A stretch of DNA of 48,843 nt from Nitrososphaerota archaeon. GTDB taxonomy: Archaea > Thermoproteota > Nitrososphaeria > Nitrososphaerales > UBA183. The stretch covers positions 1 to 48,843 of the forward strand of contig JAFLZI010000003.1 in the NCBI GenBank assembly GCA_029785625.1. The letters are read 5' to 3'. The notes beneath the pieces were generated by a model. The model was not told where the DNA came from, made no database searches, and was given only the letters and a program-made list of their open reading frames with translations. Every line of letters begins with the position of its first letter. The first letter of the stretch is position 1. Positions 1 to 48,843 of this stretch are shown in pieces. The position numbers and the translations under genes were made by a program.

Positions 1-510
1 GCGGACCGGAAGCTGAAGGTACCGAGGGTGGGGAAGGACGTAGACGTCTATGTGAAGAGGAAGAGGACCGGCGGAATCGAAGACTCGGACTACTTCAAGT
101 GGGAGAGGGAGTTTCTGAGTCGCGGGGTCACAGCGGCCGACGTGAGGAAGGGCCAGAAGGACTACTTCCTCCACCTCGAATCCTGGGACTTCCCGGAGCT
201 CATAGACATCAAACCCGACAGCGGAGGGACGTACATACACTCGGCGACCGAGGCTTACAACGAGGAAGGCGAGAAGGAGGAGGGGGTGATCAAGAACTGG
301 GTCCGCCACGTAGGCTTCAGGTACGCCCAGCTACACGCGTCCGGCCACGCGCCTGAGGAGGAGGTGTTCTCCCTGGTGGACAGGGTGGGCGCCGCCAGGG
401 TCGTCCCCATCCACACCGAGCATCCGGACGCGTTCGCGCCGAAGGCCAGTCGGAGAGAGCGGAGGGTCGCGGTCCCCGCCAAGGGGAGACCCATAGTGAT
501 AGGCGCCTAG
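1..510 (+). CDS. RNase J-type beta-CASP metallo-beta-lactamase nuclease, C-terminal part (5' end outside window)
   Basis: The reading frame is open from base 1, so this is the C-terminal 169 residues of a longer protein. The fragment carries the late motifs of beta-CASP nucleases: a HASGHA stretch near fragment residues 112-117 and PIHTEHP about 25 residues later, both expected to contribute metal-binding histidines. Family members are zinc-dependent exo/endoribonucleases that degrade or process RNA in the cytoplasm; archaeal RNase J acts 5' to 3'. The N-terminal HxHxDH motif lies upstream of the window, so activity cannot be judged here. The HAD gene follows after 14 bases on the same strand, which suggests co-transcription. 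The family call is solid; RNase J rather than another beta-CASP subfamily is less certain. Confidence 0.8.
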   Translation, partial: ADRKLKVPRVGKDVDVYVKRKRTGGIEDSDYFKWEREFLSRGVTAADVRKGQKDYFLHLESWDFPELIDIKPDSGGTYIHSATEAYNEEGEKEEGVIKNWVRHVGFRYAQLHASGHAPEEEVFSLVDRVGAARVVPIHTEHPDAFAPKASRRERRVAVPAKGRPIVIGA

Positions 511-524
511 GCAGGGTCCGCGTC

Positions 525-1121
525 TTGCCAACCTTGCTCTGCGACGTCGGCGGAGTGCTGATCGAGAACCCGTGGGTGAAGATGTCCGAAGAGATCGGTC
601 GAAAGCTCGGCGTGGACCCAGGGGAGGTACTCAGGCTGCTCATGGGGCTCAGCAGGAGGCTCGACAGCGGGGAGCTTGCCCTGAGGCAGTTCCATCATGC
701 GCTGGTTGCCGCCCTCGGGGCCGACTACCCGTTTCCCCAGCTCGAGGAGCGCCTGGACGCCGCCCTGAAGAAGAACCGGGCGGTGTGGGACTCGGTCCAG
801 GAACTGGGACGAACGGAGGGCTGGCAGGTAGTGGCCCTGAGCAACATGTCCAGGGAGGTGTGGGGCTCCCTCCAGAGGAAGTTCGGAATCGGCGCCCTCT
901 TCGCCTCCGTCGTCCTGTCGTTCGAGCACGGGGTCCTCAAGCCTGACCCGGCGATCTACGCCCTGGCGCTGAAGCAGGCAAAGGCGCGCGCAGACGAGTG
1001 CATCTTCGTCGACGACGTGGAAGAGAACGTCGAGGCGGCCGCGTCCCTCGGGATAACGCCGTACCTGGCGAGGCGGCCGCGGGAGACTGCGGACTTCATC
1101 AGGTCCCTGGGGACCCGCTAG
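525..1121 (+). CDS. HAD-superfamily hydrolase (subfamily IA-like)
   Basis: A 198-residue protein with HAD motifs in order: DVGGVL near residue 7 (motif I, nucleophile Asp), LSNMS around residue 105 (motif II), LKPDP around residue 140 (motif III Lys) and FVDDVEENV around residue 163 (motif IV acidic pair). The second Asp of the usual DxDxT/V motif is Gly. This DxGGV form is common in HAD proteins annotated as haloacid dehalogenase-like or sugar-phosphate phosphatases, so it does not imply inactivity. The substrate cannot be read from the sequence; a small phosphate ester is likely. The start is TTG at 525, since no upstream ATG or GTG gives a better motif I placement. It follows the RNase J-type gene closely and may share its transcript. 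Confidence 0.8.
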   Translation: MPTLLCDVGGVLIENPWVKMSEEIGRKLGVDPGEVLRLLMGLSRRLDSGELALRQFHHALVAALGADYPFPQLEERLDAALKKNRAVWDSVQELGRTEGWQVVALSNMSREVWGSLQRKFGIGALFASVVLSFEHGVLKPDPAIYALALKQAKARADECIFVDDVEENVEAAASLGITPYLARRPRETADFIRSLGTR

Positions 1122-1189
1122 GCGCCGGGCCCAGTCCCGACAGACGAGGAAAGTCAGGTTAAGAAGCACCCCGCGCGCGGGCCGAGGCC

Positions 1190-2629
1190 ATGGGAACCCA
1201 GGAAGCGAGGGACCTCGCCGAGGCGGCGGTCTCGAAGGCGCTGAAGGCGGGGGCGTCCTACGCCGAGGCCAGGGTGCAGGCGACCTGGGAGAGGGAGTTC
1301 GGGCTCAAGAACGGGGAGCCGCAGCCGTCTATATTCGTGGAGGGGTACGGCATAGGCATCAGGGTGATCGCCGGGGGTGCGCTCGGTTTCGCCGCGACCA
1401 ACGACATGCGGAGGCGGACGGTGGCCGAGGTGGCGGCCAAGGCGGTGAGGCTGGCGAAGGCGTCCGCCGTGGTGCTGCGGCGGCCAGTGGTCTTCGACCC
1501 CGCCAGGCCCGCCAAGAAGCGGTGGGCTGCCCCTGAGACCGAGAAGATCGAGAACGCGGACTCCGCCTGGCTGAGGGGGGTGCTGGTGGACATTGACGGC
1601 AGGATCTCTGAAGGGAGGGCCGGGGTGAGTCTGCCAGGGAGGCTCCTCTACCTTTCGGCCGAGCTGCAGGAGAGATACTTCGTCAACAGCGAAGGCGCCA
1701 GGGTGGTGGGCCGGGTCCCGCGAGTGAGCTTCGGCTGCTCCCTCACTGCCATGGAAGGGGGCGCAACCGCCCAGAGGTTCATCCAGCAGGGGGAGACCGG
1801 GGGGCTCGAGGTGGTCAAGAGGATCGGCCTCGCCGAGAAGGTGGTCGAGGAGGCGAGGGCCATGGGGAAGGTGCTGAAGGCCTCGGGGATGCCCCCGACA
1901 GACCCGGTGGACGTCGTGCTGAGCCCTGAGCTCTCGGGCATCGCCGCCCACGAGTCGGTTGGGCACCCGCAGGAGGCGGACAGGGTCCTTGGGAGGGAGG
2001 GCGCCCAGGCGGGAGAATCATACCTGAAGGCGGACAGCCTCGGCAGGAAGATAGGGAGCGAAGAGGCGAACGTGAGCGACGACCCCACCCTGCTGCACTC
2101 CAATGGATACGTCCCGGTGGACGACGAGGGGGTGGCGGCGAAGAAGCGCCTTCTGATCAAGGGAGGGGTGATCAACGAGTTCCTGCAGAACAGGGCGACG
2201 GCCGAGCAGTTCGGGGTGAGGAGCAACGGGGCGGCGAGGGCCGTCTCCTTCGACAGGGAGCCGATCATCAGGATGTCGAACACATTCGTGGAGCCGGGGG
2301 ACTACTCCACCGATGAGATATTCAAGGAGGTGAAGCATGGCGTCTTCTTCAAGACGTTCACCGAGTGGAACATAGACGACAAGAGGCTGAACCAGAGGTA
2401 CGTGGCGCTGGAGGCCTACCTCATTGAGCACGGCGAGCTGAAGGGGCTGGTCAAGGCACCGGTCTTGGAGATCACCACGCCCAGGCTCTGGGGGAGCGTG
2501 AAGGCCAGGAGCAGGCACATGGAGTTCGAGGCCGCCACCTGCGGGAAGGGGGACCCGATGCAGGGCGCGCCGGTGTGGACCGGCGGGCCGGAGACGCTGC
2601 TGACCGGGATAAGGCTGGGGGCGAGGTAG
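1190..2629 (+). CDS. tldD: TldD-family zinc metallopeptidase subunit
   Basis: This 479-residue protein contains HESVGH at residues 254-259, the HExxxH zinc motif of TldD, followed by the glycine-rich C-terminal region typical of the family (RLWGSVKA). In bacteria TldD forms a heterodimer with TldE/PmbA and cleaves unfolded or modified peptides; TldD supplies the metal site. The neighbour starting 3 bases downstream is the PmbA/TldE partner, supporting a two-gene operon that makes the complex. The start is ATG at 1190; a TATA-like gttaagaag lies at about 1158-1166, close to the spacing expected for a leaderless message. Length is normal for the family. The natural substrate in archaea is unknown. 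Confidence 0.93.
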   Translation: MGTQEARDLAEAAVSKALKAGASYAEARVQATWEREFGLKNGEPQPSIFVEGYGIGIRVIAGGALGFAATNDMRRRTVAEVAAKAVRLAKASAVVLRRPVVFDPARPAKKRWAAPETEKIENADSAWLRGVLVDIDGRISEGRAGVSLPGRLLYLSAELQERYFVNSEGARVVGRVPRVSFGCSLTAMEGGATAQRFIQQGETGGLEVVKRIGLAEKVVEEARAMGKVLKASGMPPTDPVDVVLSPELSGIAAHESVGHPQEADRVLGREGAQAGESYLKADSLGRKIGSEEANVSDDPTLLHSNGYVPVDDEGVAAKKRLLIKGGVINEFLQNRATAEQFGVRSNGAARAVSFDREPIIRMSNTFVEPGDYSTDEIFKEVKHGVFFKTFTEWNIDDKRLNQRYVALEAYLIEHGELKGLVKAPVLEITTPRLWGSVKARSRHMEFEAATCGKGDPMQGAPVWTGGPETLLTGIRLGAR

Positions 2630-2631
2630 CC

Positions 2632-3960
2632 ATGGACCTTGAAGAGCTGAACCGCCTGGCGGTCCGCACGGCCGAGGCGCTGAAGGTCGACGACGCGGTG
2701 GCGCTCAGCGCCCGAGGGGCAGACAGCATGATACGGTTCGCCGACAACTCGGCGACCGTCGTCAACAGGGTCGAGGAAGCGGAGCTGACGGTGTATCTGG
2801 CGAAGGACAGGAGGAGGGCGATCGCGGCTACATCGAACCTCTCCTCGGCGGCGGTGAAGAAGTTCGTGAAGGACCTATTCGCGTCCATGAAGGGGCTCCC
2901 CCAGGGGGAGTACGTCCCTCTCCCCGAAAGAGCGGTGAAGTACGGCCAGAGGGGCGGCTTCGACAGGAGCCTGGGCGACTCGGAGGAGAGGCTCCCCGAG
3001 CTGGCCAGGGCGGCCATAGACTCCTCCCTTGACGCGGGGGGGAAGAGGTCGGCGGGGGTAATCAGCGCGGGGAGGGTGACGGTCGCCATACTGACCTCGT
3101 CCGGCACCAGCGGCTCCGACTCGAGGACTGCCATCACGCTGAACATCAGGTCCTTCGGCGAGGGCGAAGCGAGCGGCCACGGGCTCTCGTGCTCGGCAGA
3201 CCTGCGGGGGTTCGACCCGGCAGAGGCTGGGAGGAGGGCCGGTGAGGGCGCCAAGAGGATGCGGCAGGCTGCGGAACCGGAGGCTGGGAAGTACGAGGTC
3301 CTGCTGAGCCCGACCGTGGCCTCGAACCTCATCGAGACCGTCGCCGGGGCTGCGTCTGCGTTCTCGGTCGACGCGGGGACTTCGTATCTCGCTGAGAAGC
3401 TCGGGAAGGAGGTCGCCGCGCCGTCCTTCAGCCTGACCGACCACGGGGTGACGAAGGGAGGCCTCGGAGGGCGGGCGTTCGACGACGAAGGGTCCCCCAC
3501 GAGGACCAACAAGATCATAGAAGCCGGGGTCCTGCGAGGATACCTGCACAACCTCACCACGGCCAAGAAGTGGGGGTCGGAGACGACGGGGAACGCCGGG
3601 CTCATCGCCCCTCACCCGTGGAACTTGGAGGTGGGCGAGGGTGACTCGAGCTACGACGAGATGGTCAAGGAGATGAAGAAGGGGATCGTGCTCACGAGCA
3701 ACTGGTATACCAGGTTCAAGAACTACAGGACCGGGGAGTTCTCCACGGTGCCCAGGGATGGGGCGTACCTCGTGGAGAACGGGGAGATCACGAAGTCGCT
3801 GAAGGGGATGCGCGCCGGGGACGACCAGCAGAGGCTGCTCACCGCGGTCAGGCTCCTGTCGAAGGAGCGCGAATGGATCCAGTGGTGGGAGGTCGACACC
3901 CCCACCCTTTGCCCCTGGGTCCTCGTCGACGGCGTCAGCATCACCCGGGCCTACGGCTAG
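2632..3960 (+). CDS. pmbA: PmbA/TldE-family partner subunit of the TldD peptidase
   Basis: This 442-residue protein is a TldD paralogue without an HExxxH motif, as expected for the TldE/PmbA subunit. Family signatures include GLGGRAFDDEGSPT near the middle and a C-terminal block with KNYRTGEFS and an NGEITKSLKGM-like stretch. It should pair with TldD to form the proteolytic cavity. I chose ATG at 2632 because it follows the tldD stop after 2 bases and has an SD-like GCGAGGT just upstream that overlaps the tldD stop codon; the open frame extends further upstream but only inside tldD. The tight spacing suggests translational coupling and a fixed subunit ratio. Confidence 0.92.
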   Translation: MDLEELNRLAVRTAEALKVDDAVALSARGADSMIRFADNSATVVNRVEEAELTVYLAKDRRRAIAATSNLSSAAVKKFVKDLFASMKGLPQGEYVPLPERAVKYGQRGGFDRSLGDSEERLPELARAAIDSSLDAGGKRSAGVISAGRVTVAILTSSGTSGSDSRTAITLNIRSFGEGEASGHGLSCSADLRGFDPAEAGRRAGEGAKRMRQAAEPEAGKYEVLLSPTVASNLIETVAGAASAFSVDAGTSYLAEKLGKEVAAPSFSLTDHGVTKGGLGGRAFDDEGSPTRTNKIIEAGVLRGYLHNLTTAKKWGSETTGNAGLIAPHPWNLEVGEGDSSYDEMVKEMKKGIVLTSNWYTRFKNYRTGEFSTVPRDGAYLVENGEITKSLKGMRAGDDQQRLLTAVRLLSKEREWIQWWEVDTPTLCPWVLVDGVSITRAYG

Positions 3961-3972
3961 GCCTCCGGCGAC

Positions 3973-5340
3973 TCAGGGGACTGCCGGGAGGGCCTGGAGC
4001 GCCTGGGCCAGGGCGCCCTCGTCCGGCTCGTAGTCCACCAGCCTGTTGGCGAGTTTGTCCTCGTAGGCCTTCAGGTCGAGGAGGCCGTGGCCGCTGAGGT
4101 TGAACAGGATGGTCTTCGCCTCGTTCTTCCGCTTGCACTCGAGCGCGAGGTCGATGGCCGCCTTCACCGCGTGGTTGGACTCGGGGGCCGGGACTATGCC
4201 CTCCGTCTGGGCCATGAGGATGCCCGCCTCCATCACCTCGTTCTGGGAGTAGGCGACGCTCCGCATGTAGCCTTTGTCGATGAGCATGCACATGGAGGGC
4301 GCCTTGCCGTGGTACCTCAGCCCACCCGCGTGGATCGGGGGGCACTGGTAGGTGTGCCCGACGGTATGCATCTTGAGTAGCGGCGTCATCTCGCCGGCGT
4401 CCGCGAAGTCATACCTGTAGGCTCCGCGGGTGGTCGAAGGGACAGCCTTCGGCTCGGACGCCACGAACTCCGCTTCGCTCTTCCCCCGGAGCTTGTCCCT
4501 CATGAAGGGATAGGCCAGACCGGCGTAGTTGCTCCCTCCGCCGATGCACCCGACGATGTAGTCTGGGTCTTCGCCGAACTCCTCCATCTGGAGCTTCGCC
4601 TCCTGCCCTATCACCGACTGGTGGGTGAGGACGTGGTTGAGGACGCTCCCCAGGGCGTACTTCGTGTTGTCGTGGGTCACGCAGTCCTCCACCGCCTCGC
4701 TGATGGCGATGCCCAGGCTCCCGGGGTGATGCGGATCCTTCTCGAGGAACTTCTTCCCGGCGTTGGTCCTGGGGCTCGGCGAGGAGTGGACCTCCGCTCC
4801 ATACACCTCCATGAGCGTCCGGCGATACGGCTTCTGCTCGAAGCTGCTCCTCGTCATGTACACCGTCAGGTCGATGTCGAAGAGGGCGGTCGCCAGGGCC
4901 AGGGCGCTCCCCCACTGTCCGGCTCCCGTCTCGGTGGTCAGGCGCTCCGTCCCTTCCTTCCTGTGGTAGTACGCCTGGGCTATGGCCGTGTTCGGCTTGT
5001 GGCTCCCGGCCGGGTTGAGGTCTTCGCGCTTGAAGAATATCTTGGCCGGCGTCTTCAGCTTCGCCTCCAGGCGGGTGGCCCTGTAGAGAGGGGTCGGCCT
5101 TCCGAGCCTGAGGTACGCTTCCCTGACCTCGTCGGGTATCGGGATGAACTCCTGGGTGGAGACCTCCTGCATCACGCACTCCTTTGCGAAGAGTCTGAGG
5201 AGGGGCTCCGGGGACATGGGCTGCATCGTCCGCGGGTCCAGGGGCGGAGGGAGGGGCTCAGGGAGGTCGTGTTGTATGTTGTAGTATGCCGCCGGGAGCT
5301 TATCGGACGAAAGGACAGCCTTCAGCTGCGTTGCGCTCAT
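3973..5340 (-). CDS. trpB2: Tryptophan synthase beta-like protein, TrpB2 type
   Basis: A PLP-dependent fold-II enzyme of 455 residues. The PLP lysine sits in GSHKPNTA near residue 116, and the phosphate-binding GGGSN is near residue 260. The long N-terminal extension (NIQHDLPEPLPPPLDP) and overall length mark the TrpB2 branch, which usually does not bind TrpA. TrpB2 converts indole, or O-phosphoserine plus indole in some archaea, to tryptophan. No other trp gene is nearby, so it may scavenge indole or serve in serine metabolism. A TATA-like box (gatttaac on the minus strand, 5363-5370) is centred 27 bases before the ATG, consistent with a leaderless transcript. It is convergent with pmbA across 12 bases. 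Confidence 0.94.
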   Translation of the reverse strand: MSATQLKAVLSSDKLPAAYYNIQHDLPEPLPPPLDPRTMQPMSPEPLLRLFAKECVMQEVSTQEFIPIPDEVREAYLRLGRPTPLYRATRLEAKLKTPAKIFFKREDLNPAGSHKPNTAIAQAYYHRKEGTERLTTETGAGQWGSALALATALFDIDLTVYMTRSSFEQKPYRRTLMEVYGAEVHSSPSPRTNAGKKFLEKDPHHPGSLGIAISEAVEDCVTHDNTKYALGSVLNHVLTHQSVIGQEAKLQMEEFGEDPDYIVGCIGGGSNYAGLAYPFMRDKLRGKSEAEFVASEPKAVPSTTRGAYRYDFADAGEMTPLLKMHTVGHTYQCPPIHAGGLRYHGKAPSMCMLIDKGYMRSVAYSQNEVMEAGILMAQTEGIVPAPESNHAVKAAIDLALECKRKNEAKTILFNLSGHGLLDLKAYEDKLANRLVDYEPDEGALAQALQALPAVP

Positions 5341-5362
5341 GGTCCGAGACCCCTTCCGGGGG

Positions 5363-5370
5363 GTTAAATC
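5363..5370 (-). promoter_or_regulatory. TATA-like box of trpB2
   Basis: The sequence gttaaatc (plus strand) reads gatttaac on the minus strand and is centred 27 bases before the trpB2 ATG at 5340. This spacing places the predicted transcription start at or next to the ATG, so the message is probably leaderless. Confidence 0.55.
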
Positions 5371-5453
5371 GAATCGTGCCCGAAACTGTGCATCGGGTTC
5401 CGCGTTCGGGCCAGGCGGAAACGCTCAATAGCGCACAATTCAGGACATGGCTC

Positions 5454-5960
5454 GTGTGGCCTAGCATCAGGAAGCAGTTCGAGAGGCAGGTGGTCAGGCC
5501 AGACATCGTGAGGAAGATGATAGAGTGCGGGATGAAGGTATCCGAGGACGAGAAGATCTACGTCGGCGACGTGGAGGTCGGATTCACGGCCGTCGCCAGG
5601 GCCGTCAACGTGGACAGGAGGGTGGTGAAGCAGACGGTGCAGCAGATACGGCAGAACCGCTACCTCTACTCCCTCTTCTCCAAGACCGCCCCCCTGGGGA
5701 CCAGCCTCGTCGACGTCGTGAACCTTCTCGGCTACACGGCGCTGGTGATTCAGGCCGACCCCAAGTCCCCGGGGATCATGGCCGCGGTCGCCGAAATTTT
5801 GTCGCGCCACGGCACGGTCGTGAGGCAGGCGGTCGCCGAGGACCCAGAGATGGTGCAAGACGCGAAGATGACCCTGGTGATCGAGGGGCAGCTCAACGGG
5901 CAGGTCATAGAGGAGCTTCATGGCCTGAAGGACGTGCGGAGCATAAAGATCCTGAAGTAG
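5454..5960 (+). CDS. ACT-domain putative regulator of amino-acid metabolism (COG2150-like)
   Basis: A 168-residue protein with an N-terminal helix-turn-helix-like segment (VGFTAVARAVNVDRRVVKQTVQQI, about residues 42-65) and a C-terminal ACT-like domain (ALVIQADPKSPGI onward, about residue 100) that would bind an amino acid. The architecture matches the archaeal family described as predicted regulators of amino-acid metabolism. A longer open frame begins at 5286 but lies in the trpB2 promoter and start region. I chose GTG at 5454, where the family N-terminus (WPSIRKQFE) begins; a tcaata element at 5425-5430 is centred 26 bases upstream. The divergent trpB2 gene may be a target, which is inference. 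The next kinase gene starts 1 base after its stop. Confidence 0.75.
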   Translation: MWPSIRKQFERQVVRPDIVRKMIECGMKVSEDEKIYVGDVEVGFTAVARAVNVDRRVVKQTVQQIRQNRYLYSLFSKTAPLGTSLVDVVNLLGYTALVIQADPKSPGIMAAVAEILSRHGTVVRQAVAEDPEMVQDAKMTLVIEGQLNGQVIEELHGLKDVRSIKILK

Positions 5961-5961
5961 G

Positions 5962-6918
5962 ATGCCCCGCAGGTTCGACGTCGCCGTGATGCACGACTAC
6001 TTCGTGGACAGGCTGGTCCACGTCAGCGGGCTCGGGAAGACCATGGCTGGGGTCGCGGAGAAGGCCGCGTCCGGAGGGGGCGGCATCCATGGGACCGGGC
6101 AGGAGGAGATCAGAGGGGGGAACGCCGTCAACCTCGCTCACGCCCTCGCCATGCTGGGCCTGAGGACGCTGCTGATCACGCACTGCGAGCCAGCCCACGA
6201 GCACCTCCTCAGGAGCGCGTTCAAGGGGCTGAAGGCCGACCTGAGGGTGAAGCCGCTCCCCGCGGGGCTGACCGTCGCCTTCGAAGAGAGCGTGAACGTG
6301 ATGCTGTCTGACGGGAGGGGGGCTTCGGATTTCGGCCCCGCGGCCCTCGATGAGGAGGACTGGGGGCGCCTCGAGGACGCGAGGGTGGTCTGCTCGGTCA
6401 ACTGGGCGGCGAACCGACGCGGGACCGAGCTGCTGCAGGGACTGAGGAGGCGCCTGGGGCCCGAGAAAACTATCTACATAGACCCCGCCGACTTCAGGGA
6501 CAGGCTGGACAAGTTCAGGGAGCTCGCCAGGCTCATCTCGAAGGGGGGGCTCGTAGACTGGATCAGCATGAACGAGTTCGAGAGTCAAGCGGCTGCCACG
6601 GCGCTTGGGATAGAGTCCGCGGACAGGGCATCGAGGTGCGTCTCACTCGCGAGGGCCCTCGGGGTGGTGTTCGACATGCACTGCGTCGACGGCGCATATA
6701 CCAGCGAGGGGACGAGGGTGACAGGGTGCCCCACCAGGGTGATCCGGACGCGCCGCCTCACGGGGGCGGGGGACGTCTGGGATGCGGCGTCGATCTATGG
6801 GAGGCTGAAGGAGATGGACGAGCCAGGGCGCCTTAGGTTCGCCAACAGGGCGGCGAAGCTCTATCTGGAAGCGAAGGAGCCCCTACCCCCTACGCTGTCG
6901 CAGCTGAAGGTTTCCTAG
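5962..6918 (+). CDS. PfkB-family carbohydrate kinase
   Basis: A 318-residue ribokinase-fold protein. The substrate-side glycine motif GGNAVNLAHALAMLG is near residue 52, and the C-terminal signature LTGAGDVWDAA near residue 266 holds the catalytic Asp and anion hole. PfkB kinases phosphorylate sugars, nucleosides or vitamins with ATP; the specificity is not legible. The N-terminal 40 residues are longer than in ribokinase and rich in glycine. The ATG at 5962 begins 1 base after the ACT-regulator stop, so the two genes are probably co-transcribed, which hints that the kinase may be tied to amino-acid-derived metabolism. Confidence 0.85.
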   Translation: MPRRFDVAVMHDYFVDRLVHVSGLGKTMAGVAEKAASGGGGIHGTGQEEIRGGNAVNLAHALAMLGLRTLLITHCEPAHEHLLRSAFKGLKADLRVKPLPAGLTVAFEESVNVMLSDGRGASDFGPAALDEEDWGRLEDARVVCSVNWAANRRGTELLQGLRRRLGPEKTIYIDPADFRDRLDKFRELARLISKGGLVDWISMNEFESQAAATALGIESADRASRCVSLARALGVVFDMHCVDGAYTSEGTRVTGCPTRVIRTRRLTGAGDVWDAASIYGRLKEMDEPGRLRFANRAAKLYLEAKEPLPPTLSQLKVS

Positions 6919-6920
6919 CT

Positions 6921-7448
6921 CTACTTCTCCAGCATCCTCGAGAAGGTCCATGAGACGGTGTTGAGGATTTCGTTGAGCCTCGCCTTGTCTCTGTAGTTCT
7001 CTATTATCAGCTTCCCGACGGACCCGTTGACCTCCTCCACGTCGAACTTCAGCCCTCCCCCCTTTGCGAGCTTCCCTCCCCGCTCGAGCTCCTCGTCCTT
7101 GGCCTTCATCCCCTCCAGGATCTTGCCGAGGAGGAAGGACTTGAACGGCGGGGTGGTCGCCTTCAGGACGACCCCCGAGGGCTCCACGGCCACTGCGTCC
7201 GAGGTTATCGTCGCGACGGCGATGACGTCGCCCCCCTTGTCACGCTTCAGCTCTCGCACCTCGGGGACCTCCTTGGACTCGGCGAGCAACTCGATGGCGG
7301 GCTTGAAGGTGGTGGCCCTGAGAGTGGCGTCGACGTAGCCCAGGGTCTCGTTGAGCCTCCCGATCTCTTCCTGTAGCTGGGCTATCCTCCCCTCGAGCCA
7401 CAGCTTGAGCTCGGCGGCTTTCTTCACGTCCGTGTCGGCGGAGGACAT
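6921..7448 (-). CDS. Conserved-looking coiled-coil protein of unknown function
   Basis: I do not recognise this 175-residue protein. Residues about 5-40 form a predicted coiled coil (ELKLWLEGRIAQLQEEIGRLNETL), followed by a beta-rich middle (DVIAVATITSDAVAVEPSGVVLKA) and a C-terminal alpha/beta segment ending in IENYRDKARLNEILNTVSWTFSRMLEK. There is no signal peptide, membrane segment or cysteine. The layout resembles small archaeal proteins with roadblock or profilin-like folds, but I cannot support that. ATG at 7448 has a TATA-like gtttttag about 27 bases upstream (7470-7480 region), fitting a leaderless message. It converges with the PfkB gene across 2 bases. Confidence 0.75.
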   Translation of the reverse strand: MSSADTDVKKAAELKLWLEGRIAQLQEEIGRLNETLGYVDATLRATTFKPAIELLAESKEVPEVRELKRDKGGDVIAVATITSDAVAVEPSGVVLKATTPPFKSFLLGKILEGMKAKDEELERGGKLAKGGGLKFDVEEVNGSVGKLIIENYRDKARLNEILNTVSWTFSRMLEK

Positions 7449-7553
7449 CCATCAGAGTCCTGGGGTGTCGCGCTAAAAACGTTAGGCGGCGGCCGGGGCG
7501 GAGGGAGCCGGAGGGATGAAAGTGTTAAGACTCCGGGGGCGAGGGCCGCCCCG

Positions 7554-8282
7554 TTGCTGAGGCTGAAACGAAGGGCGTCGGTCGTCGCTTCAGCCGCAGT
7601 CTTCGCCGCGGTCTACGCGGTGCTGGGGACCATCCCGGTCTCGAGGCTGGTCCTCGGCGCGGGCAACTTCCTCACCGCGAGCAACTTCATCACCCCCCTC
7701 GCGGGGATGATGTTCGGCCCCTATGTCGGTGGGTTCGCGGCCATCGTGGGGGACCTCCTCGACGTCTATGCGGGTGTCATCGCCTTCAACGGCACCGGCC
7801 TCTCCATCATGGCGGCCGACCTGGCCACGGTCGTGGTGGCCGGCCTCGCCTTCGGAGGGAGGAGGAAAGCTGCCCTGGCGGTCCCCCTCGCGGTCATCGT
7901 CCTGTACTGGGCCGACCCGATTTCGGTCCTCTTCGTCGGGCCCGTCCCGTTCACCTGGCTTCACATGGTCTCCGTGGTCCCCCTGGCCGTGGCCCTGGCT
8001 CTGGAGGGGTCGGGCAGGATGTCGAAGCTGAACCCCGCGTTCGTGGTCAGCGTCACATTCGCGGCCCTGCTCTGCGGGCAGCTGACCGGGACCCTGGTCG
8101 GCCAGGAGCTCGCCGTCAGGGTGTTCGGGACGCTGTCGCTGGCGGCCTGGCAGGGGACGGTCAAGCTCTTCTTCCCCCTATACCCGGTGGAGCGCACGTT
8201 CTTCACGGCCGTGGGGTCTGCAGTGTCCCTCCCTGTCCTGCGCGCGCTGAAGCGGAGGCAGGTCGCGCAGCGGCCGCAGTGA
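7554..8282 (+). CDS. ECF-transporter S-component-like membrane protein
   Basis: A 242-residue hydrophobic protein with about six membrane helices. The conserved core FLTASNFITPLAGMMFGPYVGGFAAIVGDLLDVYAG resembles S-components of energy-coupling-factor vitamin transporters (for example the pattern P.AG...GP..G...G...D). It would bind a vitamin or similar micronutrient at the membrane and work with ATPase and T subunits encoded elsewhere; none is present in this window. The substrate is unknown. TTG at 7554 is preceded by gttaaga (7524-7530), centred about 27 bases upstream, supporting a leaderless start. It is not a close copy of the second S-component at 14538. Confidence 0.7.
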   Translation: MLRLKRRASVVASAAVFAAVYAVLGTIPVSRLVLGAGNFLTASNFITPLAGMMFGPYVGGFAAIVGDLLDVYAGVIAFNGTGLSIMAADLATVVVAGLAFGGRRKAALAVPLAVIVLYWADPISVLFVGPVPFTWLHMVSVVPLAVALALEGSGRMSKLNPAFVVSVTFAALLCGQLTGTLVGQELAVRVFGTLSLAAWQGTVKLFFPLYPVERTFFTAVGSAVSLPVLRALKRRQVAQRPQ

Positions 8283-8340
8283 GCGCCGCGGAGGATTTCG
8301 GGAGCACCCTTTAATGGACTTCAGGCCGGGGAGGAAATCC

Positions 8341-9546
8341 ATGCCTGGAAAGGACGAACCCTTCGCGGAGGCGGCCGAGAGGTTCCGAAGGCTGCTCCAA
8401 GAGCAGGCCGAGAGGGCGAAGAGTATAGGCGGGCCGGTCGAGTGGCTGGACTACACCAAGCTCGACAGGCTGGTTATTGGCGTCATAGGCGGGGACGGCA
8501 TAGGTCCGATCATCGCGAAGGAGGCGAAGAGGGCGTTGGAAAGCCTCCTGCGGGACGAGCTGCGGTCCGGGAGGGTGGAGATCAGAGAGATAGGCGGGTT
8601 GACCATAGAAAACAGGATCAGCCAGATGAAGCCGCTGCCGGATGAGGTCCTAGCCGAGATAAGGAAATGCCACGTGCTGCTCAAGGGCCCGACGACGACC
8701 CCGGAGGAGGGGAGCGGGATGCCGAACATCGAGAGCGCGAACATCGCCATCAGGAAGGCTTTCGACCTTTTCGCCAACGTGAGGCCCGTGAAGATGCCGT
8801 CTCAGGGGATCGACTGGGTCTTCTTCAGAGAGAACACCGAGGGAGAGTACGTCCTCGGGAGCAAGGGATTCATGGCGACCCCCGACCTCGCGGTCGACTT
8901 CAAGGTGATCACCCGCCCTGGCTCGGAGAGGATAATCAGGCTCGCCTTCGAGCACGCGAAGAAGACAGGGAGGAAGCGGGTGACGGTGGTGACGAAGGCC
9001 AACGTGATCAAGACAACCGACGGCCTCTTCCTGGAGGCGGCGAAGAAGGTCGCCGGAGGGTTCCCTGAGATCAAGTGGGACGGCTGGTACGTCGACGTCT
9101 TCACCGCCAAGCTCATAGACGAGAAGAGGAGGCGCGGCTTCGAGGTGGTTGTCCTCCCGAACCTCTACGGGGACATCGTCACAGACGAGGCGGCGGAGCT
9201 GCAAGGGGGGGTCGGCACCGCAGGGAGCGCCAACATCGGGGCGAGATTCGCGATGTTCGAGGCGATCCACGGCTCGGCGCCGAGGATGATCACCGAGGGG
9301 AGGGGAGAGTTCGCGGACCCGCTCAGCCTGATGAGGGCCGCGGTGATGCTCCTCGAGCACGTCGGCCTGCTGGAGAAGAGCAGGAAGCTCGCGAAGGCCC
9401 TGGACCTCTGCGCGCTGTACGAGCAGAAGGCGAAGATCACGGGGAGGGCCGACGGGGCGACAGCCGTCCAGTTCGGCGACTGCGTGGTCGCTGCCCTCTC
9501 TGACCCGCGCCTGGACGAGAAGTGGCTGTCGTATCAGGCGGGCTGA
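8341..9546 (+). CDS. icd: Isocitrate dehydrogenase (isocitrate/isopropylmalate dehydrogenase family)
   Basis: A 401-residue decarboxylating dehydrogenase. The substrate-binding stretch ESANIAIRKAFDLFANVRP has the S-x-N-x-x-x-R pattern of isocitrate dehydrogenase rather than the isopropylmalate pattern. The NLYGDIVTDEAAELQGG and EAIHGSAP motifs supply metal and cofactor contacts. After HGSAP the residues are Arg-Met, where bacterial NADP enzymes have Lys-Tyr and NAD enzymes Asp-Ile, so NADP use is slightly favoured. The open frame also has an ATG at 8314, but that ATG overlaps a TATA-like ctttaat (8309-8315) centred 29 bases before ATG 8341, so 8341 is the better start. It feeds 2-oxoglutarate and reducing power in the TCA cycle. 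Confidence 0.9.
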   Translation: MPGKDEPFAEAAERFRRLLQEQAERAKSIGGPVEWLDYTKLDRLVIGVIGGDGIGPIIAKEAKRALESLLRDELRSGRVEIREIGGLTIENRISQMKPLPDEVLAEIRKCHVLLKGPTTTPEEGSGMPNIESANIAIRKAFDLFANVRPVKMPSQGIDWVFFRENTEGEYVLGSKGFMATPDLAVDFKVITRPGSERIIRLAFEHAKKTGRKRVTVVTKANVIKTTDGLFLEAAKKVAGGFPEIKWDGWYVDVFTAKLIDEKRRRGFEVVVLPNLYGDIVTDEAAELQGGVGTAGSANIGARFAMFEAIHGSAPRMITEGRGEFADPLSLMRAAVMLLEHVGLLEKSRKLAKALDLCALYEQKAKITGRADGATAVQFGDCVVAALSDPRLDEKWLSYQAG

Positions 9547-9554
9547 AGCCACCC

Positions 9555-9833
9555 TCAGCCGCGGATGCGGAAGTCGCGGTGGTTCCTGGAGGAGGCAACT
9601 TCGACGACGACCCGGTCCACCCTGGCCCGGGGTGGGCCGACCCTCGCCCAGTCTACCACCCTCTGCACCTTCCGCTCGTCCCCCTCCAGGAAGGCCTCCA
9701 CTGAGCCGTCGGGGAGGTTGCGGACCCAGCCGCGGACCCCGGCGTCCGACGCCAGCCTGGCCATGCTCACCCTGAAGGAGACCCCGTGGACGAGGCCAGT
9801 TATCCTGACATGGACAGCCTTCGCCATGGGCAT
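9555..9833 (-). CDS. acyP: Acylphosphatase
   Basis: A 92-residue protein with the family signature GLVHGVSFR (phosphate-binding loop and catalytic Arg) followed by GWVRNLPDGSVEAFLEG, which contains the catalytic Asn. Acylphosphatases hydrolyse carboxyl-phosphate bonds such as 1,3-bisphosphoglycerate. ATG at 9833, or at 9827 two codons later, gives the normal length; the longer open frame to 10004 lies inside the MarC gene. It begins 2 bases after the MarC stop, so the pair is probably one transcript. Confidence 0.92.
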   Translation of the reverse strand: MPMAKAVHVRITGLVHGVSFRVSMARLASDAGVRGWVRNLPDGSVEAFLEGDERKVQRVVDWARVGPPRARVDRVVVEVASSRNHRDFRIRG

Positions 9834-9835
9834 CA

Positions 9836-10453
9836 CTACAGCAGGGGGAACAGGCCCTTCAGGCCCTCCGCCACGAATGCGACCGCGAGGGCGGCTATCA
9901 GCAGCGCCGTTATCCTGGAGAGGGCGATGGTCCCGTTCTGCCCCATGTACTTCCTTACCCACTCGGAGCTCGAGAGGACGAAGTAGGCCACCGCGGCGTT
10001 GCACCCCACGACGAGGAGGGCCAGGAGCGGGCTGTATGGAGGGGCGGATATGATGATCACGGTCGAGATGGCCCCCGGCCCGGCCAGGAGCGGGGTGGCC
10101 AGAGGGAATGCGGCGATGTCAGACGGCTGGAGCCCCCGGGACCTGTCCTCATCCCCCCTCAGATGGTCGACTGCCACTATGAACAGTATGATCCCCCCTG
10201 CGACGCGGAAGTCGTTGATGTTTATGCCGAATATGTCGAAGATGAACCACCCGAAGAGGGCGAACAGGACGAGGATCGCCGTCGAGATCACGATCGCGTG
10301 CTTCACGATCCTCTTCCTGGACCCCGCGACCCCCTCGGTGAGCCCGATGAAGATCGGAACGGTCCCCACGGAGTCGACCACGGCGAAGAGGAGGACGAAG
10401 GCCTCCACGAAGAGCGCGATGTCGAAGGCGAAGAATGACGCGAGGTCCGGCAT
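9836..10453 (-). CDS. MarC-family integral membrane protein
   Basis: A 205-residue protein with six likely membrane helices. MarC/UPF0056 hallmarks include the N-terminal FVLLFAVVDSVGTVPIFIGLT segment, the central AGGIILFIVAVDHL and the PLATPLLAGPGAISTVI motif. The family function is not established. ATG at 10453 is preferred to TTG at 10477, because the TATA-like attatttatcc on the minus strand lies at 10480-10490, about 31 bases upstream of the ATG. Its promoter region is shared divergently with the MIP18-type gene at 10515. The downstream acylphosphatase follows after 2 bases. Confidence 0.88.
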   Translation of the reverse strand: MPDLASFFAFDIALFVEAFVLLFAVVDSVGTVPIFIGLTEGVAGSRKRIVKHAIVISTAILVLFALFGWFIFDIFGININDFRVAGGIILFIVAVDHLRGDEDRSRGLQPSDIAAFPLATPLLAGPGAISTVIIISAPPYSPLLALLVVGCNAAVAYFVLSSSEWVRKYMGQNGTIALSRITALLIAALAVAFVAEGLKGLFPLL

Positions 10454-10480
10454 CGCTTCACAGGCCCCGGCGTCCAAACG

Positions 10481-10491
10481 GATAAATAATC
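10481..10491. promoter_or_regulatory. Shared A/T box between MarC and MIP18-type genes
   Basis: The A/T-rich gataaataatc is centred 29 bases before the TTG at 10515 and about 31 bases before the MarC ATG at 10453. It can be read as a TATA box in either direction, so the two genes probably share a bidirectional promoter and the rightward message is leaderless. Confidence 0.5.
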
Positions 10492-10514
10492 AGGTGAGCA
10501 CATTCTAGGATGAT

Positions 10515-10826
10515 TTGGCCCAGGTGGATCAGTCTGCCGTCGACGCCGCGATGGCAAAGATCATGGACCCCGAGCTGGGGAGGCCAATCACGGACCTCAA
10601 GCTCATCGACAAGATGACCGTCAGCGGGGGGTCAGTGGAGCTGGAGTTCCACCTCACGGCACCGTTCTGCCCTCCCATGTTCGCCCTGAAGATCGCAAGC
10701 GACATCAAGCTAGGGCTACTGTCAGTCCCCGGCGTCACCGAGGCCAGGGTCACCCTGCGGGGGCACTACCTCGCGGACGCGGTCAACAAGCAGGTGAACA
10801 AGGCCGCCCCGCCCCCGGCGCAGTAG
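10515..10826 (+). CDS. MIP18/SufT-type (DUF59) iron-sulfur assembly-related protein
   Basis: A 103-residue protein with the DUF59 pattern: MDPELGRPITDLKLI near residue 17, a central VELEFHLTAPFCPPM with the conserved Cys, and a C-terminal PGVTEARVTL. Members include SufT and the cytosolic iron-sulfur factor MIP18, which assist maturation or transfer of iron-sulfur clusters; some sit in other pathways. No suf or nif-like gene is adjacent. The start is TTG at 10515, supported by the TATA-like box 29 bases upstream; an out-of-frame ATG at 10510 is not used. Confidence 0.88.
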   Translation: MAQVDQSAVDAAMAKIMDPELGRPITDLKLIDKMTVSGGSVELEFHLTAPFCPPMFALKIASDIKLGLLSVPGVTEARVTLRGHYLADAVNKQVNKAAPPPAQ

Positions 10827-10881
10827 GCGCGGCGCAGGCGCTCCGAATAGCGTATAGAGAGCGAACGCCAGGCATAGAGAC

Positions 10882-11871
10882 GTGCCTGCACGGAAGGCGA
10901 TAGAGATGGGGAGGGGGACCATACTGGTGTCGCTCCCCAAGGACTGGGTCAGGAAGAACGGGATCAGGAAGGGCGCCGACCTTTCGGTGGAGGAGCTCTC
11001 CCCCGGGAAGCTGATGGTCAGACCATACGATGGGGGGGAAGAGGAGCAGAAGCAGGTGGTCATCGAGCACTCTGGAGAGGACTTCGCCAGGGTGGTCAAC
11101 GACGTCACGGGGGCGTATCTCCTGGGCTACGACCTGATCAAAGTCGCGGGGGCGAAGGTGATCACCCGGGAGGAGAGGCAGGACATCAAGGACGCCCTGA
11201 AGAGGCTCGTCGGACTCGAGATCCTCGACGAGGACTCCAAGCGGATCACGTTGCAGTTCCTCCTCGAGCCGACGGCCATCACCCCGGAGAAGATCGTCAG
11301 GAGGATGTCGGGGCTCTTGGACGGGATGCTCAAGGACACAGCCGACGCCCTGTCGAAGGGGGATCCGAGGCTCCTCTCCCTGGTGAGCGAGCGGGACGAT
11401 GAGGTGGACAGGCTCTACTTCCTCCTGGTCAGGGCGACGAGGGCGGCCGTGGTCAGGGCCGAGGTCGCGGAAAGGTACGGCCTTTCGCCGGTCGACCTCC
11501 TCGACTACAGGGTCCTGGCGACATTCCTCGAGAGCGCAGGGGACGCTGTCAGCGAGCTCTCGGAGAAGCTCCACGCGGTGAGGGTCCCGAGGCAGCTCGC
11601 CAGGGAGTACTCGAAGTGCGTGGCCATGCTGAAGGCGATGAACGAGCTGGCCACCCAGGGGTTCCTGTCCCGGCGGGCCGGGAAGACTAGGACGGTCAAC
11701 AGCCAGATGGACGCCATGGCCCGCGAGATCACGTCGAACCTCGCGGCGATATCGAAGTCGGCCCCAGGGGACAGCGCCAGCGCGGCGGAGATCCTGGCGT
11801 CGCTCGAGAGGGTGAGCAAGCTGCTGGTCGACGTCTCAGACCTGGCTGTGATCACCCAGCAGGTCTCCTAG
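10882..11871 (+). CDS. Phosphate-uptake-type regulator: AbrB-like DNA-binding domain plus PhoU domains
   Basis: A 329-residue protein. The N-terminal 45 residues form a swapped-hairpin AbrB/SpoVT DNA-binding domain (GRGTILVSLPKDWVRKNGIRKGADLSVEEL). The rest is helical with two PhoU-like repeats (RMSGLLDGMLKDTADAL and a second copy after about residue 190) carrying acidic residues that can bind metal. Archaeal proteins of this build are annotated as phosphate uptake regulators, controlling Pst transport genes. No pst gene lies nearby, so the target is unknown. GTG at 10882 has a tagcgtatag element about 27 bases upstream. Confidence 0.88.
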   Translation: MPARKAIEMGRGTILVSLPKDWVRKNGIRKGADLSVEELSPGKLMVRPYDGGEEEQKQVVIEHSGEDFARVVNDVTGAYLLGYDLIKVAGAKVITREERQDIKDALKRLVGLEILDEDSKRITLQFLLEPTAITPEKIVRRMSGLLDGMLKDTADALSKGDPRLLSLVSERDDEVDRLYFLLVRATRAAVVRAEVAERYGLSPVDLLDYRVLATFLESAGDAVSELSEKLHAVRVPRQLAREYSKCVAMLKAMNELATQGFLSRRAGKTRTVNSQMDAMAREITSNLAAISKSAPGDSASAAEILASLERVSKLLVDVSDLAVITQQVS

Positions 11872-11919
11872 GAGATGCGCCGCATAACGCTTAATTAACG
11901 TGGGCCGTCCCTCGCCGAC

Positions 11920-13560
11920 TTGCCGAAGTATCTTTTCGTCACCGGCGGGGTGATGTCGGGGCTCGGGAAGGGTATCATCACATCTTCAGTGGCGAAACTC
12001 CTCCAGCTTTCAGGGGCCAGGGTGACCTGCCTGAAGATAGACCCTTACCTCAACTTCGACGCCGGGACCATGAACCCGTACACCCACGGCGAGGTGTTCG
12101 TCACAGACGACGGGGGCGAGACCGACATGGACATCGGCAACTACGAGCGTTTCCTGAACATGGACATGTCGAAGTCCAACAACATAACGACCGGTCAGAT
12201 CTACAAGAAGGTCATCGACGACGAGCGGAAAGGCCTGTTCCTGGGGAAGTCCGTGCAGATCATCCCGCACGTCACCGACGAGATCAAGAGGAGGATAAGG
12301 GACCTGGCGGAGAGGGAGAAGGTCGACGTCCTGGTGGTGGAGTGCGGGGGGACCGTGGGGGACATAGAGAGCCTCCCGTTCCTGGAGGCGTTCAGGCAGA
12401 TGAGGATGGAAGACGGGCCCTCGAAGACCCTCTTCCTCCACGTCAGCCTAGCGCCTGAGCTGTCGGTCGTGGGGGAGATGAAGACGAAGCCGACCCAGCA
12501 CAGCGTCCAGGAGATGAGGAGGATAGGGATTCAGCCCGACGTCATGGTGATACGCGGTTCTCGGCCGCTCCCTGCAGACGCCAAGGAGAAGATAGCCCTC
12601 TTCACCAGCGTCCCGACGGAGAGCGTGGTCTCCGACCCCGACGTGGAGTCTATCTACCTTGTCCCCCGGCTGCTCGAGAAGGAAGGCGCCCTCCCCCCGG
12701 TCAGGAGGCAGCTCGGGCTGAAGGCCAAGGGCTCGATGCGCGCCTGGAACGACGTCGCCGACAGGTTCGTCGGCCATGAGTCGGCCGTCAGGATCGCCAT
12801 GGTAGGGAAGTACGCCAACCTGGCAGACAGCTACGTCAGCGTGAACCAGGCGCTCGCCCACGCGGGGGCGGTGAACGGCGCGGAGGTCAGGATCTCGTGG
12901 ATAGAGTCGGAGGAGATAGAGAAGGACGAGTCGAAGCTTCGCCAGATAGACGCCTATGACGGGGTCGTCCTCCCCCAGGGCTTCGGCGGGAGGGGCGTAG
13001 AGGGAAAGATCGCCGCGGCGAACAGGGCCAGGGTGGCGAAGGTCCCGTTCCTGGGGCTGTGCTATGGGTTCCAGCTGGCCAGCGTGTCCTTCGCCCGGCA
13101 CGTCCTGGGGCTGAAGGGGGCGAACAGCACCGAGGTCGACCCGAAGACGCCGCACCCCGTGATCGACCTCCTCCCCGAGCAGCGCGGGGTGTCCGACCTG
13201 GGCGGGACCATGAGGCTCGGGGGCCACGACGTGTTCATCGAAAGGCCGAGCAGGGCGTTTGACATCTACAAGGCGGAGAAGGTGAGGGAGAGGCACAGGC
13301 ACAGGTACGAGCTCAACCAGACCTACCTCAAGAGGTTCGAAGAGAAGGGGATGAGGTTCACCGCCTTCAGCGACAGCAGGAGGAGGGCTGAGATCATGGA
13401 GCTCGAAGGGCACCCGTTCTACATGGGGACCCAGTACCACCCCGAATACGTCAGCAGGCCCGAGAGGCCCGAGCCCGTCTACGTCGCCTTCGTCGAGGCC
13501 TGCGCCAAGAGGGCCCGAGAGTCGAAGGCGCCCGAGAGGCGCCGACGGCTAGCCCGCTGA
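11920..13560 (+). CDS. pyrG: CTP synthase (glutamine-hydrolysing)
   Basis: A 546-residue enzyme with the synthetase domain first ([23 protein letters not shown], the ATP/UTP site) and a class-I glutaminase domain from about residue 290. The nucleophile is Cys381 in GLCYGFQ, and the His-Glu pair is in QYHPEY. It makes CTP from UTP, ATP and glutamine, the last step of pyrimidine nucleotide synthesis. The TTG at 11920 encodes the family N-terminus PKYLFVTGG, and gcttaattaacg at 11889-11900 is centred 25 bases upstream, giving a leaderless message. Its last 12 bases overlap the 3' end of the convergent ThiR-like gene. Confidence 0.97.
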
Positions 13561-14463
13561 GCGGGCCGCGGCCAGCTTCACAGCCAGCGCGGCGACCTCC
13601 TGCGCCCCGGCGGCGAAGAGATACAGGTTGGGCTCTATGCCGCTCCCCCCCTCGTCCACCACGGCGTCGAACCGCCCCGGCGAAGACTCCAGCCTCCTCC
13701 GCAGAGCGTCCACCGTGGAGTCATCGGACGCCGGGCGGGGGCGCGCGCCGACGGAGAGGACGCGCAGGCCCATCTTCTTCAGCTCCGCCGCGATCTTGCC
13801 GTCGTACCTCAGGTTGATGCATGCCCTGAACTCCGGGCGGACCTCCCTGGCGAGGAGCAGGACCCTGGCCATGTGAACCGAGGCCCCGGCCTCGGGCGTG
13901 AGCATCGCCTTCGCCCTCCCCCGGACCTTGACGATCCTTCCGGGGATCGCCACGACGTCGGAGGGGCTGGCCGCGTCCCCGGCCGCGCAGGCGATGTTGA
14001 CAGAGACCTGGGGCATCACGCTGACGAAGCTGGGGGAGGCTTCCAGCAGACGGACGGCTTCGGAGACATCGGACACAGCCTGCGCCTTGGCGCCTGCCTG
14101 GCCGCCGTAGGCCCTGATGCAGACGTCGCAGTCGGCGAGGGAGGGGTACAGCGCCCTGTGGGCGCCGCAGGCCGCGCCGCCCCCGAGGATGCCGGTCCAG
14201 ACCGCGCTGAGGGCTCCGACCCCTTCTTTCGCCCCCCTGGAGACGGCTGAAGCGAGCCGGGCCGAGTAGAGGTCCGCGTCGGCCCTGGAGACGGAGAGCC
14301 GGGAGAGTGCGGAGTAGGCCTTGGCGGGGGCCGACGAGAGATACACGCTGACCGAGGCCTGGGTCGTGCCCAGGAGCTGGGCGATCCTGCTCTGAGAGAG
14401 CCCCTGAGAGCGCAGCCGGAGCGCGACCAGCTGCCGCATCGCCGGGAGGAAGAGGTCGGACAT
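13549..14463 (-). CDS. thiR: ThiR-like transcription regulator: helix-turn-helix plus ThiN domain
   Basis: A 304-residue protein. Residues about 10-44 form an XRE-type helix-turn-helix (GLSQSRIAQLLGTTQASVSVYL). A cysteine cluster follows around residues 87-105 (ACGAH and CDVCIR). The C-terminal half is a ThiN-like domain, ending in FDAVVDEGGSGIEPNLYLF. Archaeal ThiR regulators combine these domains and repress thiamine genes using thiamine phosphates as ligand; this assignment rests on architecture. The open frame reaches GTG at 14496, but ATG at 14463 is preferred: the minus-strand box gcttata (14487-14493) is 27 bases upstream of it. It is divergent from an ECF S-component, the probable target. 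Confidence 0.75.
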   Translation of the reverse strand: MSDLFLPAMRQLVALRLRSQGLSQSRIAQLLGTTQASVSVYLSSAPAKAYSALSRLSVSRADADLYSARLASAVSRGAKEGVGALSAVWTGILGGGAACGAHRALYPSLADCDVCIRAYGGQAGAKAQAVSDVSEAVRLLEASPSFVSVMPQVSVNIACAAGDAASPSDVVAIPGRIVKVRGRAKAMLTPEAGASVHMARVLLLAREVRPEFRACINLRYDGKIAAELKKMGLRVLSVGARPRPASDDSTVDALRRRLESSPGRFDAVVDEGGSGIEPNLYLFAAGAQEVAALAVKLAAARSAG

Positions 14464-14486
14464 CAGCTCGTCGGGGGGCTGCAAGG

Positions 14487-14513
14487 TATAAGCCACTTAT
14501 TAGGCAGCTTATA
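14487..14513. promoter_or_regulatory. Divergent promoter with inverted TATAAGC arms (candidate ThiR operator)
   Basis: TATAAGC (14487-14493) and its exact inverse GCTTATA (14507-14513) are separated by 13 bases. Each arm sits 25-28 bases from one start codon: 14463 for the ThiR-like gene and 14538 for the ECF S-component. The arms can therefore be the two TATA boxes of a face-to-face promoter, and their symmetry could also let one dimeric repressor cover both. Role as a ThiR operator is inference. Confidence 0.55.
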
Positions 14514-14537
14514 AACAGGCACCCGGGCGGTGCCAGT

Positions 14538-15146
14538 GTGGAAGGGACAGCTCCGAAGCGCGGCGGGGGCCCAGGGGTCCGGGCGAGCATCAAGCTGTCC
14601 GTGGTGATAGTGTTCTCCGCGCTCATAACGGCCAGCGTGATGTTCTCGATCCCGCTGCCGCCCCCCGTCTACGAGATCACCTGGTCCCCGGCGATCATAA
14701 TGGCGCTGAGCGTCCTGATCGACGTCCCCACGGCTGCGGCTGCCACTGGGATAGGCGGGTTCATCGGCGAGGCGTACAACGTGGCGTTCAAGGGGGGCGG
14801 GTCCCCCATCTACCCCTTCGGGATGGTCTGGGCCCGGGTCCCGGAGGTCCTCATCATCGCGTGGGCGAGGAACCGCGGGACGAAGACCCTGGTGGCGGCG
14901 ATGGTCGGCGCCACCGTCTTTGAGACCCTGGCCTTCTTCTTCTCCGACTGGTTCTTCTACGCCTACGGGCTCTTCTCCTACGCCGTCCCGGCTGGGCAGA
15001 CGCCGCTGGGGTTGGCCTCGTTCGACTTTGCGACCATGGTGGACCTCGTCTATATCCCGGTCGCCTTCGCGATAATCAGGGCGGGGGCCCCCGCCTTCCG
15101 CAGGCTGGGGTTCACGCAGTACCACGGGTCCGGCCCCAAGAAATGA
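14538..15146 (+). CDS. ECF-transporter S-component-like membrane protein, possible thiamine-precursor uptake
   Basis: A 202-residue protein with about five or six membrane helices after a short cytoplasmic N-terminus. The block IDVPTAAAATGIGGFIGEAYNVAF and the loop PIYPFGMVWARVPEV recall S-components of energy-coupling-factor transporters. Because it is divergent from a ThiR-like regulator and shares a symmetric promoter with it, I infer that the ligand is thiamine or a thiamine precursor. No transporter ATPase or T subunit lies in the window. GTG at 14538 is leaderless with gcttataaa 27 bases upstream. Its TGA overlaps the next gene's ATG (ATGA), indicating translational coupling. Confidence 0.65.
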   Translation: MEGTAPKRGGGPGVRASIKLSVVIVFSALITASVMFSIPLPPPVYEITWSPAIIMALSVLIDVPTAAAATGIGGFIGEAYNVAFKGGGSPIYPFGMVWARVPEVLIIAWARNRGTKTLVAAMVGATVFETLAFFFSDWFFYAYGLFSYAVPAGQTPLGLASFDFATMVDLVYIPVAFAIIRAGAPAFRRLGFTQYHGSGPKK

Positions 15147-16186
15147 GCTTCAGCGGGAAGCTCCCGTCGGGCTCGATGGACGTCGTCTACAGGCACCTCG
15201 GGGCGCGTTCGAAGAGGGTCGTCCAGGGCCCGGGGAAGGGGCTCGACAACGCCGTCCTGGGCATAGGCAAGGGGATGGTTTTGATAGTCACGGCCGACCC
15301 GGTCTCGGTCATCCCTGCGGTCGGAGTTCCCCGCTCAGCCTGGATGAGCGCCCACCTGATCGCCTCTGATTTCACTTCCGCCGGGGTCGACCCCGAGTTC
15401 GCGGCGTTCACCTACAACTTTCCTCCGGAGATGAACGCCGGGGACAGGGAGGGGTACATCGCCGCCCTCGGAGACGAGTGCGAGAAGCTGGGGGTCGCGA
15501 TAGCGGCCGGCCACACCGGGAGCTACCCGGGGGCCGGCTACACCGTGATCGGGGGCGGGGTGATGTTCGGGGTTGCGCCCGAGGGCGGCTACGTCACCCC
15601 CGCCATGGCCCGGGCGGGGGATGTCGTCCTGATGACCAAACACGCGGGCATCGAGGCGACGGCTTCGCTGGCGACCTCCTTCCCAGAGTTCTCGGAGGGG
15701 GCGGTGGGGGCAAAGGCGGCGAGGAGGGCGCGGTCTCTGCTTTCGAAGTGCTCTACGGTCGCCGACGCCAGGGTCGCCCGGGGGGCCGGGCTCAGGAAGG
15801 CCGTAACGTCCATGCACGATGCGACCGAGGGCGGAGTGCTCGGAGCCCTGGACGAGATGTCCGCGGCCTCCGGGAGGGCCTTCTTTGTGGACGCCGAGAG
15901 CATCCCGGTGCCCATGGAGGTGGCAGGAATCTGTTCTGCCTTCGGCGTCGACCCCCTCCGCACCATGGGAGAGGGCGCGCTCCTCATCACCTGCAGGCCA
16001 GGACTGGCGAAGAGGCTCGACGAGGTCCTTCGCGGCTCGGGGGTCGAATCGACCGTCATAGGCCGGGTCGCCCCCGGAAGGGGCCTCTGGGTCAGCAAGG
16101 GGGGCGGGAAGGCGGCGCGGTACAGGGAGGGTCCCGACGCCTACTGGGCTGCCTACGACAGGGCCACCGCCCAGGGGCTCCGCTGA
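15143..16186 (+). CDS. AIR-synthase-related (ThiL/HypE/PurM superfamily) protein
   Basis: A 347-residue protein of the PurM-like ATP-binding superfamily. The N-terminal domain has GLDNAVLGIG, a TADPVS stretch and a following ASDFTSAGVDP segment, matching the metal/ATP residues of ThiL and HypE. The C-terminal domain contains MHDATEGGVLGALDEM, typical of HypE/SelD/PurM proteins. It lacks the C-terminal Cys motif of true HypE, and no hydrogenase gene is nearby. Coupled to an ECF S-component and next to a ThiR-like regulator, it may act in thiamine metabolism, for example as a kinase-like step or in AIR-derived pyrimidine supply. That role is inference. Confidence 0.8.
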   Translation: MSFSGKLPSGSMDVVYRHLGARSKRVVQGPGKGLDNAVLGIGKGMVLIVTADPVSVIPAVGVPRSAWMSAHLIASDFTSAGVDPEFAAFTYNFPPEMNAGDREGYIAALGDECEKLGVAIAAGHTGSYPGAGYTVIGGGVMFGVAPEGGYVTPAMARAGDVVLMTKHAGIEATASLATSFPEFSEGAVGAKAARRARSLLSKCSTVADARVARGAGLRKAVTSMHDATEGGVLGALDEMSAASGRAFFVDAESIPVPMEVAGICSAFGVDPLRTMGEGALLITCRPGLAKRLDEVLRGSGVESTVIGRVAPGRGLWVSKGGGKAARYREGPDAYWAAYDRATAQGLR

Positions 16187-16229
16187 GCCGGGAAAGCTCA
16201 ATTACGGTGCCATCGCGAGGGAGCAACCA

Positions 16230-16916
16230 ATGGACCCGAAGCTCCCTGACCCCGACGCGTTCGCGAAGAGGATACACGACACTCTGGTCGCCCCCGAGGC
16301 AACGGCGTCGGAACTGGCGGCGTTCTGCGCCACGGCGAAGAAGTACAGGTTCGGCGCGGTGGTGGTGCAGGGGTGCTGGGTCAAGGAGGCCAAGGGCCTG
16401 GTCGGGGACGACGTGAAGGTCTCCGCGGGGGTCGGGTTCCCCATGGGAGGGGTGACGGCCAAGTCGAAGGTGGCGGAGATCAGGGAGACGGCAGAGCTCG
16501 GCGCTGACATGTTCGACGTCATGCCCAACATCGGATTCCTCAGGTCCGGGATGGAAGCAGAGTTCAGGGACGAGATAGCCGCCATGGTCGACGGAGCTGG
16601 AGGGAGGCCGGTGAGGGTGATGCTGGAGTTCACGATACTAGACAGGGAGCAGAAGGTGAGGGCGGCGAAGCTGAGCGAGCAGGCCGGGGTCGCAGGGGTG
16701 AAGAACTCCAGCGGCTGGGGGAGGGGCGGCCCCGCAACGGTTGACGACATCAGGCTCCTGCGGGAGTCGGTGAGCCCCCGGGTGCACGTCAAGGCCTCCG
16801 GCGGGATCCGGGACCTCGACAACGCCCTCAGCCTTGTGGACGCCGGAGCGGACTTCCTCGGGACGAGGGCGGGGGTGGCAATCATCGACGAGCTGAGGGA
16901 GCGGCTCGGCCGGTGA
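16230..16916 (+). CDS. deoC: Deoxyribose-phosphate aldolase
   Basis: A 228-residue TIM-barrel aldolase. The Schiff-base lysine lies in GVKNSSGWGRGGPATVDD, the second active-site lysine in VKASGGIRD, and the acidic residue in GADMFDVMPNIG. It cleaves 2-deoxyribose 5-phosphate to glyceraldehyde 3-phosphate and acetaldehyde, ending deoxynucleoside breakdown. The usual N-terminal DHTLL motif reads HDTLV here, a two-residue swap. ATG at 16230 has a tcaatta element centred 29 bases upstream. Its TGA overlaps the GTG of the kinase gene (GTGA), so the two are coupled. Confidence 0.92.
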   Translation: MDPKLPDPDAFAKRIHDTLVAPEATASELAAFCATAKKYRFGAVVVQGCWVKEAKGLVGDDVKVSAGVGFPMGGVTAKSKVAEIRETAELGADMFDVMPNIGFLRSGMEAEFRDEIAAMVDGAGGRPVRVMLEFTILDREQKVRAAKLSEQAGVAGVKNSSGWGRGGPATVDDIRLLRESVSPRVHVKASGGIRDLDNALSLVDAGADFLGTRAGVAIIDELRERLGR

Positions 16917-17818
16917 AGCCGATAGTAGTCGTAGGGAGCTACCTCACCGGGGTGACGATGCAGGTCGGCCGCCTCCCGAAGACCGGCGAGACCGTGGTCG
17001 GTTCGGGGTGCCTGCGAGTCCCCGGGGGGAAGGGGTCGAACCAGGCGGTGGCGGTAAGGAGGCTGGGAGGCAGAGCCAGCATCGTCGCGTGCATCGGGTC
17101 GGACGAGGACGGAGACCAGGCCTTGACGATGTGGCAGAGGGAAGGGGTGGAGGCGGGGCTTGTCAGGCGGACGTCGAAGCATACCGGGATAGGCTTCGTA
17201 GTGGTCGACAGTGGAGGGGCGAACGCCATAGCCATCGACCCCGGCGCCAGCTGGGACCTCGCCCCCTCGGACATCGACCGGGCGGGGGAGGCCATCGGAA
17301 GGGCCGGTGCGATGCTGATCCAGCTCGAGGTCCCTGGCGAGACCGTCGCAGCTGCCAAGCGCAAGGCGAAGGAGGAGGGGCTCACCGTCGTCCTGAACCC
17401 CGCTCCGTCCGCGCTAGGAGGCCTGGACCTCTCGGGCGTGGACGTCCTCACCCCGAACGAGGAGGAGTTCAGAGAGCTCACCGGAGGGGCCGAGTTCGAG
17501 CAGGGGGCGAAGGGGCTCCTTGCCAGGGGGGCGAAGGCCGTCGTCGTCACCCTCGGAGAGCGCGGAGCCAGGGTGATGACTGACGGTGACTCATACTCGG
17601 TCCCAGCCCCGTCGGTCAGGGCGGTCGACTCCACGGGCGCGGGGGACGCCTTCAACGGGGCGCTGGCTGTGGCGCTCTCCGAGGGGGAGCCGCTGAGGCA
17701 CGCCGTGAGGTTCGCGAACTATGCGGGGGCGCTCTGCGTCACGAAGCCCGAGGTCGTGGCGGCCCTCCCCAGGCGCGGGGAGGTCGACGGGTTCCTTAGG
17801 TCCGACGCGCTGGAGTAG
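16913..17818 (+). CDS. Ribokinase-like PfkB sugar kinase, probably ribose or deoxyribose
   Basis: A 301-residue PfkB kinase close to ribokinase: VPGGKGSNQAVAVRRLGG near residue 37 binds the sugar, VLTPNEEEF near residue 180 is conserved in ribokinases, and DSTGAGDAFNGALAVAL near residue 240 holds the catalytic Asp. Ribokinase makes ribose 5-phosphate from ribose and ATP. Translational coupling to deoC upstream (GTGA overlap) suggests it may prefer 2-deoxyribose so that its product feeds DeoC, while the convergent nucleoside hydrolase would release the free sugar. Substrate choice is inference. Confidence 0.87.
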   Translation: MKPIVVVGSYLTGVTMQVGRLPKTGETVVGSGCLRVPGGKGSNQAVAVRRLGGRASIVACIGSDEDGDQALTMWQREGVEAGLVRRTSKHTGIGFVVVDSGGANAIAIDPGASWDLAPSDIDRAGEAIGRAGAMLIQLEVPGETVAAAKRKAKEEGLTVVLNPAPSALGGLDLSGVDVLTPNEEEFRELTGGAEFEQGAKGLLARGAKAVVVTLGERGARVMTDGDSYSVPAPSVRAVDSTGAGDAFNGALAVALSEGEPLRHAVRFANYAGALCVTKPEVVAALPRRGEVDGFLRSDALE

Positions 17819-17821
17819 CGG

Positions 17822-18766
17822 TCATACCCTGCCCCCCCTCAGCATAGTGTAGAGCATGTCGCGGAAGACCCGCTGGGAGGCCTCATAGACCACCCTCACG
17901 TTGGGCTTCCTCTTCAGATACCCCAACTCGTCCACCCAGGTCACCCCCCTGGAGACGCCGTCGGCCGCGTCCACCTCGACGAAGCGGTCCCTGGTCTCGG
18001 TGGCCACCTTCGGGTTCAGGACGATGGCCATGGTGATGCTGTCGGGGCAGCTGGTCCCGTCCACCCCCCTCTCTATCTCCATGTACTTGCGCACCTGCCT
18101 GTTCACGGCGAGGTAGAACTCCGACTCCTTGGTCTTCATCCCCCCGATCTCCTGGAGCTCGGGGACGCCGATGAGCCCGTGCCTCATGACGATCTCCCAG
18201 CCGACCATGGTCACCGGCATGCCCGAGTTGAGGACGATGCTGGCGGCGTCTGGGTCCACCCAGATGTTGAACTCGGCGGCCGGGGTCACGTTCCCCAGGT
18301 ACTGATTGGATCCTCCCATGAAGTAGAACTCCTTCACCTTCTTTGCTATCCCCGGGTCCTTCCTCAGGGCGAGGGCGACGTTGGTCATGGGCGCTATCTC
18401 GACCAGGGTGATCTCCCCCGGGCTCTCGTTGATGGAGTCGATGATGGCGTCCACGGCGTGCTTCCTCTCCGGCCTCTGTCTGGCCCTGGGGAACCGCGAG
18501 TCCCCCATCCCGTCTGCCCCGTGGATGTCCTCCACCGTCCTCCACTCCTTGAGCAGCGGGTGCCTCGCGCCCGGGTAGACCGGGACCTTCCCCGACTCCC
18601 CTGAGAGCTCGACGGTGTAGAGGGCATTCTCGACCTCCTGGTCGAAGTTGATGTTGCCGCAGTTGATCGTGATCCCTTCGAGCCTCGCGTCCTTGGCCCT
18701 CAGGGCCATCATGATGGCGATGGTGTCGTCCCCGGCGGTGTCCGTATCCAATATGATCCTCTTCAT
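17822..18766 (-). CDS. Nucleoside hydrolase (IUNH family)
   Basis: A 314-residue enzyme with the N-terminal calcium-binding cluster DTDTAGDDTIAI (the common form is DTDPGxDD, so Pro is replaced by Thr), a HGADGMGD motif near residue 83, and the C-terminal region expected for the family. It hydrolyses the N-glycosidic bond of nucleosides to give base and free ribose or deoxyribose. It converges on the deoC-kinase pair, separated by 3 bases, and supplies a plausible first step for that pathway. The ATG at 18766 is preceded by attcttatcg at about 18790-18800 on the minus strand, so the message is probably leaderless. Confidence 0.92.
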   Translation of the reverse strand: MKRIILDTDTAGDDTIAIMMALRAKDARLEGITINCGNINFDQEVENALYTVELSGESGKVPVYPGARHPLLKEWRTVEDIHGADGMGDSRFPRARQRPERKHAVDAIIDSINESPGEITLVEIAPMTNVALALRKDPGIAKKVKEFYFMGGSNQYLGNVTPAAEFNIWVDPDAASIVLNSGMPVTMVGWEIVMRHGLIGVPELQEIGGMKTKESEFYLAVNRQVRKYMEIERGVDGTSCPDSITMAIVLNPKVATETRDRFVEVDAADGVSRGVTWVDELGYLKRKPNVRVVYEASQRVFRDMLYTMLRGGRV

Positions 18767-18856
18767 GGCGGTCTGGCCCTTGCATCCGTGCGATAAGAAT
18801 GATGCCCGAGGCTCCGTGGCAATCTCAATAGAGGGGCGCTCCGGCCCGTGGGGCGG

Positions 18857-19744
18857 ATGTCTACAACGGAGAACGCGGCGAGGGTCCTGAAGTCCCTGAA
18901 GGACGAGGAGTGGAGGACGCTCGCGGGGGTCGAGCGCGCCTCGACGGGGTACGGGACCCCCGACGCCGGGAGGCTTTCGCGCATGAGCCGCCTCCCCCCG
19001 GAGAGGGTGCGCTTCGCGACGACGGACCTCGGGAGGAAGGGGCTCCTGATGAGGAAGGGCCAGGGGTTCGCCCTCACTAGGACGGGGGTGGAGGCGATGG
19101 CGCTCAAGGACTACGTGAAGAAGGACCTCATCTTCGCCCTGGGCGCCATCATAGCGAAGGGGAAGGAGTCGGACGTGTACGAGGCGCTGACGGAGGAGGG
19201 GTCGGTCTACGCCCTCAAGCTCTACAAGATAGGGAGGACCTCATTCACCAGCGTCAGGAAGAAGAGGGCCAGGGAGGATGCAGCGTTCAGGAGCTGGATG
19301 ACGGCGAACTACGACGCGGCGAAGCGCGAATACCACGCGCTGAGGAAGCTGGAGGGGTTCTCGGCGTCGTTCCCCCGGGCCGTGGCCTACAGCAGGAGCA
19401 CGGTCCTCCTCGAGGAGGTCTCCGGGGTGAGGCTGTCCCAGCGGCCTATACTGGAGGACCCCGAGGCCGCCCTCGGCACCATCCTCGCCCTCATGCGCAC
19501 GGCCTATACGAAGGCCGGCCTGGTGAACGCCGACCTCAGCGAGTACAACATACTCACCGACGGCGCATCCGTCTGGCTTATCGACTGGCCGCAGGCCGTC
19601 GACGAGGCCCACCCGAACGCCTCCGAGCTGCTAATGCACGACGTCAGGGCCGTCACCACCTTCTTCAAGAGAGCCTATGGGGTCGCCGCGGACCCTCAGA
19701 GGTGCTTTGACTACGTCGCGGGCAGGGCGCAGGCCCCGGGGTGA
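18857..19744 (+). CDS. rio2: Rio2-family atypical serine kinase/ATPase
   Basis: A 295-residue protein with an N-terminal winged helix (about residues 1-85) followed by a RIO kinase domain. Motifs seen are GKESDVYEAL (nucleotide loop), ALKLYKIGRTSFTSVRKKR (Lys and flexible loop), LVNADLSEYNIL (catalytic Asp and metal Asn) and LIDWPQAVDEAHPNA (metal Asp). Rio2 acts in late maturation of the small ribosomal subunit. In most Rio2 proteins the catalytic loop reads HGDFNEFN; here it is NADLSEYN, more Rio1-like. I chose ATG at 18857 because a tcaata element (18825-18830) is centred 29 bases upstream; GTG at 18848 is the alternative. Confidence 0.92.
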   Translation: MSTTENAARVLKSLKDEEWRTLAGVERASTGYGTPDAGRLSRMSRLPPERVRFATTDLGRKGLLMRKGQGFALTRTGVEAMALKDYVKKDLIFALGAIIAKGKESDVYEALTEEGSVYALKLYKIGRTSFTSVRKKRAREDAAFRSWMTANYDAAKREYHALRKLEGFSASFPRAVAYSRSTVLLEEVSGVRLSQRPILEDPEAALGTILALMRTAYTKAGLVNADLSEYNILTDGASVWLIDWPQAVDEAHPNASELLMHDVRAVTTFFKRAYGVAADPQRCFDYVAGRAQAPG

Positions 19745-19775
19745 ATGGCGCGTCGTCGGGGGGCCGGTTTGGGCT

Positions 19776-20036
19776 CTACAGCCGGTCTTCTATCTTCACG
19801 TAGAGGACGTTGTTGCCTCTAATCACGACCTTCCCATAGTTCGCGATCTTCTTACCGTTCTCCGACTCCTCGGCGTCGACAAGTATGACGTTCATGTAGG
19901 GGTCGACGTTGGACATCTTCCCCTTGTACTCTATCTCGTTCTTGAGCCGCACCGACACCTGCTTGGCCATGGACTTCTGCAGGATGCTCAGGGGGCGCCT
20001 TGTCTGCTGAGGAGGCTGGAACGGCTGTGGGCTCAC
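19776..20036 (-). CDS. Sm-like archaeal RNA-binding protein (Lsm)
   Basis: An 86-residue protein with the two Sm motifs: VSVRLKNEIEYKGKMSNVDPYMNVILVDAEE (Sm1) and KVVIRGNNVLYVKIED (Sm2, with the RGxNV core). These proteins form heptameric rings that bind U-rich RNA and act as chaperones in RNA metabolism. A 20-residue proline/glutamine-rich N-terminal tail precedes the fold. The start is GTG at 20036. The divergent radB-like gene lies 123 bases away, with one A/T-rich promoter element between them. Confidence 0.93.
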   Translation of the reverse strand: MSPQPFQPPQQTRRPLSILQKSMAKQVSVRLKNEIEYKGKMSNVDPYMNVILVDAEESENGKKIANYGKVVIRGNNVLYVKIEDRL

Positions 20037-20063
20037 TGCTAACTTTTCGCGTGGCCCCGCTCA

Positions 20064-20074
20064 CAGTTAAAAAG
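20064..20074. promoter_or_regulatory. A/T-rich promoter element between lsm and radB-like genes
   Basis: The only A/T-rich stretch in the 123-base divergent spacer is cagttaaaaag. It is about 34 bases before the lsm GTG and 90 bases before the radB-like TTG. If it serves both, lsm has a very short leader and radB a leader of roughly 60 bases. The rest of the spacer shows nothing else I can name. Confidence 0.4.
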
Positions 20075-20159
20075 ACATCGGTGATGAAACAGCCAGGACG
20101 GGGTCGAGAGAACGGCCGGTAACGAGACTGCGACGGAAGCCAGGATTCGGGTCGCCTCC

Positions 20160-20816
20160 TTGCCACGCTACACGTCGGGGTCGGAGGGCCTGGACGCCCT
20201 GCTCTCAGGGGGATACAGGGCAGGCACCCTGACCGAGGTCTTCGGGAGGAGCAACAGCGGCAAGTCGCAGCTCGGGATGCAGGCGGCCCTCTGCGCTGCA
20301 TGGAAGGGGGAGAGCGTGCTCTACATCGACACCGAGGGGGCCTTCAGGCCTGAGAGGCTCGAGCAGATCGCCGGGGCCAGGGGGTGGGGAACCGAGGGTG
20401 TACTCGAGAGGATACTGTTCATGCGGTCCGACTCGGCCCCGGAGCAGATGGAGACGATCAGGAGGATGCAGGGGCGGAAGGCGACCTCCAGATGCAGGCT
20501 GGTGGTGGTGGACACGCTCACGCGCAATTTCTCGGTCGAGCTGCCCGGGAGGTCGAACCTCCCGAGCAGGCAGGGGGCCCTGGACGTCCACCTGAGCGAG
20601 ATGGCGAGGGACGCGTACATCAACGCCCGGGCGTACCTGCTGACGAACAGGGTGACCTTCGGCGCCGCGGGGGATGTGGGGATAGGGGGGAGGACCGTGG
20701 AGCAGCTGGTCCACAGGTCGGTGAGGCTCGAGCGCCAGGGGACGGCGGTGACTGCGACGTTGCTCCCTTCCGGCGAGAGGGTGACCCTCGAGACAGGGCT
20801 GGCCGGGGTCATATGA
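20160..20816 (+). CDS. radB: RadB-like RecA-family recombinase paralogue
   Basis: A 218-residue RecA-fold ATPase without the N-terminal helix-hairpin domain of RadA. The Walker A loop is GRSNSGKSQ near residue 30, a catalytic Glu follows in YIDTEGAFRPERL, and Walker B is LVVVDTL near residue 120. RadB proteins bind DNA and assist RadA during homologous recombination. The TTG at 20160 is the only usable start codon: the frame is open back to 20088 but without ATG, GTG or TTG. This implies a leader of about 60 bases, unlike its leaderless neighbours. Assignment to RadB rather than another short RecA paralogue (aRadC) is likely but not certain. Confidence 0.82.
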   Translation: MPRYTSGSEGLDALLSGGYRAGTLTEVFGRSNSGKSQLGMQAALCAAWKGESVLYIDTEGAFRPERLEQIAGARGWGTEGVLERILFMRSDSAPEQMETIRRMQGRKATSRCRLVVVDTLTRNFSVELPGRSNLPSRQGALDVHLSEMARDAYINARAYLLTNRVTFGAAGDVGIGGRTVEQLVHRSVRLERQGTAVTATLLPSGERVTLETGLAGVI

Positions 20817-20936
20817 ATGGAGGCTGACGGCGGGCTCCCGGTTAGCACCGCGGCAGTCCGGGACCCCTGCGAAACGGCGCCCGGGAGCTGGGAGGGTTAA
20901 ATATCTCAGAAACAGGTCGGGGAGACGGACAAGGTC

Positions 20937-21254
20937 GTGCAGGACAACATCGCGTCGATACTCGACTCTCTGGTGAAGTCAGACCTTGACGAAGCGAAGC
21001 GCAAGATACAGGCGCTCCTCCCCACGGTGAGGTCCGAGAAGGAGAGAGGGAGCCTGATGGCCGCGGCGGGGATACTCGCGAGCATGGCGAAGGGGAAGGA
21101 CGGCGCCCTGCAGACCTGGGACAGCGCCAAGGTGGAGAGGGCTGCGAAGTCGATAACGTCGAACCAGATGGCGGACGACTTCGACCATGGCTACGCGGAC
21201 ACGCTGGTGAGCTACTCGAAGCTCAGAGTGGATAGCCAGAAATCTGCAGAGTGA
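20937..21254 (+). CDS. Small helical protein of unknown function
   Basis: I do not recognise this 105-residue protein. It is helical and charged, without cysteines or membrane segments. The visible pattern is two helical repeats followed by a conserved-looking C-terminus SNQMADDFDHGYADTLVSYSKLRV. GTG at 20937 follows a TATA-like ggttaaatat (20895-20904); the predicted transcript start leaves a leader of about ten bases. Its last 32 bases overlap the 3' end of the convergent small membrane-protein gene, so neither gene can have a long 3' region of its own. Confidence 0.7.
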   Translation: MQDNIASILDSLVKSDLDEAKRKIQALLPTVRSEKERGSLMAAAGILASMAKGKDGALQTWDSAKVERAAKSITSNQMADDFDHGYADTLVSYSKLRVDSQKSAE

Positions 21255-21567
21255 AGCAGAGCATCCAGGCGAACAGGAAGACCATCACGAAGCCACCGAC
21301 CCCGGTCGTGTATATCTTCCCCTGCTGCTCCCTCGGCATCCCGCGGTACCACCCGTAGAACGCAAGGTAGTAGGAGATGAGGTAGACGCCTATCCCTATG
21401 CTGATCCCGAAGGACCAGCCGAAGTCGTAGGACTGGTTGAGGAGCTGGGTGCCGACGCCGGCGACGGCCGCCAGCCCAATCCTCGTCCAGTATAGCTTAT
21501 CAAACGCCGCGGAGGGCTGAGGCTTCGTGGCCGAACTATCCGGCTTCGAAGTCTTGGTGCTCGCCAA
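21223..21567 (-). CDS. Small three-helix membrane protein, possibly EMC6-like
   Basis: A 114-residue protein with a hydrophilic N-terminus and three predicted membrane helices at about residues 30-45, 50-72 and 88-110 (RIGLAAVAGVGTQLLNQ, ISIGIGVYLISYYLAFYGWY, GGFVMVFLFAWMLCFTL). The size and the IGVYLISYYL pattern recall archaeal EMC6-like membrane proteins, but the similarity is weak. The only start codon in frame is TTG at 21567, which makes its 5' end overlap the divergent rqcH gene by 41 bases. The rqcH TATA-like box lies inside this coding sequence. Confidence 0.65.
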   Translation of the reverse strand: MASTKTSKPDSSATKPQPSAAFDKLYWTRIGLAAVAGVGTQLLNQSYDFGWSFGISIGIGVYLISYYLAFYGWYRGMPREQQGKIYTTGVGGFVMVFLFAWMLCFTLQISGYPL

Positions 21568-23311
21568 AGAAATCGATTTGGCGCTGCGCGGAACCTACGT
21601 TAATAACATTTACAGAAGAGGAGGCGCCCAGCTCTTCCGTTTCAGGAGGCCCGGGGGCGAGGATGTCTGGCTGGTGGCGTCCCCCCAGAAGGGCGCCTGG
21701 ATATCGAACAGCGTCGAGGAGAGGGACGAAACCACCGAGTTCACTTCCAGGCTAAGGGGTGAGCTTGAGAGGGCGAGGTTCTCGGGCGCTTCGCAGCTCG
21801 ACCTCGACAGGGTCTTCCAGATCGACCTGGAGGGCAAGGAGCGCCGGAGGGTGCTGATCGAGCTCATGCCCCCGGGGAACGTGATAGTCCTCGACCCCGA
21901 GGGGGTGGTCCGGCTCGCTCAGAACGAGGTGCGGGCCGAGGCCCGGCGCGTCGTCAGGGGGGAGCGGTACCGCCCCCCAGGCCAGAGCAGGCTCAGCCCC
22001 CTCGAGGTCGGGGCCGAGGCCGTCGAAGGGATGCTCATGGAAGAGGCCACCCTGGGGAAGGCGGTCGGCAGACACATCGCGCTCCCCAGGAAGTACGTCG
22101 CAGAGGCCCTGAAGAGGGTAGGCGCTTCCGAGAGCACGCCGTCATCGGGCTTCCTTGGCAGAGGGGGGGAGATAGCGAAGGCCATCGGAGACATGGTCGC
22201 CGAGGCGAGGGAGAAGCCTAGGCCATGCGTCTGCGAGACCTCCGCGGGGGTCGAGGTCTTCTCGTTCCCCCCCAGCGGGCTCGAGGTGAAGGAGGAGGCC
22301 GGGACCGTCTCCGAGCTCTGCGACCGCCTCTTCCTTGGAGAGACTATGTCGGAGCCTGAGCGGCCGGGGCCCGAGGAGGTGAAGCGGAGGGAGCTTGAGG
22401 CGACGGCCGCGAAGCTCAGAGAGGAGGCGAAGTCTATGGTCGCCGAGGCGGCGAAGGCGAGGGCGGCGGCCGGGGAGGCCGGGGCGGCCGCACTGGAGCC
22501 GGCGTTGAAGCTGCTGAGGGACGCGGGGGTCCGGTCTCAGAGGGACCCCGTCTCTCCGGCTGCGGTGGCGTCGGCCCTCTACGACCGCGCCAAGGAGCTG
22601 GAGTCGAAGTCCTCGCAGAGCATCGAAGCCGCTGCGAAGCTGGAGAAGAGGGCATCCAGGGTTCCCCCCAGTGCAGCGCCGCGCGCTCGGGCTCTGGCCA
22701 GGAGGAGGGGGGAGTGGTACGAGAAGTTCAGGTGGTTCTTCACGGTCGAGGGGAAGCTGGCGGTAGGCGGGAGGGACGCTCAGACCAACTCCGTCCTCCT
22801 CGGCAGGCACCTGGACTCCAACGATGTGGTCTACCACGCCGACCTCTTCGGCTCTCCTTTCTTCATACTGAAGGGGGGCGCCGCGCAGACCGAGGAAGAG
22901 TCCAGGCAGGTAGCCCAGGCGACGGTCGCCTTCAGCAGCGCCTGGAAGACGGGCCTGGGCTCCGCCGACGCCTACTGGGTAGCGCCAGACCAGGTCGGTT
23001 CGGCAGCTCCCAGCGGCGAGTACCTCCCCCGGGGGAGCTTCGTCATCAAAGGGAAGAAGAACTTCGTCTCGAAGATGATAGTGGAGGTGGCGGTGGGCCT
23101 GGACCTAGAAGGCCGGGTGATGGCCGGACCCGAGGACGCCGTCAAGAGGAGGTGCGCCCACTACGTCATCCTTCGGCCCCACAACGAGAAGGGGTCGGAG
23201 ACAGCCAAGCGCGTCCTCAGGGACCTCGGGTCAGAGCCCCGAGAGCCGACCCTCGACGAGGTGCAGAGGGCCCTCCCCGCCGGGGGCGGGAAGGTAACCA
23301 GGCGCGGCTGA
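21527..23311 (+). CDS. rqcH: RqcH/NFACT-family ribosome-associated quality-control protein
   Basis: A 594-residue protein with NFACT-N at residues 1-200 (MAELSGFEVLVLAKEIDLAL and a GTYVNNIYRRG start), a helix-hairpin-like middle, a coiled-coil segment about residues 285-390 rich in Ala, Glu and Lys, and the NFACT-R domain near residue 400 (DAQTNSVLLGRHLDSNDVVYHADLFGSPFFILK). Homologues bind stalled large ribosomal subunits with peptidyl-tRNA and, in bacteria and archaea, recruit alanyl-tRNA to add C-terminal alanine tails. GTG at 21527 has tatagcttatc (21491-21501) about 28 bases upstream, inside the divergent neighbouring gene. Confidence 0.92.
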   Translation: MAELSGFEVLVLAKEIDLALRGTYVNNIYRRGGAQLFRFRRPGGEDVWLVASPQKGAWISNSVEERDETTEFTSRLRGELERARFSGASQLDLDRVFQIDLEGKERRRVLIELMPPGNVIVLDPEGVVRLAQNEVRAEARRVVRGERYRPPGQSRLSPLEVGAEAVEGMLMEEATLGKAVGRHIALPRKYVAEALKRVGASESTPSSGFLGRGGEIAKAIGDMVAEAREKPRPCVCETSAGVEVFSFPPSGLEVKEEAGTVSELCDRLFLGETMSEPERPGPEEVKRRELEATAAKLREEAKSMVAEAAKARAAAGEAGAAALEPALKLLRDAGVRSQRDPVSPAAVASALYDRAKELESKSSQSIEAAAKLEKRASRVPPSAAPRARALARRRGEWYEKFRWFFTVEGKLAVGGRDAQTNSVLLGRHLDSNDVVYHADLFGSPFFILKGGAAQTEEESRQVAQATVAFSSAWKTGLGSADAYWVAPDQVGSAAPSGEYLPRGSFVIKGKKNFVSKMIVEVAVGLDLEGRVMAGPEDAVKRRCAHYVILRPHNEKGSETAKRVLRDLGSEPREPTLDEVQRALPAGGGKVTRRG

Positions 23312-23322
23312 CCGACCGCTCG

Positions 23323-25137
23323 CTAGATGCAATCGGCGACGATCTCGGCCACGTCGCGGACGTCCATCCCTGAGTTCGTCACCTTGGTGGTGTCGTCGAA
23401 CATGGAGAGGCAGAACGGGCACTCTGTGGCTATGGTCTTGGCCCCGGTCTTCGCGGCCTCTTCTGTCCTGATCCCCGCTATCGACCTCTGCTGGGGGACC
23501 TTGAACCAGTAGTTCGAGCCTCCGGCGCCGCAGCAGAAGGTCTTCTCCTTCCTCCGCCCCATCTCCCGCAGGTCTTCGACGGAGGCCCCGAGTATCTCCC
23601 TTGGCTGGTCGAACACGCTGTTGTACCTGGAGGCGTAGCAGGCGTCGTGTAGGGTCACGGATATCTTCTGCACCTTCTCTCTGGGGACAGTCACCCTCCC
23701 CTCCCTGATGAGGTCTGAGATCAGCTGGGTGTGGTACACCACGTCGAACTTCCCCCCGAACTGCGGGTACTCGTTCTTCAGGGCGTTGAAGCAGTGGGGG
23801 CAGGTGGCGATGACCTTCTTCACGCCGTAGGAGTTGAGCTTCTCTATGTTCTGGAGGGCCAGCTCCTGGTACCGCCCCTCCTCCCCCAGCCTGCGGGCGG
23901 GGTCGCCGACGCACATCTCCTCGCTCCCGAGGATCGCGAAGGAGACGCCGGCGTGCTTCAGTATCTTCGCGAGGGCCTTCGCTATGCGCTGGGCCCGCTG
24001 GTCGAAGGAGGAGACGCAACCCACCCAGTAGAGGTACTCCGCCTTCGGGTTCGTCGCCAGGGTGTCGATGCCCAGCCCCTCGGCCCAGGCGGCCCTGGTC
24101 GAGTTCTTGAAGCCGTAGGGGTTCTGGGCCCCGGCGAGGTTCGACAGCATTCCGGACTTCTCCTTGTCCAGCTTCCCCTTCGAGACCAGCTCCCTCCGGA
24201 GGTCGTAGATGACGTCCAGGTGCTTCACCCCCACGGGGCAGCTGGCGACGCATGCCCCGCAGGAGGTGCAGGACCAGAGCTCGTCCTCGGCGACTGAGGA
24301 GAACGGGTCAGATCCGCCGCCCGCGTGGGAGAGGAGGCTGACCTTCCTGACAAGGACCCGGGGAGACAGAGGGCGCCCGGCCGCGGTCGCTGGGCAGGAG
24401 GCTTCGCAGGCGCCTATCTCCACGCAGGATGCGAAGGACAGGGACTGGTCTGGGGTGAAATCAGAGACCTTGCCGACCCCCACGCGTATCGCCTCAGGGT
24501 CGGTCTTCCCCGCCATGACGTCGGCCAGGTTGAACGGGGTCCTGAGAGCCGCGAGTGGCCTGTCGAACTTGGCGATGAGGTTGACGCTCGGCCTGGCGTA
24601 GTAGGCCGCGACCAGGGAGTTCCTCAGCGCGTCGATGAGGAAGTCCGCCCAGCCAAGCGCCGGGAACCAGAGGAGGACCAGCTCGGAGGCGGTGAGGGCA
24701 ATGGCGGCCATGAGCACCAGCTGAAGGGCCGTAGAGGCTGACGCGAACCCCTCGGCGACGTGCACCTCCCTCCCCACCCTCCTGCTCTGGAAGTACCTCT
24801 GGACCCGCCATACGAAGGCGACGGCCAGCCCAGCAAACAGCGGGACGGAGGCGACCCGGAAGACGGCGAGGAGCAGCGGCGCCGCGCCCAGGGCCGGCGC
24901 GAGGACCGCGTCCGCCATGGTGAGCCCGACCCCCAGCGCTATGGACAGGTGCATCAAGAAGACGGGGTCCCCGGTCCTCAGCCGGCTCGCCTCGTCTCTT
25001 CCCAGCCCCGCGATGCGCGAGGGGTGGAGGCTGACCGACCACCTGCGGGCCAGGGAGGCGGCCGCAAGGCCCACGGCGGCCACGCTGGCGAAGGAGATCG
25101 CGTAGGCGGCCAGGTACCCGACGTCGAGCCCAGCCAT
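23323..25137 (-). CDS. Membrane-bound EtfD/HdrD-like iron-sulfur oxidoreductase
   Basis: A 604-residue protein. Five or so membrane helices occupy residues 1-185, a two-cluster ferredoxin domain spans about 235-305, and two CCG (heterodisulfide-reductase-type) domains follow. The second ferredoxin motif is complete (C290, C293, C296, C300). The first has C238, C244 and C248 but Ile at 241 where Cys is expected. CCG1 has Cys409-Val in place of Cys-Cys with C446/C449; CCG2 is complete (C500, C535-C536, C573/C576). Beside etfA, etfB and an acyl-CoA dehydrogenase it probably oxidises reduced ETF and passes electrons to quinone. It has its own TATA-like box (25158-25166), 25 bases upstream. Confidence 0.85.
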   Translation of the reverse strand: MAGLDVGYLAAYAISFASVAAVGLAAASLARRWSVSLHPSRIAGLGRDEASRLRTGDPVFLMHLSIALGVGLTMADAVLAPALGAAPLLLAVFRVASVPLFAGLAVAFVWRVQRYFQSRRVGREVHVAEGFASASTALQLVLMAAIALTASELVLLWFPALGWADFLIDALRNSLVAAYYARPSVNLIAKFDRPLAALRTPFNLADVMAGKTDPEAIRVGVGKVSDFTPDQSLSFASCVEIGACEASCPATAAGRPLSPRVLVRKVSLLSHAGGGSDPFSSVAEDELWSCTSCGACVASCPVGVKHLDVIYDLRRELVSKGKLDKEKSGMLSNLAGAQNPYGFKNSTRAAWAEGLGIDTLATNPKAEYLYWVGCVSSFDQRAQRIAKALAKILKHAGVSFAILGSEEMCVGDPARRLGEEGRYQELALQNIEKLNSYGVKKVIATCPHCFNALKNEYPQFGGKFDVVYHTQLISDLIREGRVTVPREKVQKISVTLHDACYASRYNSVFDQPREILGASVEDLREMGRRKEKTFCCGAGGSNYWFKVPQQRSIAGIRTEEAAKTGAKTIATECPFCLSMFDDTTKVTNSGMDVRDVAEIVADCI

Positions 25138-25157
25138 GTTCCGCGCCGACGCTCCTC

Positions 25158-25166
25158 GGTTTATAG
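25158..25166 (-). promoter_or_regulatory. TATA-like box of the EtfD-like gene
   Basis: On the minus strand the sequence ctataaacc is centred 25 bases before the ATG at 25137, inside the 58-base gap after etfA. This gives the EtfD-like gene its own leaderless promoter in addition to possible read-through from etfA. Confidence 0.6.
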
Positions 25167-25195
25167 GCTGTTCGAGGCCCCGGCCGCCTGGCCTG

Positions 25196-26128
25196 TCAAC
25201 GCCGGGCAGACAGTGCGCGCCTGAGGGCGGGTACCACCTGGTAGAGGTCCCCCACTATGCCGTAATCCGACGCCTGGAAGATTGGCGCTTCCTTGTCCGT
25301 GTTTATCGAGGCGACTATCTTCGAGTCCTTTATCCCGGCGACGTGCTGCAGCTGGCCGGAGATCCCCACGGCGAGATAGAGGTCAGGCTTGACCGTGACC
25401 CCGGTCAGCCCGATGTGGTGCTCTTCGGGGAGCCAGCCGAGGTCGGCGGACAGGGGGCGCGAGCACCCCAGGGCCCCGTGCATCGTCGCCGCGAGGTCCT
25501 CCAGCATGGAGAGGTCCTCCTTCTTCTTCACCCCTCTCCCGGCCGATACGATCACCTTCGCCGACCTCAGGTCGACCGCGTCCGCTGCCTTCTTCTCGCG
25601 CCCGACGACCTTCGACTGGTCGGAGACCGGACCCACGTCCTTCTCCTGGGTCTCCCCCGGCTGAGCCTCGGCCCTGGGATAGGCGCCGGTCTTCACCGTG
25701 GCGACCGCCGGGAACTCGCACCTAGTCTTCGCCACCACCTTCCCTGCGAAGACGTTCCTCTCCCCTGTCATCCCCCGGCCGTCGGAAGCGAGCCTCGCAA
25801 CCTCCGCCATGCATCCGACCCCGAGCTTGGCCGCAAGCCTCGACGCCGCCTCCCTCCCGCTCCTCGTCGCCCCCAGGAGGACCGCGATCGGGTGAGAGTC
25901 CTTCGCTGCCCTGGCGAGGGCTTCGGCGGCGACGGCCGGGGTGACATCGGGGCCGACTGGGCCCTTCAGCAGGAGCCTTCCGCCCGGGCCCCTGATCCCC
26001 TGGCGGACCGACCCGATGTCCACGATGCGGACCTCCGCCGAGGCGCCCTTCGCTACCTCCTGGGCAGCCGTCGCCACTTCGCCGGACACCTGCTCCGACT
26101 CGGAGTACACCCAGACCTCCCCGCTCAC
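25196..26128 (-). CDS. etfA: Electron transfer flavoprotein alpha subunit
   Basis: A 310-residue protein. The C-terminal FAD-binding domain begins near residue 185 and carries the signature LYLAVGISGQLQHVAGIKDSKIVASINTDKEAPIFQASDYGIVGDLYQVVP. The alpha subunit with EtfB accepts electrons from acyl-CoA dehydrogenase and delivers them to a membrane quinone reductase. The GTG at 26128 overlaps the etfB TGA (GTGA) and has a purine-rich GGAGG about a dozen bases upstream, suggesting coupled translation in the order acyl-CoA dehydrogenase, etfB, etfA. Confidence 0.96.
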   Translation of the reverse strand: MSGEVWVYSESEQVSGEVATAAQEVAKGASAEVRIVDIGSVRQGIRGPGGRLLLKGPVGPDVTPAVAAEALARAAKDSHPIAVLLGATRSGREAASRLAAKLGVGCMAEVARLASDGRGMTGERNVFAGKVVAKTRCEFPAVATVKTGAYPRAEAQPGETQEKDVGPVSDQSKVVGREKKAADAVDLRSAKVIVSAGRGVKKKEDLSMLEDLAATMHGALGCSRPLSADLGWLPEEHHIGLTGVTVKPDLYLAVGISGQLQHVAGIKDSKIVASINTDKEAPIFQASDYGIVGDLYQVVPALRRALSARR

Positions 26129-26889
26129 TTCAGGACCCCCTCCTTCGAGAGCGCCTCCACGAGCTTCGCGGCCGCCTCGTCAGGGCTCCCCTCGATCATG
26201 ACGTGCTTCCTGGTCGACGGCTGCGACAGCATCGAGACCACCTCGACCCTGCCGGAGCTCCCCCATGGGGCGATTTCCTCGCCGTCGAGCTCCTCGATTG
26301 GCTTCTTGGACGCCTGCATGATCTGGATGAGCGTCGGGTAGCGCGGCTCGTTGATCTCGCTCACCACGGACGCGGCGAAGGGGACGGGCGCTTCTATCAC
26401 CTCGACGCTGTCCTCGAGTGACCGCTCCACCCTCGCTGACTGGCCGGTCACCTCTATCTTCCGGGCGTAGCCGACGTAGGCGACACCGAGAAGCTCCCCG
26501 AGCATCGGAGGCACCTGGCCGGTGTAGGTGTCAGACGCCCCCTCAGAGCATAGGACCACGTCGTAGGGCCCAGACCTCTTGATGGCCGCTGCGAGGATCC
26601 TCGCGGTGCGCAGCGCGTCGATGGCCATCGGGTCCGCGGCCACAATCACCCCCCTGTCTGCGCCCATGGCGAGGGCCTCCTTCAGCGTCTTCTTCGACTC
26701 GGCGGCTCCCACCACGAAGACCACGACCTCTCCCTGGTGGGCGGACTTCAGCCTGAGCCCCTCCTCGACCGCATTCTTGTCGAAGGTGCTCATCTTCCCG
26801 GCTGCGCCGGCGAGGACCGGCCTCCCCCCTGGGTCGAGCCTGAGCTCTGTCTCGTCGACCGCGTGCTTCACGCATACTGCGATCTTCAT
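26125..26889 (-). CDS. etfB: Electron transfer flavoprotein beta subunit
   Basis: A 254-residue protein with the family N-terminus MKIAVCVKHAVDETELRLD and the AMP/nucleotide-binding region GADRGVIVAADPMAIDALRTARILAAAI, plus the DTYTGQVPPMLGELLG motif near residue 125 and VIEAPVPFAASV. It forms the ETF heterodimer with EtfA. ATG at 26889 overlaps the TGA of the acyl-CoA dehydrogenase gene (ATGA) and is preceded by an SD-like GAGGT seven bases upstream. The open frame extends to 27042 but only within the upstream gene. Confidence 0.96.
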   Translation of the reverse strand: MKIAVCVKHAVDETELRLDPGGRPVLAGAAGKMSTFDKNAVEEGLRLKSAHQGEVVVFVVGAAESKKTLKEALAMGADRGVIVAADPMAIDALRTARILAAAIKRSGPYDVVLCSEGASDTYTGQVPPMLGELLGVAYVGYARKIEVTGQSARVERSLEDSVEVIEAPVPFAASVVSEINEPRYPTLIQIMQASKKPIEELDGEEIAPWGSSGRVEVVSMLSQPSTRKHVMIEGSPDEAAAKLVEALSKEGVLK

Positions 26890-28055
26890 TGTGACCTCGC
26901 CAGCTCCCGCCTGGATATCAGCATGCGGAGGACCTCCGACGTCCCTTCGCCGATGGTGAGGAGCCGGGCGTCCCTCCAGTGCCTGTGCAGGTCGTCGGTG
27001 GTGTAGCCGTACCCCCCATGGATCTGGATGGCGTCGTCGCACGCCTTTAGGGACATCTCTGTGGCGTACACCTTGGCCTGAGACGCCTCCGAGGCGTAAT
27101 CGCCCCCCATCTCCTTGATCCTCGAGGCGTACAGGTAGAGGAGCCTGCCGGCGTTGATCCCGATCTTGGTGTCGGCCAGCTTCTCCCTCACGAGCTGGAA
27201 GTCGGCTATGGGCCTGCCGAAGGCGCGCCTCTGCCGAGCGTAGGCCAACGCCTTCCCGTAGGCGAGCTGGGAGATGCCGACGTTGAGGGCCGCGACCACT
27301 ATCCTCGCCCCGTGGAGGATCTCCTTCGCGTAGTCCGCCCCCCTCCCTTCCTCCCCGACCAGGTTCCCCTCGGGGACCCTGCAGTCAGAGAAAATCACTT
27401 CGCGGGTCTTCGAGCCCCTCATCCCAAGCTTCTTCAGCTCCGCGCCGAACTTCAGCCCTGGGCTGGAGGACTCTAGCAGGAAGCAGGAGGGGCCCTTCGA
27501 GGTCTTCGCGAAGACGAGGTAGATGTCCGCCTCCCCGGCGTTGGTAATGAACATCTTCGAGCCGTTGATCGAGTACTCCCCTGCCCGCTTCTCCGCCGAA
27601 GTGGCCATGGTCCCCGCGTCGGAGCCGGACGCAGGCTCCGTCAGCGCGAACGACGCCAGCTTCCTCCCCGAGATTATCGGCGCCAGATGGCGCTCCCGCT
27701 GGGCCTCGGTCCCGAACTTGAGAAGGCCCTCGGCCACGGCGTTGTGTATCTCAACGCTGAGGGCCATGGAGGCGTCGGCCGTGCCGAGGAGCTCCACGGC
27801 AGTGGCATAGACAGAGAAGGGGAGCCCCAGCCCGCCGTACTTGGTCGGGAACGGGATCAGGCTCATCCCCTGGCCGAAGAGGGCGCTCCGGGGTCCCGCC
27901 AACGACGCCTCTCCGGCGTCCAGCTTCGGGGAGAGCGGGAGTATCTCTTTCTCCATGAAAGAGCCCAGGGAAGAGAGGACTTCCGAGTACTCCTGGTGCT
28001 TGGTCGGATGGAACATCTGCATGAGCTGCTTGTGTTCGGCGGTGTAGATCGCCAA
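26886..28055 (-). CDS. Acyl-CoA dehydrogenase (FAD-dependent)
   Basis: A 389-residue flavoenzyme. FASFALTEPASGSDAGTMATSA near residue 130 and KMFITNAGEAD near 165 are the FAD and substrate motifs; RQRRAFGRPIADFQ lies around residue 265, and IHGGYGYTTDDLHRHWRDARLLTIGEGTSEVLR at the C-terminus. The usual catalytic Glu in the GGYGYTxE block is Asp354 here, and the block is one residue short. The isovaleryl-CoA-type Glu is also absent (LHGAR instead of a Leu-Glu-Arg pattern). It should oxidise an acyl-CoA to the 2-enoyl-CoA and reduce ETF. The start is TTG at 28055; the gatttaatc box (28089-28097) leaves a short leader. Confidence 0.92.
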   Translation of the reverse strand: MAIYTAEHKQLMQMFHPTKHQEYSEVLSSLGSFMEKEILPLSPKLDAGEASLAGPRSALFGQGMSLIPFPTKYGGLGLPFSVYATAVELLGTADASMALSVEIHNAVAEGLLKFGTEAQRERHLAPIISGRKLASFALTEPASGSDAGTMATSAEKRAGEYSINGSKMFITNAGEADIYLVFAKTSKGPSCFLLESSSPGLKFGAELKKLGMRGSKTREVIFSDCRVPEGNLVGEEGRGADYAKEILHGARIVVAALNVGISQLAYGKALAYARQRRAFGRPIADFQLVREKLADTKIGINAGRLLYLYASRIKEMGGDYASEASQAKVYATEMSLKACDDAIQIHGGYGYTTDDLHRHWRDARLLTIGEGTSEVLRMLISRRELARSQ

Positions 28056-28088
28056 GGTGAGACGCTGAGGTTTCCCGGCGCCCGGAGA

Positions 28089-28126
28089 GATTTAATCGTT
28101 CTCACTAACGAGAATTCCTAAAAGAG
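28089..28126. promoter_or_regulatory. Divergent promoter of the acyl-CoA dehydrogenase and PrpD-type genes with an inverted repeat
   Basis: Two TATA-like boxes face away from each other: gatttaatc (28089-28097) for the leftward acyl-CoA dehydrogenase-ETF operon and ctaaaag (28118-28124), centred 26 bases before the PrpD GTG. Between them TTCTC (28099-28103) and GAGAA (28110-28114) form an inverted repeat with a 6-base spacer. A dimeric repressor there would block both promoters. Which regulator, if any, binds is unknown. Confidence 0.5.
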
Positions 28127-28146
28127 CTTGGCCCGGGCCGCGGGTC

Positions 28147-29517
28147 GTGGACCTAGCGGGCCGCCTGGCAGACTACGTGACCTCGACGAAGTTCAGGAGC
28201 ATCGACGCAGTGACGGTCAAGGAGATGAAAGCAAGGGTGGTCGACGCGGTCGGGTGCGCCATAGGGGCGTTCGGCGAGAAGCCCATAGCGATGGCGAGGA
28301 AGGCTGTCCTGGGCCTGAGGAGCGGCGGCCCGTCCAGCGTCATCGGGACAGGCAGGCGGACATCCCCGGACCTCGCCGCCTTCGTGAACGGGTTCATGCT
28401 GCGGTACTTCGACTACAACGATACCTACCTCTCCAGGGAGCCCGCGCACCCGAGCGACAACATCGCTCCGTGCTTCGCGGTGGCGGAGGCGGAGGGGTCG
28501 ACAGGGAAGGAGTTCATCTCGGCGGCGGTGGCCGCCTACGAGGTCCAGTGCAGGCTCTGCGACGCGGCCGACCTGAGGCACCGGGGCTGGGACCACGTCA
28601 ACTACGGCCTGGTGTCGTCTTCGCTCGCTGCGGCGAAGCTGATGGGTCTGGATGCGAAGCGGGCGGAGCAGGCGGTGAACATCGCGGTGAACGGCCACAT
28701 AGCCATGCGCCAGGTCAGGGCCGGCGAGCTGTCCATGTGGAAGGGCGCCTCCTTCGCCAACGCCGCGAGGAACGGGGTCTTCGCTGCGGCCCTGGCCAGG
28801 GACGGGGTGACGGGGCCTTCCCCCGTCTTCGAGGGTGAGATGGGCTTCTTCAGGCAGGTGTCAGGTCCCTTCGACCTCGACGTCAACGGGTTCGGCGGGC
28901 GCGGAGGGGGGTACAAGGTGGCCGAGACCTACGTGAAGTACTGGCCCGCCGAGTATCACGCCCAGTCGGCGGTGTGGGCCGCGCTGGCCGTGAGGGAGGG
29001 GCTGAAGGGCCCCGGGGAAGTGAAGTCGGTCCTGGTCGAGACCCACGAGGCGGGGTACACGATCCTGGGCAAAGACCCCGAGAAGTGGCGCCCGGCGACC
29101 AAGGAGACGGCGGACCACAGCCTGCCATACATCGTTGGCATGGCGCTCCTGGAGGGGAAGATAGACAACGAGACCTACTCTGAGCGGAACATCAGGTCGA
29201 GCCGGAACCTCCGCTTCCTGCAGAGGGTAGAGGTGAAGGAAGACCCCGGCCTGACGGCGCTCTACCCCGCGAAAGGGATGGCCAACAGGGTGACCGTGGT
29301 CACGAGGTCGGGAGCGGTCGTCTCTAAGGAGGTGGACGTCCCCAGAGGGCACCCCCTGGACCCCATGGGGAGGGAGGAGCTGGAGCGGAAGTTCAAGGCG
29401 CTGACGGCTGGGAAGCTCGCCCCACAAAGGGCGAAAGAGCTCCTCGCCCTGCTGTGGAACCTGGAGCAGGTCCGGGACCTCAGGGAAGTGTTCAGCCTGA
29501 CGAAGGTCTCGACATAG
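28147..29517 (+). CDS. MmgE/PrpD-family protein (2-methylcitrate dehydratase-like)
   Basis: A 456-residue protein with the family signatures ARVVDAVGCAIGAFGEKP near residue 28, MLRYFDYNDTYLSREPAHPSDNIAPCFAVAEA near residue 84, and ADHSLPYIVGMALLEG near residue 320. PrpD dehydrates 2-methylcitrate to 2-methyl-cis-aconitate in propionate oxidation; some relatives are iminodisuccinate epimerases or other hydro-lyases. The HPSDN motif supports a dehydratase. No methylcitrate synthase or lyase is in this window. GTG at 28147 is leaderless with the box 26 bases upstream. The divergent, promoter-sharing acyl-CoA dehydrogenase suggests a link to odd-chain or branched-chain acyl-CoA breakdown, which yields propionyl-CoA. 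Confidence 0.85.
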   Translation: MDLAGRLADYVTSTKFRSIDAVTVKEMKARVVDAVGCAIGAFGEKPIAMARKAVLGLRSGGPSSVIGTGRRTSPDLAAFVNGFMLRYFDYNDTYLSREPAHPSDNIAPCFAVAEAEGSTGKEFISAAVAAYEVQCRLCDAADLRHRGWDHVNYGLVSSSLAAAKLMGLDAKRAEQAVNIAVNGHIAMRQVRAGELSMWKGASFANAARNGVFAAALARDGVTGPSPVFEGEMGFFRQVSGPFDLDVNGFGGRGGGYKVAETYVKYWPAEYHAQSAVWAALAVREGLKGPGEVKSVLVETHEAGYTILGKDPEKWRPATKETADHSLPYIVGMALLEGKIDNETYSERNIRSSRNLRFLQRVEVKEDPGLTALYPAKGMANRVTVVTRSGAVVSKEVDVPRGHPLDPMGREELERKFKALTAGKLAPQRAKELLALLWNLEQVRDLREVFSLTKVST

Positions 29518-29563
29518 CTCAAGGCTGTCTCACCTATATCATCGACCGGGGCGCCCCCTGGTC

Positions 29564-30337
29564 ATGGAGTCCGAGGAGCTCCTCAGGGAGGCGTTCGGGC
29601 TGAACTCCTACGAGTCGAAGCTCTACATCGCCCTCCTCGGCCGGGGGATGAAGGCGGGGGAGGCGGCCCAGGCGTCGGGGGTCCCACAGTCGAGGACCTA
29701 CGACACCCTGCGCTCCCTGGAGCAGAAGGGGTTCGTGGTGGAGTCGGACGGCGTCTACGAGTCAGCGACCCCCTCGGCTGCCCTCGGGTCGAGGGTTGCG
29801 AAGTTCGTCTCAGACTTTGAGGCGGGGCTCGCAGGGAAGCAGTCCGCGATGCGGAAGATAGTCGGGGAGTTGGAGCCGCTCTCGCGGCCGGAGGCAGGGG
29901 AGCAGGAGCCTGTGATGCTGAAGGGGCTCGATGGCATCGCAGCCGCGTTCCTCGAGGTCCTGCGCAGCTCGGATGACGCCTTCCTCCTTGTCAGGAAGGG
30001 GCTGGCGGCCAAGGCCGCGTTCCTGGGGGTCCTGAAGCAGGCGGGCAGGAGGCCGAAGAGGGTGAAACTCCTGATCCCGGCGAACCAGAGGCTCTCCAAG
30101 GTCGAGCTGCTGGAGGCTGAGAGCCAGGGGTTGGAGGTCCGCCGCTCCGACGGCGTCCTCCTCGACATGATGGCCGGGGACCGGGGCGGGGTCATCATCG
30201 GGGTGCCGGCGAGGGGGAGGGACGAGTCCTTCGCAGCCGTCGCCATCTGGGTGAGGAGCCCGTCCTTCGCCCTGTCCGTGATGGAGTCCCTAGGCCAGCA
30301 GTGGAGGGCCGCCAGGCCCCTTCGGGGCAACCCCTAA
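29564..30337 (+). CDS. TrmB-family transcription regulator
   Basis: A 257-residue protein. The N-terminal 75 residues form a TrmB-type winged helix (FGLNSYESKLYIALLGRGMKAGEAAQASGVPQSRTYDTLRSLEQKGFVVE), a helical linker follows, and the C-terminal half resembles the TrmB/phospholipase-D-like sensor fold (KRVKLLIPANQRL). Such regulators usually sense a small molecule and bind palindromes near promoters. Its TAA overlaps the start of a perfect palindrome (30337-30358) placed immediately before the next gene, so it is the prime candidate to bind that site and its twin at 32284. ATG at 29564 has cctatatcatc (29532-29542) about 26 bases upstream. Confidence 0.87.
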   Translation: MESEELLREAFGLNSYESKLYIALLGRGMKAGEAAQASGVPQSRTYDTLRSLEQKGFVVESDGVYESATPSAALGSRVAKFVSDFEAGLAGKQSAMRKIVGELEPLSRPEAGEQEPVMLKGLDGIAAAFLEVLRSSDDAFLLVRKGLAAKAAFLGVLKQAGRRPKRVKLLIPANQRLSKVELLEAESQGLEVRRSDGVLLDMMAGDRGGVIIGVPARGRDESFAAVAIWVRSPSFALSVMESLGQQWRAARPLRGNP

Positions 30338-30358
30338 TTACCACTCGCCAGTGGTAAT
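30337..30358. promoter_or_regulatory. Perfect palindrome before the LLM-class oxidoreductase gene (operator candidate, copy 1)
   Basis: Arms ATTACCACT and AGTGGTAAT are exact inverses, nine bases each, around the spacer CGCC. The site ends 3 bases before the ATG at 30362, and the expected TATA position (taatta, 30335-30340) overlaps its left arm. A protein bound here would block transcription. A copy with two substitutions lies at 32284-32305 before the prenyltransferase gene. The site is next to a TrmB-like gene. Confidence 0.8.
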
Positions 30359-30361
30359 CGT

Positions 30362-31351
30362 ATGAGGCTCGCCCTGGGTTACAACCCGGTGCTCAGCGTA
30401 CAGGACGCGGTGGCTCAGGCGTCGCGCGCGGAATCCCTCGGCTACGACTCGGTCTGGATGCACGAGAGCCTGTACCAGAGGGACGTGGTCACCTACATCT
30501 CGGCGATGGCGTCCGGGACCAAGAGGATCGGGCTCGGCTCCGGAGTGATCAATACCTTCACCCGCCACCCGGTGACCGCGGCGACCACCTTCGCCACGCT
30601 CTCCGAGCTGTCAGGGGGGAGGGTGACCCTGGGGCTCGGTCTCGGGAGCTTCCCCACCATCCCGCTCATAGGGCAGAAGATATTCCCGGTCGCCGAGACC
30701 AAGCCGATCCGCAGGATAAAGGAGTACGTCGAGGTGGTCAAGTCTGTCTGGGAGGGGGGGAAGGTCGACTTCGACGGCGACTTCTTCCAGGTGCACGGAC
30801 TGACCCTGGGCTTCAGGGTCGACCGCAGGGTGCCGATCTTCGTGGCGTCCCTTTCGCCCAAGACCCAGGAGTTCGCGGCCACGGTCGCCGACGGAGTGAT
30901 ACTCGCCCCCGCGCTGGGCACCGCGCTGGCGACGCAGAAGATGGTGGAGAACGTCAGGCGCGGGGAAGCGAAGAGGGGCCGCGGCGTGGAGAGGGCGTCC
31001 TACCTTCTGACTTCGGTAGACAGGGACCCCGCGAAGGCGGCCAAGGCCGTGAGGGACTACTACTTCTTCGCCTATCAGCTGGCCGAAGTCGTCAAGCCCG
31101 AGTCGCTCTCGCCCTACGGGGTGGAGGAGGAGGACCTGAGGCCGATGAAGGAGGCGTGGCGGAGTGGGGACGAAGCGGAGGCGAGGAGGCTGATCCCCGA
31201 AGCGGCGGTCGAAGCCCTCACGGTCACGGGGACCCCCGACCACGCGCTAGGCAGGGTGGACGAGTACAGGAAGGCAGGCATCACCCTCCCAATCCTCATG
31301 CCGATAGGCGACGTTGACTACGCCGTGAACGAGCTCGCGCCGGGCGGCTAG
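30362..31351 (+). CDS. LLM-class F420-type oxidoreductase
   Basis: A 329-residue luciferase-like monooxygenase-fold protein (TIM barrel). The order of motifs is RAESLGYDSVWMHESLY near residue 22, RIGLGSGVINTFTRHPVTAA near residue 58 and SGGRVTLGLGLGS near residue 82, as in methylenetetrahydromethanopterin reductase and other F420-dependent enzymes. Cofactor and substrate cannot be fixed from sequence; F420 is likely in archaea. The start ATG at 30362 lies 4 bases after a palindromic operator candidate. It converges on the MenA-like gene with a 4-base overlap, and both carry the same operator, suggesting joint regulation by the adjacent TrmB-like protein. Confidence 0.85.
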   Translation: MRLALGYNPVLSVQDAVAQASRAESLGYDSVWMHESLYQRDVVTYISAMASGTKRIGLGSGVINTFTRHPVTAATTFATLSELSGGRVTLGLGLGSFPTIPLIGQKIFPVAETKPIRRIKEYVEVVKSVWEGGKVDFDGDFFQVHGLTLGFRVDRRVPIFVASLSPKTQEFAATVADGVILAPALGTALATQKMVENVRRGEAKRGRGVERASYLLTSVDRDPAKAAKAVRDYYFFAYQLAEVVKPESLSPYGVEEEDLRPMKEAWRSGDEAEARRLIPEAAVEALTVTGTPDHALGRVDEYRKAGITLPILMPIGDVDYAVNELAPGG

Positions 31352-32277
31352 ACCACGGGCAGGTAGATGGAGAGGACCAGGGACGCCATGTACAGCAAGG
31401 CGAACTGCAGTGCCAGGGCCGCGGTCTTCGGGTCGGCGTTGTCCGGTATCGGCCCCCTGAACATCCTCCAGAGCTGGATGGCCCCCGGGAGCGTGAGCAG
31501 GACGAGGAGCGACCAGGCGCTGACGAAGCGCGACAGCACCTCCCCCAGGACGAAGGCATAGGCCAGCGCGAGCAGCCATCCGTAGACCCTGGAGGCCGCC
31601 TTCTCCCCCAGCCGGACCGCGACCGTCCTAGTGTCGACCGAGCCGTCGTAGCCGATGTCCCTGATGTTGTTCGCGAGGAGGACCAGGGCGACGAAGAGGC
31701 CGATGGGGACGGCCCCCGCCATCGGAACCCAGGAGAACCCCCGGGCCTGCACCATGTAGGCGCCCAGGGGGATGAGGAGCCCCCACATCACGAACACCGT
31801 CGCTTCCCCCGCCCCCCTCGCCTTCAGGACGATCGGGTCGGCGGTGTAGAGGACGCTCCCCAGCACCCCCGCGCCCGTGATCAGCAGGATCGCCGGCCCG
31901 GAGACCGTCGACAGGTAGGCGGCAGCCGCCAGGGTGACGGCGTAGAGGCCCAGAGAGAAGCCGAGTATCGTCGAGAGAGGGACGTCCCCTGCGGCGCCCG
32001 GGTGCAGCCTGTACTTCGTCGTAGGCGCCCCCTCCTTGTCCACGCCGTGCTTCACGTCATAGTAGTCGTTGAGGATGTTGGTCGCCGCATGGAAGGCGAC
32101 CATCCCCCCCAGGGTCACGAAGTAGAGCGGGAGGTCGACCTTCCCCGCGAGGGCGGCGAGGAGGGCGCCCATGGTGACCGAGGAGAAGGTCATTGTGAAC
32201 GACCAGGGCCTGGCCGAGAGGAAAGCGGTCCTGACTCCGAGGCGGCGGCCGCCTCCCCCGGTTCTTCTGGTGAGCAT
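31348..32277 (-). CDS. UbiA-family prenyltransferase, MenA-like
   Basis: A 309-residue membrane protein with about eight or nine helices. RPWSFTMTFSSVTMGALLA near the start, NILNDYYDVKHGVD (first Asp-rich motif, near residue 88) and LANNIRDIGYDGSVDTRTVAVRLG (second motif, near residue 202) match MenA, which attaches a polyprenyl chain to 1,4-dihydroxy-2-naphthoate. This would supply menaquinone for the EtfD-like and other membrane enzymes; other UbiA substrates are possible. ATG at 32277 lies 6 bases downstream (on the minus strand) of the second palindromic operator; ttattac at about 32303-32309 serves as TATA box. No other menaquinone gene is in the window. Confidence 0.87.
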   Translation of the reverse strand: MLTRRTGGGGRRLGVRTAFLSARPWSFTMTFSSVTMGALLAALAGKVDLPLYFVTLGGMVAFHAATNILNDYYDVKHGVDKEGAPTTKYRLHPGAAGDVPLSTILGFSLGLYAVTLAAAAYLSTVSGPAILLITGAGVLGSVLYTADPIVLKARGAGEATVFVMWGLLIPLGAYMVQARGFSWVPMAGAVPIGLFVALVLLANNIRDIGYDGSVDTRTVAVRLGEKAASRVYGWLLALAYAFVLGEVLSRFVSAWSLLVLLTLPGAIQLWRMFRGPIPDNADPKTAALALQFALLYMASLVLSIYLPVV

Positions 32278-32283
32278 GCCTCG

Positions 32284-32305
32284 ATTACCACTCGCCGGTG
32301 GTAGT
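32284..32305. promoter_or_regulatory. Near-copy of the palindromic operator, before the MenA-like gene (copy 2)
   Basis: Arms ATTACCACT (32284-32292) and GGTGGTAGT (32297-32305) flank the same CGCC spacer as copy 1; 20 of 22 positions are identical. The site lies 6 bases before the minus-strand ATG at 32277 and overlaps its TATA region. Conservation of the non-symmetric spacer suggests recent duplication or strong constraint. Confidence 0.78.
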
Positions 32306-32398
32306 AATAAGATTGGCAGGGCGCTTCGCGGGGAGAGTTCCTGGCCCGGCGGCGGGCTTGCGATGGGGATTTAACGCCGGCGGCCCCGGCGGCGCGAG

Positions 32399-33016
32399 TT
32401 GAGCAAGAGGCAAAGGGCCGCGCTGGGGCTGGCGGTAGTGGCGGCAGGGATGGCCCCGCTCTTCGTCCTCCCCAAGGGAGACTTCGCGCTGTCGACGTTC
32501 ATAGCCACAGGGTGCATGGCCGCTGTGGCCGTGGCCTCAGGCGGGTACCGCAGGCTGTTCGCCCCCCGCGCCTGGACCCTGGCCCTGGGGCTGGTCGCGG
32601 CCGCAGGGCTCTACGCGCTCTTCTATGCCGGGAACATGGCCATAGCAGCGTTCCACCCCCTCGGCGTCGGGACTCAGGCTGAGACGTCCATCTACGCCCT
32701 GATCGCGTCTTCGGGGAACCCGCTCCCTCTCCAGGTCCTCGTCCTGGCCTGCGACTCCCTCGGCTTCGAGTCGTACTTCAGAGGGACGCTGCAGGCGCTC
32801 GCCACGCCCAGGCTCGGGGGTGCGGCCCCCTTCGCGGTGGCAGCCGTGGACGCGCTGATCCACGCCGCGAGCTTCAACCTCCTCTGGGTGGTGGCGACAT
32901 TCATGGCTGACTCGGTCTGGGGGCTCACCTACTACCGGACGGGGGACCTGAGCTCGAGCGTGCTCAGCCACTTCGTGTGGGACGTCGCGATATTCATGGT
33001 CGCTCCGATAGGGTGA
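32399..33016 (+). CDS. CPBP-family intramembrane metalloprotease homologue
   Basis: A 205-residue protein with five to six predicted membrane helices. The motifs are ACDSLGFESYFRGTLQAL near residue 120 (family form EExxxR, here Glu-Ser-Tyr-Phe-Arg with a single Glu), DALIHAASFNLLW near residue 158 and SSSVLSHFVWDVAIF near residue 190. CPBP proteins include CAAX prenyl proteases and bacteriocin-immunity proteins; many have no proven substrate. One Glu of the usual pair is replaced by Ser, though the second Glu is retained. TTG at 32399 is leaderless, with gatttaacg (32369-32377) centred about 26 bases upstream. Confidence 0.75.
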   Translation: MSKRQRAALGLAVVAAGMAPLFVLPKGDFALSTFIATGCMAAVAVASGGYRRLFAPRAWTLALGLVAAAGLYALFYAGNMAIAAFHPLGVGTQAETSIYALIASSGNPLPLQVLVLACDSLGFESYFRGTLQALATPRLGGAAPFAVAAVDALIHAASFNLLWVVATFMADSVWGLTYYRTGDLSSSVLSHFVWDVAIFMVAPIG

Positions 33017-33078
33017 GCGCCGCAGGGGCGGTCCGATCCGCCTCGGCTCGCTTATAACGGCCGGAAAGCCGCGGGGGC

Positions 33079-35043
33079 GTGAAGCCAATGCCTGAAGGAA
33101 GGTTGCTCTGGGAGCCCGACCCGAGCTTCGTCAGGAAGACAGCCATGACGGCCTACACGAATTGGCTGGGGAAGAGGGGCTTCAGCTTCGAAGGGTACGA
33201 CGAGCTCTGGCGGTGGTCGGTGGACGATCTGGAAGGGTTCTGGGGATCCATCTGGAAGTACTTCGACGTGGCCGGCGCCGACTATCCGGTGCTGGCGGAG
33301 AGGAAGATGCCCGGCGCGAAGTGGTTCGAGGGGGCCGAGCTCAACTTCACTGAGCGCGTCTTCGCCAAGGAGAGGGAGGGGGCGGCCCTCGTGTGCAGAG
33401 GAGAGCGGGGCTCGGAGAAGGAGGTCTCCTGGCAGGAGCTCGAGAGGAAGACGGCCGCCCTGGCAAGGAGGCTGAGGGATCTCGGAGTGGTACGAGGGGA
33501 CAGGGTGGCCGGATTCCTTTCGAACGGGCCCGAGGCGGTGGTGGGGCTCCTGGCCGCCGCGAGCGTCGGCGCCATCTGGTCCGGCTGTCCCCCCGAGTTC
33601 GGGGCCCAGGCGGTCGTGGACAGGTTCGGCCAGATAGAGCCGAAGGTGCTGATCGCCGCCGACGGCTACGGCTACGGCGGGAAGTGGACCGACAGGGCGG
33701 ACGAGGTCGCATCCATAGTGAAGGCGGTCCCAAGCGTAGAGAAGGTCATCGCCGTGTCTGGAGGGAGCAAGGGGCGCGGGATATCAGGCGCGGAGGCCTG
33801 GGAGGACGCAGCCGGAGCCAGGGCTGAGTTCGACCACGAGTTCGTCCCCTTCGAGCAGCCGCTCTGGGTCCTGTACTCGTCCGGGACCACGGGGCTCCCG
33901 AAGCCGATAGTGCACTCGCAGGGAGGGATCCTTGTCGAGCTCCTGAAGGCCTTGGCCCTCCACAACGACATAAGGGCGGGGGACCGCTTCTTCTGGTACA
34001 CCACCACCGGGTGGATGATGTGGAACTACCTCGTGGGGGGCCTGCTGCACGGCGCCACCCTCGTCCTCTACAACGGCCACCCCGCCTGGCCCCACCCAGA
34101 CTCCCTGTGGTCCGTGATGGAGGAGACCAAGACGACGTACATGGGCACCAGCGCAGCCTACATCTCCGCCTGCATGAAGGCGGGGGTCGAGCCTCGGAGC
34201 GCCTTCAGGCTGGGCTCGCTGAGGGGGATAGGCTCGACCGGGTCCCCCCTCTCGACGGACGGGTTCGAGTGGGTGTACGCCAAGGTGAAGGACGATGTGT
34301 GGCTCGAGTCGCTGAGCGGGGGGACGGACGTCTGCACCGCTTTCGTCACAGGGTCCCCGACCCTCCCGGTGCACTCCGGGGAGCTGCAGTGCAGGGCGCT
34401 TGGCGCCAGCATCCAGGCCTTCGACGAGAACGGGACCGCGGTCGTCGGCAAGGTCGGGGAGCTTGTCGTCACCGAGCCCATGCCGAGCATGCCCGTCTTC
34501 TTCTGGGGGGACGACGACGGGAGCAGGTACAGGGAGAGCTACTTCGACGCGTACCCGGGGGTCTGGAGGCATGGGGACTGGATAAAGGTGACCAGCCGAG
34601 GGACGTGCATAATCTACGGCCGCTCAGACGCCACGATCAAGAGGCAGGGGGTGAGGATAGGCACCAGCGAAATCTACAAGGCGGTCGAGAAGATCCCTGA
34701 GGTTTCCGACTCCATGGCTGTCGACGTGACGAAGGGAGGGGCCGAGGAGATGGTCCTGTTCGTGTCCCTCAAGGAGGGAGAGCCCCTGGACGATGAGCTG
34801 GTAGCCAAGATCAGGGCGCAGATCAGGGCCGACCTCTCGCCGCGCTACCTCCCAGACAGGGTGGTCGCGGTGCCAGCGATTCCCCGGACCCTCAACGGGA
34901 AGAAGCTCGAAGTGCCGGTGAAGAGGATCCTCGCGGGGGCGGACCCGGAGAAGGTCCTGAACATCGGTTCCCTTGCCGACCCTGCGTCCATGGAATATTT
35001 CGTGAAGCTCGCCAGGGGGCCCCCGGCCGGCGCCGGCGGCTAG
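33079..35043 (+). CDS. Acetoacetyl-CoA synthetase
   Basis: A 654-residue AMP-forming acyl-CoA synthetase. The N-terminal LWEPDPSFVRKTAMTAYTNWLG and the length match acetoacetyl-CoA synthetases. The ATP loop is LYSSGTTGLPKPIVH near residue 268, a GGTDVCTAF block follows near 417, and the C-terminal hinge and lysine are in KRQGVRIGTSEIYK and RTLNGKKLEVPVK. It activates acetoacetate or a related short 3-oxoacid with CoA, giving substrate for the thiolases nearby. GTG at 33079 is leaderless with cttataacgg (33051-33060) 25 bases upstream; an ATG three codons later is the alternative. Confidence 0.9.
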   Translation: MKPMPEGRLLWEPDPSFVRKTAMTAYTNWLGKRGFSFEGYDELWRWSVDDLEGFWGSIWKYFDVAGADYPVLAERKMPGAKWFEGAELNFTERVFAKEREGAALVCRGERGSEKEVSWQELERKTAALARRLRDLGVVRGDRVAGFLSNGPEAVVGLLAAASVGAIWSGCPPEFGAQAVVDRFGQIEPKVLIAADGYGYGGKWTDRADEVASIVKAVPSVEKVIAVSGGSKGRGISGAEAWEDAAGARAEFDHEFVPFEQPLWVLYSSGTTGLPKPIVHSQGGILVELLKALALHNDIRAGDRFFWYTTTGWMMWNYLVGGLLHGATLVLYNGHPAWPHPDSLWSVMEETKTTYMGTSAAYISACMKAGVEPRSAFRLGSLRGIGSTGSPLSTDGFEWVYAKVKDDVWLESLSGGTDVCTAFVTGSPTLPVHSGELQCRALGASIQAFDENGTAVVGKVGELVVTEPMPSMPVFFWGDDDGSRYRESYFDAYPGVWRHGDWIKVTSRGTCIIYGRSDATIKRQGVRIGTSEIYKAVEKIPEVSDSMAVDVTKGGAEEMVLFVSLKEGEPLDDELVAKIRAQIRADLSPRYLPDRVVAVPAIPRTLNGKKLEVPVKRILAGADPEKVLNIGSLADPASMEYFVKLARGPPAGAGG

Positions 35044-35089
35044 CGAGATTCGGAAGCAGATTAATACCCGCATTTTCAGCGAAAAGACC

Positions 35090-36442
35090 GTGCCGGAACA
35101 GAGGAAGGTCTACATGGTCTCCGGCGGGGTGACCAAGTTCGCGAAGGCCCACCCGGATATGGACTTCCGGCTTATGGTGAAGCGAGCCTTCGACTACGCC
35201 ATGAAGGACGTCCCCGACCTGCGGACTTCCGACATCGAAAGCAGTAGGATATCGTACTTCTCAGACCACTTCGCCCGGCAGCTGAAGGCGGCTTCCATGG
35301 TCCAAGACTACCTGGGGCTTAACCCGAGGGACTCGAGGAGGATCGAGTGGGGAGGGGCGACGGGAGGTCAGGCCATCCAGGCGGGCTGGGAGGCGGTGGC
35401 CAGCGGAAGGAACGAGGTGTGCCTGGTCGCCGGGTTCGAGACGATGTCGCACGTCGAGACGTGGAAGGGGAACGAGTTCATCGCCCTCGCCTCGGACACC
35501 AACTTCGACTATCCGGTGGGAGGGTTCTACACCGGGTATTACGCGCTGATGGTCCAGCGGCACATCTACGAGTACCTGAGGAAGACGAAGTTCGCTCACA
35601 TCAAGGACGAGAAGAAGGCGCAGAGGGCGGCCACCGAGGAGGCGAAGAGGATCATGGCCATGGTGTCTGTGAAGAACCACGTCAACGCGCAGCACAACCC
35701 CTACTCGCAGTACCCTGAGAAGCTGACGATGAAGGAGGCCCTCGGGAGGGAGATGGTCGCCTACCCGCTGAACAGGCCCATGATCTGCACCATGAGCGAC
35801 GGGGCCGCTGTCGCGATACTCGCCTCCGAAGACGTCGCTTTCAAGTACACGGACCACCCGGTGCTGATCAAGGGGGTCGGGTGCGGCACCGACACCATGA
35901 GGCTGGCGGACAGGCCCCACGGGAGCGTGCCGCTGTTCGCTTGGGAGAAGGCGGAGCACTACTCCGACCTGAAGTACCCGGGGGTCCACTCGTTCCGCGC
36001 GGGGAGGGCCGCCGCCCTCGAAGCGTACAAGAACGCCGGCGTGAAGGATCCGAAGAAGGAGCTGGACTTCGTCGAGCTCCACGACGCCTACGCGAGCTCC
36101 GAGATACAGACCTACGAGGACATCGGGCTCTGCGAGTACGGCGAAGGATACGACTTTGTCGACCAGGGGCACCCGTTCCTCGAAGGGATGGACTACGGGC
36201 TCGACCTCCCCCACAGAGGGACGGTCCCGGTCAACCCGTCTGGGGGGCTGATCGCCTGCGGCCATCCGGTGGGTGCGACCGGGATAATGCAGGGGGTCTT
36301 CGCGTTCTGGCAGCTGCAGGGTAGCATCGGGAGGCACTTCGGGAACGAAAGGCTGCAGATCAGGAACGCGAAGCGCGGGCTCATCCACTCCCACGCCGGG
36401 ACCGGGAGCTCGGTGACCGTCACGATAATGGAGAGGGCGTAG
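35090..36442 (+). CDS. Thiolase-fold (SCPx-like) protein lacking the nucleophilic Cys
   Basis: A 450-residue thiolase-superfamily protein of the archaeal/SCPx branch. Where active thiolases have ACASGG, this protein reads GGATGG with Gly89 in place of Cys. Other motifs are kept: VELHDAYASSEIQTYEDIGL with Tyr334, and ACGHPVGATG with His392. The next gene, 1 base after its stop, encodes a DUF35 zinc-ribbon/OB protein, the usual partner of this branch. Loss of the Cys makes thiolytic cleavage through an acyl-enzyme unlikely. A retro-aldol activity like that of steroid side-chain aldolases, or a scaffold role, is possible. GTG at 35090 is leaderless with ttaatac 26 bases upstream. Confidence 0.85.
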   Translation: MPEQRKVYMVSGGVTKFAKAHPDMDFRLMVKRAFDYAMKDVPDLRTSDIESSRISYFSDHFARQLKAASMVQDYLGLNPRDSRRIEWGGATGGQAIQAGWEAVASGRNEVCLVAGFETMSHVETWKGNEFIALASDTNFDYPVGGFYTGYYALMVQRHIYEYLRKTKFAHIKDEKKAQRAATEEAKRIMAMVSVKNHVNAQHNPYSQYPEKLTMKEALGREMVAYPLNRPMICTMSDGAAVAILASEDVAFKYTDHPVLIKGVGCGTDTMRLADRPHGSVPLFAWEKAEHYSDLKYPGVHSFRAGRAAALEAYKNAGVKDPKKELDFVELHDAYASSEIQTYEDIGLCEYGEGYDFVDQGHPFLEGMDYGLDLPHRGTVPVNPSGGLIACGHPVGATGIMQGVFAFWQLQGSIGRHFGNERLQIRNAKRGLIHSHAGTGSSVTVTIMERA

Positions 36443-36443
36443 A

Positions 36444-36977
36444 TTGGCCGCGCCGAAGAAGTTCTCGAAGTTCAGGGACGTGATGAAGGAGGTCAACGCC
36501 AAGGGCGCCGCCATCTACAGGAACCCGGTGGGGACGGAGGACCTGGTCATACTTTCCCCGTACACCGTCAAGTACATCCACAGCTACGCCGAGGACTCGC
36601 CTTTCTTCCTGGGGCTGGCCGAGGGGAAGCTGATGGGGAGCGAGTGCAAGACCTGCCGCTACCGGTACGCCACGCCGCGTAGCCACTGCATGAACTGCGG
36701 CGGCGAGACCAAGTGGTTCACGCTCCCGAAGGAAGGGCACGTCCACTCTTGGACCACCTGCTACTACGGGGGCGAGGAGTTCCTCAAGGAGACGCCGTTC
36801 AACCTGGCGCTCGTGGAGTTCGACGGCGTGGACACCCTCTTGTTGACGAGGCTGAAGGGAGCCAAGGAGGCGGACATCTTCATCGGGATGAAGGTAAAGG
36901 CTGTGTTCCGCGACTCACCCAGGTACCTCATCTCTGACGTGCACTTCGTGCCTTCGGAGAAGACAAGGAAGAAGTGA
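36444..36977 (+). CDS. DUF35 OB-fold protein with zinc ribbon, partner of the thiolase-like protein
   Basis: A 177-residue protein. A helical N-terminus is followed by a rubredoxin-like zinc ribbon (CKTCRYRYATPRSHCMNC near residues 70-87) and an OB-fold (VHSWTTCYYGGEEFLKETPFNLALVEFDGVDTLLLTRL). DUF35 proteins form complexes with thiolases, HMG-CoA synthase or SCPx-like aldolases and help channel CoA esters. TTG at 36444 lies 1 base after the stop of the thiolase-like gene, so the pair should be made together. Both Cys pairs are intact, so zinc binding is expected. Confidence 0.9.
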   Translation: MAAPKKFSKFRDVMKEVNAKGAAIYRNPVGTEDLVILSPYTVKYIHSYAEDSPFFLGLAEGKLMGSECKTCRYRYATPRSHCMNCGGETKWFTLPKEGHVHSWTTCYYGGEEFLKETPFNLALVEFDGVDTLLLTRLKGAKEADIFIGMKVKAVFRDSPRYLISDVHFVPSEKTRKK

Positions 36978-36985
36978 GCCGGGCC

Positions 36986-37900
36986 CTAGGGCTTGGCCGG
37001 AGTCAGCCACTTTGAGTAGCGCTCGACCTTCCCGTGGATGGTCTGGTCGTAGAGCTTCGCGAGCCTGTCGGTGACCGGGGCGCCGTCGTCCCCGATCTTC
37101 CTCCCGTCGATTTCGCTCACCCTGGCGATTCCGGCCGCGGTGCCGCTGAAGAACACCTCGTCCGAGGTGTAAAGCTCCTCCTTGGTGGCGTCGTTCCTGT
37201 AGAAGGTGATATTCTCGTCCCGGGCGAACTGGATCACGGTATCCCGGGTTATCCCCCTGAGTATCCCAGAGCTTGCTGGGGGGGTGCTGAGGATCCCGTC
37301 CTTGACCCTGAATATGTTCTCCCCCGGCCCCTCGGCCACCATGCCGTTGGAGTTCAGGAGTATGGCCTCGTCGTACCCAGCCGCGACGGCCTGCATCTTG
37401 GCCAGGGCCGAGTTGGCGTAGTTTGCCGCGCACTTCGCCTGGACCGGCATCGCCCTCGAGTCGATCCTGACCCAGTTGGTTATCGTTGCCCTGACCCCCT
37501 TCTTGGCTGTGTCGCCGAGGTAAGCCCCCCACTCCCAGGAGGCGATGGCCATGGATATCTTGCTGGTCAGGGGGTTGAGCCCCATCTCGCCGTACCCTGT
37601 GAACGCTATCGGTCTGATGTAGCACTCCTTCGCCGGGTTGTTCTTCACGACGTCTACGCACGCCTGGATTATCTCCTTCGCCGAGTAGCCCAGGTTCATC
37701 CTGTAGATCTTCGCGCTGTTCATGAAGCGCTCGATGTGCTCGGGGAGCCTGAATATCGCTGTCCCCTTTGGGGTTTCGAAGGCCCTGATCCCTTCGAATA
37801 TCGCCATGCCATAATGGAGCCCGTGTGTGAGGACGTGTATCTTCGCGTCGTCCCAGGGGACGAGCTTCCCGTCCATCCAGATCTTCTTCTGCGGATTCAT
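36986..37900 (-). CDS. ilvE: Branched-chain amino-acid aminotransferase
   Basis: A 304-residue class-IV aminotransferase. The PLP lysine is in QAKCAANYANSALAKMQA near residue 155, and MVAEGPGENIF near residue 188 is the family glutamate block; the N-terminal HYGMAIFEGIRAF is also typical. It transfers amino groups between Val, Leu or Ile and 2-oxoglutarate. In this neighbourhood it may start branched-chain amino-acid breakdown toward acyl-CoAs, or serve synthesis. ATG at 37900 has a cctaaatacc box (37924-37933) about 28 bases upstream, giving a leaderless message. It converges on the DUF35 gene. Confidence 0.94.
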   Translation of the reverse strand: MNPQKKIWMDGKLVPWDDAKIHVLTHGLHYGMAIFEGIRAFETPKGTAIFRLPEHIERFMNSAKIYRMNLGYSAKEIIQACVDVVKNNPAKECYIRPIAFTGYGEMGLNPLTSKISMAIASWEWGAYLGDTAKKGVRATITNWVRIDSRAMPVQAKCAANYANSALAKMQAVAAGYDEAILLNSNGMVAEGPGENIFRVKDGILSTPPASSGILRGITRDTVIQFARDENITFYRNDATKEELYTSDEVFFSGTAAGIARVSEIDGRKIGDDGAPVTDRLAKLYDQTIHGKVERYSKWLTPAKP

Positions 37901-37992
37901 GGCTGAACTCGGGCCAGAGAGGACGGTATTTAGGGACAGCGCTCTTCTTTAACCGGTTCCGTTTAAACGAAGCAGCGTTGAAGCCCAGCGGC

Positions 37993-39171
37993 ATGGCCGA
38001 CCCAGTGATACTGTCAGCCTGCAGGACGCCCATCGGGAAGTTCGGCAAGAGCCTGGTCGGCGTTGCGGCTACGGAGCTCGGAGCTCTGGTTATCGAGGAG
38101 GCGATGAAGAGGGCCAGGGTCGACCCGGGGGAGGTCGACGAGGCGGTCATGGGGAACGTCGTGTCTGCCGGCCTCGGCCAGAACCCGGCGAGGCAGGCGG
38201 CGGTGCACGCCGGCGTCCCCTTCGGCGTGGGCTCATTTACGGTCAACAAGGTCTGCGGGTCAGGGCTCAAGGCCGTGATGCTGGCAGCGCAGTCAGTCAA
38301 GGCCGGGGACAACGAAATCGTGGTCGCAGGCGGGATGGAGAGCATGAGCAACGTCCCCTATCTCGCCAAGGGGGTCAGGTGGGGGACCAAGTTCGGGGAC
38401 GCGAGGCTCCTGGACGGGATGATCACGGACGGCCTTTGGGACGCCTATCACGACTACCACATGGGGGTGACCGGGGAGAACGTGGCGAAGAGGTTCCGCA
38501 TCTCTAGGGAGGAGGCGGACGAGTTCGCCTACCTGAGCCACATGAAGGCGGCCAAGGCGTCCGAGGACGGGACCTTCGAGCGGGAGAAGGTGAAGGTGAA
38601 GATCAAGCGGGAGGGGGGCGAGATCGCCGAGTTCTCGACCGACGAGTGCGTGAGGGGGGACACCACCCGCGAGAAGCTGGCCAGGCTCAAGCCGGTCTTC
38701 AAGCCCGACGGCGTGCTGACTGCCGGCAACTCGTCGCAGCTGAGCGACGGCGCCTCGGCCCTCGTCGTCGCGTCGCAGGAGGCGGCGGACAGGCTCGGCG
38801 TCAAGCCGCTGGCGAGGATCAGAGGCTACGGGACGGGGGGCCTCGAGCCTGCGCGGGTCATGGAAGCTCCGATCCCCACCACCAGGGCCCTGCTCAGGAA
38901 GCTGAAGATGGAGGTGGGCGACGTCGACATCTTCGAGCACAACGAAGCGTACTCGACCGCGTCCATAGCCGTGAGAAGGGCACTGGGGGTCGACGAGTCC
39001 AGGTTCAACGTCTGGGGCGGGGCCGTGGCCCTTGGCCACCCCATCGGATGCAGCGGGGCGCGGGTGCTGACCACCCTCATCCATGGGATGAAGAGGGAGG
39101 GGAAGAGGACAGGCCTTGCGACCCTCTGCCTTGGGGGCGGGAACGCGGTCTCTATGGTGTTGGAGGCTTGA
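37993..39171 (+). CDS. Acetyl-CoA C-acetyltransferase (canonical thiolase)
   Basis: A 392-residue type-II thiolase with all catalytic residues: Cys88 in NKVCGSGLKA, the EHNEAYSTAS stretch, His in GHPIGCSGAR, and the second Cys in TLCLGGGNA. It condenses or cleaves acetoacetyl-CoA. ATG at 37993 gives the standard N-terminus MADPVILSACRTPIGKFGKSL; TTG at 37978 is possible. Two A/T boxes, ctttaacc (37947-37954) and gtttaaac (37960-37967), fit TTG and ATG respectively. Its 3' end overlaps the convergent acyl-CoA ligase by 20 bases. It contrasts with the Cys-less paralogue at 35090. Confidence 0.94.
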   Translation: MADPVILSACRTPIGKFGKSLVGVAATELGALVIEEAMKRARVDPGEVDEAVMGNVVSAGLGQNPARQAAVHAGVPFGVGSFTVNKVCGSGLKAVMLAAQSVKAGDNEIVVAGGMESMSNVPYLAKGVRWGTKFGDARLLDGMITDGLWDAYHDYHMGVTGENVAKRFRISREEADEFAYLSHMKAAKASEDGTFEREKVKVKIKREGGEIAEFSTDECVRGDTTREKLARLKPVFKPDGVLTAGNSSQLSDGASALVVASQEAADRLGVKPLARIRGYGTGGLEPARVMEAPIPTTRALLRKLKMEVGDVDIFEHNEAYSTASIAVRRALGVDESRFNVWGGAVALGHPIGCSGARVLTTLIHGMKREGKRTGLATLCLGGGNAVSMVLEA

Positions 39172-40834
39172 ACTCCCTGAGCTTCCGCCGGAGGACCTTC
39201 CCTATCAGGGTCTTCGGGAGCTCCTGGACGAATTCCACCTCCTTCGGGACCTTGAACTTCGCGAGCCGCTTCTGACAGTACTCGATCAGCTCCTGGGCGC
39301 TGACTTTCTTGGCCGGGTCCTTCAGGACCACGAACGCCTTCACAGCTTCCCCGCTGAATTCGTCCGGGACCCCGATCACCCCGGCCTCCTTCACGTCAGG
39401 GTGCTCGAAGAGGACGTCCTCCACCTCCCTCGGGTAGACCTTGAGGCCCCCGACGTTGACCATGTCCTTCTTCCTGTCCACGATGTAGAAGTAGCCTTCG
39501 GGGTCCATCTTGGCTATGTCCCCCGTGAGGAACCAGCCGTCCTTCAGCACCGCGTCGGTCTCCTCCTTCTGGTTCCAGTATCCCCTCATGACCTGGGGGC
39601 CCTTCACCGCGAGCTCGCCGACCTCCCCCACCTTCAGGGCCTTCTCCCTGTCGGACAGGTCCACTATCTTGGCGTCCGTCTCGCTGAAGGGGGGCCCTAT
39701 GGACCCGTCCTTGACCACCCCCCCGCTCACGGGGTTGCAGTGGGTCACGGGGCTCGTCTCCGACAGCCCGTACCCCTCGACGAGGTTCCCCCCGGTCAGT
39801 TCGATGAACTTCTTCCTGACAGCCGGAGGGAGCGCGGAACCCCCCGAGAGGCAGGCCCGGACGGAGCGGAGGTTGTACTTCCCCGCTTCCGGCTTGCTGT
39901 TGATGGCGATGTACATGGCGGGGGCCCCGGAGAAGATGCTCACCTTCTGGCTCTGTATTGTCTTCATCACCTCCTCCACGTGGAAGCTAGGAAGGAGGAC
40001 CATCGCCGCACCGGCAGCGAGGGGAGCGTTCATGGTCACCGTGAGCCCGTAGATGTGGTAGAGCGGGAGGACGCAGAGGGAGATGTCTCGCTCTGTGATG
40101 GGGAAGAGGCTGACGCCGTACTCGGCGTTGGACACGAGGTTGTAGTGGGTGAGCATCGCCCCCTTCGACACCCCGGTGGTCCCCCCCGTGTACTGCAGGA
40201 CGGCCACGTCGTTGACCGGGTCGACGGCGGCGAAGGCGGCCGCGGGGGCGCTGGACTCGACCAGGGTCGCGAAGTCTAATGTGTTGCTGCGGGGGACGTC
40301 CTTGATCCCGGCGAGGCCGGCAAGGCGCCGCTTCAGCCCCGGCAGGTAGTCGCCGAGGCCCGTCGCTATGACGTGCCTGAGGTTGAGCCTCCCCCGGCAA
40401 CCTTCCAGGCTGCTGAACAGGTCCATCCCCCTGGCGACCGTACGGCTCGCTATGACGACCTCCGCACCAGAGTCCCTGAGCTGATGCTCCAGCTCCCTCT
40501 CCTTGTACACCGGGTTGCACATGACGACCATCCCGCCGACCTTCAGGATGCCGAAGTAGGCGATGACGAGCTGCGGGATGTTGGGGAGGAATACCGCGAC
40601 CCTGTCCCCCTTCTTGACCCCGAGCCCCGCCAGGGCGGATGCGAACCTCGAAGAAAGGTCGTCCACCTCGGCGTAGGTGAAGTCACGGCCCTGGTAATGG
40701 AGGCAGCGGTTCTCCGGGTGGAGCTTAGCCGAGTCGGTCAGCAGGGCATAGAGCGGCCTCACCCGGGGCCGGGGGACTGCGTATCTCTCCCCGACCTTCG
40801 CCTTCAGCCACGGACGCTCGAGGGTCTCCTGCAT
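39152..40834 (-). CDS. Long-chain-type acyl-CoA synthetase (AMP-forming)
   Basis: A 560-residue adenylate-forming ligase. The ATP loop is LQYTGGTTGVSKGAMLTH near residue 215, the VEGYGLSETSP block is near 360, DGWFLTGDIA near 435 and the hinge DRKKDMVNVGGLKVYPREVE near 450; the C-terminal lysine lies in LIGKVLRRKL. It activates a medium- or long-chain fatty acid or a similar carboxylate with CoA for oxidation by the neighbouring enzymes. Chain length is not readable. ATG at 40834 has atccttaagg (40859-40868) about 28 bases upstream. Confidence 0.92.
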   Translation of the reverse strand: MQETLERPWLKAKVGERYAVPRPRVRPLYALLTDSAKLHPENRCLHYQGRDFTYAEVDDLSSRFASALAGLGVKKGDRVAVFLPNIPQLVIAYFGILKVGGMVVMCNPVYKERELEHQLRDSGAEVVIASRTVARGMDLFSSLEGCRGRLNLRHVIATGLGDYLPGLKRRLAGLAGIKDVPRSNTLDFATLVESSAPAAAFAAVDPVNDVAVLQYTGGTTGVSKGAMLTHYNLVSNAEYGVSLFPITERDISLCVLPLYHIYGLTVTMNAPLAAGAAMVLLPSFHVEEVMKTIQSQKVSIFSGAPAMYIAINSKPEAGKYNLRSVRACLSGGSALPPAVRKKFIELTGGNLVEGYGLSETSPVTHCNPVSGGVVKDGSIGPPFSETDAKIVDLSDREKALKVGEVGELAVKGPQVMRGYWNQKEETDAVLKDGWFLTGDIAKMDPEGYFYIVDRKKDMVNVGGLKVYPREVEDVLFEHPDVKEAGVIGVPDEFSGEAVKAFVVLKDPAKKVSAQELIEYCQKRLAKFKVPKEVEFVQELPKTLIGKVLRRKLREFKPPTP

Positions 40835-40939
40835 GGGCCACGGATGCCCCCAAACTTGCCTTAAGGATATCCCCCCGGGCGCCGGAGCGGCGCTCTAGGC
40901 TTAAGTATGGACGGCCACGGTGTTGAATCGGACCCGAAT

Positions 40940-42061
40940 ATGTCTCAGGCCGGGGAGAAGTTTCTCATCCTCTGCGTCGACAGGGACGACGACCTCAGGT
41001 CCAAGGCTAGGGTTGAGTCCCCTGTGGTCGGGAGAGGAGCGGCCATCGAGGCGGCGACGAAGCTAGCGCTGGCTGACCCGGAGGAGGCGGACGCCAACGC
41101 CATCTTCGCGGCGATCAAGAAGTACGACGAGCTCGTCCTGTCGAAGACGCCCTGTGAGATCGCGGTGGTGTGCGGCGACCCCGACAGGGGGTTCCAGGCC
41201 GATAGGAAGGTCGGGAGGCAGGTCGCAGCCGTGCTCCAGGGAGGGAGCTACGCCGGGGTGGTCCTCGTATCCGACGGAGGGGAAGACGAGCAGGTGATCC
41301 CCATCATCCAGAGCCAAAAGCCGATCGTCTCCGTGCAGAGGGTGACGGTGAAGCACAGCCAGACCGTGGAGGAGACCTACGAGGTCCTCGGCAGGTACCT
41401 GAGGATGCTTGTGTTCGACCCGCACTACTCGAAGTACGCGCTGGGCGTCCCCGGCCTGATCCTCGTCCTCGCCGGCATCCTGATAGTCTCCAACAGGGCC
41501 TTCGAGGCCGGGATCGCCTCCCTCCTGATCATAGGCGGAGCGTTCCTGGTCAGGGGGTTCAGCATCGACAGGAACGTGACCGGCCTGCTCCACAGGGGCC
41601 CCACGGGTTTCCTCAGGTTCTTCTCGCTGGTGGCCGGGCTGATCGTGGGCATCGTCGGCATCCTAACCGGCTACGGATCCATGGTAGGCAACACCGCGGC
41701 GGTCAACGCCGTGGTCGCCAACCCGGCGGCCATCCTCGTCTACGGAGGGATCCTCGCGGGGGACTTCATAGGCGGGAGCCTGGACTTCGTGTGGGGTGGC
41801 ATAGCCATCTACGCCGCCGGGGCCCTGCTTTCCCACCTGGCGAGGGGGAGCCCCCGCTGGAACAGGGACATCTTCGTGCTGGTGATGCTGGCCATACTCT
41901 ATCTCCCGTTCCAGACGTTCTCGCTCTACCTCGTGAGCGGGAACGCCCAGTCGACCTTCCTGCTGATCTCCGCGGTCCTCATCGGCCTGGCTGCGATCTT
42001 CGCGCTCACCACAGTGATTTATCCGCGGGTGCGCAGCAGGGGCCCCACAGAAAACGAGTAG
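40940..42061 (+). CDS. DUF373 family membrane protein
   Basis: A 373-residue archaeal DUF373 protein. The soluble N-terminal domain has LILCVDRDDDLRSKARVESPVVGR near residue 6 and a nucleotide-like VVCGDPDRGFQADRKV; from about residue 165 to the end there are six or seven membrane helices. The function is unknown; family genes often sit near cis-prenyltransferase, as here, hinting at a role in lipid or glycan metabolism. The frame has an ATG at 40907 but it overlaps the gcttaag TATA-like box (40899-40905), so transcription would begin downstream of it; ATG at 40940 is preferred. UppS follows after 3 bases. Confidence 0.87.
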   Translation: MSQAGEKFLILCVDRDDDLRSKARVESPVVGRGAAIEAATKLALADPEEADANAIFAAIKKYDELVLSKTPCEIAVVCGDPDRGFQADRKVGRQVAAVLQGGSYAGVVLVSDGGEDEQVIPIIQSQKPIVSVQRVTVKHSQTVEETYEVLGRYLRMLVFDPHYSKYALGVPGLILVLAGILIVSNRAFEAGIASLLIIGGAFLVRGFSIDRNVTGLLHRGPTGFLRFFSLVAGLIVGIVGILTGYGSMVGNTAAVNAVVANPAAILVYGGILAGDFIGGSLDFVWGGIAIYAAGALLSHLARGSPRWNRDIFVLVMLAILYLPFQTFSLYLVSGNAQSTFLLISAVLIGLAAIFALTTVIYPRVRSRGPTENE

Positions 42062-42064
42062 CAC

Positions 42065-42847
42065 ATGCTAGAGTCAGCGCTGAGGTATCTGGGCGCCTAC
42101 AGAATCTACGAGGGGAGGCTGAAGGCGCAGGTCCAGGGCGAGGAGATACCCGGCCACATCGGGATCATACTCGACGGGAACAGGCGCTGGGCGCAGAACC
42201 AGGGGGTCTCCGACGGTCTCGGCCACGCGGAGGGGGCGAACAGGGCTGAGGAGCTCCTTGACTGGTGCCACGACCTGGGGATCAAGACGGTGACCCTCTA
42301 CGTGCTGTCTACCGAGAACCTCGACAGGACCCCCGAAGAGCTGGCGGCCCTCTTCGGCCTCATCGAGGCGAGGCTCAACAGGCTGCTCAGCGACGTCAGG
42401 ATAGCAAAGCATAGGGTCAACGTCAGGGCCATCGGCCATCTAGACCTCCTCCCGAAGTCGATCGTCGGGCTCCTGACGGCCATCGAAGAGAAGACGTCGG
42501 GATACAGCGACCACTACCTCAACATCGCCGTCGCCTACGGGGGGCGCGCGGAGATCACGGACGTGGTGAGGTCCATCGCCCAGGACGTGAAGAGCGGCAA
42601 GCTCAGCCCCCAGGCCATAACCGAGGACACGGTGTCGAAGAGGCTCTACACTGCCTACCTCCCCAACCAGGAGCCGGACCTGATAATCAGGACGTCAGGG
42701 GAGGAGAGGATGAGCGGGTTCCTCCTCTGGCAGGGCGCCTACTCTGAGCTGGTGTTCGTGGACGTCTTCTGGCCGGCCTTCCGGTACATCGACCTGCTCA
42801 GGGCCATCAGGACATACCAGAAGCGCAGGCGAAGGTATGGACGATGA
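42065..42847 (+). CDS. uppS: Cis-prenyltransferase (undecaprenyl diphosphate synthase family)
   Basis: A 260-residue enzyme with the catalytic Asp in HIGIILDGNRRWA near residue 36, the TLYVLSTENLDR block near residue 80, and the C-terminal PDLIIRTSGEERMSGFLLWQGAYSELVF stretch that binds isopentenyl diphosphate. It elongates prenyl diphosphates with cis double bonds to make the lipid carrier (dolichol-type in archaea) used in protein N-glycosylation. It follows DUF373 by 3 bases and is probably co-transcribed. The glycosylation link fits the sequon-rich surface protein at the window end. Confidence 0.95.
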   Translation: MLESALRYLGAYRIYEGRLKAQVQGEEIPGHIGIILDGNRRWAQNQGVSDGLGHAEGANRAEELLDWCHDLGIKTVTLYVLSTENLDRTPEELAALFGLIEARLNRLLSDVRIAKHRVNVRAIGHLDLLPKSIVGLLTAIEEKTSGYSDHYLNIAVAYGGRAEITDVVRSIAQDVKSGKLSPQAITEDTVSKRLYTAYLPNQEPDLIIRTSGEERMSGFLLWQGAYSELVFVDVFWPAFRYIDLLRAIRTYQKRRRRYGR

Positions 42848-42885
42848 GAAAACATATAGCATGACCCGGTGAGAGGGAGCGCAAG

Positions 42886-43347
42886 TTGAAGGTAACCCTC
42901 GGGACGCTTAAGGACAAGGGGGACGAGCTGGCGGCCTTCCTGGAGCCGCGGGTCGGCTCAAAGCCTTCGGTCTCAGGCGACTCCATGGAGTTCGAGGACG
43001 AGAGCGTCAGGGAGGGGGTGAAGCCAAGGCAGGTGAAGACCTACATCAAGCGCTTCCTTTTCATGAACGGGGTCAGGAAGAAGTACAGGGTCTTCGTCGC
43101 CGGGAAGGAGCTCACGATTCAGGAGATAGTGACAGGAGAGGAGGCCGAGGAGGAGAAGGAGAAGGCGCCGGCGAAGAAGCCCGAAGCCGAGGCTGAGGAG
43201 CCTGCGGAGCAGGAAGAGCCGGAGGAAGAAGAGGAGGCGGCCAGGGCCCCCGAGCCAAAGAAGGCCAAAGAGCAGGGAGAGAAGCCGAAGAAGGCAGCCC
43301 CCAAGAAGCCCCGCGCGAGCAAGAAGAAGGCAGACGGGTCCTCCTAG
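42886..43347 (+). CDS. eL22-like ribosomal protein with charged C-terminal tail
   Basis: A 153-residue protein. Residues 1-80 match the pattern of eukaryotic ribosomal protein eL22: K-V-T-L start, a helix with FLEPRV (eL22 has FLQERI), and VKTYIKRFLFMNGVRKKYRVFVAG (eL22 has LTKKYLKKNNLRDWLRVVA). From about residue 82 the protein becomes a low-complexity tail of alternating acidic and lysine/proline/alanine runs, ending basic. Eukaryotic eL22 has an acidic tail. It probably binds large-subunit rRNA. This is pattern-level similarity read by eye. TTG at 42886 is leaderless, with acatata 28 bases upstream. Confidence 0.65.
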   Translation: MKVTLGTLKDKGDELAAFLEPRVGSKPSVSGDSMEFEDESVREGVKPRQVKTYIKRFLFMNGVRKKYRVFVAGKELTIQEIVTGEEAEEEKEKAPAKKPEAEAEEPAEQEEPEEEEEAARAPEPKKAKEQGEKPKKAAPKKPRASKKKADGSS

Positions 43348-43768
43348 ACGGCCCTGGTCCCACGAGCCCGCCTCAGCCTTTTAGCTCTCAGCAGAGCCCG
43401 CAGGTAGTTCCTCGACTCGCGCAGCCACTTCAGGGACTGGCTAAGGTCGCCGAGGGCGAAGCAGTCGGCCCCCTTCCTGAGTTTGTCCAGGGCGAACTTG
43501 AGCGACTGCCTCTCGTCTGGGACGGCGTACTGCTTCAGCTTCACGAAGCGGCCGGGGTTCTCCTCGTCCAGGTCGAGGCGGATGAAGGCGACACTCTTCT
43601 CCAGCTTCAGGTAGGCCATCCATATGGACCGGAGCTCCCCTTCGGTGGGCTCCCCCGAGACTGAGGCCAGGGCGGATTCTAGCCTCGCTGCCGCGTCCGC
43701 CAGGTCCCCGGCGGTCTCGTCCCTCCAGCCGCTCAGGCCCGCGACCCGCCCCCACTGAAGAGACGCAT
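43344..43768 (-). CDS. Unknown helical protein, probably frame-interrupted near its start
   Basis: The clear open frame has its first ATG at 43619 (91 residues), but protein-like sequence continues upstream in that frame to about 43787 with no start codon. A leaderless start is expected near 43768, where an ATG lies 28 bases from the TATA-like ttataaat (43792-43799). That ATG reads only 11 codons before a stop. One extra G in the run at 43749-43753 would join it to the long frame, giving a 141-residue protein. Either the run has a sequence error, the gene is frameshifted, or 43619 is the true start. The protein is helical and charged (KLEKSVAFIRLDLDEENPGRF); function unknown. Its 3' end overlaps the eL22-like gene by 4 bases. 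Confidence 0.6.
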
Positions 43769-43787
43769 TGGGCCGGTTTCCTCCTCC

Positions 43788-43801
43788 GATTATTTATAAC
43801 C
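43788..43801. promoter_or_regulatory. Bidirectional TATA-like box
   Basis: The near-symmetric gattatttataacc is centred about 28 bases before the ATG at 43768 (minus) and 29 bases before the TTG at 43825 (plus). It can drive both genes, and both predicted transcripts are leaderless. Confidence 0.55.
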
Positions 43802-43824
43802 AAGACAGGAGCGGCCGGCATCGG

Positions 43825-44502
43825 TTGCCGAAGAAGGAAGACCAGAGGATCGGGGGGGCGTGCTACATCGGCCTGGGCTCCCTGCTCGACCTGGGCAGGC
43901 TGTCCTGCGCCCTCGAGAGGGCGCCGTTCCCGCTCTTCGCGTTCAAGCAGGGGAAGTCGACGCGGATCGCGGCACAGGCGGACCTATTCATGGGGACGCC
44001 GATATTCTACTACTTCGACAACGGGACGGTCGACGAGTTCCTCGCCTACAGGATCACCGGGGAAGGGGAGGAGGTCCAGTTCGTGAGCTCGGCGAGCAAC
44101 GCGTCGTACCTCTACGCGCCCGTGATAAGGGTCATGAAGATGCCGAAGCCCCTGGAGGAGAAGGACGGGTTCCAGGACAAGTTCATGTCGGTCGAGGTGG
44201 AGAACGTTCCGAGCCTGGTGAAGGTGGGGGCTTACAAGACCCTCTTCGAGGAGCCGCCGCTCCCCCTCTTCGCGTTCGTGCACGGGGGCGGGTGGGTCCT
44301 GGGGACCTTCGCCCGCATCGACGACTACGAGGAGGCGTCCATATTCTTCTATGCGAGGGTGAAGGAAGAACCGTCGGGGTTCCTGAAGTACACCTACGAC
44401 AGGATCGCGGAGACCACCTACGTCAAGCGGACGGACGAGCCGGGGTTCCACTACATCAAAGTGGTGAAGCTCACCGGGACTCACCCGCTGGTTGAATTCT
44501 AA
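43825..44502 (+). CDS. Conserved-looking protein of unknown function with internal pseudo-repeat
   Basis: I do not recognise this 225-residue protein. It has no membrane segment or metal motif. Two segments echo each other: LERAPFPLFAFKQGKSTRIAAQADLFMGTPIFYYF (about residues 30-65) and FEEPPLPLFAFVHGGGWVLGTFARIDDYEEASIFFYA (about 145-180), so it may hold two copies of one beta-rich domain. A longer frame to TTG at 43768 exists, but TTG at 43825 sits 29 bases after the shared TATA-like box. It ends 4 bases into the convergent NUDIX gene. Confidence 0.72.
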   Translation: MPKKEDQRIGGACYIGLGSLLDLGRLSCALERAPFPLFAFKQGKSTRIAAQADLFMGTPIFYYFDNGTVDEFLAYRITGEGEEVQFVSSASNASYLYAPVIRVMKMPKPLEEKDGFQDKFMSVEVENVPSLVKVGAYKTLFEEPPLPLFAFVHGGGWVLGTFARIDDYEEASIFFYARVKEEPSGFLKYTYDRIAETTYVKRTDEPGFHYIKVVKLTGTHPLVEF

Positions 44503-44912
44503 GCCGGCCCCTTCACGAACTTCTCGGCGTCGGTAAGCGTGAACTTCGAGTTGTCGTAGGACGCCCTCTGCACCGCTTCGTCGTATCTGAACCAGCCGAA
44601 GCCCTGGTGCTCGAAGGATATCTTCACCTTCTCCGAGTCGGTGGACGCGAGCATGTACACGACCTGCTTGTGCACGTTCTTGCCGCCTCTGCGGTAGTGG
44701 TACTCTATCACCTTCCTGAACCCTGGGATTATGTTGATGCCTTTCAGCCCGGTCTCCTCTTCCACCTCCCTCAGGACGGTCTGGAGCTCGCTCTCCCCCT
44801 CCTCGACCCCCCCTTTGGGGAAGTCCCAGCGGCCGGCGTTGAGCAGGAGTAGGTACATCCTCCCCCCCGACGTATCCCTGAAGACCACTGCCCCGGCGGA
44901 CTTCTCTTCCAT
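44499..44912 (-). CDS. NUDIX hydrolase, Ap4A-hydrolase-like
   Basis: A 137-residue protein with the complete NUDIX box GGVEEGESELQTVLREVEEETGLKG (residues about 35-59), preceded by LLLLNAGRWDFPKG, the arrangement seen in bis(5'-nucleosyl)-tetraphosphatases. It likely hydrolyses Ap4A or related dinucleotides with Mg2+. ATG at 44912 is leaderless; the box ttaatat (about 44937-44943) lies 28 bases upstream and is shared with the divergent short ORF and PadR gene. Confidence 0.92.
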   Translation of the reverse strand: MEEKSAGAVVFRDTSGGRMYLLLLNAGRWDFPKGGVEEGESELQTVLREVEEETGLKGINIIPGFRKVIEYHYRRGGKNVHKQVVYMLASTDSEKVKISFEHQGFGWFRYDEAVQRASYDNSKFTLTDAEKFVKGPA

Positions 44913-44935
44913 GGCCGCAGCGACCTCGGCGACGG

Positions 44936-44945
44936 ATTAATATGA
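44936..44945. promoter_or_regulatory. Bidirectional TATA-like box between NUDIX and PadR genes
   Basis: The sequence attaatatga is centred 28 bases before the NUDIX ATG at 44912 and 29 bases before the ATG of a 19-codon ORF at 44969. No other A/T-rich stretch precedes the PadR gene within about 80 bases, so the PadR message probably begins here. Confidence 0.55.
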
Positions 44946-44968
44946 TTCGCCGGTCGTCGGGGACGCTG

Positions 44969-45028
44969 ATGCCTCCGGTGGACGATGCCTGCCGTCGCGC
45001 CCGGGGGAGCGAAACGGGGGCGGCCTGA
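44969..45028 (+). CDS. Possible 19-residue leader ORF in front of padR
   Basis: An ATG at the predicted transcription start opens a 19-codon frame rich in Arg, Ala and Gly. Its TGA (45026-45028) is followed with no gap by the GTG of the PadR gene in the same frame. If translated, ribosomes ending here could restart on padR. It may instead be ordinary leader sequence. Confidence 0.35.
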   Translation: MPPVDDACRRARGSETGAA

Positions 45029-45325
45029 GTGCGTTTCGCGGAGAGGCTGAAGGGGAAGGTGCAGAAGGAGAACCTCTGGTTCTTCGTCCTGATCCTCCTG
45101 TCGACCGAGGAGAGGTATGGCTTCGAGCTCAGGGGGCTCATAAACGAGAAGTTCGGCTTCTGGAGCGGGAACGTCACCGCCTACCGCGTGCTCTACGACC
45201 TCGAGAGGTCAGGCATGGTGAAGGCCGAGGCGAGGGACAGGCGGAAGTACTACCGGATCACTGAGCTCGGCCGCCAGGAGGTGCGCGAAGCGAAGGCCTT
45301 CCTGCAGGCGCTTCTGAGGGAGTAG
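45029..45325 (+). CDS. PadR-family transcription regulator
   Basis: A 98-residue protein made of a PadR winged helix: ENLWFFVLILLSTEERYGFELRGLINEKFGFWSGNVTAYRVLYDLERSGMVKAE, then RRKYYRITELGRQEVREAKAFLQALLRE as dimerisation helix. It is a short PadR without an effector domain. GTG at 45029 follows an in-frame TGA directly. The perfect palindrome at 45342-45359, 16 bases after its stop and before ino1, is a plausible binding site, so it may control ino1, itself, or both. Confidence 0.9.
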   Translation: MRFAERLKGKVQKENLWFFVLILLSTEERYGFELRGLINEKFGFWSGNVTAYRVLYDLERSGMVKAEARDRRKYYRITELGRQEVREAKAFLQALLRE

Positions 45326-45341
45326 GGGCCGCCCCGAGGAC

Positions 45342-45359
45342 ATTTTACAACGGTAAAAT
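45342..45359. promoter_or_regulatory. Perfect palindrome between padR and ino1 (candidate PadR operator)
   Basis: Arms ATTTTAC (45342-45348) and GTAAAAT (45353-45359) are exact inverses around a 4-base spacer AACG. The site lies just upstream of the gatata box (45367-45372) that fits an ino1 start at 45397. PadR proteins bind palindromes as dimers, so this is a reasonable operator. Binding is inference. Confidence 0.65.
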
Positions 45360-45396
45360 AGTGGCTGATATACCCTCGGCCCAAGGGGAAGAGAGG

Positions 45397-46458
45397 TTGG
45401 CGAAGATTAAGGTAGCCGTGGCGGGGGTGGGGAACTGCGCTTCGGCGCTGATCCAGGGGCTCCACTACTACTCGAAGAAGGGCCCGGACGAGGGCCTCAC
45501 CTACTGGAGCGTCGGAGGGTACACCCCCAAGGACATAGAGTTCGTCGCCGCCTTCGACGTCAACGCCAAGAAGGTGGGGAAGGACCTCTCTCAGGCCATC
45601 TTCCAGCCCCCGAACAACACGGTGAAGATCTCAGATGTCCCCAGCATGGGGGTCAAGGTGAAGAAGGGCCCGGTGCTGGACGGCATCGGGAAGTACCTCA
45701 AGGACGTCGTGCAGCTCTCCCCCCAGCCCCCGCAGGACGTGGTGCAGGAGCTGAAGGACAGCGGCGCGGACGTCCTGGTGAACTACCTCCCTGTTGGGAG
45801 CACGGCCGCGACCCAGGCCTACGCCGAGGCAGCGCTGAAGGCGGAGGTCGCGTTCGTGAACGCCATCCCGGTCTTCATCGCCTCGGATAAGAGGTGGGCG
45901 GACAGGTTCGCGGCAGCGGGACTCCCCGTCGCCGGGGACGACGTGATGAGCCAGGTGGGGGCGACGGTCCTCCACAAGACCCTGGTCAAGATGGCCGTCG
46001 ACAGGGGGGTGAAGGTGGACGAGACCTACCAGTTGAACATAGGGGGCGACACCGACTTCCTGAACATGCTTGAGGAGAGCAGGCTGAAGGACAAGAGGGA
46101 GAGCAAGACGAGCGCCGTTCGGGCCATGTCCCCCTACGAGGTGCCCACGAGGATCGGGCCCAGCGACTACGTCCCCTTCCTCGAGAACGACAAGGTGTGC
46201 TACATCTGGCTGAAGGGGAGGTACTTCGGCGGGAGCGTGGTGAAAGTTGACGTGAAGCTGCACGTGGTCGACGCCTACGACAGCGGAGGGGTCATGGTCG
46301 ACGCCGTCCGCGGGGCCAAGCTCGCGCTGGACCGCGGGGTCTCGGGGCAGCTGGAGAGTCTGTCGGCCTTCTGCTTCAAGCACCCCCCGATTCAGATGCC
46401 CTACCCGGCCGCGAAGGCGGCGTTCGAAGAGTTCACTTCCGGGAAGAGGGAACGCTAG
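45397..46458 (+). CDS. ino1: Inositol-1-phosphate synthase
   Basis: A 353-residue enzyme with an NAD-binding N-terminus (KIKVAVAGVGNCASALIQGLHYY), then DIEFVAAFDVNAKKVGKDL, the central NYLPVGSTAATQAYAEAAL, and the conserved LNIGGDTDFLNMLEESRLKDKRESKT with active-site lysines. It makes inositol 1-phosphate from glucose 6-phosphate for archaeal inositol phospholipids or compatible solutes. TTG at 45397 is preferred because it begins the family N-terminus and gatata (45367-45372) is 27 bases upstream; GTG at 45361 would add 12 residues but lies before that box. It overlaps the convergent surface-protein gene by 26 bases. Confidence 0.93.
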   Translation: MAKIKVAVAGVGNCASALIQGLHYYSKKGPDEGLTYWSVGGYTPKDIEFVAAFDVNAKKVGKDLSQAIFQPPNNTVKISDVPSMGVKVKKGPVLDGIGKYLKDVVQLSPQPPQDVVQELKDSGADVLVNYLPVGSTAATQAYAEAALKAEVAFVNAIPVFIASDKRWADRFAAAGLPVAGDDVMSQVGATVLHKTLVKMAVDRGVKVDETYQLNIGGDTDFLNMLEESRLKDKRESKTSAVRAMSPYEVPTRIGPSDYVPFLENDKVCYIWLKGRYFGGSVVKVDVKLHVVDAYDSGGVMVDAVRGAKLALDRGVSGQLESLSAFCFKHPPIQMPYPAAKAAFEEFTSGKRER

Positions 46459-48843
46459 CCGCCATCCTTCTGATGTAGAAGGATACGCCCAGCGCGACGA
46501 CCAGGACGAGCGCCGTCGGGATCTCGTAACGAATCAGTATGTTCGCTGCGATAGTGATAGAGGCGGAGGTCGGCACGACACCGCTGATGGTGTCCCCGGC
46601 GTAGACGAATGTCAGCCCGGCCTTGCTCATGGAGAAGGTCTGGCCCGAGCCCGCCACGACGCTGGCGTTGGCCACGGCTGTCCCCCGCGCCCCCAGGCTC
46701 GAGAAGAAGACAGTGACTTGCTTGGAGGTGGCCTGCATGTTCTGCAGGTTGGAGAACGAGAGCCCCGGGGGTATGGGGAGGGTGAAGGTGACGTCGGTGA
46801 CCGGGACGCCCGACGGGTTGGTCACCTGCACGGAGAGCGTGAAGGTCTTCCCCTCCTCCGGGGTCAGGGGCGCCGAGGTTACGGTGACGGAGAGGGGCTG
46901 ATAGATCTGGACCGTGGGGCGCCCGCCTTTGAGGTTGAAGGGGGTCCCGCCGAAGTAGAACGAAGCCGAGACAGGGACGGCGGACAGGTTACCGTAGATT
47001 TGCGCCATCGACGCTTGGTAGGAGAATGTGGCGTTCCCCCCTCTGCCGATGGAGCCGACGGCCCGGTGCAGCAGGCTGGAGTTTGCGGAGTCGAAGGCGT
47101 CATTGGTGGTGCTCACGGTCGCGTTGTAGACCGGGGTGGGCCCGAGGTTCTCGGCCAGGACCGTGACCGTGGAGGTCATGCCGCCGAAGAGCTCCTGGGG
47201 GGAGTACTGCTTGGACAGGACCAGGCCGGCGGGGACCGGTGTCGATCCCGACGACCCGGATACTGTGGCCCCGGCCGCCTCGCCGGTGAAGGTGAAGGGC
47301 TGGAGTATGTAGTTGGAGCCGCCGGTCAGGTTGTAGCTCATCGAGGTCCTGACCGTGGTCGAAGCGTTGAGGGACTTGTAGGACAGGGTGACTGTCCCCG
47401 ACGAACAGCTGATCCCCAGGCCGTGGACACGGCCGCAGCCCAGTCCGGCGGGCAGGGCGCCCGTCGCGACGAAGTTGGTCACGCCAAGCGGGGCTATGTC
47501 CGAGGCTGCGAAGTTGAGGGTCAGGTTGGTCTCGCTCGTCGAGAGGGCTGCGAACGAGGGCGCCACCCTTAGTACTGGGAAGGCGACTTCCATGCCGCTC
47601 TGGGAGAAGACGTCGGCGATGGTGTTCGTGGTGGCGTTGAGCGCGACCCCCGCTGGGTCCTGGTACGTCACGCTGTAGGACCTCGTGACGTTGATGGCGG
47701 TTATGCTCGGCGCAGACTGCGACACCGTCACGGTCGCCGTCCCCCCGCCGGCCGCCAGGCCGGGCACCGACTTGCCTGCGACGACCACCGAAGACGCGGG
47801 GAGGGTCCCCACGTTGATCAGCGTGATGTTCAGCCGCTGGGGGCTACCGACAGGCTTGCCGAGGCTCCCGGACGGAGAAGGCACGAGGGTAGCGTACACC
47901 ACGGCGTCGTCGGCCCCGAGCGACAGCCTGATGGGGTTGATCACTGCGGTCGCGTTGAAGGTCGCGCCACCGCTCTGGTAGCGGTACCTGACGACCGAAG
48001 CGGGGATGACGATAGAGCCTGATGTGGTCCCGGTGTACTCGAGCCTGTAGACCGGGGTGAGACTGGCCGAAGGACCCAGTGAGGCGGACTTCACCGTGTC
48101 GTTGCCGCCCAGGAAGGTGAACACGCCGGTGCTCCTCCACCAGGTGTCTGAGAACGACAGGCCGGAGATGCTCTCCGTTGGCGAAAGGTTGGTGAAGGTG
48201 AGCGTGACTGCGAGATCCCCGTTGGTGTGCAGGACGCCCACGTCGACCGCCCTCGTGGCGAGGAGCGGAGCTGGCTGCTCGACGATGGTCGCGTTGGTGC
48301 TGAATATCTTGTGGCCGGGGGCGAGGCTCAGGGCATAGGAGCCGGTGAAGGTGGCCCCGTTGTTCTTCACCGTGGCGCCGTCAACGGAGCTGATCATGCC
48401 GCCCAGGGCCTCCACATGGACCTCGGACGACGAGCTGGCGGAGGACGCGGTCAACGAAGTCACTGAGCTGCCGAAGAGGCCGACCACGTTCAACCCCCCG
48501 GTGGACGAGAGGGCCGACGGGGTGATGGAGCCGACGATCAGGCTGTGGGTGAATCCTGTCCCCGACGTCGCCTTCACCCCTTCGAGCACCACGAAGGGCG
48601 ACTCCGACGCCACGAGGGCAGAGCCAGATATCGCCTTGGCGAACCCTCCCTCGGTCCTAGGCAGGAAGTTATTGATGAGGGTTGCCGGGACGAGACTGGA
48701 GAAAGCGACCGGGCTGAAGAACGAATAGACGCCGGTGCTGTTCGTCGCTGAGACGAAGTCTGTGAGGAGGTACGAGTCCAGGGCGGCCGCAGCCGCGGAG
48801 GCGTGGGGGAAGGAGTCGGCGCCCACGGTCAGGAAGATCCCCT
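46433..48843 (-). CDS. Large Ser/Thr-rich cell-surface protein with C-terminal membrane anchor (5' end outside window)
   Basis: The frame is open through base 48843, so at least 802 residues are present and the N-terminus is missing. The visible part is Ser/Thr/Gly/Val-rich with many N-glycosylation sequons and almost no Cys or Lys. It looks like several tandem beta-sandwich domains, including DUF11/CARDB-like ones (PLTPEEGKTFTLSVQVTNPSGVPVTDVTFTLPIPPGLSF). One hydrophobic helix (PTALVLVVALGVSFYI) followed by RR marks a C-terminal membrane anchor with the body outside the cell. It may be an adhesin or S-layer-associated protein. Confidence 0.8.
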   Translation of the reverse strand, partial: GIFLTVGADSFPHASAAAAALDSYLLTDFVSATNSTGVYSFFSPVAFSSLVPATLINNFLPRTEGGFAKAISGSALVASESPFVVLEGVKATSGTGFTHSLIVGSITPSALSSTGGLNVVGLFGSSVTSLTASSASSSSEVHVEALGGMISSVDGATVKNNGATFTGSYALSLAPGHKIFSTNATIVEQPAPLLATRAVDVGVLHTNGDLAVTLTFTNLSPTESISGLSFSDTWWRSTGVFTFLGGNDTVKSASLGPSASLTPVYRLEYTGTTSGSIVIPASVVRYRYQSGGATFNATAVINPIRLSLGADDAVVYATLVPSPSGSLGKPVGSPQRLNITLINVGTLPASSVVVAGKSVPGLAAGGGTATVTVSQSAPSITAINVTRSYSVTYQDPAGVALNATTNTIADVFSQSGMEVAFPVLRVAPSFAALSTSETNLTLNFAASDIAPLGVTNFVATGALPAGLGCGRVHGLGISCSSGTVTLSYKSLNASTTVRTSMSYNLTGGSNYILQPFTFTGEAAGATVSGSSGSTPVPAGLVLSKQYSPQELFGGMTSTVTVLAENLGPTPVYNATVSTTNDAFDSANSSLLHRAVGSIGRGGNATFSYQASMAQIYGNLSAVPVSASFYFGGTPFNLKGGRPTVQIYQPLSVTVTSAPLTPEEGKTFTLSVQVTNPSGVPVTDVTFTLPIPPGLSFSNLQNMQATSKQVTVFFSSLGARGTAVANASVVAGSGQTFSMSKAGLTFVYAGDTISGVVPTSASITIAANILIRYEIPTALVLVVALGVSFYIRRMAASVPSSRK

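What the first reader, a model, noticed from the sequence alone, without database searches (positions are those of the whole stretch)
30337..32305. Twin palindromic operators in front of two convergent genes beside a TrmB-like regulator
ATTACCACT and AGTGGTAAT form a perfect inverted repeat around CGCC at 30337-30358, ending 3 bases before the LLM oxidoreductase ATG. The same sequence with two substitutions lies at 32284-32305, 6 bases before the MenA-like ATG. Even the asymmetric spacer is conserved. Both cover the expected TATA/start region. The TrmB-like gene ends on copy 1. This looks like a compact regulon joining an F420-type enzyme and a prenyltransferase that are not known to share a pathway, possibly a quinone or prenylated-cofactor route.
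Basis: partly seen in the sequence, partly recalled or inferred. Interest (0 to 1): 0.75.

Follow-up and report, generated by a model that had tools for sequence, protein, structure and literature searches.

The report
Predicted archaeal quinone-gene operator pair
Two near-identical palindromes in this archaeal genome are very probably docking sites through which a neighbouring regulator of the TrmB family switches quinone (vitamin K-type) synthesis genes; the same site guards quinone genes in several related archaeal families, and it points to an unassigned flavin/F420-type enzyme as a new player in that pathway.

Summary
In detail: the palindrome lies 3 bases before the LLM-oxidoreductase ATG and a two-mismatch copy 6 bases before the MenA-like ATG; these are the only two close matches in the 1.94-Mb genome. 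Comparison with relatives supports a real regulon and extends it. All 9 loci with the TrmB-like gene next door carry the palindrome at both promoters; of 21 LLM loci without it, 2 carry it at LLM and none at MenA. In other families of the order the operator (TTACCAC-N6-GTGGTAA) stands at menaquinone genes: MqnC/MqnE, MenF/MenC, UbiA, LLM/MenG. Over 300 genomes regulator and palindrome co-occur (16 of 22 palindrome genomes; Fisher 6e-15, phylogeny uncorrected). Best reading: a TrmBL2-fold repressor of quinone synthesis. Binding, ligand and direction are inferred. Exceptions: two palindrome genomes lack a clear regulator orthologue; five regulator genomes show no close site at a quinone gene. 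Unexpected: the LLM orthologue and known head-group pathways (MenD, MqnA/D) never co-occur in 29 genomes (0 of 20 against 7 of 9), hinting at an unrecognised route. The spacer is not conserved among relatives.

The parts
30337..30358 (.). operator copy 1 (perfect 9-bp inverted repeat, N4 spacer) before the LLM gene; 20-bp core at -24..-5 from the ATG
32284..32305 (.). operator copy 2 (2 mismatches to copy 1) before the MenA-like gene; 20-bp core at -27..-8 from the ATG
29564..30337 (+). TrmB-family regulator, TrmBL2-like full length (wHTH + PLD-like C-terminal domain); stop codon overlaps operator 1
30362..31351 (+). LLM-class (luciferase-like, Mer-like, F420-type) oxidoreductase; candidate quinone-pathway enzyme
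   Evidence: PF00296 226 bits; Mer models below their cut-offs; six of the seven PDB sequences matched are Mer
31348..32277 (-). MenA-like UbiA-family prenyltransferase
   Evidence: PF01040 100.6 bits; MenA models hit below cut-off; only PDB sequence matched is UBIAD1
30332..30339 (+). TATA-like element CCCTAATT directly upstream of, and running into, operator 1
   Evidence: sequence; same arrangement at sites in relatives. Recognised by eye, not tested functionally
32305..32312 (-). TATA-like element TCTTATTA (gene strand) directly upstream of operator 2
   Evidence: sequence. Recognised by eye, not tested functionally
32399..33016 (+). CPBP/Rce1-like membrane protease, frequent neighbour of the LLM-UbiA pair; not itself under an operator copy
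   Evidence: PF02517; neighbour in most of the relatives' loci
23323..28055 (-). neighbouring electron-transfer block: CCG/4Fe-4S protein, ETF alpha, ETF beta, acyl-CoA dehydrogenase; a likely quinone-reducing partner (recalled), not under the operator
   Evidence: Pfam; genes of the same sizes and order beside the LLM gene in relatives (not searched by family there)

Best explanation
The palindrome TTACCAC-N6-GTGGTAA is the operator of a TrmB-family, TrmBL2-shaped repressor, probably dimeric, encoded next door (trmB-like, 29564-30337). Bound between the TATA-like box and the transcription start, it would block RNA polymerase recruitment at genes of respiratory quinone (menaquinone-type) synthesis: here the MenA-like prenyltransferase and an LLM oxidoreductase, and in related families the futalosine (MqnC/MqnE), classical (MenF/MenC), prenyltransferase (UbiA/MenA) and LLM/MenG promoters. 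A quinone-linked signal sensed by its PLD-like C-terminal domain probably lifts repression. Shown by sequence: the sites, their rarity, their conservation, their position beside a TATA-like stretch, their co-occurrence with the regulator, and the family of the downstream genes. Inferred: binding by this protein, repression rather than activation, the ligand, and the product quinone.
For: (1) Own genome: only these two sites at <=2 mismatches. (2) Among 30 LLM loci of relatives, the 9 with the trmB-like gene adjacent have the palindrome at LLM at the same place (-24, 0-2 mismatches) and before MenA (0-4 mismatches); of the 21 without it, 2 have it at LLM (L025, L031) and none of the 19 with a UbiA homologue has it there; in 3000 shuffled pieces 9 had 4 mismatches or fewer. 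(3) 300 genomes of the order: palindrome (<=1 mismatch) in 22, regulator orthologue (E<=1e-30) in 27, both in 16; Fisher 5.7e-15; 1.1e-8 without the own genus; not corrected for phylogeny. (4) Of those 24 sites, 18 stand at LLM, UbiA, Mqn or Men genes (one through a PAS gene followed by UbiA). (5) Sites with 2-3 mismatches in regulator-bearing genomes again precede such genes: LLM in G044, G088, G099, G062, G134; UbiA in G099, G062; MenF/MenC in G127; MqnC/MqnE in G097. (6) Family assignment: MqnC/MqnE-type, MenF, MenC, MenD, MenG, MenH, MK decarboxylase, MqnA/MqnD family PF02621. (7) The regulator gene itself adjoins quinone genes: G097 (UbiX, TIGR03701, UbiE-like), G040 (UbiE-like), G036 (UbiA), G030/G181 (PqqD-like, radical SAM, UbiA); the two UbiE-like matches are below cut-off. 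(8) A site 3' of BRE/TATA goes with repression in TrmB-family members (PMC4158304, passages).
Against: No binding or expression data. G032 and G046 carry the palindrome before LLM and Mqn genes but have no clear orthologue of the regulator (best 73 and 63 bits against 330-355 for G000 and G052); G046 is 89% complete, G032 95%. Five regulator-bearing genomes (G036, G049, G071, G078, G085) show no close site before a recognised quinone gene; G049 and G036 have only 5-mismatch matches at LLM (59 of 3000 shuffles reach 5 or fewer), and the G036 UbiA gene runs off its contig. G030 has its site at another operon and only a 5-mismatch match at LLM. The Mqn and Men sites are not always directly 3' of an obvious TATA box, and in G052 the site overlaps the inferred LLM start. 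Sites were found by half-site similarity, so the half-site conservation in the 32-site tally is partly by construction. Genomes are related, so p-values overstate independence; within the genus the contrast may rest on one or two events. The own genome has neither MenD over cut-off nor MqnA/MqnD, so 'menaquinone' there is extrapolated.
Confidence: 0.78

Rival explanations
1. The palindrome is a genuine quinone-gene operator, but a different transcription factor encoded elsewhere binds it; the TrmB-like gene is a passenger neighbour.
For: G032 and G046 have sites at LLM and Mqn promoters without a clear orthologue of the regulator. In several genomes the regulator is far from the sites. No other regulator family was tested for co-occurrence.
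Against: Presence of the regulator tracks the sites across the order and, inside the genus, adjacent regulator and both sites come and go together. The regulator gene itself sits beside quinone genes in several genera.
Confidence: 0.13
2. The inverted repeats act in RNA (hairpin, attenuator, or terminator of trmB).
For: Copy 1 begins at the trmB stop codon and is a perfect inverted repeat.
Against: Half-site letters themselves are conserved (1.1-2.0 bits at 14 of 16 columns, 0.65-0.68 at the two inner ones, partly by construction) and changes in one arm are often not matched in the other (half-site self-complementarity 0.84 over 32 sites). Position next to a TATA-like stretch holds across families. 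No T-run follows copy 1, and copy 2 is not at the end of a recognised gene.
Confidence: 0.03
3. The TrmB-like protein is an activator, or a dual regulator, rather than a repressor at these promoters.
For: TrmBL1 and Tgr act both ways depending on site position (PMC4158304 passages). At some Mqn and Men sites the divergent arrangement allows either reading.
Against: At LLM, MenA and most UbiA promoters the site lies 3' of the TATA-like stretch, the repressing position in that review.
Confidence: 0.2
4. Fortuitous duplication of a short sequence with no function.
For: Only two copies; short.
Against: Conserved at the same position over diverged genomes with variable spacer, and found before analogous genes in families f1, f5, f9, f11, f14 and f17.
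Confidence: 0.01

Closest known systems
TrmBL2 of Pyrococcus furiosus (chromatin protein / repressor)
   Same: Full-length sequence-profile match and fold: wHTH, long helix, PLD-like domain
   Different: TrmBL2 is described as abundantly expressed and involved in chromatin architecture (PMC4877046, abstract in search listing); here close sites are few per genome and mostly at quinone genes. NCBIfam TrmBL2 equivalog cut-off not met (56 of 530 bits)
TrmBL1 / Tgr (TGM motif TATCAC-N5-GTGATA) and TrmB (TACT-N3-AGTA)
   Same: TrmB-family wHTH; palindromic operator; 3' of BRE/TATA at promoters repressed by TrmBL1/Tgr (PMC4158304 passages)
   Different: Different operator (TTACCAC-N6-GTGGTAA) and a quinone rather than sugar regulon; no Regulator_TrmB (sugar-binding) Pfam match among those listed at E<=1e-3
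OxsR of Haloferax volcanii
   Same: TrmB-family regulator outside sugar metabolism, redox-related (PMC9426492 passages)
   Different: Single-domain protein, CG-rich motif CGGnCGnGCG, thiol-based, oxidative-stress regulon
Futalosine (Mqn) and classical (Men) menaquinone pathways
   Same: Mqn and Men promoters carry the same operator in G040, G046, G097, G035 and G127
   Different: The window's genome has neither MenD over cut-off nor MqnA/D; LLM is in neither pathway as known to me (recalled)

Membership tests
TrmB family (PF01978) | TrmB wHTH domain over curated cut-off | tested here: met
   53.1 bits, cut-off 25.6, residues 7-63
TrmB family (PF01978) | PLD-like C-terminal effector domain | tested here: met
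TrmB family (PF01978) | sugar-responsive regulation of sugar genes | tested here: inconclusive
   most close operator copies precede quinone-type genes; none of those examined was at a recognised sugar gene; ligand not testable
TrmBL2 equivalog (NF041141) | NCBIfam cut-off 530 bits | tested here: not met
   56.1 bits
MenA (TIGR00751) | curated cut-off 102.15 bits | tested here: not met
   79.6 bits; UbiA PF01040 met. Called MenA-like only
Mer, methylene-H4MPT reductase (TIGR03555 / NF002619) | curated cut-offs 348.7 / 276 bits | tested here: not met
   163.7 / 177.5 bits
Co-regulated regulon with a shared operator | site conserved before orthologous genes in relatives | tested here: met
   9 of 9 loci with adjacent regulator at both promoters; of 21 loci without, 2 at LLM and 0 at MenA
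Co-regulated regulon with a shared operator | direct binding of the regulator | not testable with these tools
   needs gel shift or ChIP

The most novel reading that the evidence does not exclude
The shared operator marks the quinone regulon, and the LLM oxidoreductase is part of a third, undescribed route that stands in for the futalosine and MenD pathways. In 29 genomes the LLM orthologue (20 genomes) never co-occurs with MenD or MqnA/MqnD, while 7 of the 9 genomes without it have one of those. The swap is seen inside one genus (g7: G035 and G127 with MenD, G134 with LLM) and inside family f14 (G097 with Mqn, G049 and G062 with LLM). Of these six regulator-bearing genomes, five (all but G049) keep the operator, at 1-3 mismatches, at the pathway they have.
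Probability: 0.35. Interest if true: 0.82.

Novelty: new variant of a known kind. Interest (0 to 1): 0.62.

Why it matters
TrmB-family regulators are described mainly for sugar metabolism, with chromatin and oxidative-stress roles added later. A TrmB-family regulon for respiratory quinone synthesis would be a new physiological role. In my searches (an open-licence PMC library, listings with titles and abstract starts) no archaeal menaquinone regulator turned up; most subscription-journal papers were not covered. The operator is also a discovery tool: it names candidate members of the pathway (LLM oxidoreductase, a PAS protein, an SsuA-type ABC transporter). Together with the mutual exclusion of LLM and MenD/Mqn it makes testable the question of how these uncultured Thaumarchaeota obtain their quinone head group.

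Tried and rejected
Terminator or RNA-hairpin reading: rejected. Autoregulation: the best palindrome in 29400-29600, around the trmB-like start, has 6 mismatches, which many shuffled pieces reach, so not supported. Class-wide search (400 genomes, many of them the same as): outside the order one site in 37 genomes (G312), inside an ORF; two more hits in family f10 lie inside an unrelated ORF (G383) or over the 3' end of one and 76 bp before a small ORF (G417); so no evidence of the regulon outside the order. A regulator homologue in a Marsarchaeota G1 record (L227, 40% identity) has no palindrome within 4 mismatches in the stretch held. Sites in G036 (in a trpG-like ORF, named by eye), G082:C78, G283, G093 and G179 fall inside ORFs of my simple ORF caller and are treated as chance; G134:C37, two sites in G078 and one in G085 have no assigned gene. 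The sites with 3 mismatches were looked at only in part. The contexts of the 16 control (reversed-pattern) sites were not examined. MenD matches below cut-off: those in G082, G088, G103 and G052 (128, 111, 88, 91 bits) score 382-465 bits as acetolactate synthase types and are not MenD; the weaker ones were not checked. The upstream-of-LLM printout was wrong for minus-strand loci; it was redone and only that is used. One search stopped with a script error part-way; one search covered the remaining sites by another script. Literature searches for an archaeal menaquinone regulator gave nothing relevant. Organism: records with close regulator homologues are mostly Thaumarchaeota/Nitrososphaerota MAGs, some titled Nitrososphaerales; calling the order Nitrososphaerales and f8/f10 ammonia-oxidiser-like is my inference, not a test.
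Full report
CHECK OF THE OBSERVATION. The palindrome ATTACCACT-CGCC-AGTGGTAAT is at 30337-30358, three bases before the LLM ATG (30362). A copy with two substitutions is at 32284-32305, six bases before the MenA-like ATG (32277, minus strand). The trmB-like stop codon overlaps copy 1 by one base, and the two genes are convergent with a 4-bp overlap. No match at up to 3 mismatches appears in 100 dinucleotide shuffles of the window. In the whole genome (1.94 Mb, 20 contigs) the 22-mer at up to 3 mismatches is found only at these two places.

CONSERVATION IN THE GENUS. In 30 LLM loci from relatives (L003-L032; one search listed 43 matches and gave loci for these 30), measured on the correct strand, all 9 loci with the regulator next door have the palindrome at LLM at exactly -24 with 0-2 mismatches, and before MenA with 0-4 mismatches. 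For six of the nine MenA genes the start inferred by alignment lies some 60-80 bp downstream of the palindrome; in all six a possible ATG directly follows the palindrome. Of the 21 loci without an adjacent regulator, 2 have a site at LLM (L025=G032, 1 mismatch; L031=G052, 2 mismatches; G052 has the regulator elsewhere), 3 have 5-mismatch matches at -28 to -30 (L029, L030, L032, all from genomes with the regulator elsewhere), and the other 16 have 6 or more. None of the 19 with a UbiA homologue has a match better than 7 mismatches there. In 3000 composition-shuffled 180-base pieces the best match had 4 mismatches in 9 and 5 in 50, none fewer. Many promoters without the operator show a plain TATA-like GCTTAAAGC instead. 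By the LLM tree the regulator label needs about 3 changes on 28 rows, so this within-genus contrast may be only one or two events.

CONSERVATION IN THE ORDER. TTACCACT-N4-AGTGGTAA at up to 1 mismatch occurs in 22 of 300 genomes of the order, at 24 places. Eighteen stand at LLM, UbiA, Mqn or Men genes (one, G134:C16, at a PAS gene followed by UbiA), four lie inside unrelated ORFs (G036, G283, G093, G179), one precedes an SsuA-type ABC transporter (G052) and one precedes only a possible small ORF (G134:C37). The reversed control pattern gives 16 places, in families f8 and f10 and none in f1, f5, f9, f11, f14 or f17; their contexts were not examined. The regulator orthologue (E<=1e-30) is in 27 of 300; both are in 16. 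Fisher 5.7e-15, 1.1e-8 without the own genus, 1.4e-5 within it; these ignore shared ancestry. G103, counted as lacking the regulator, has a fragment of it at a contig end. By hand tally over, 34 of the 43 sites with up to 2 mismatches in the 30 genomes precede or lie between LLM, UbiA, Mqn or Men genes. The nine others are G082:C78 and G036:C235 (inside ORFs), G134:C37, G078 (two) and G085 (no assigned gene), G071 (a PAS gene), and G052:C5 and G062:C6 (before transport binding-protein genes). Those genomes were chosen for carrying the regulator or the palindrome, not for the gene context.

WHAT THE SITES CONTROL. In G040, G046 and G097 the site lies between divergent MqnC- and MqnE-type radical SAM genes (in G046 and G097, the ones scanned, the best models, MqnC or MqnE, are below cut-off; they also match CofH-type models), with MqnA and MqnD (PF02621) beside them in G040 and G046 and a PF02621 gene downstream in G097. 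In G127 it lies between MenF and MenC with MenD next to MenF; in G035 it lies in a cluster with MenA-, MenE-, MenH- and MenD-type genes, before a MenC-like gene named by eye. In G082 and G103 it lies between LLM and MenG/UbiE. In G082, G088, G099 and G062 it precedes a UbiA gene. In G044, G088, G099, G052, G032, G062 and G134 it precedes the LLM gene. In G030 and G181 it stands between the regulator gene and a PqqD-like, radical SAM, UbiA operon. The regulator gene itself adjoins quinone genes: UbiX, a TIGR03701 menaquinone decarboxylase (572 bits, cut-off 495.9) and a UbiE-like gene in G097; a UbiE-like gene in G040; UbiA in G036.

MECHANISM. Over 32 sites the consensus is TTACCAC-N6-GTGGTAA, with half-sites near-invariant (partly by construction) and spacer free. 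At LLM, MenA and most UbiA promoters the site directly follows a TATA-like stretch (for example CCCTAA, ATCTTAATA, GATTTTAAA, GGCTTAA, GACCTTAAA) and ends close before, or at, the start codon; distances are longer in G044, G082 and at UbiA of G088 (18-43 bp). The TrmB-family review states that sites 3' of BRE/TATA go with repression and sites 5' with activation (PMC4158304, passages seen). I therefore predict repression by blocking polymerase recruitment, relieved by an unknown quinone-linked signal. Binding, direction and ligand are inferred. In the window an ETF / acyl-CoA dehydrogenase / CCG-4Fe4S block lies beside the regulon; such proteins can feed electrons to quinone (recalled).

AN UNEXPECTED PATTERN. 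The own genome and the LLM-bearing relatives searched have neither MenD over cut-off nor MqnA/MqnD. Over the 29 genomes searched for all three, the LLM orthologue (455 bits or more, G134 in two pieces; next paralogues 263 or less) is in 20, none of which has MenD or MqnA/D. Of the 9 without it, 7 have one (Fisher 2.3e-5; 9e-4 on 16 genomes with near relatives thinned). The strongest below-cut-off MenD matches in LLM genomes (G082, G088, G103, G052) are acetolactate-synthase types. The two genomes with neither LLM nor a known pathway are G071 and G078. G043 and G045 count as 'known' on a single PF02621 match each. The exchange is visible within genus g7 and family f14, and the operator follows the pathway in five of those six genomes. 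This suggests that LLM marks another route to a quinone head group, or another quinone; it is correlation only.

LIMITS. Two palindrome-bearing genomes (G032, G046) have no clear regulator orthologue, and five regulator-bearing genomes show no close site at a recognised quinone gene. Many genomes are incomplete. No experiment was possible. Papers: PMC4158304, PMC9426492, PMC3914697 and PMC10640624 were seen as passages only; PMC4877046 only as an abstract start in a search listing.

Noticed in passing
L066 (G035) and L162/L181 (G127): Classical men genes (MenD; MenF and MenC in G127; MenA-, MenE-like and MenH in G035) in genomes of this Thaumarchaeota order, whereas PMC3914697 (2014, passage seen) found the classical pathway among archaea only in Euryarchaeota.
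   Followed up: partly
L065:7127-9430 (G052): Perfect operator 4 bp before an SsuA-family substrate-binding protein gene with permease and (by sequence) ATPase: a candidate importer of a quinone precursor in a genome without MenD or MqnA/D.
   Followed up: partly
L140:2069-2429 (G134) and L251:5592-5949 (G071): Similar small PAS-domain proteins from different families both begin at the operator; the one in G134 is followed by UbiA.
   Followed up: no
L257:4469-5751 (G062): A 2-mismatch palindrome immediately before a Peripla_BP_6 substrate-binding protein gene; may be chance.
   Followed up: no
L139:7006-7025 (G134): Perfect palindrome with no annotated gene; a short membrane-like ORF may follow, read by eye.
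   Followed up: no
window 28147-42061: MmgE/PrpD, acetoacetate-CoA ligase, thiolase/OB-fold pair, another thiolase and an acyl-CoA ligase surround the regulon; genes of matching size and order lie around the LLM gene in several relatives.
   Followed up: no
L227:7642-8743 (Marsarchaeota G1 record): A homologue of the regulator (40% identity) beside a Rieske-like small protein (my reading of the sequence, not searched), without the palindrome.
   Followed up: no
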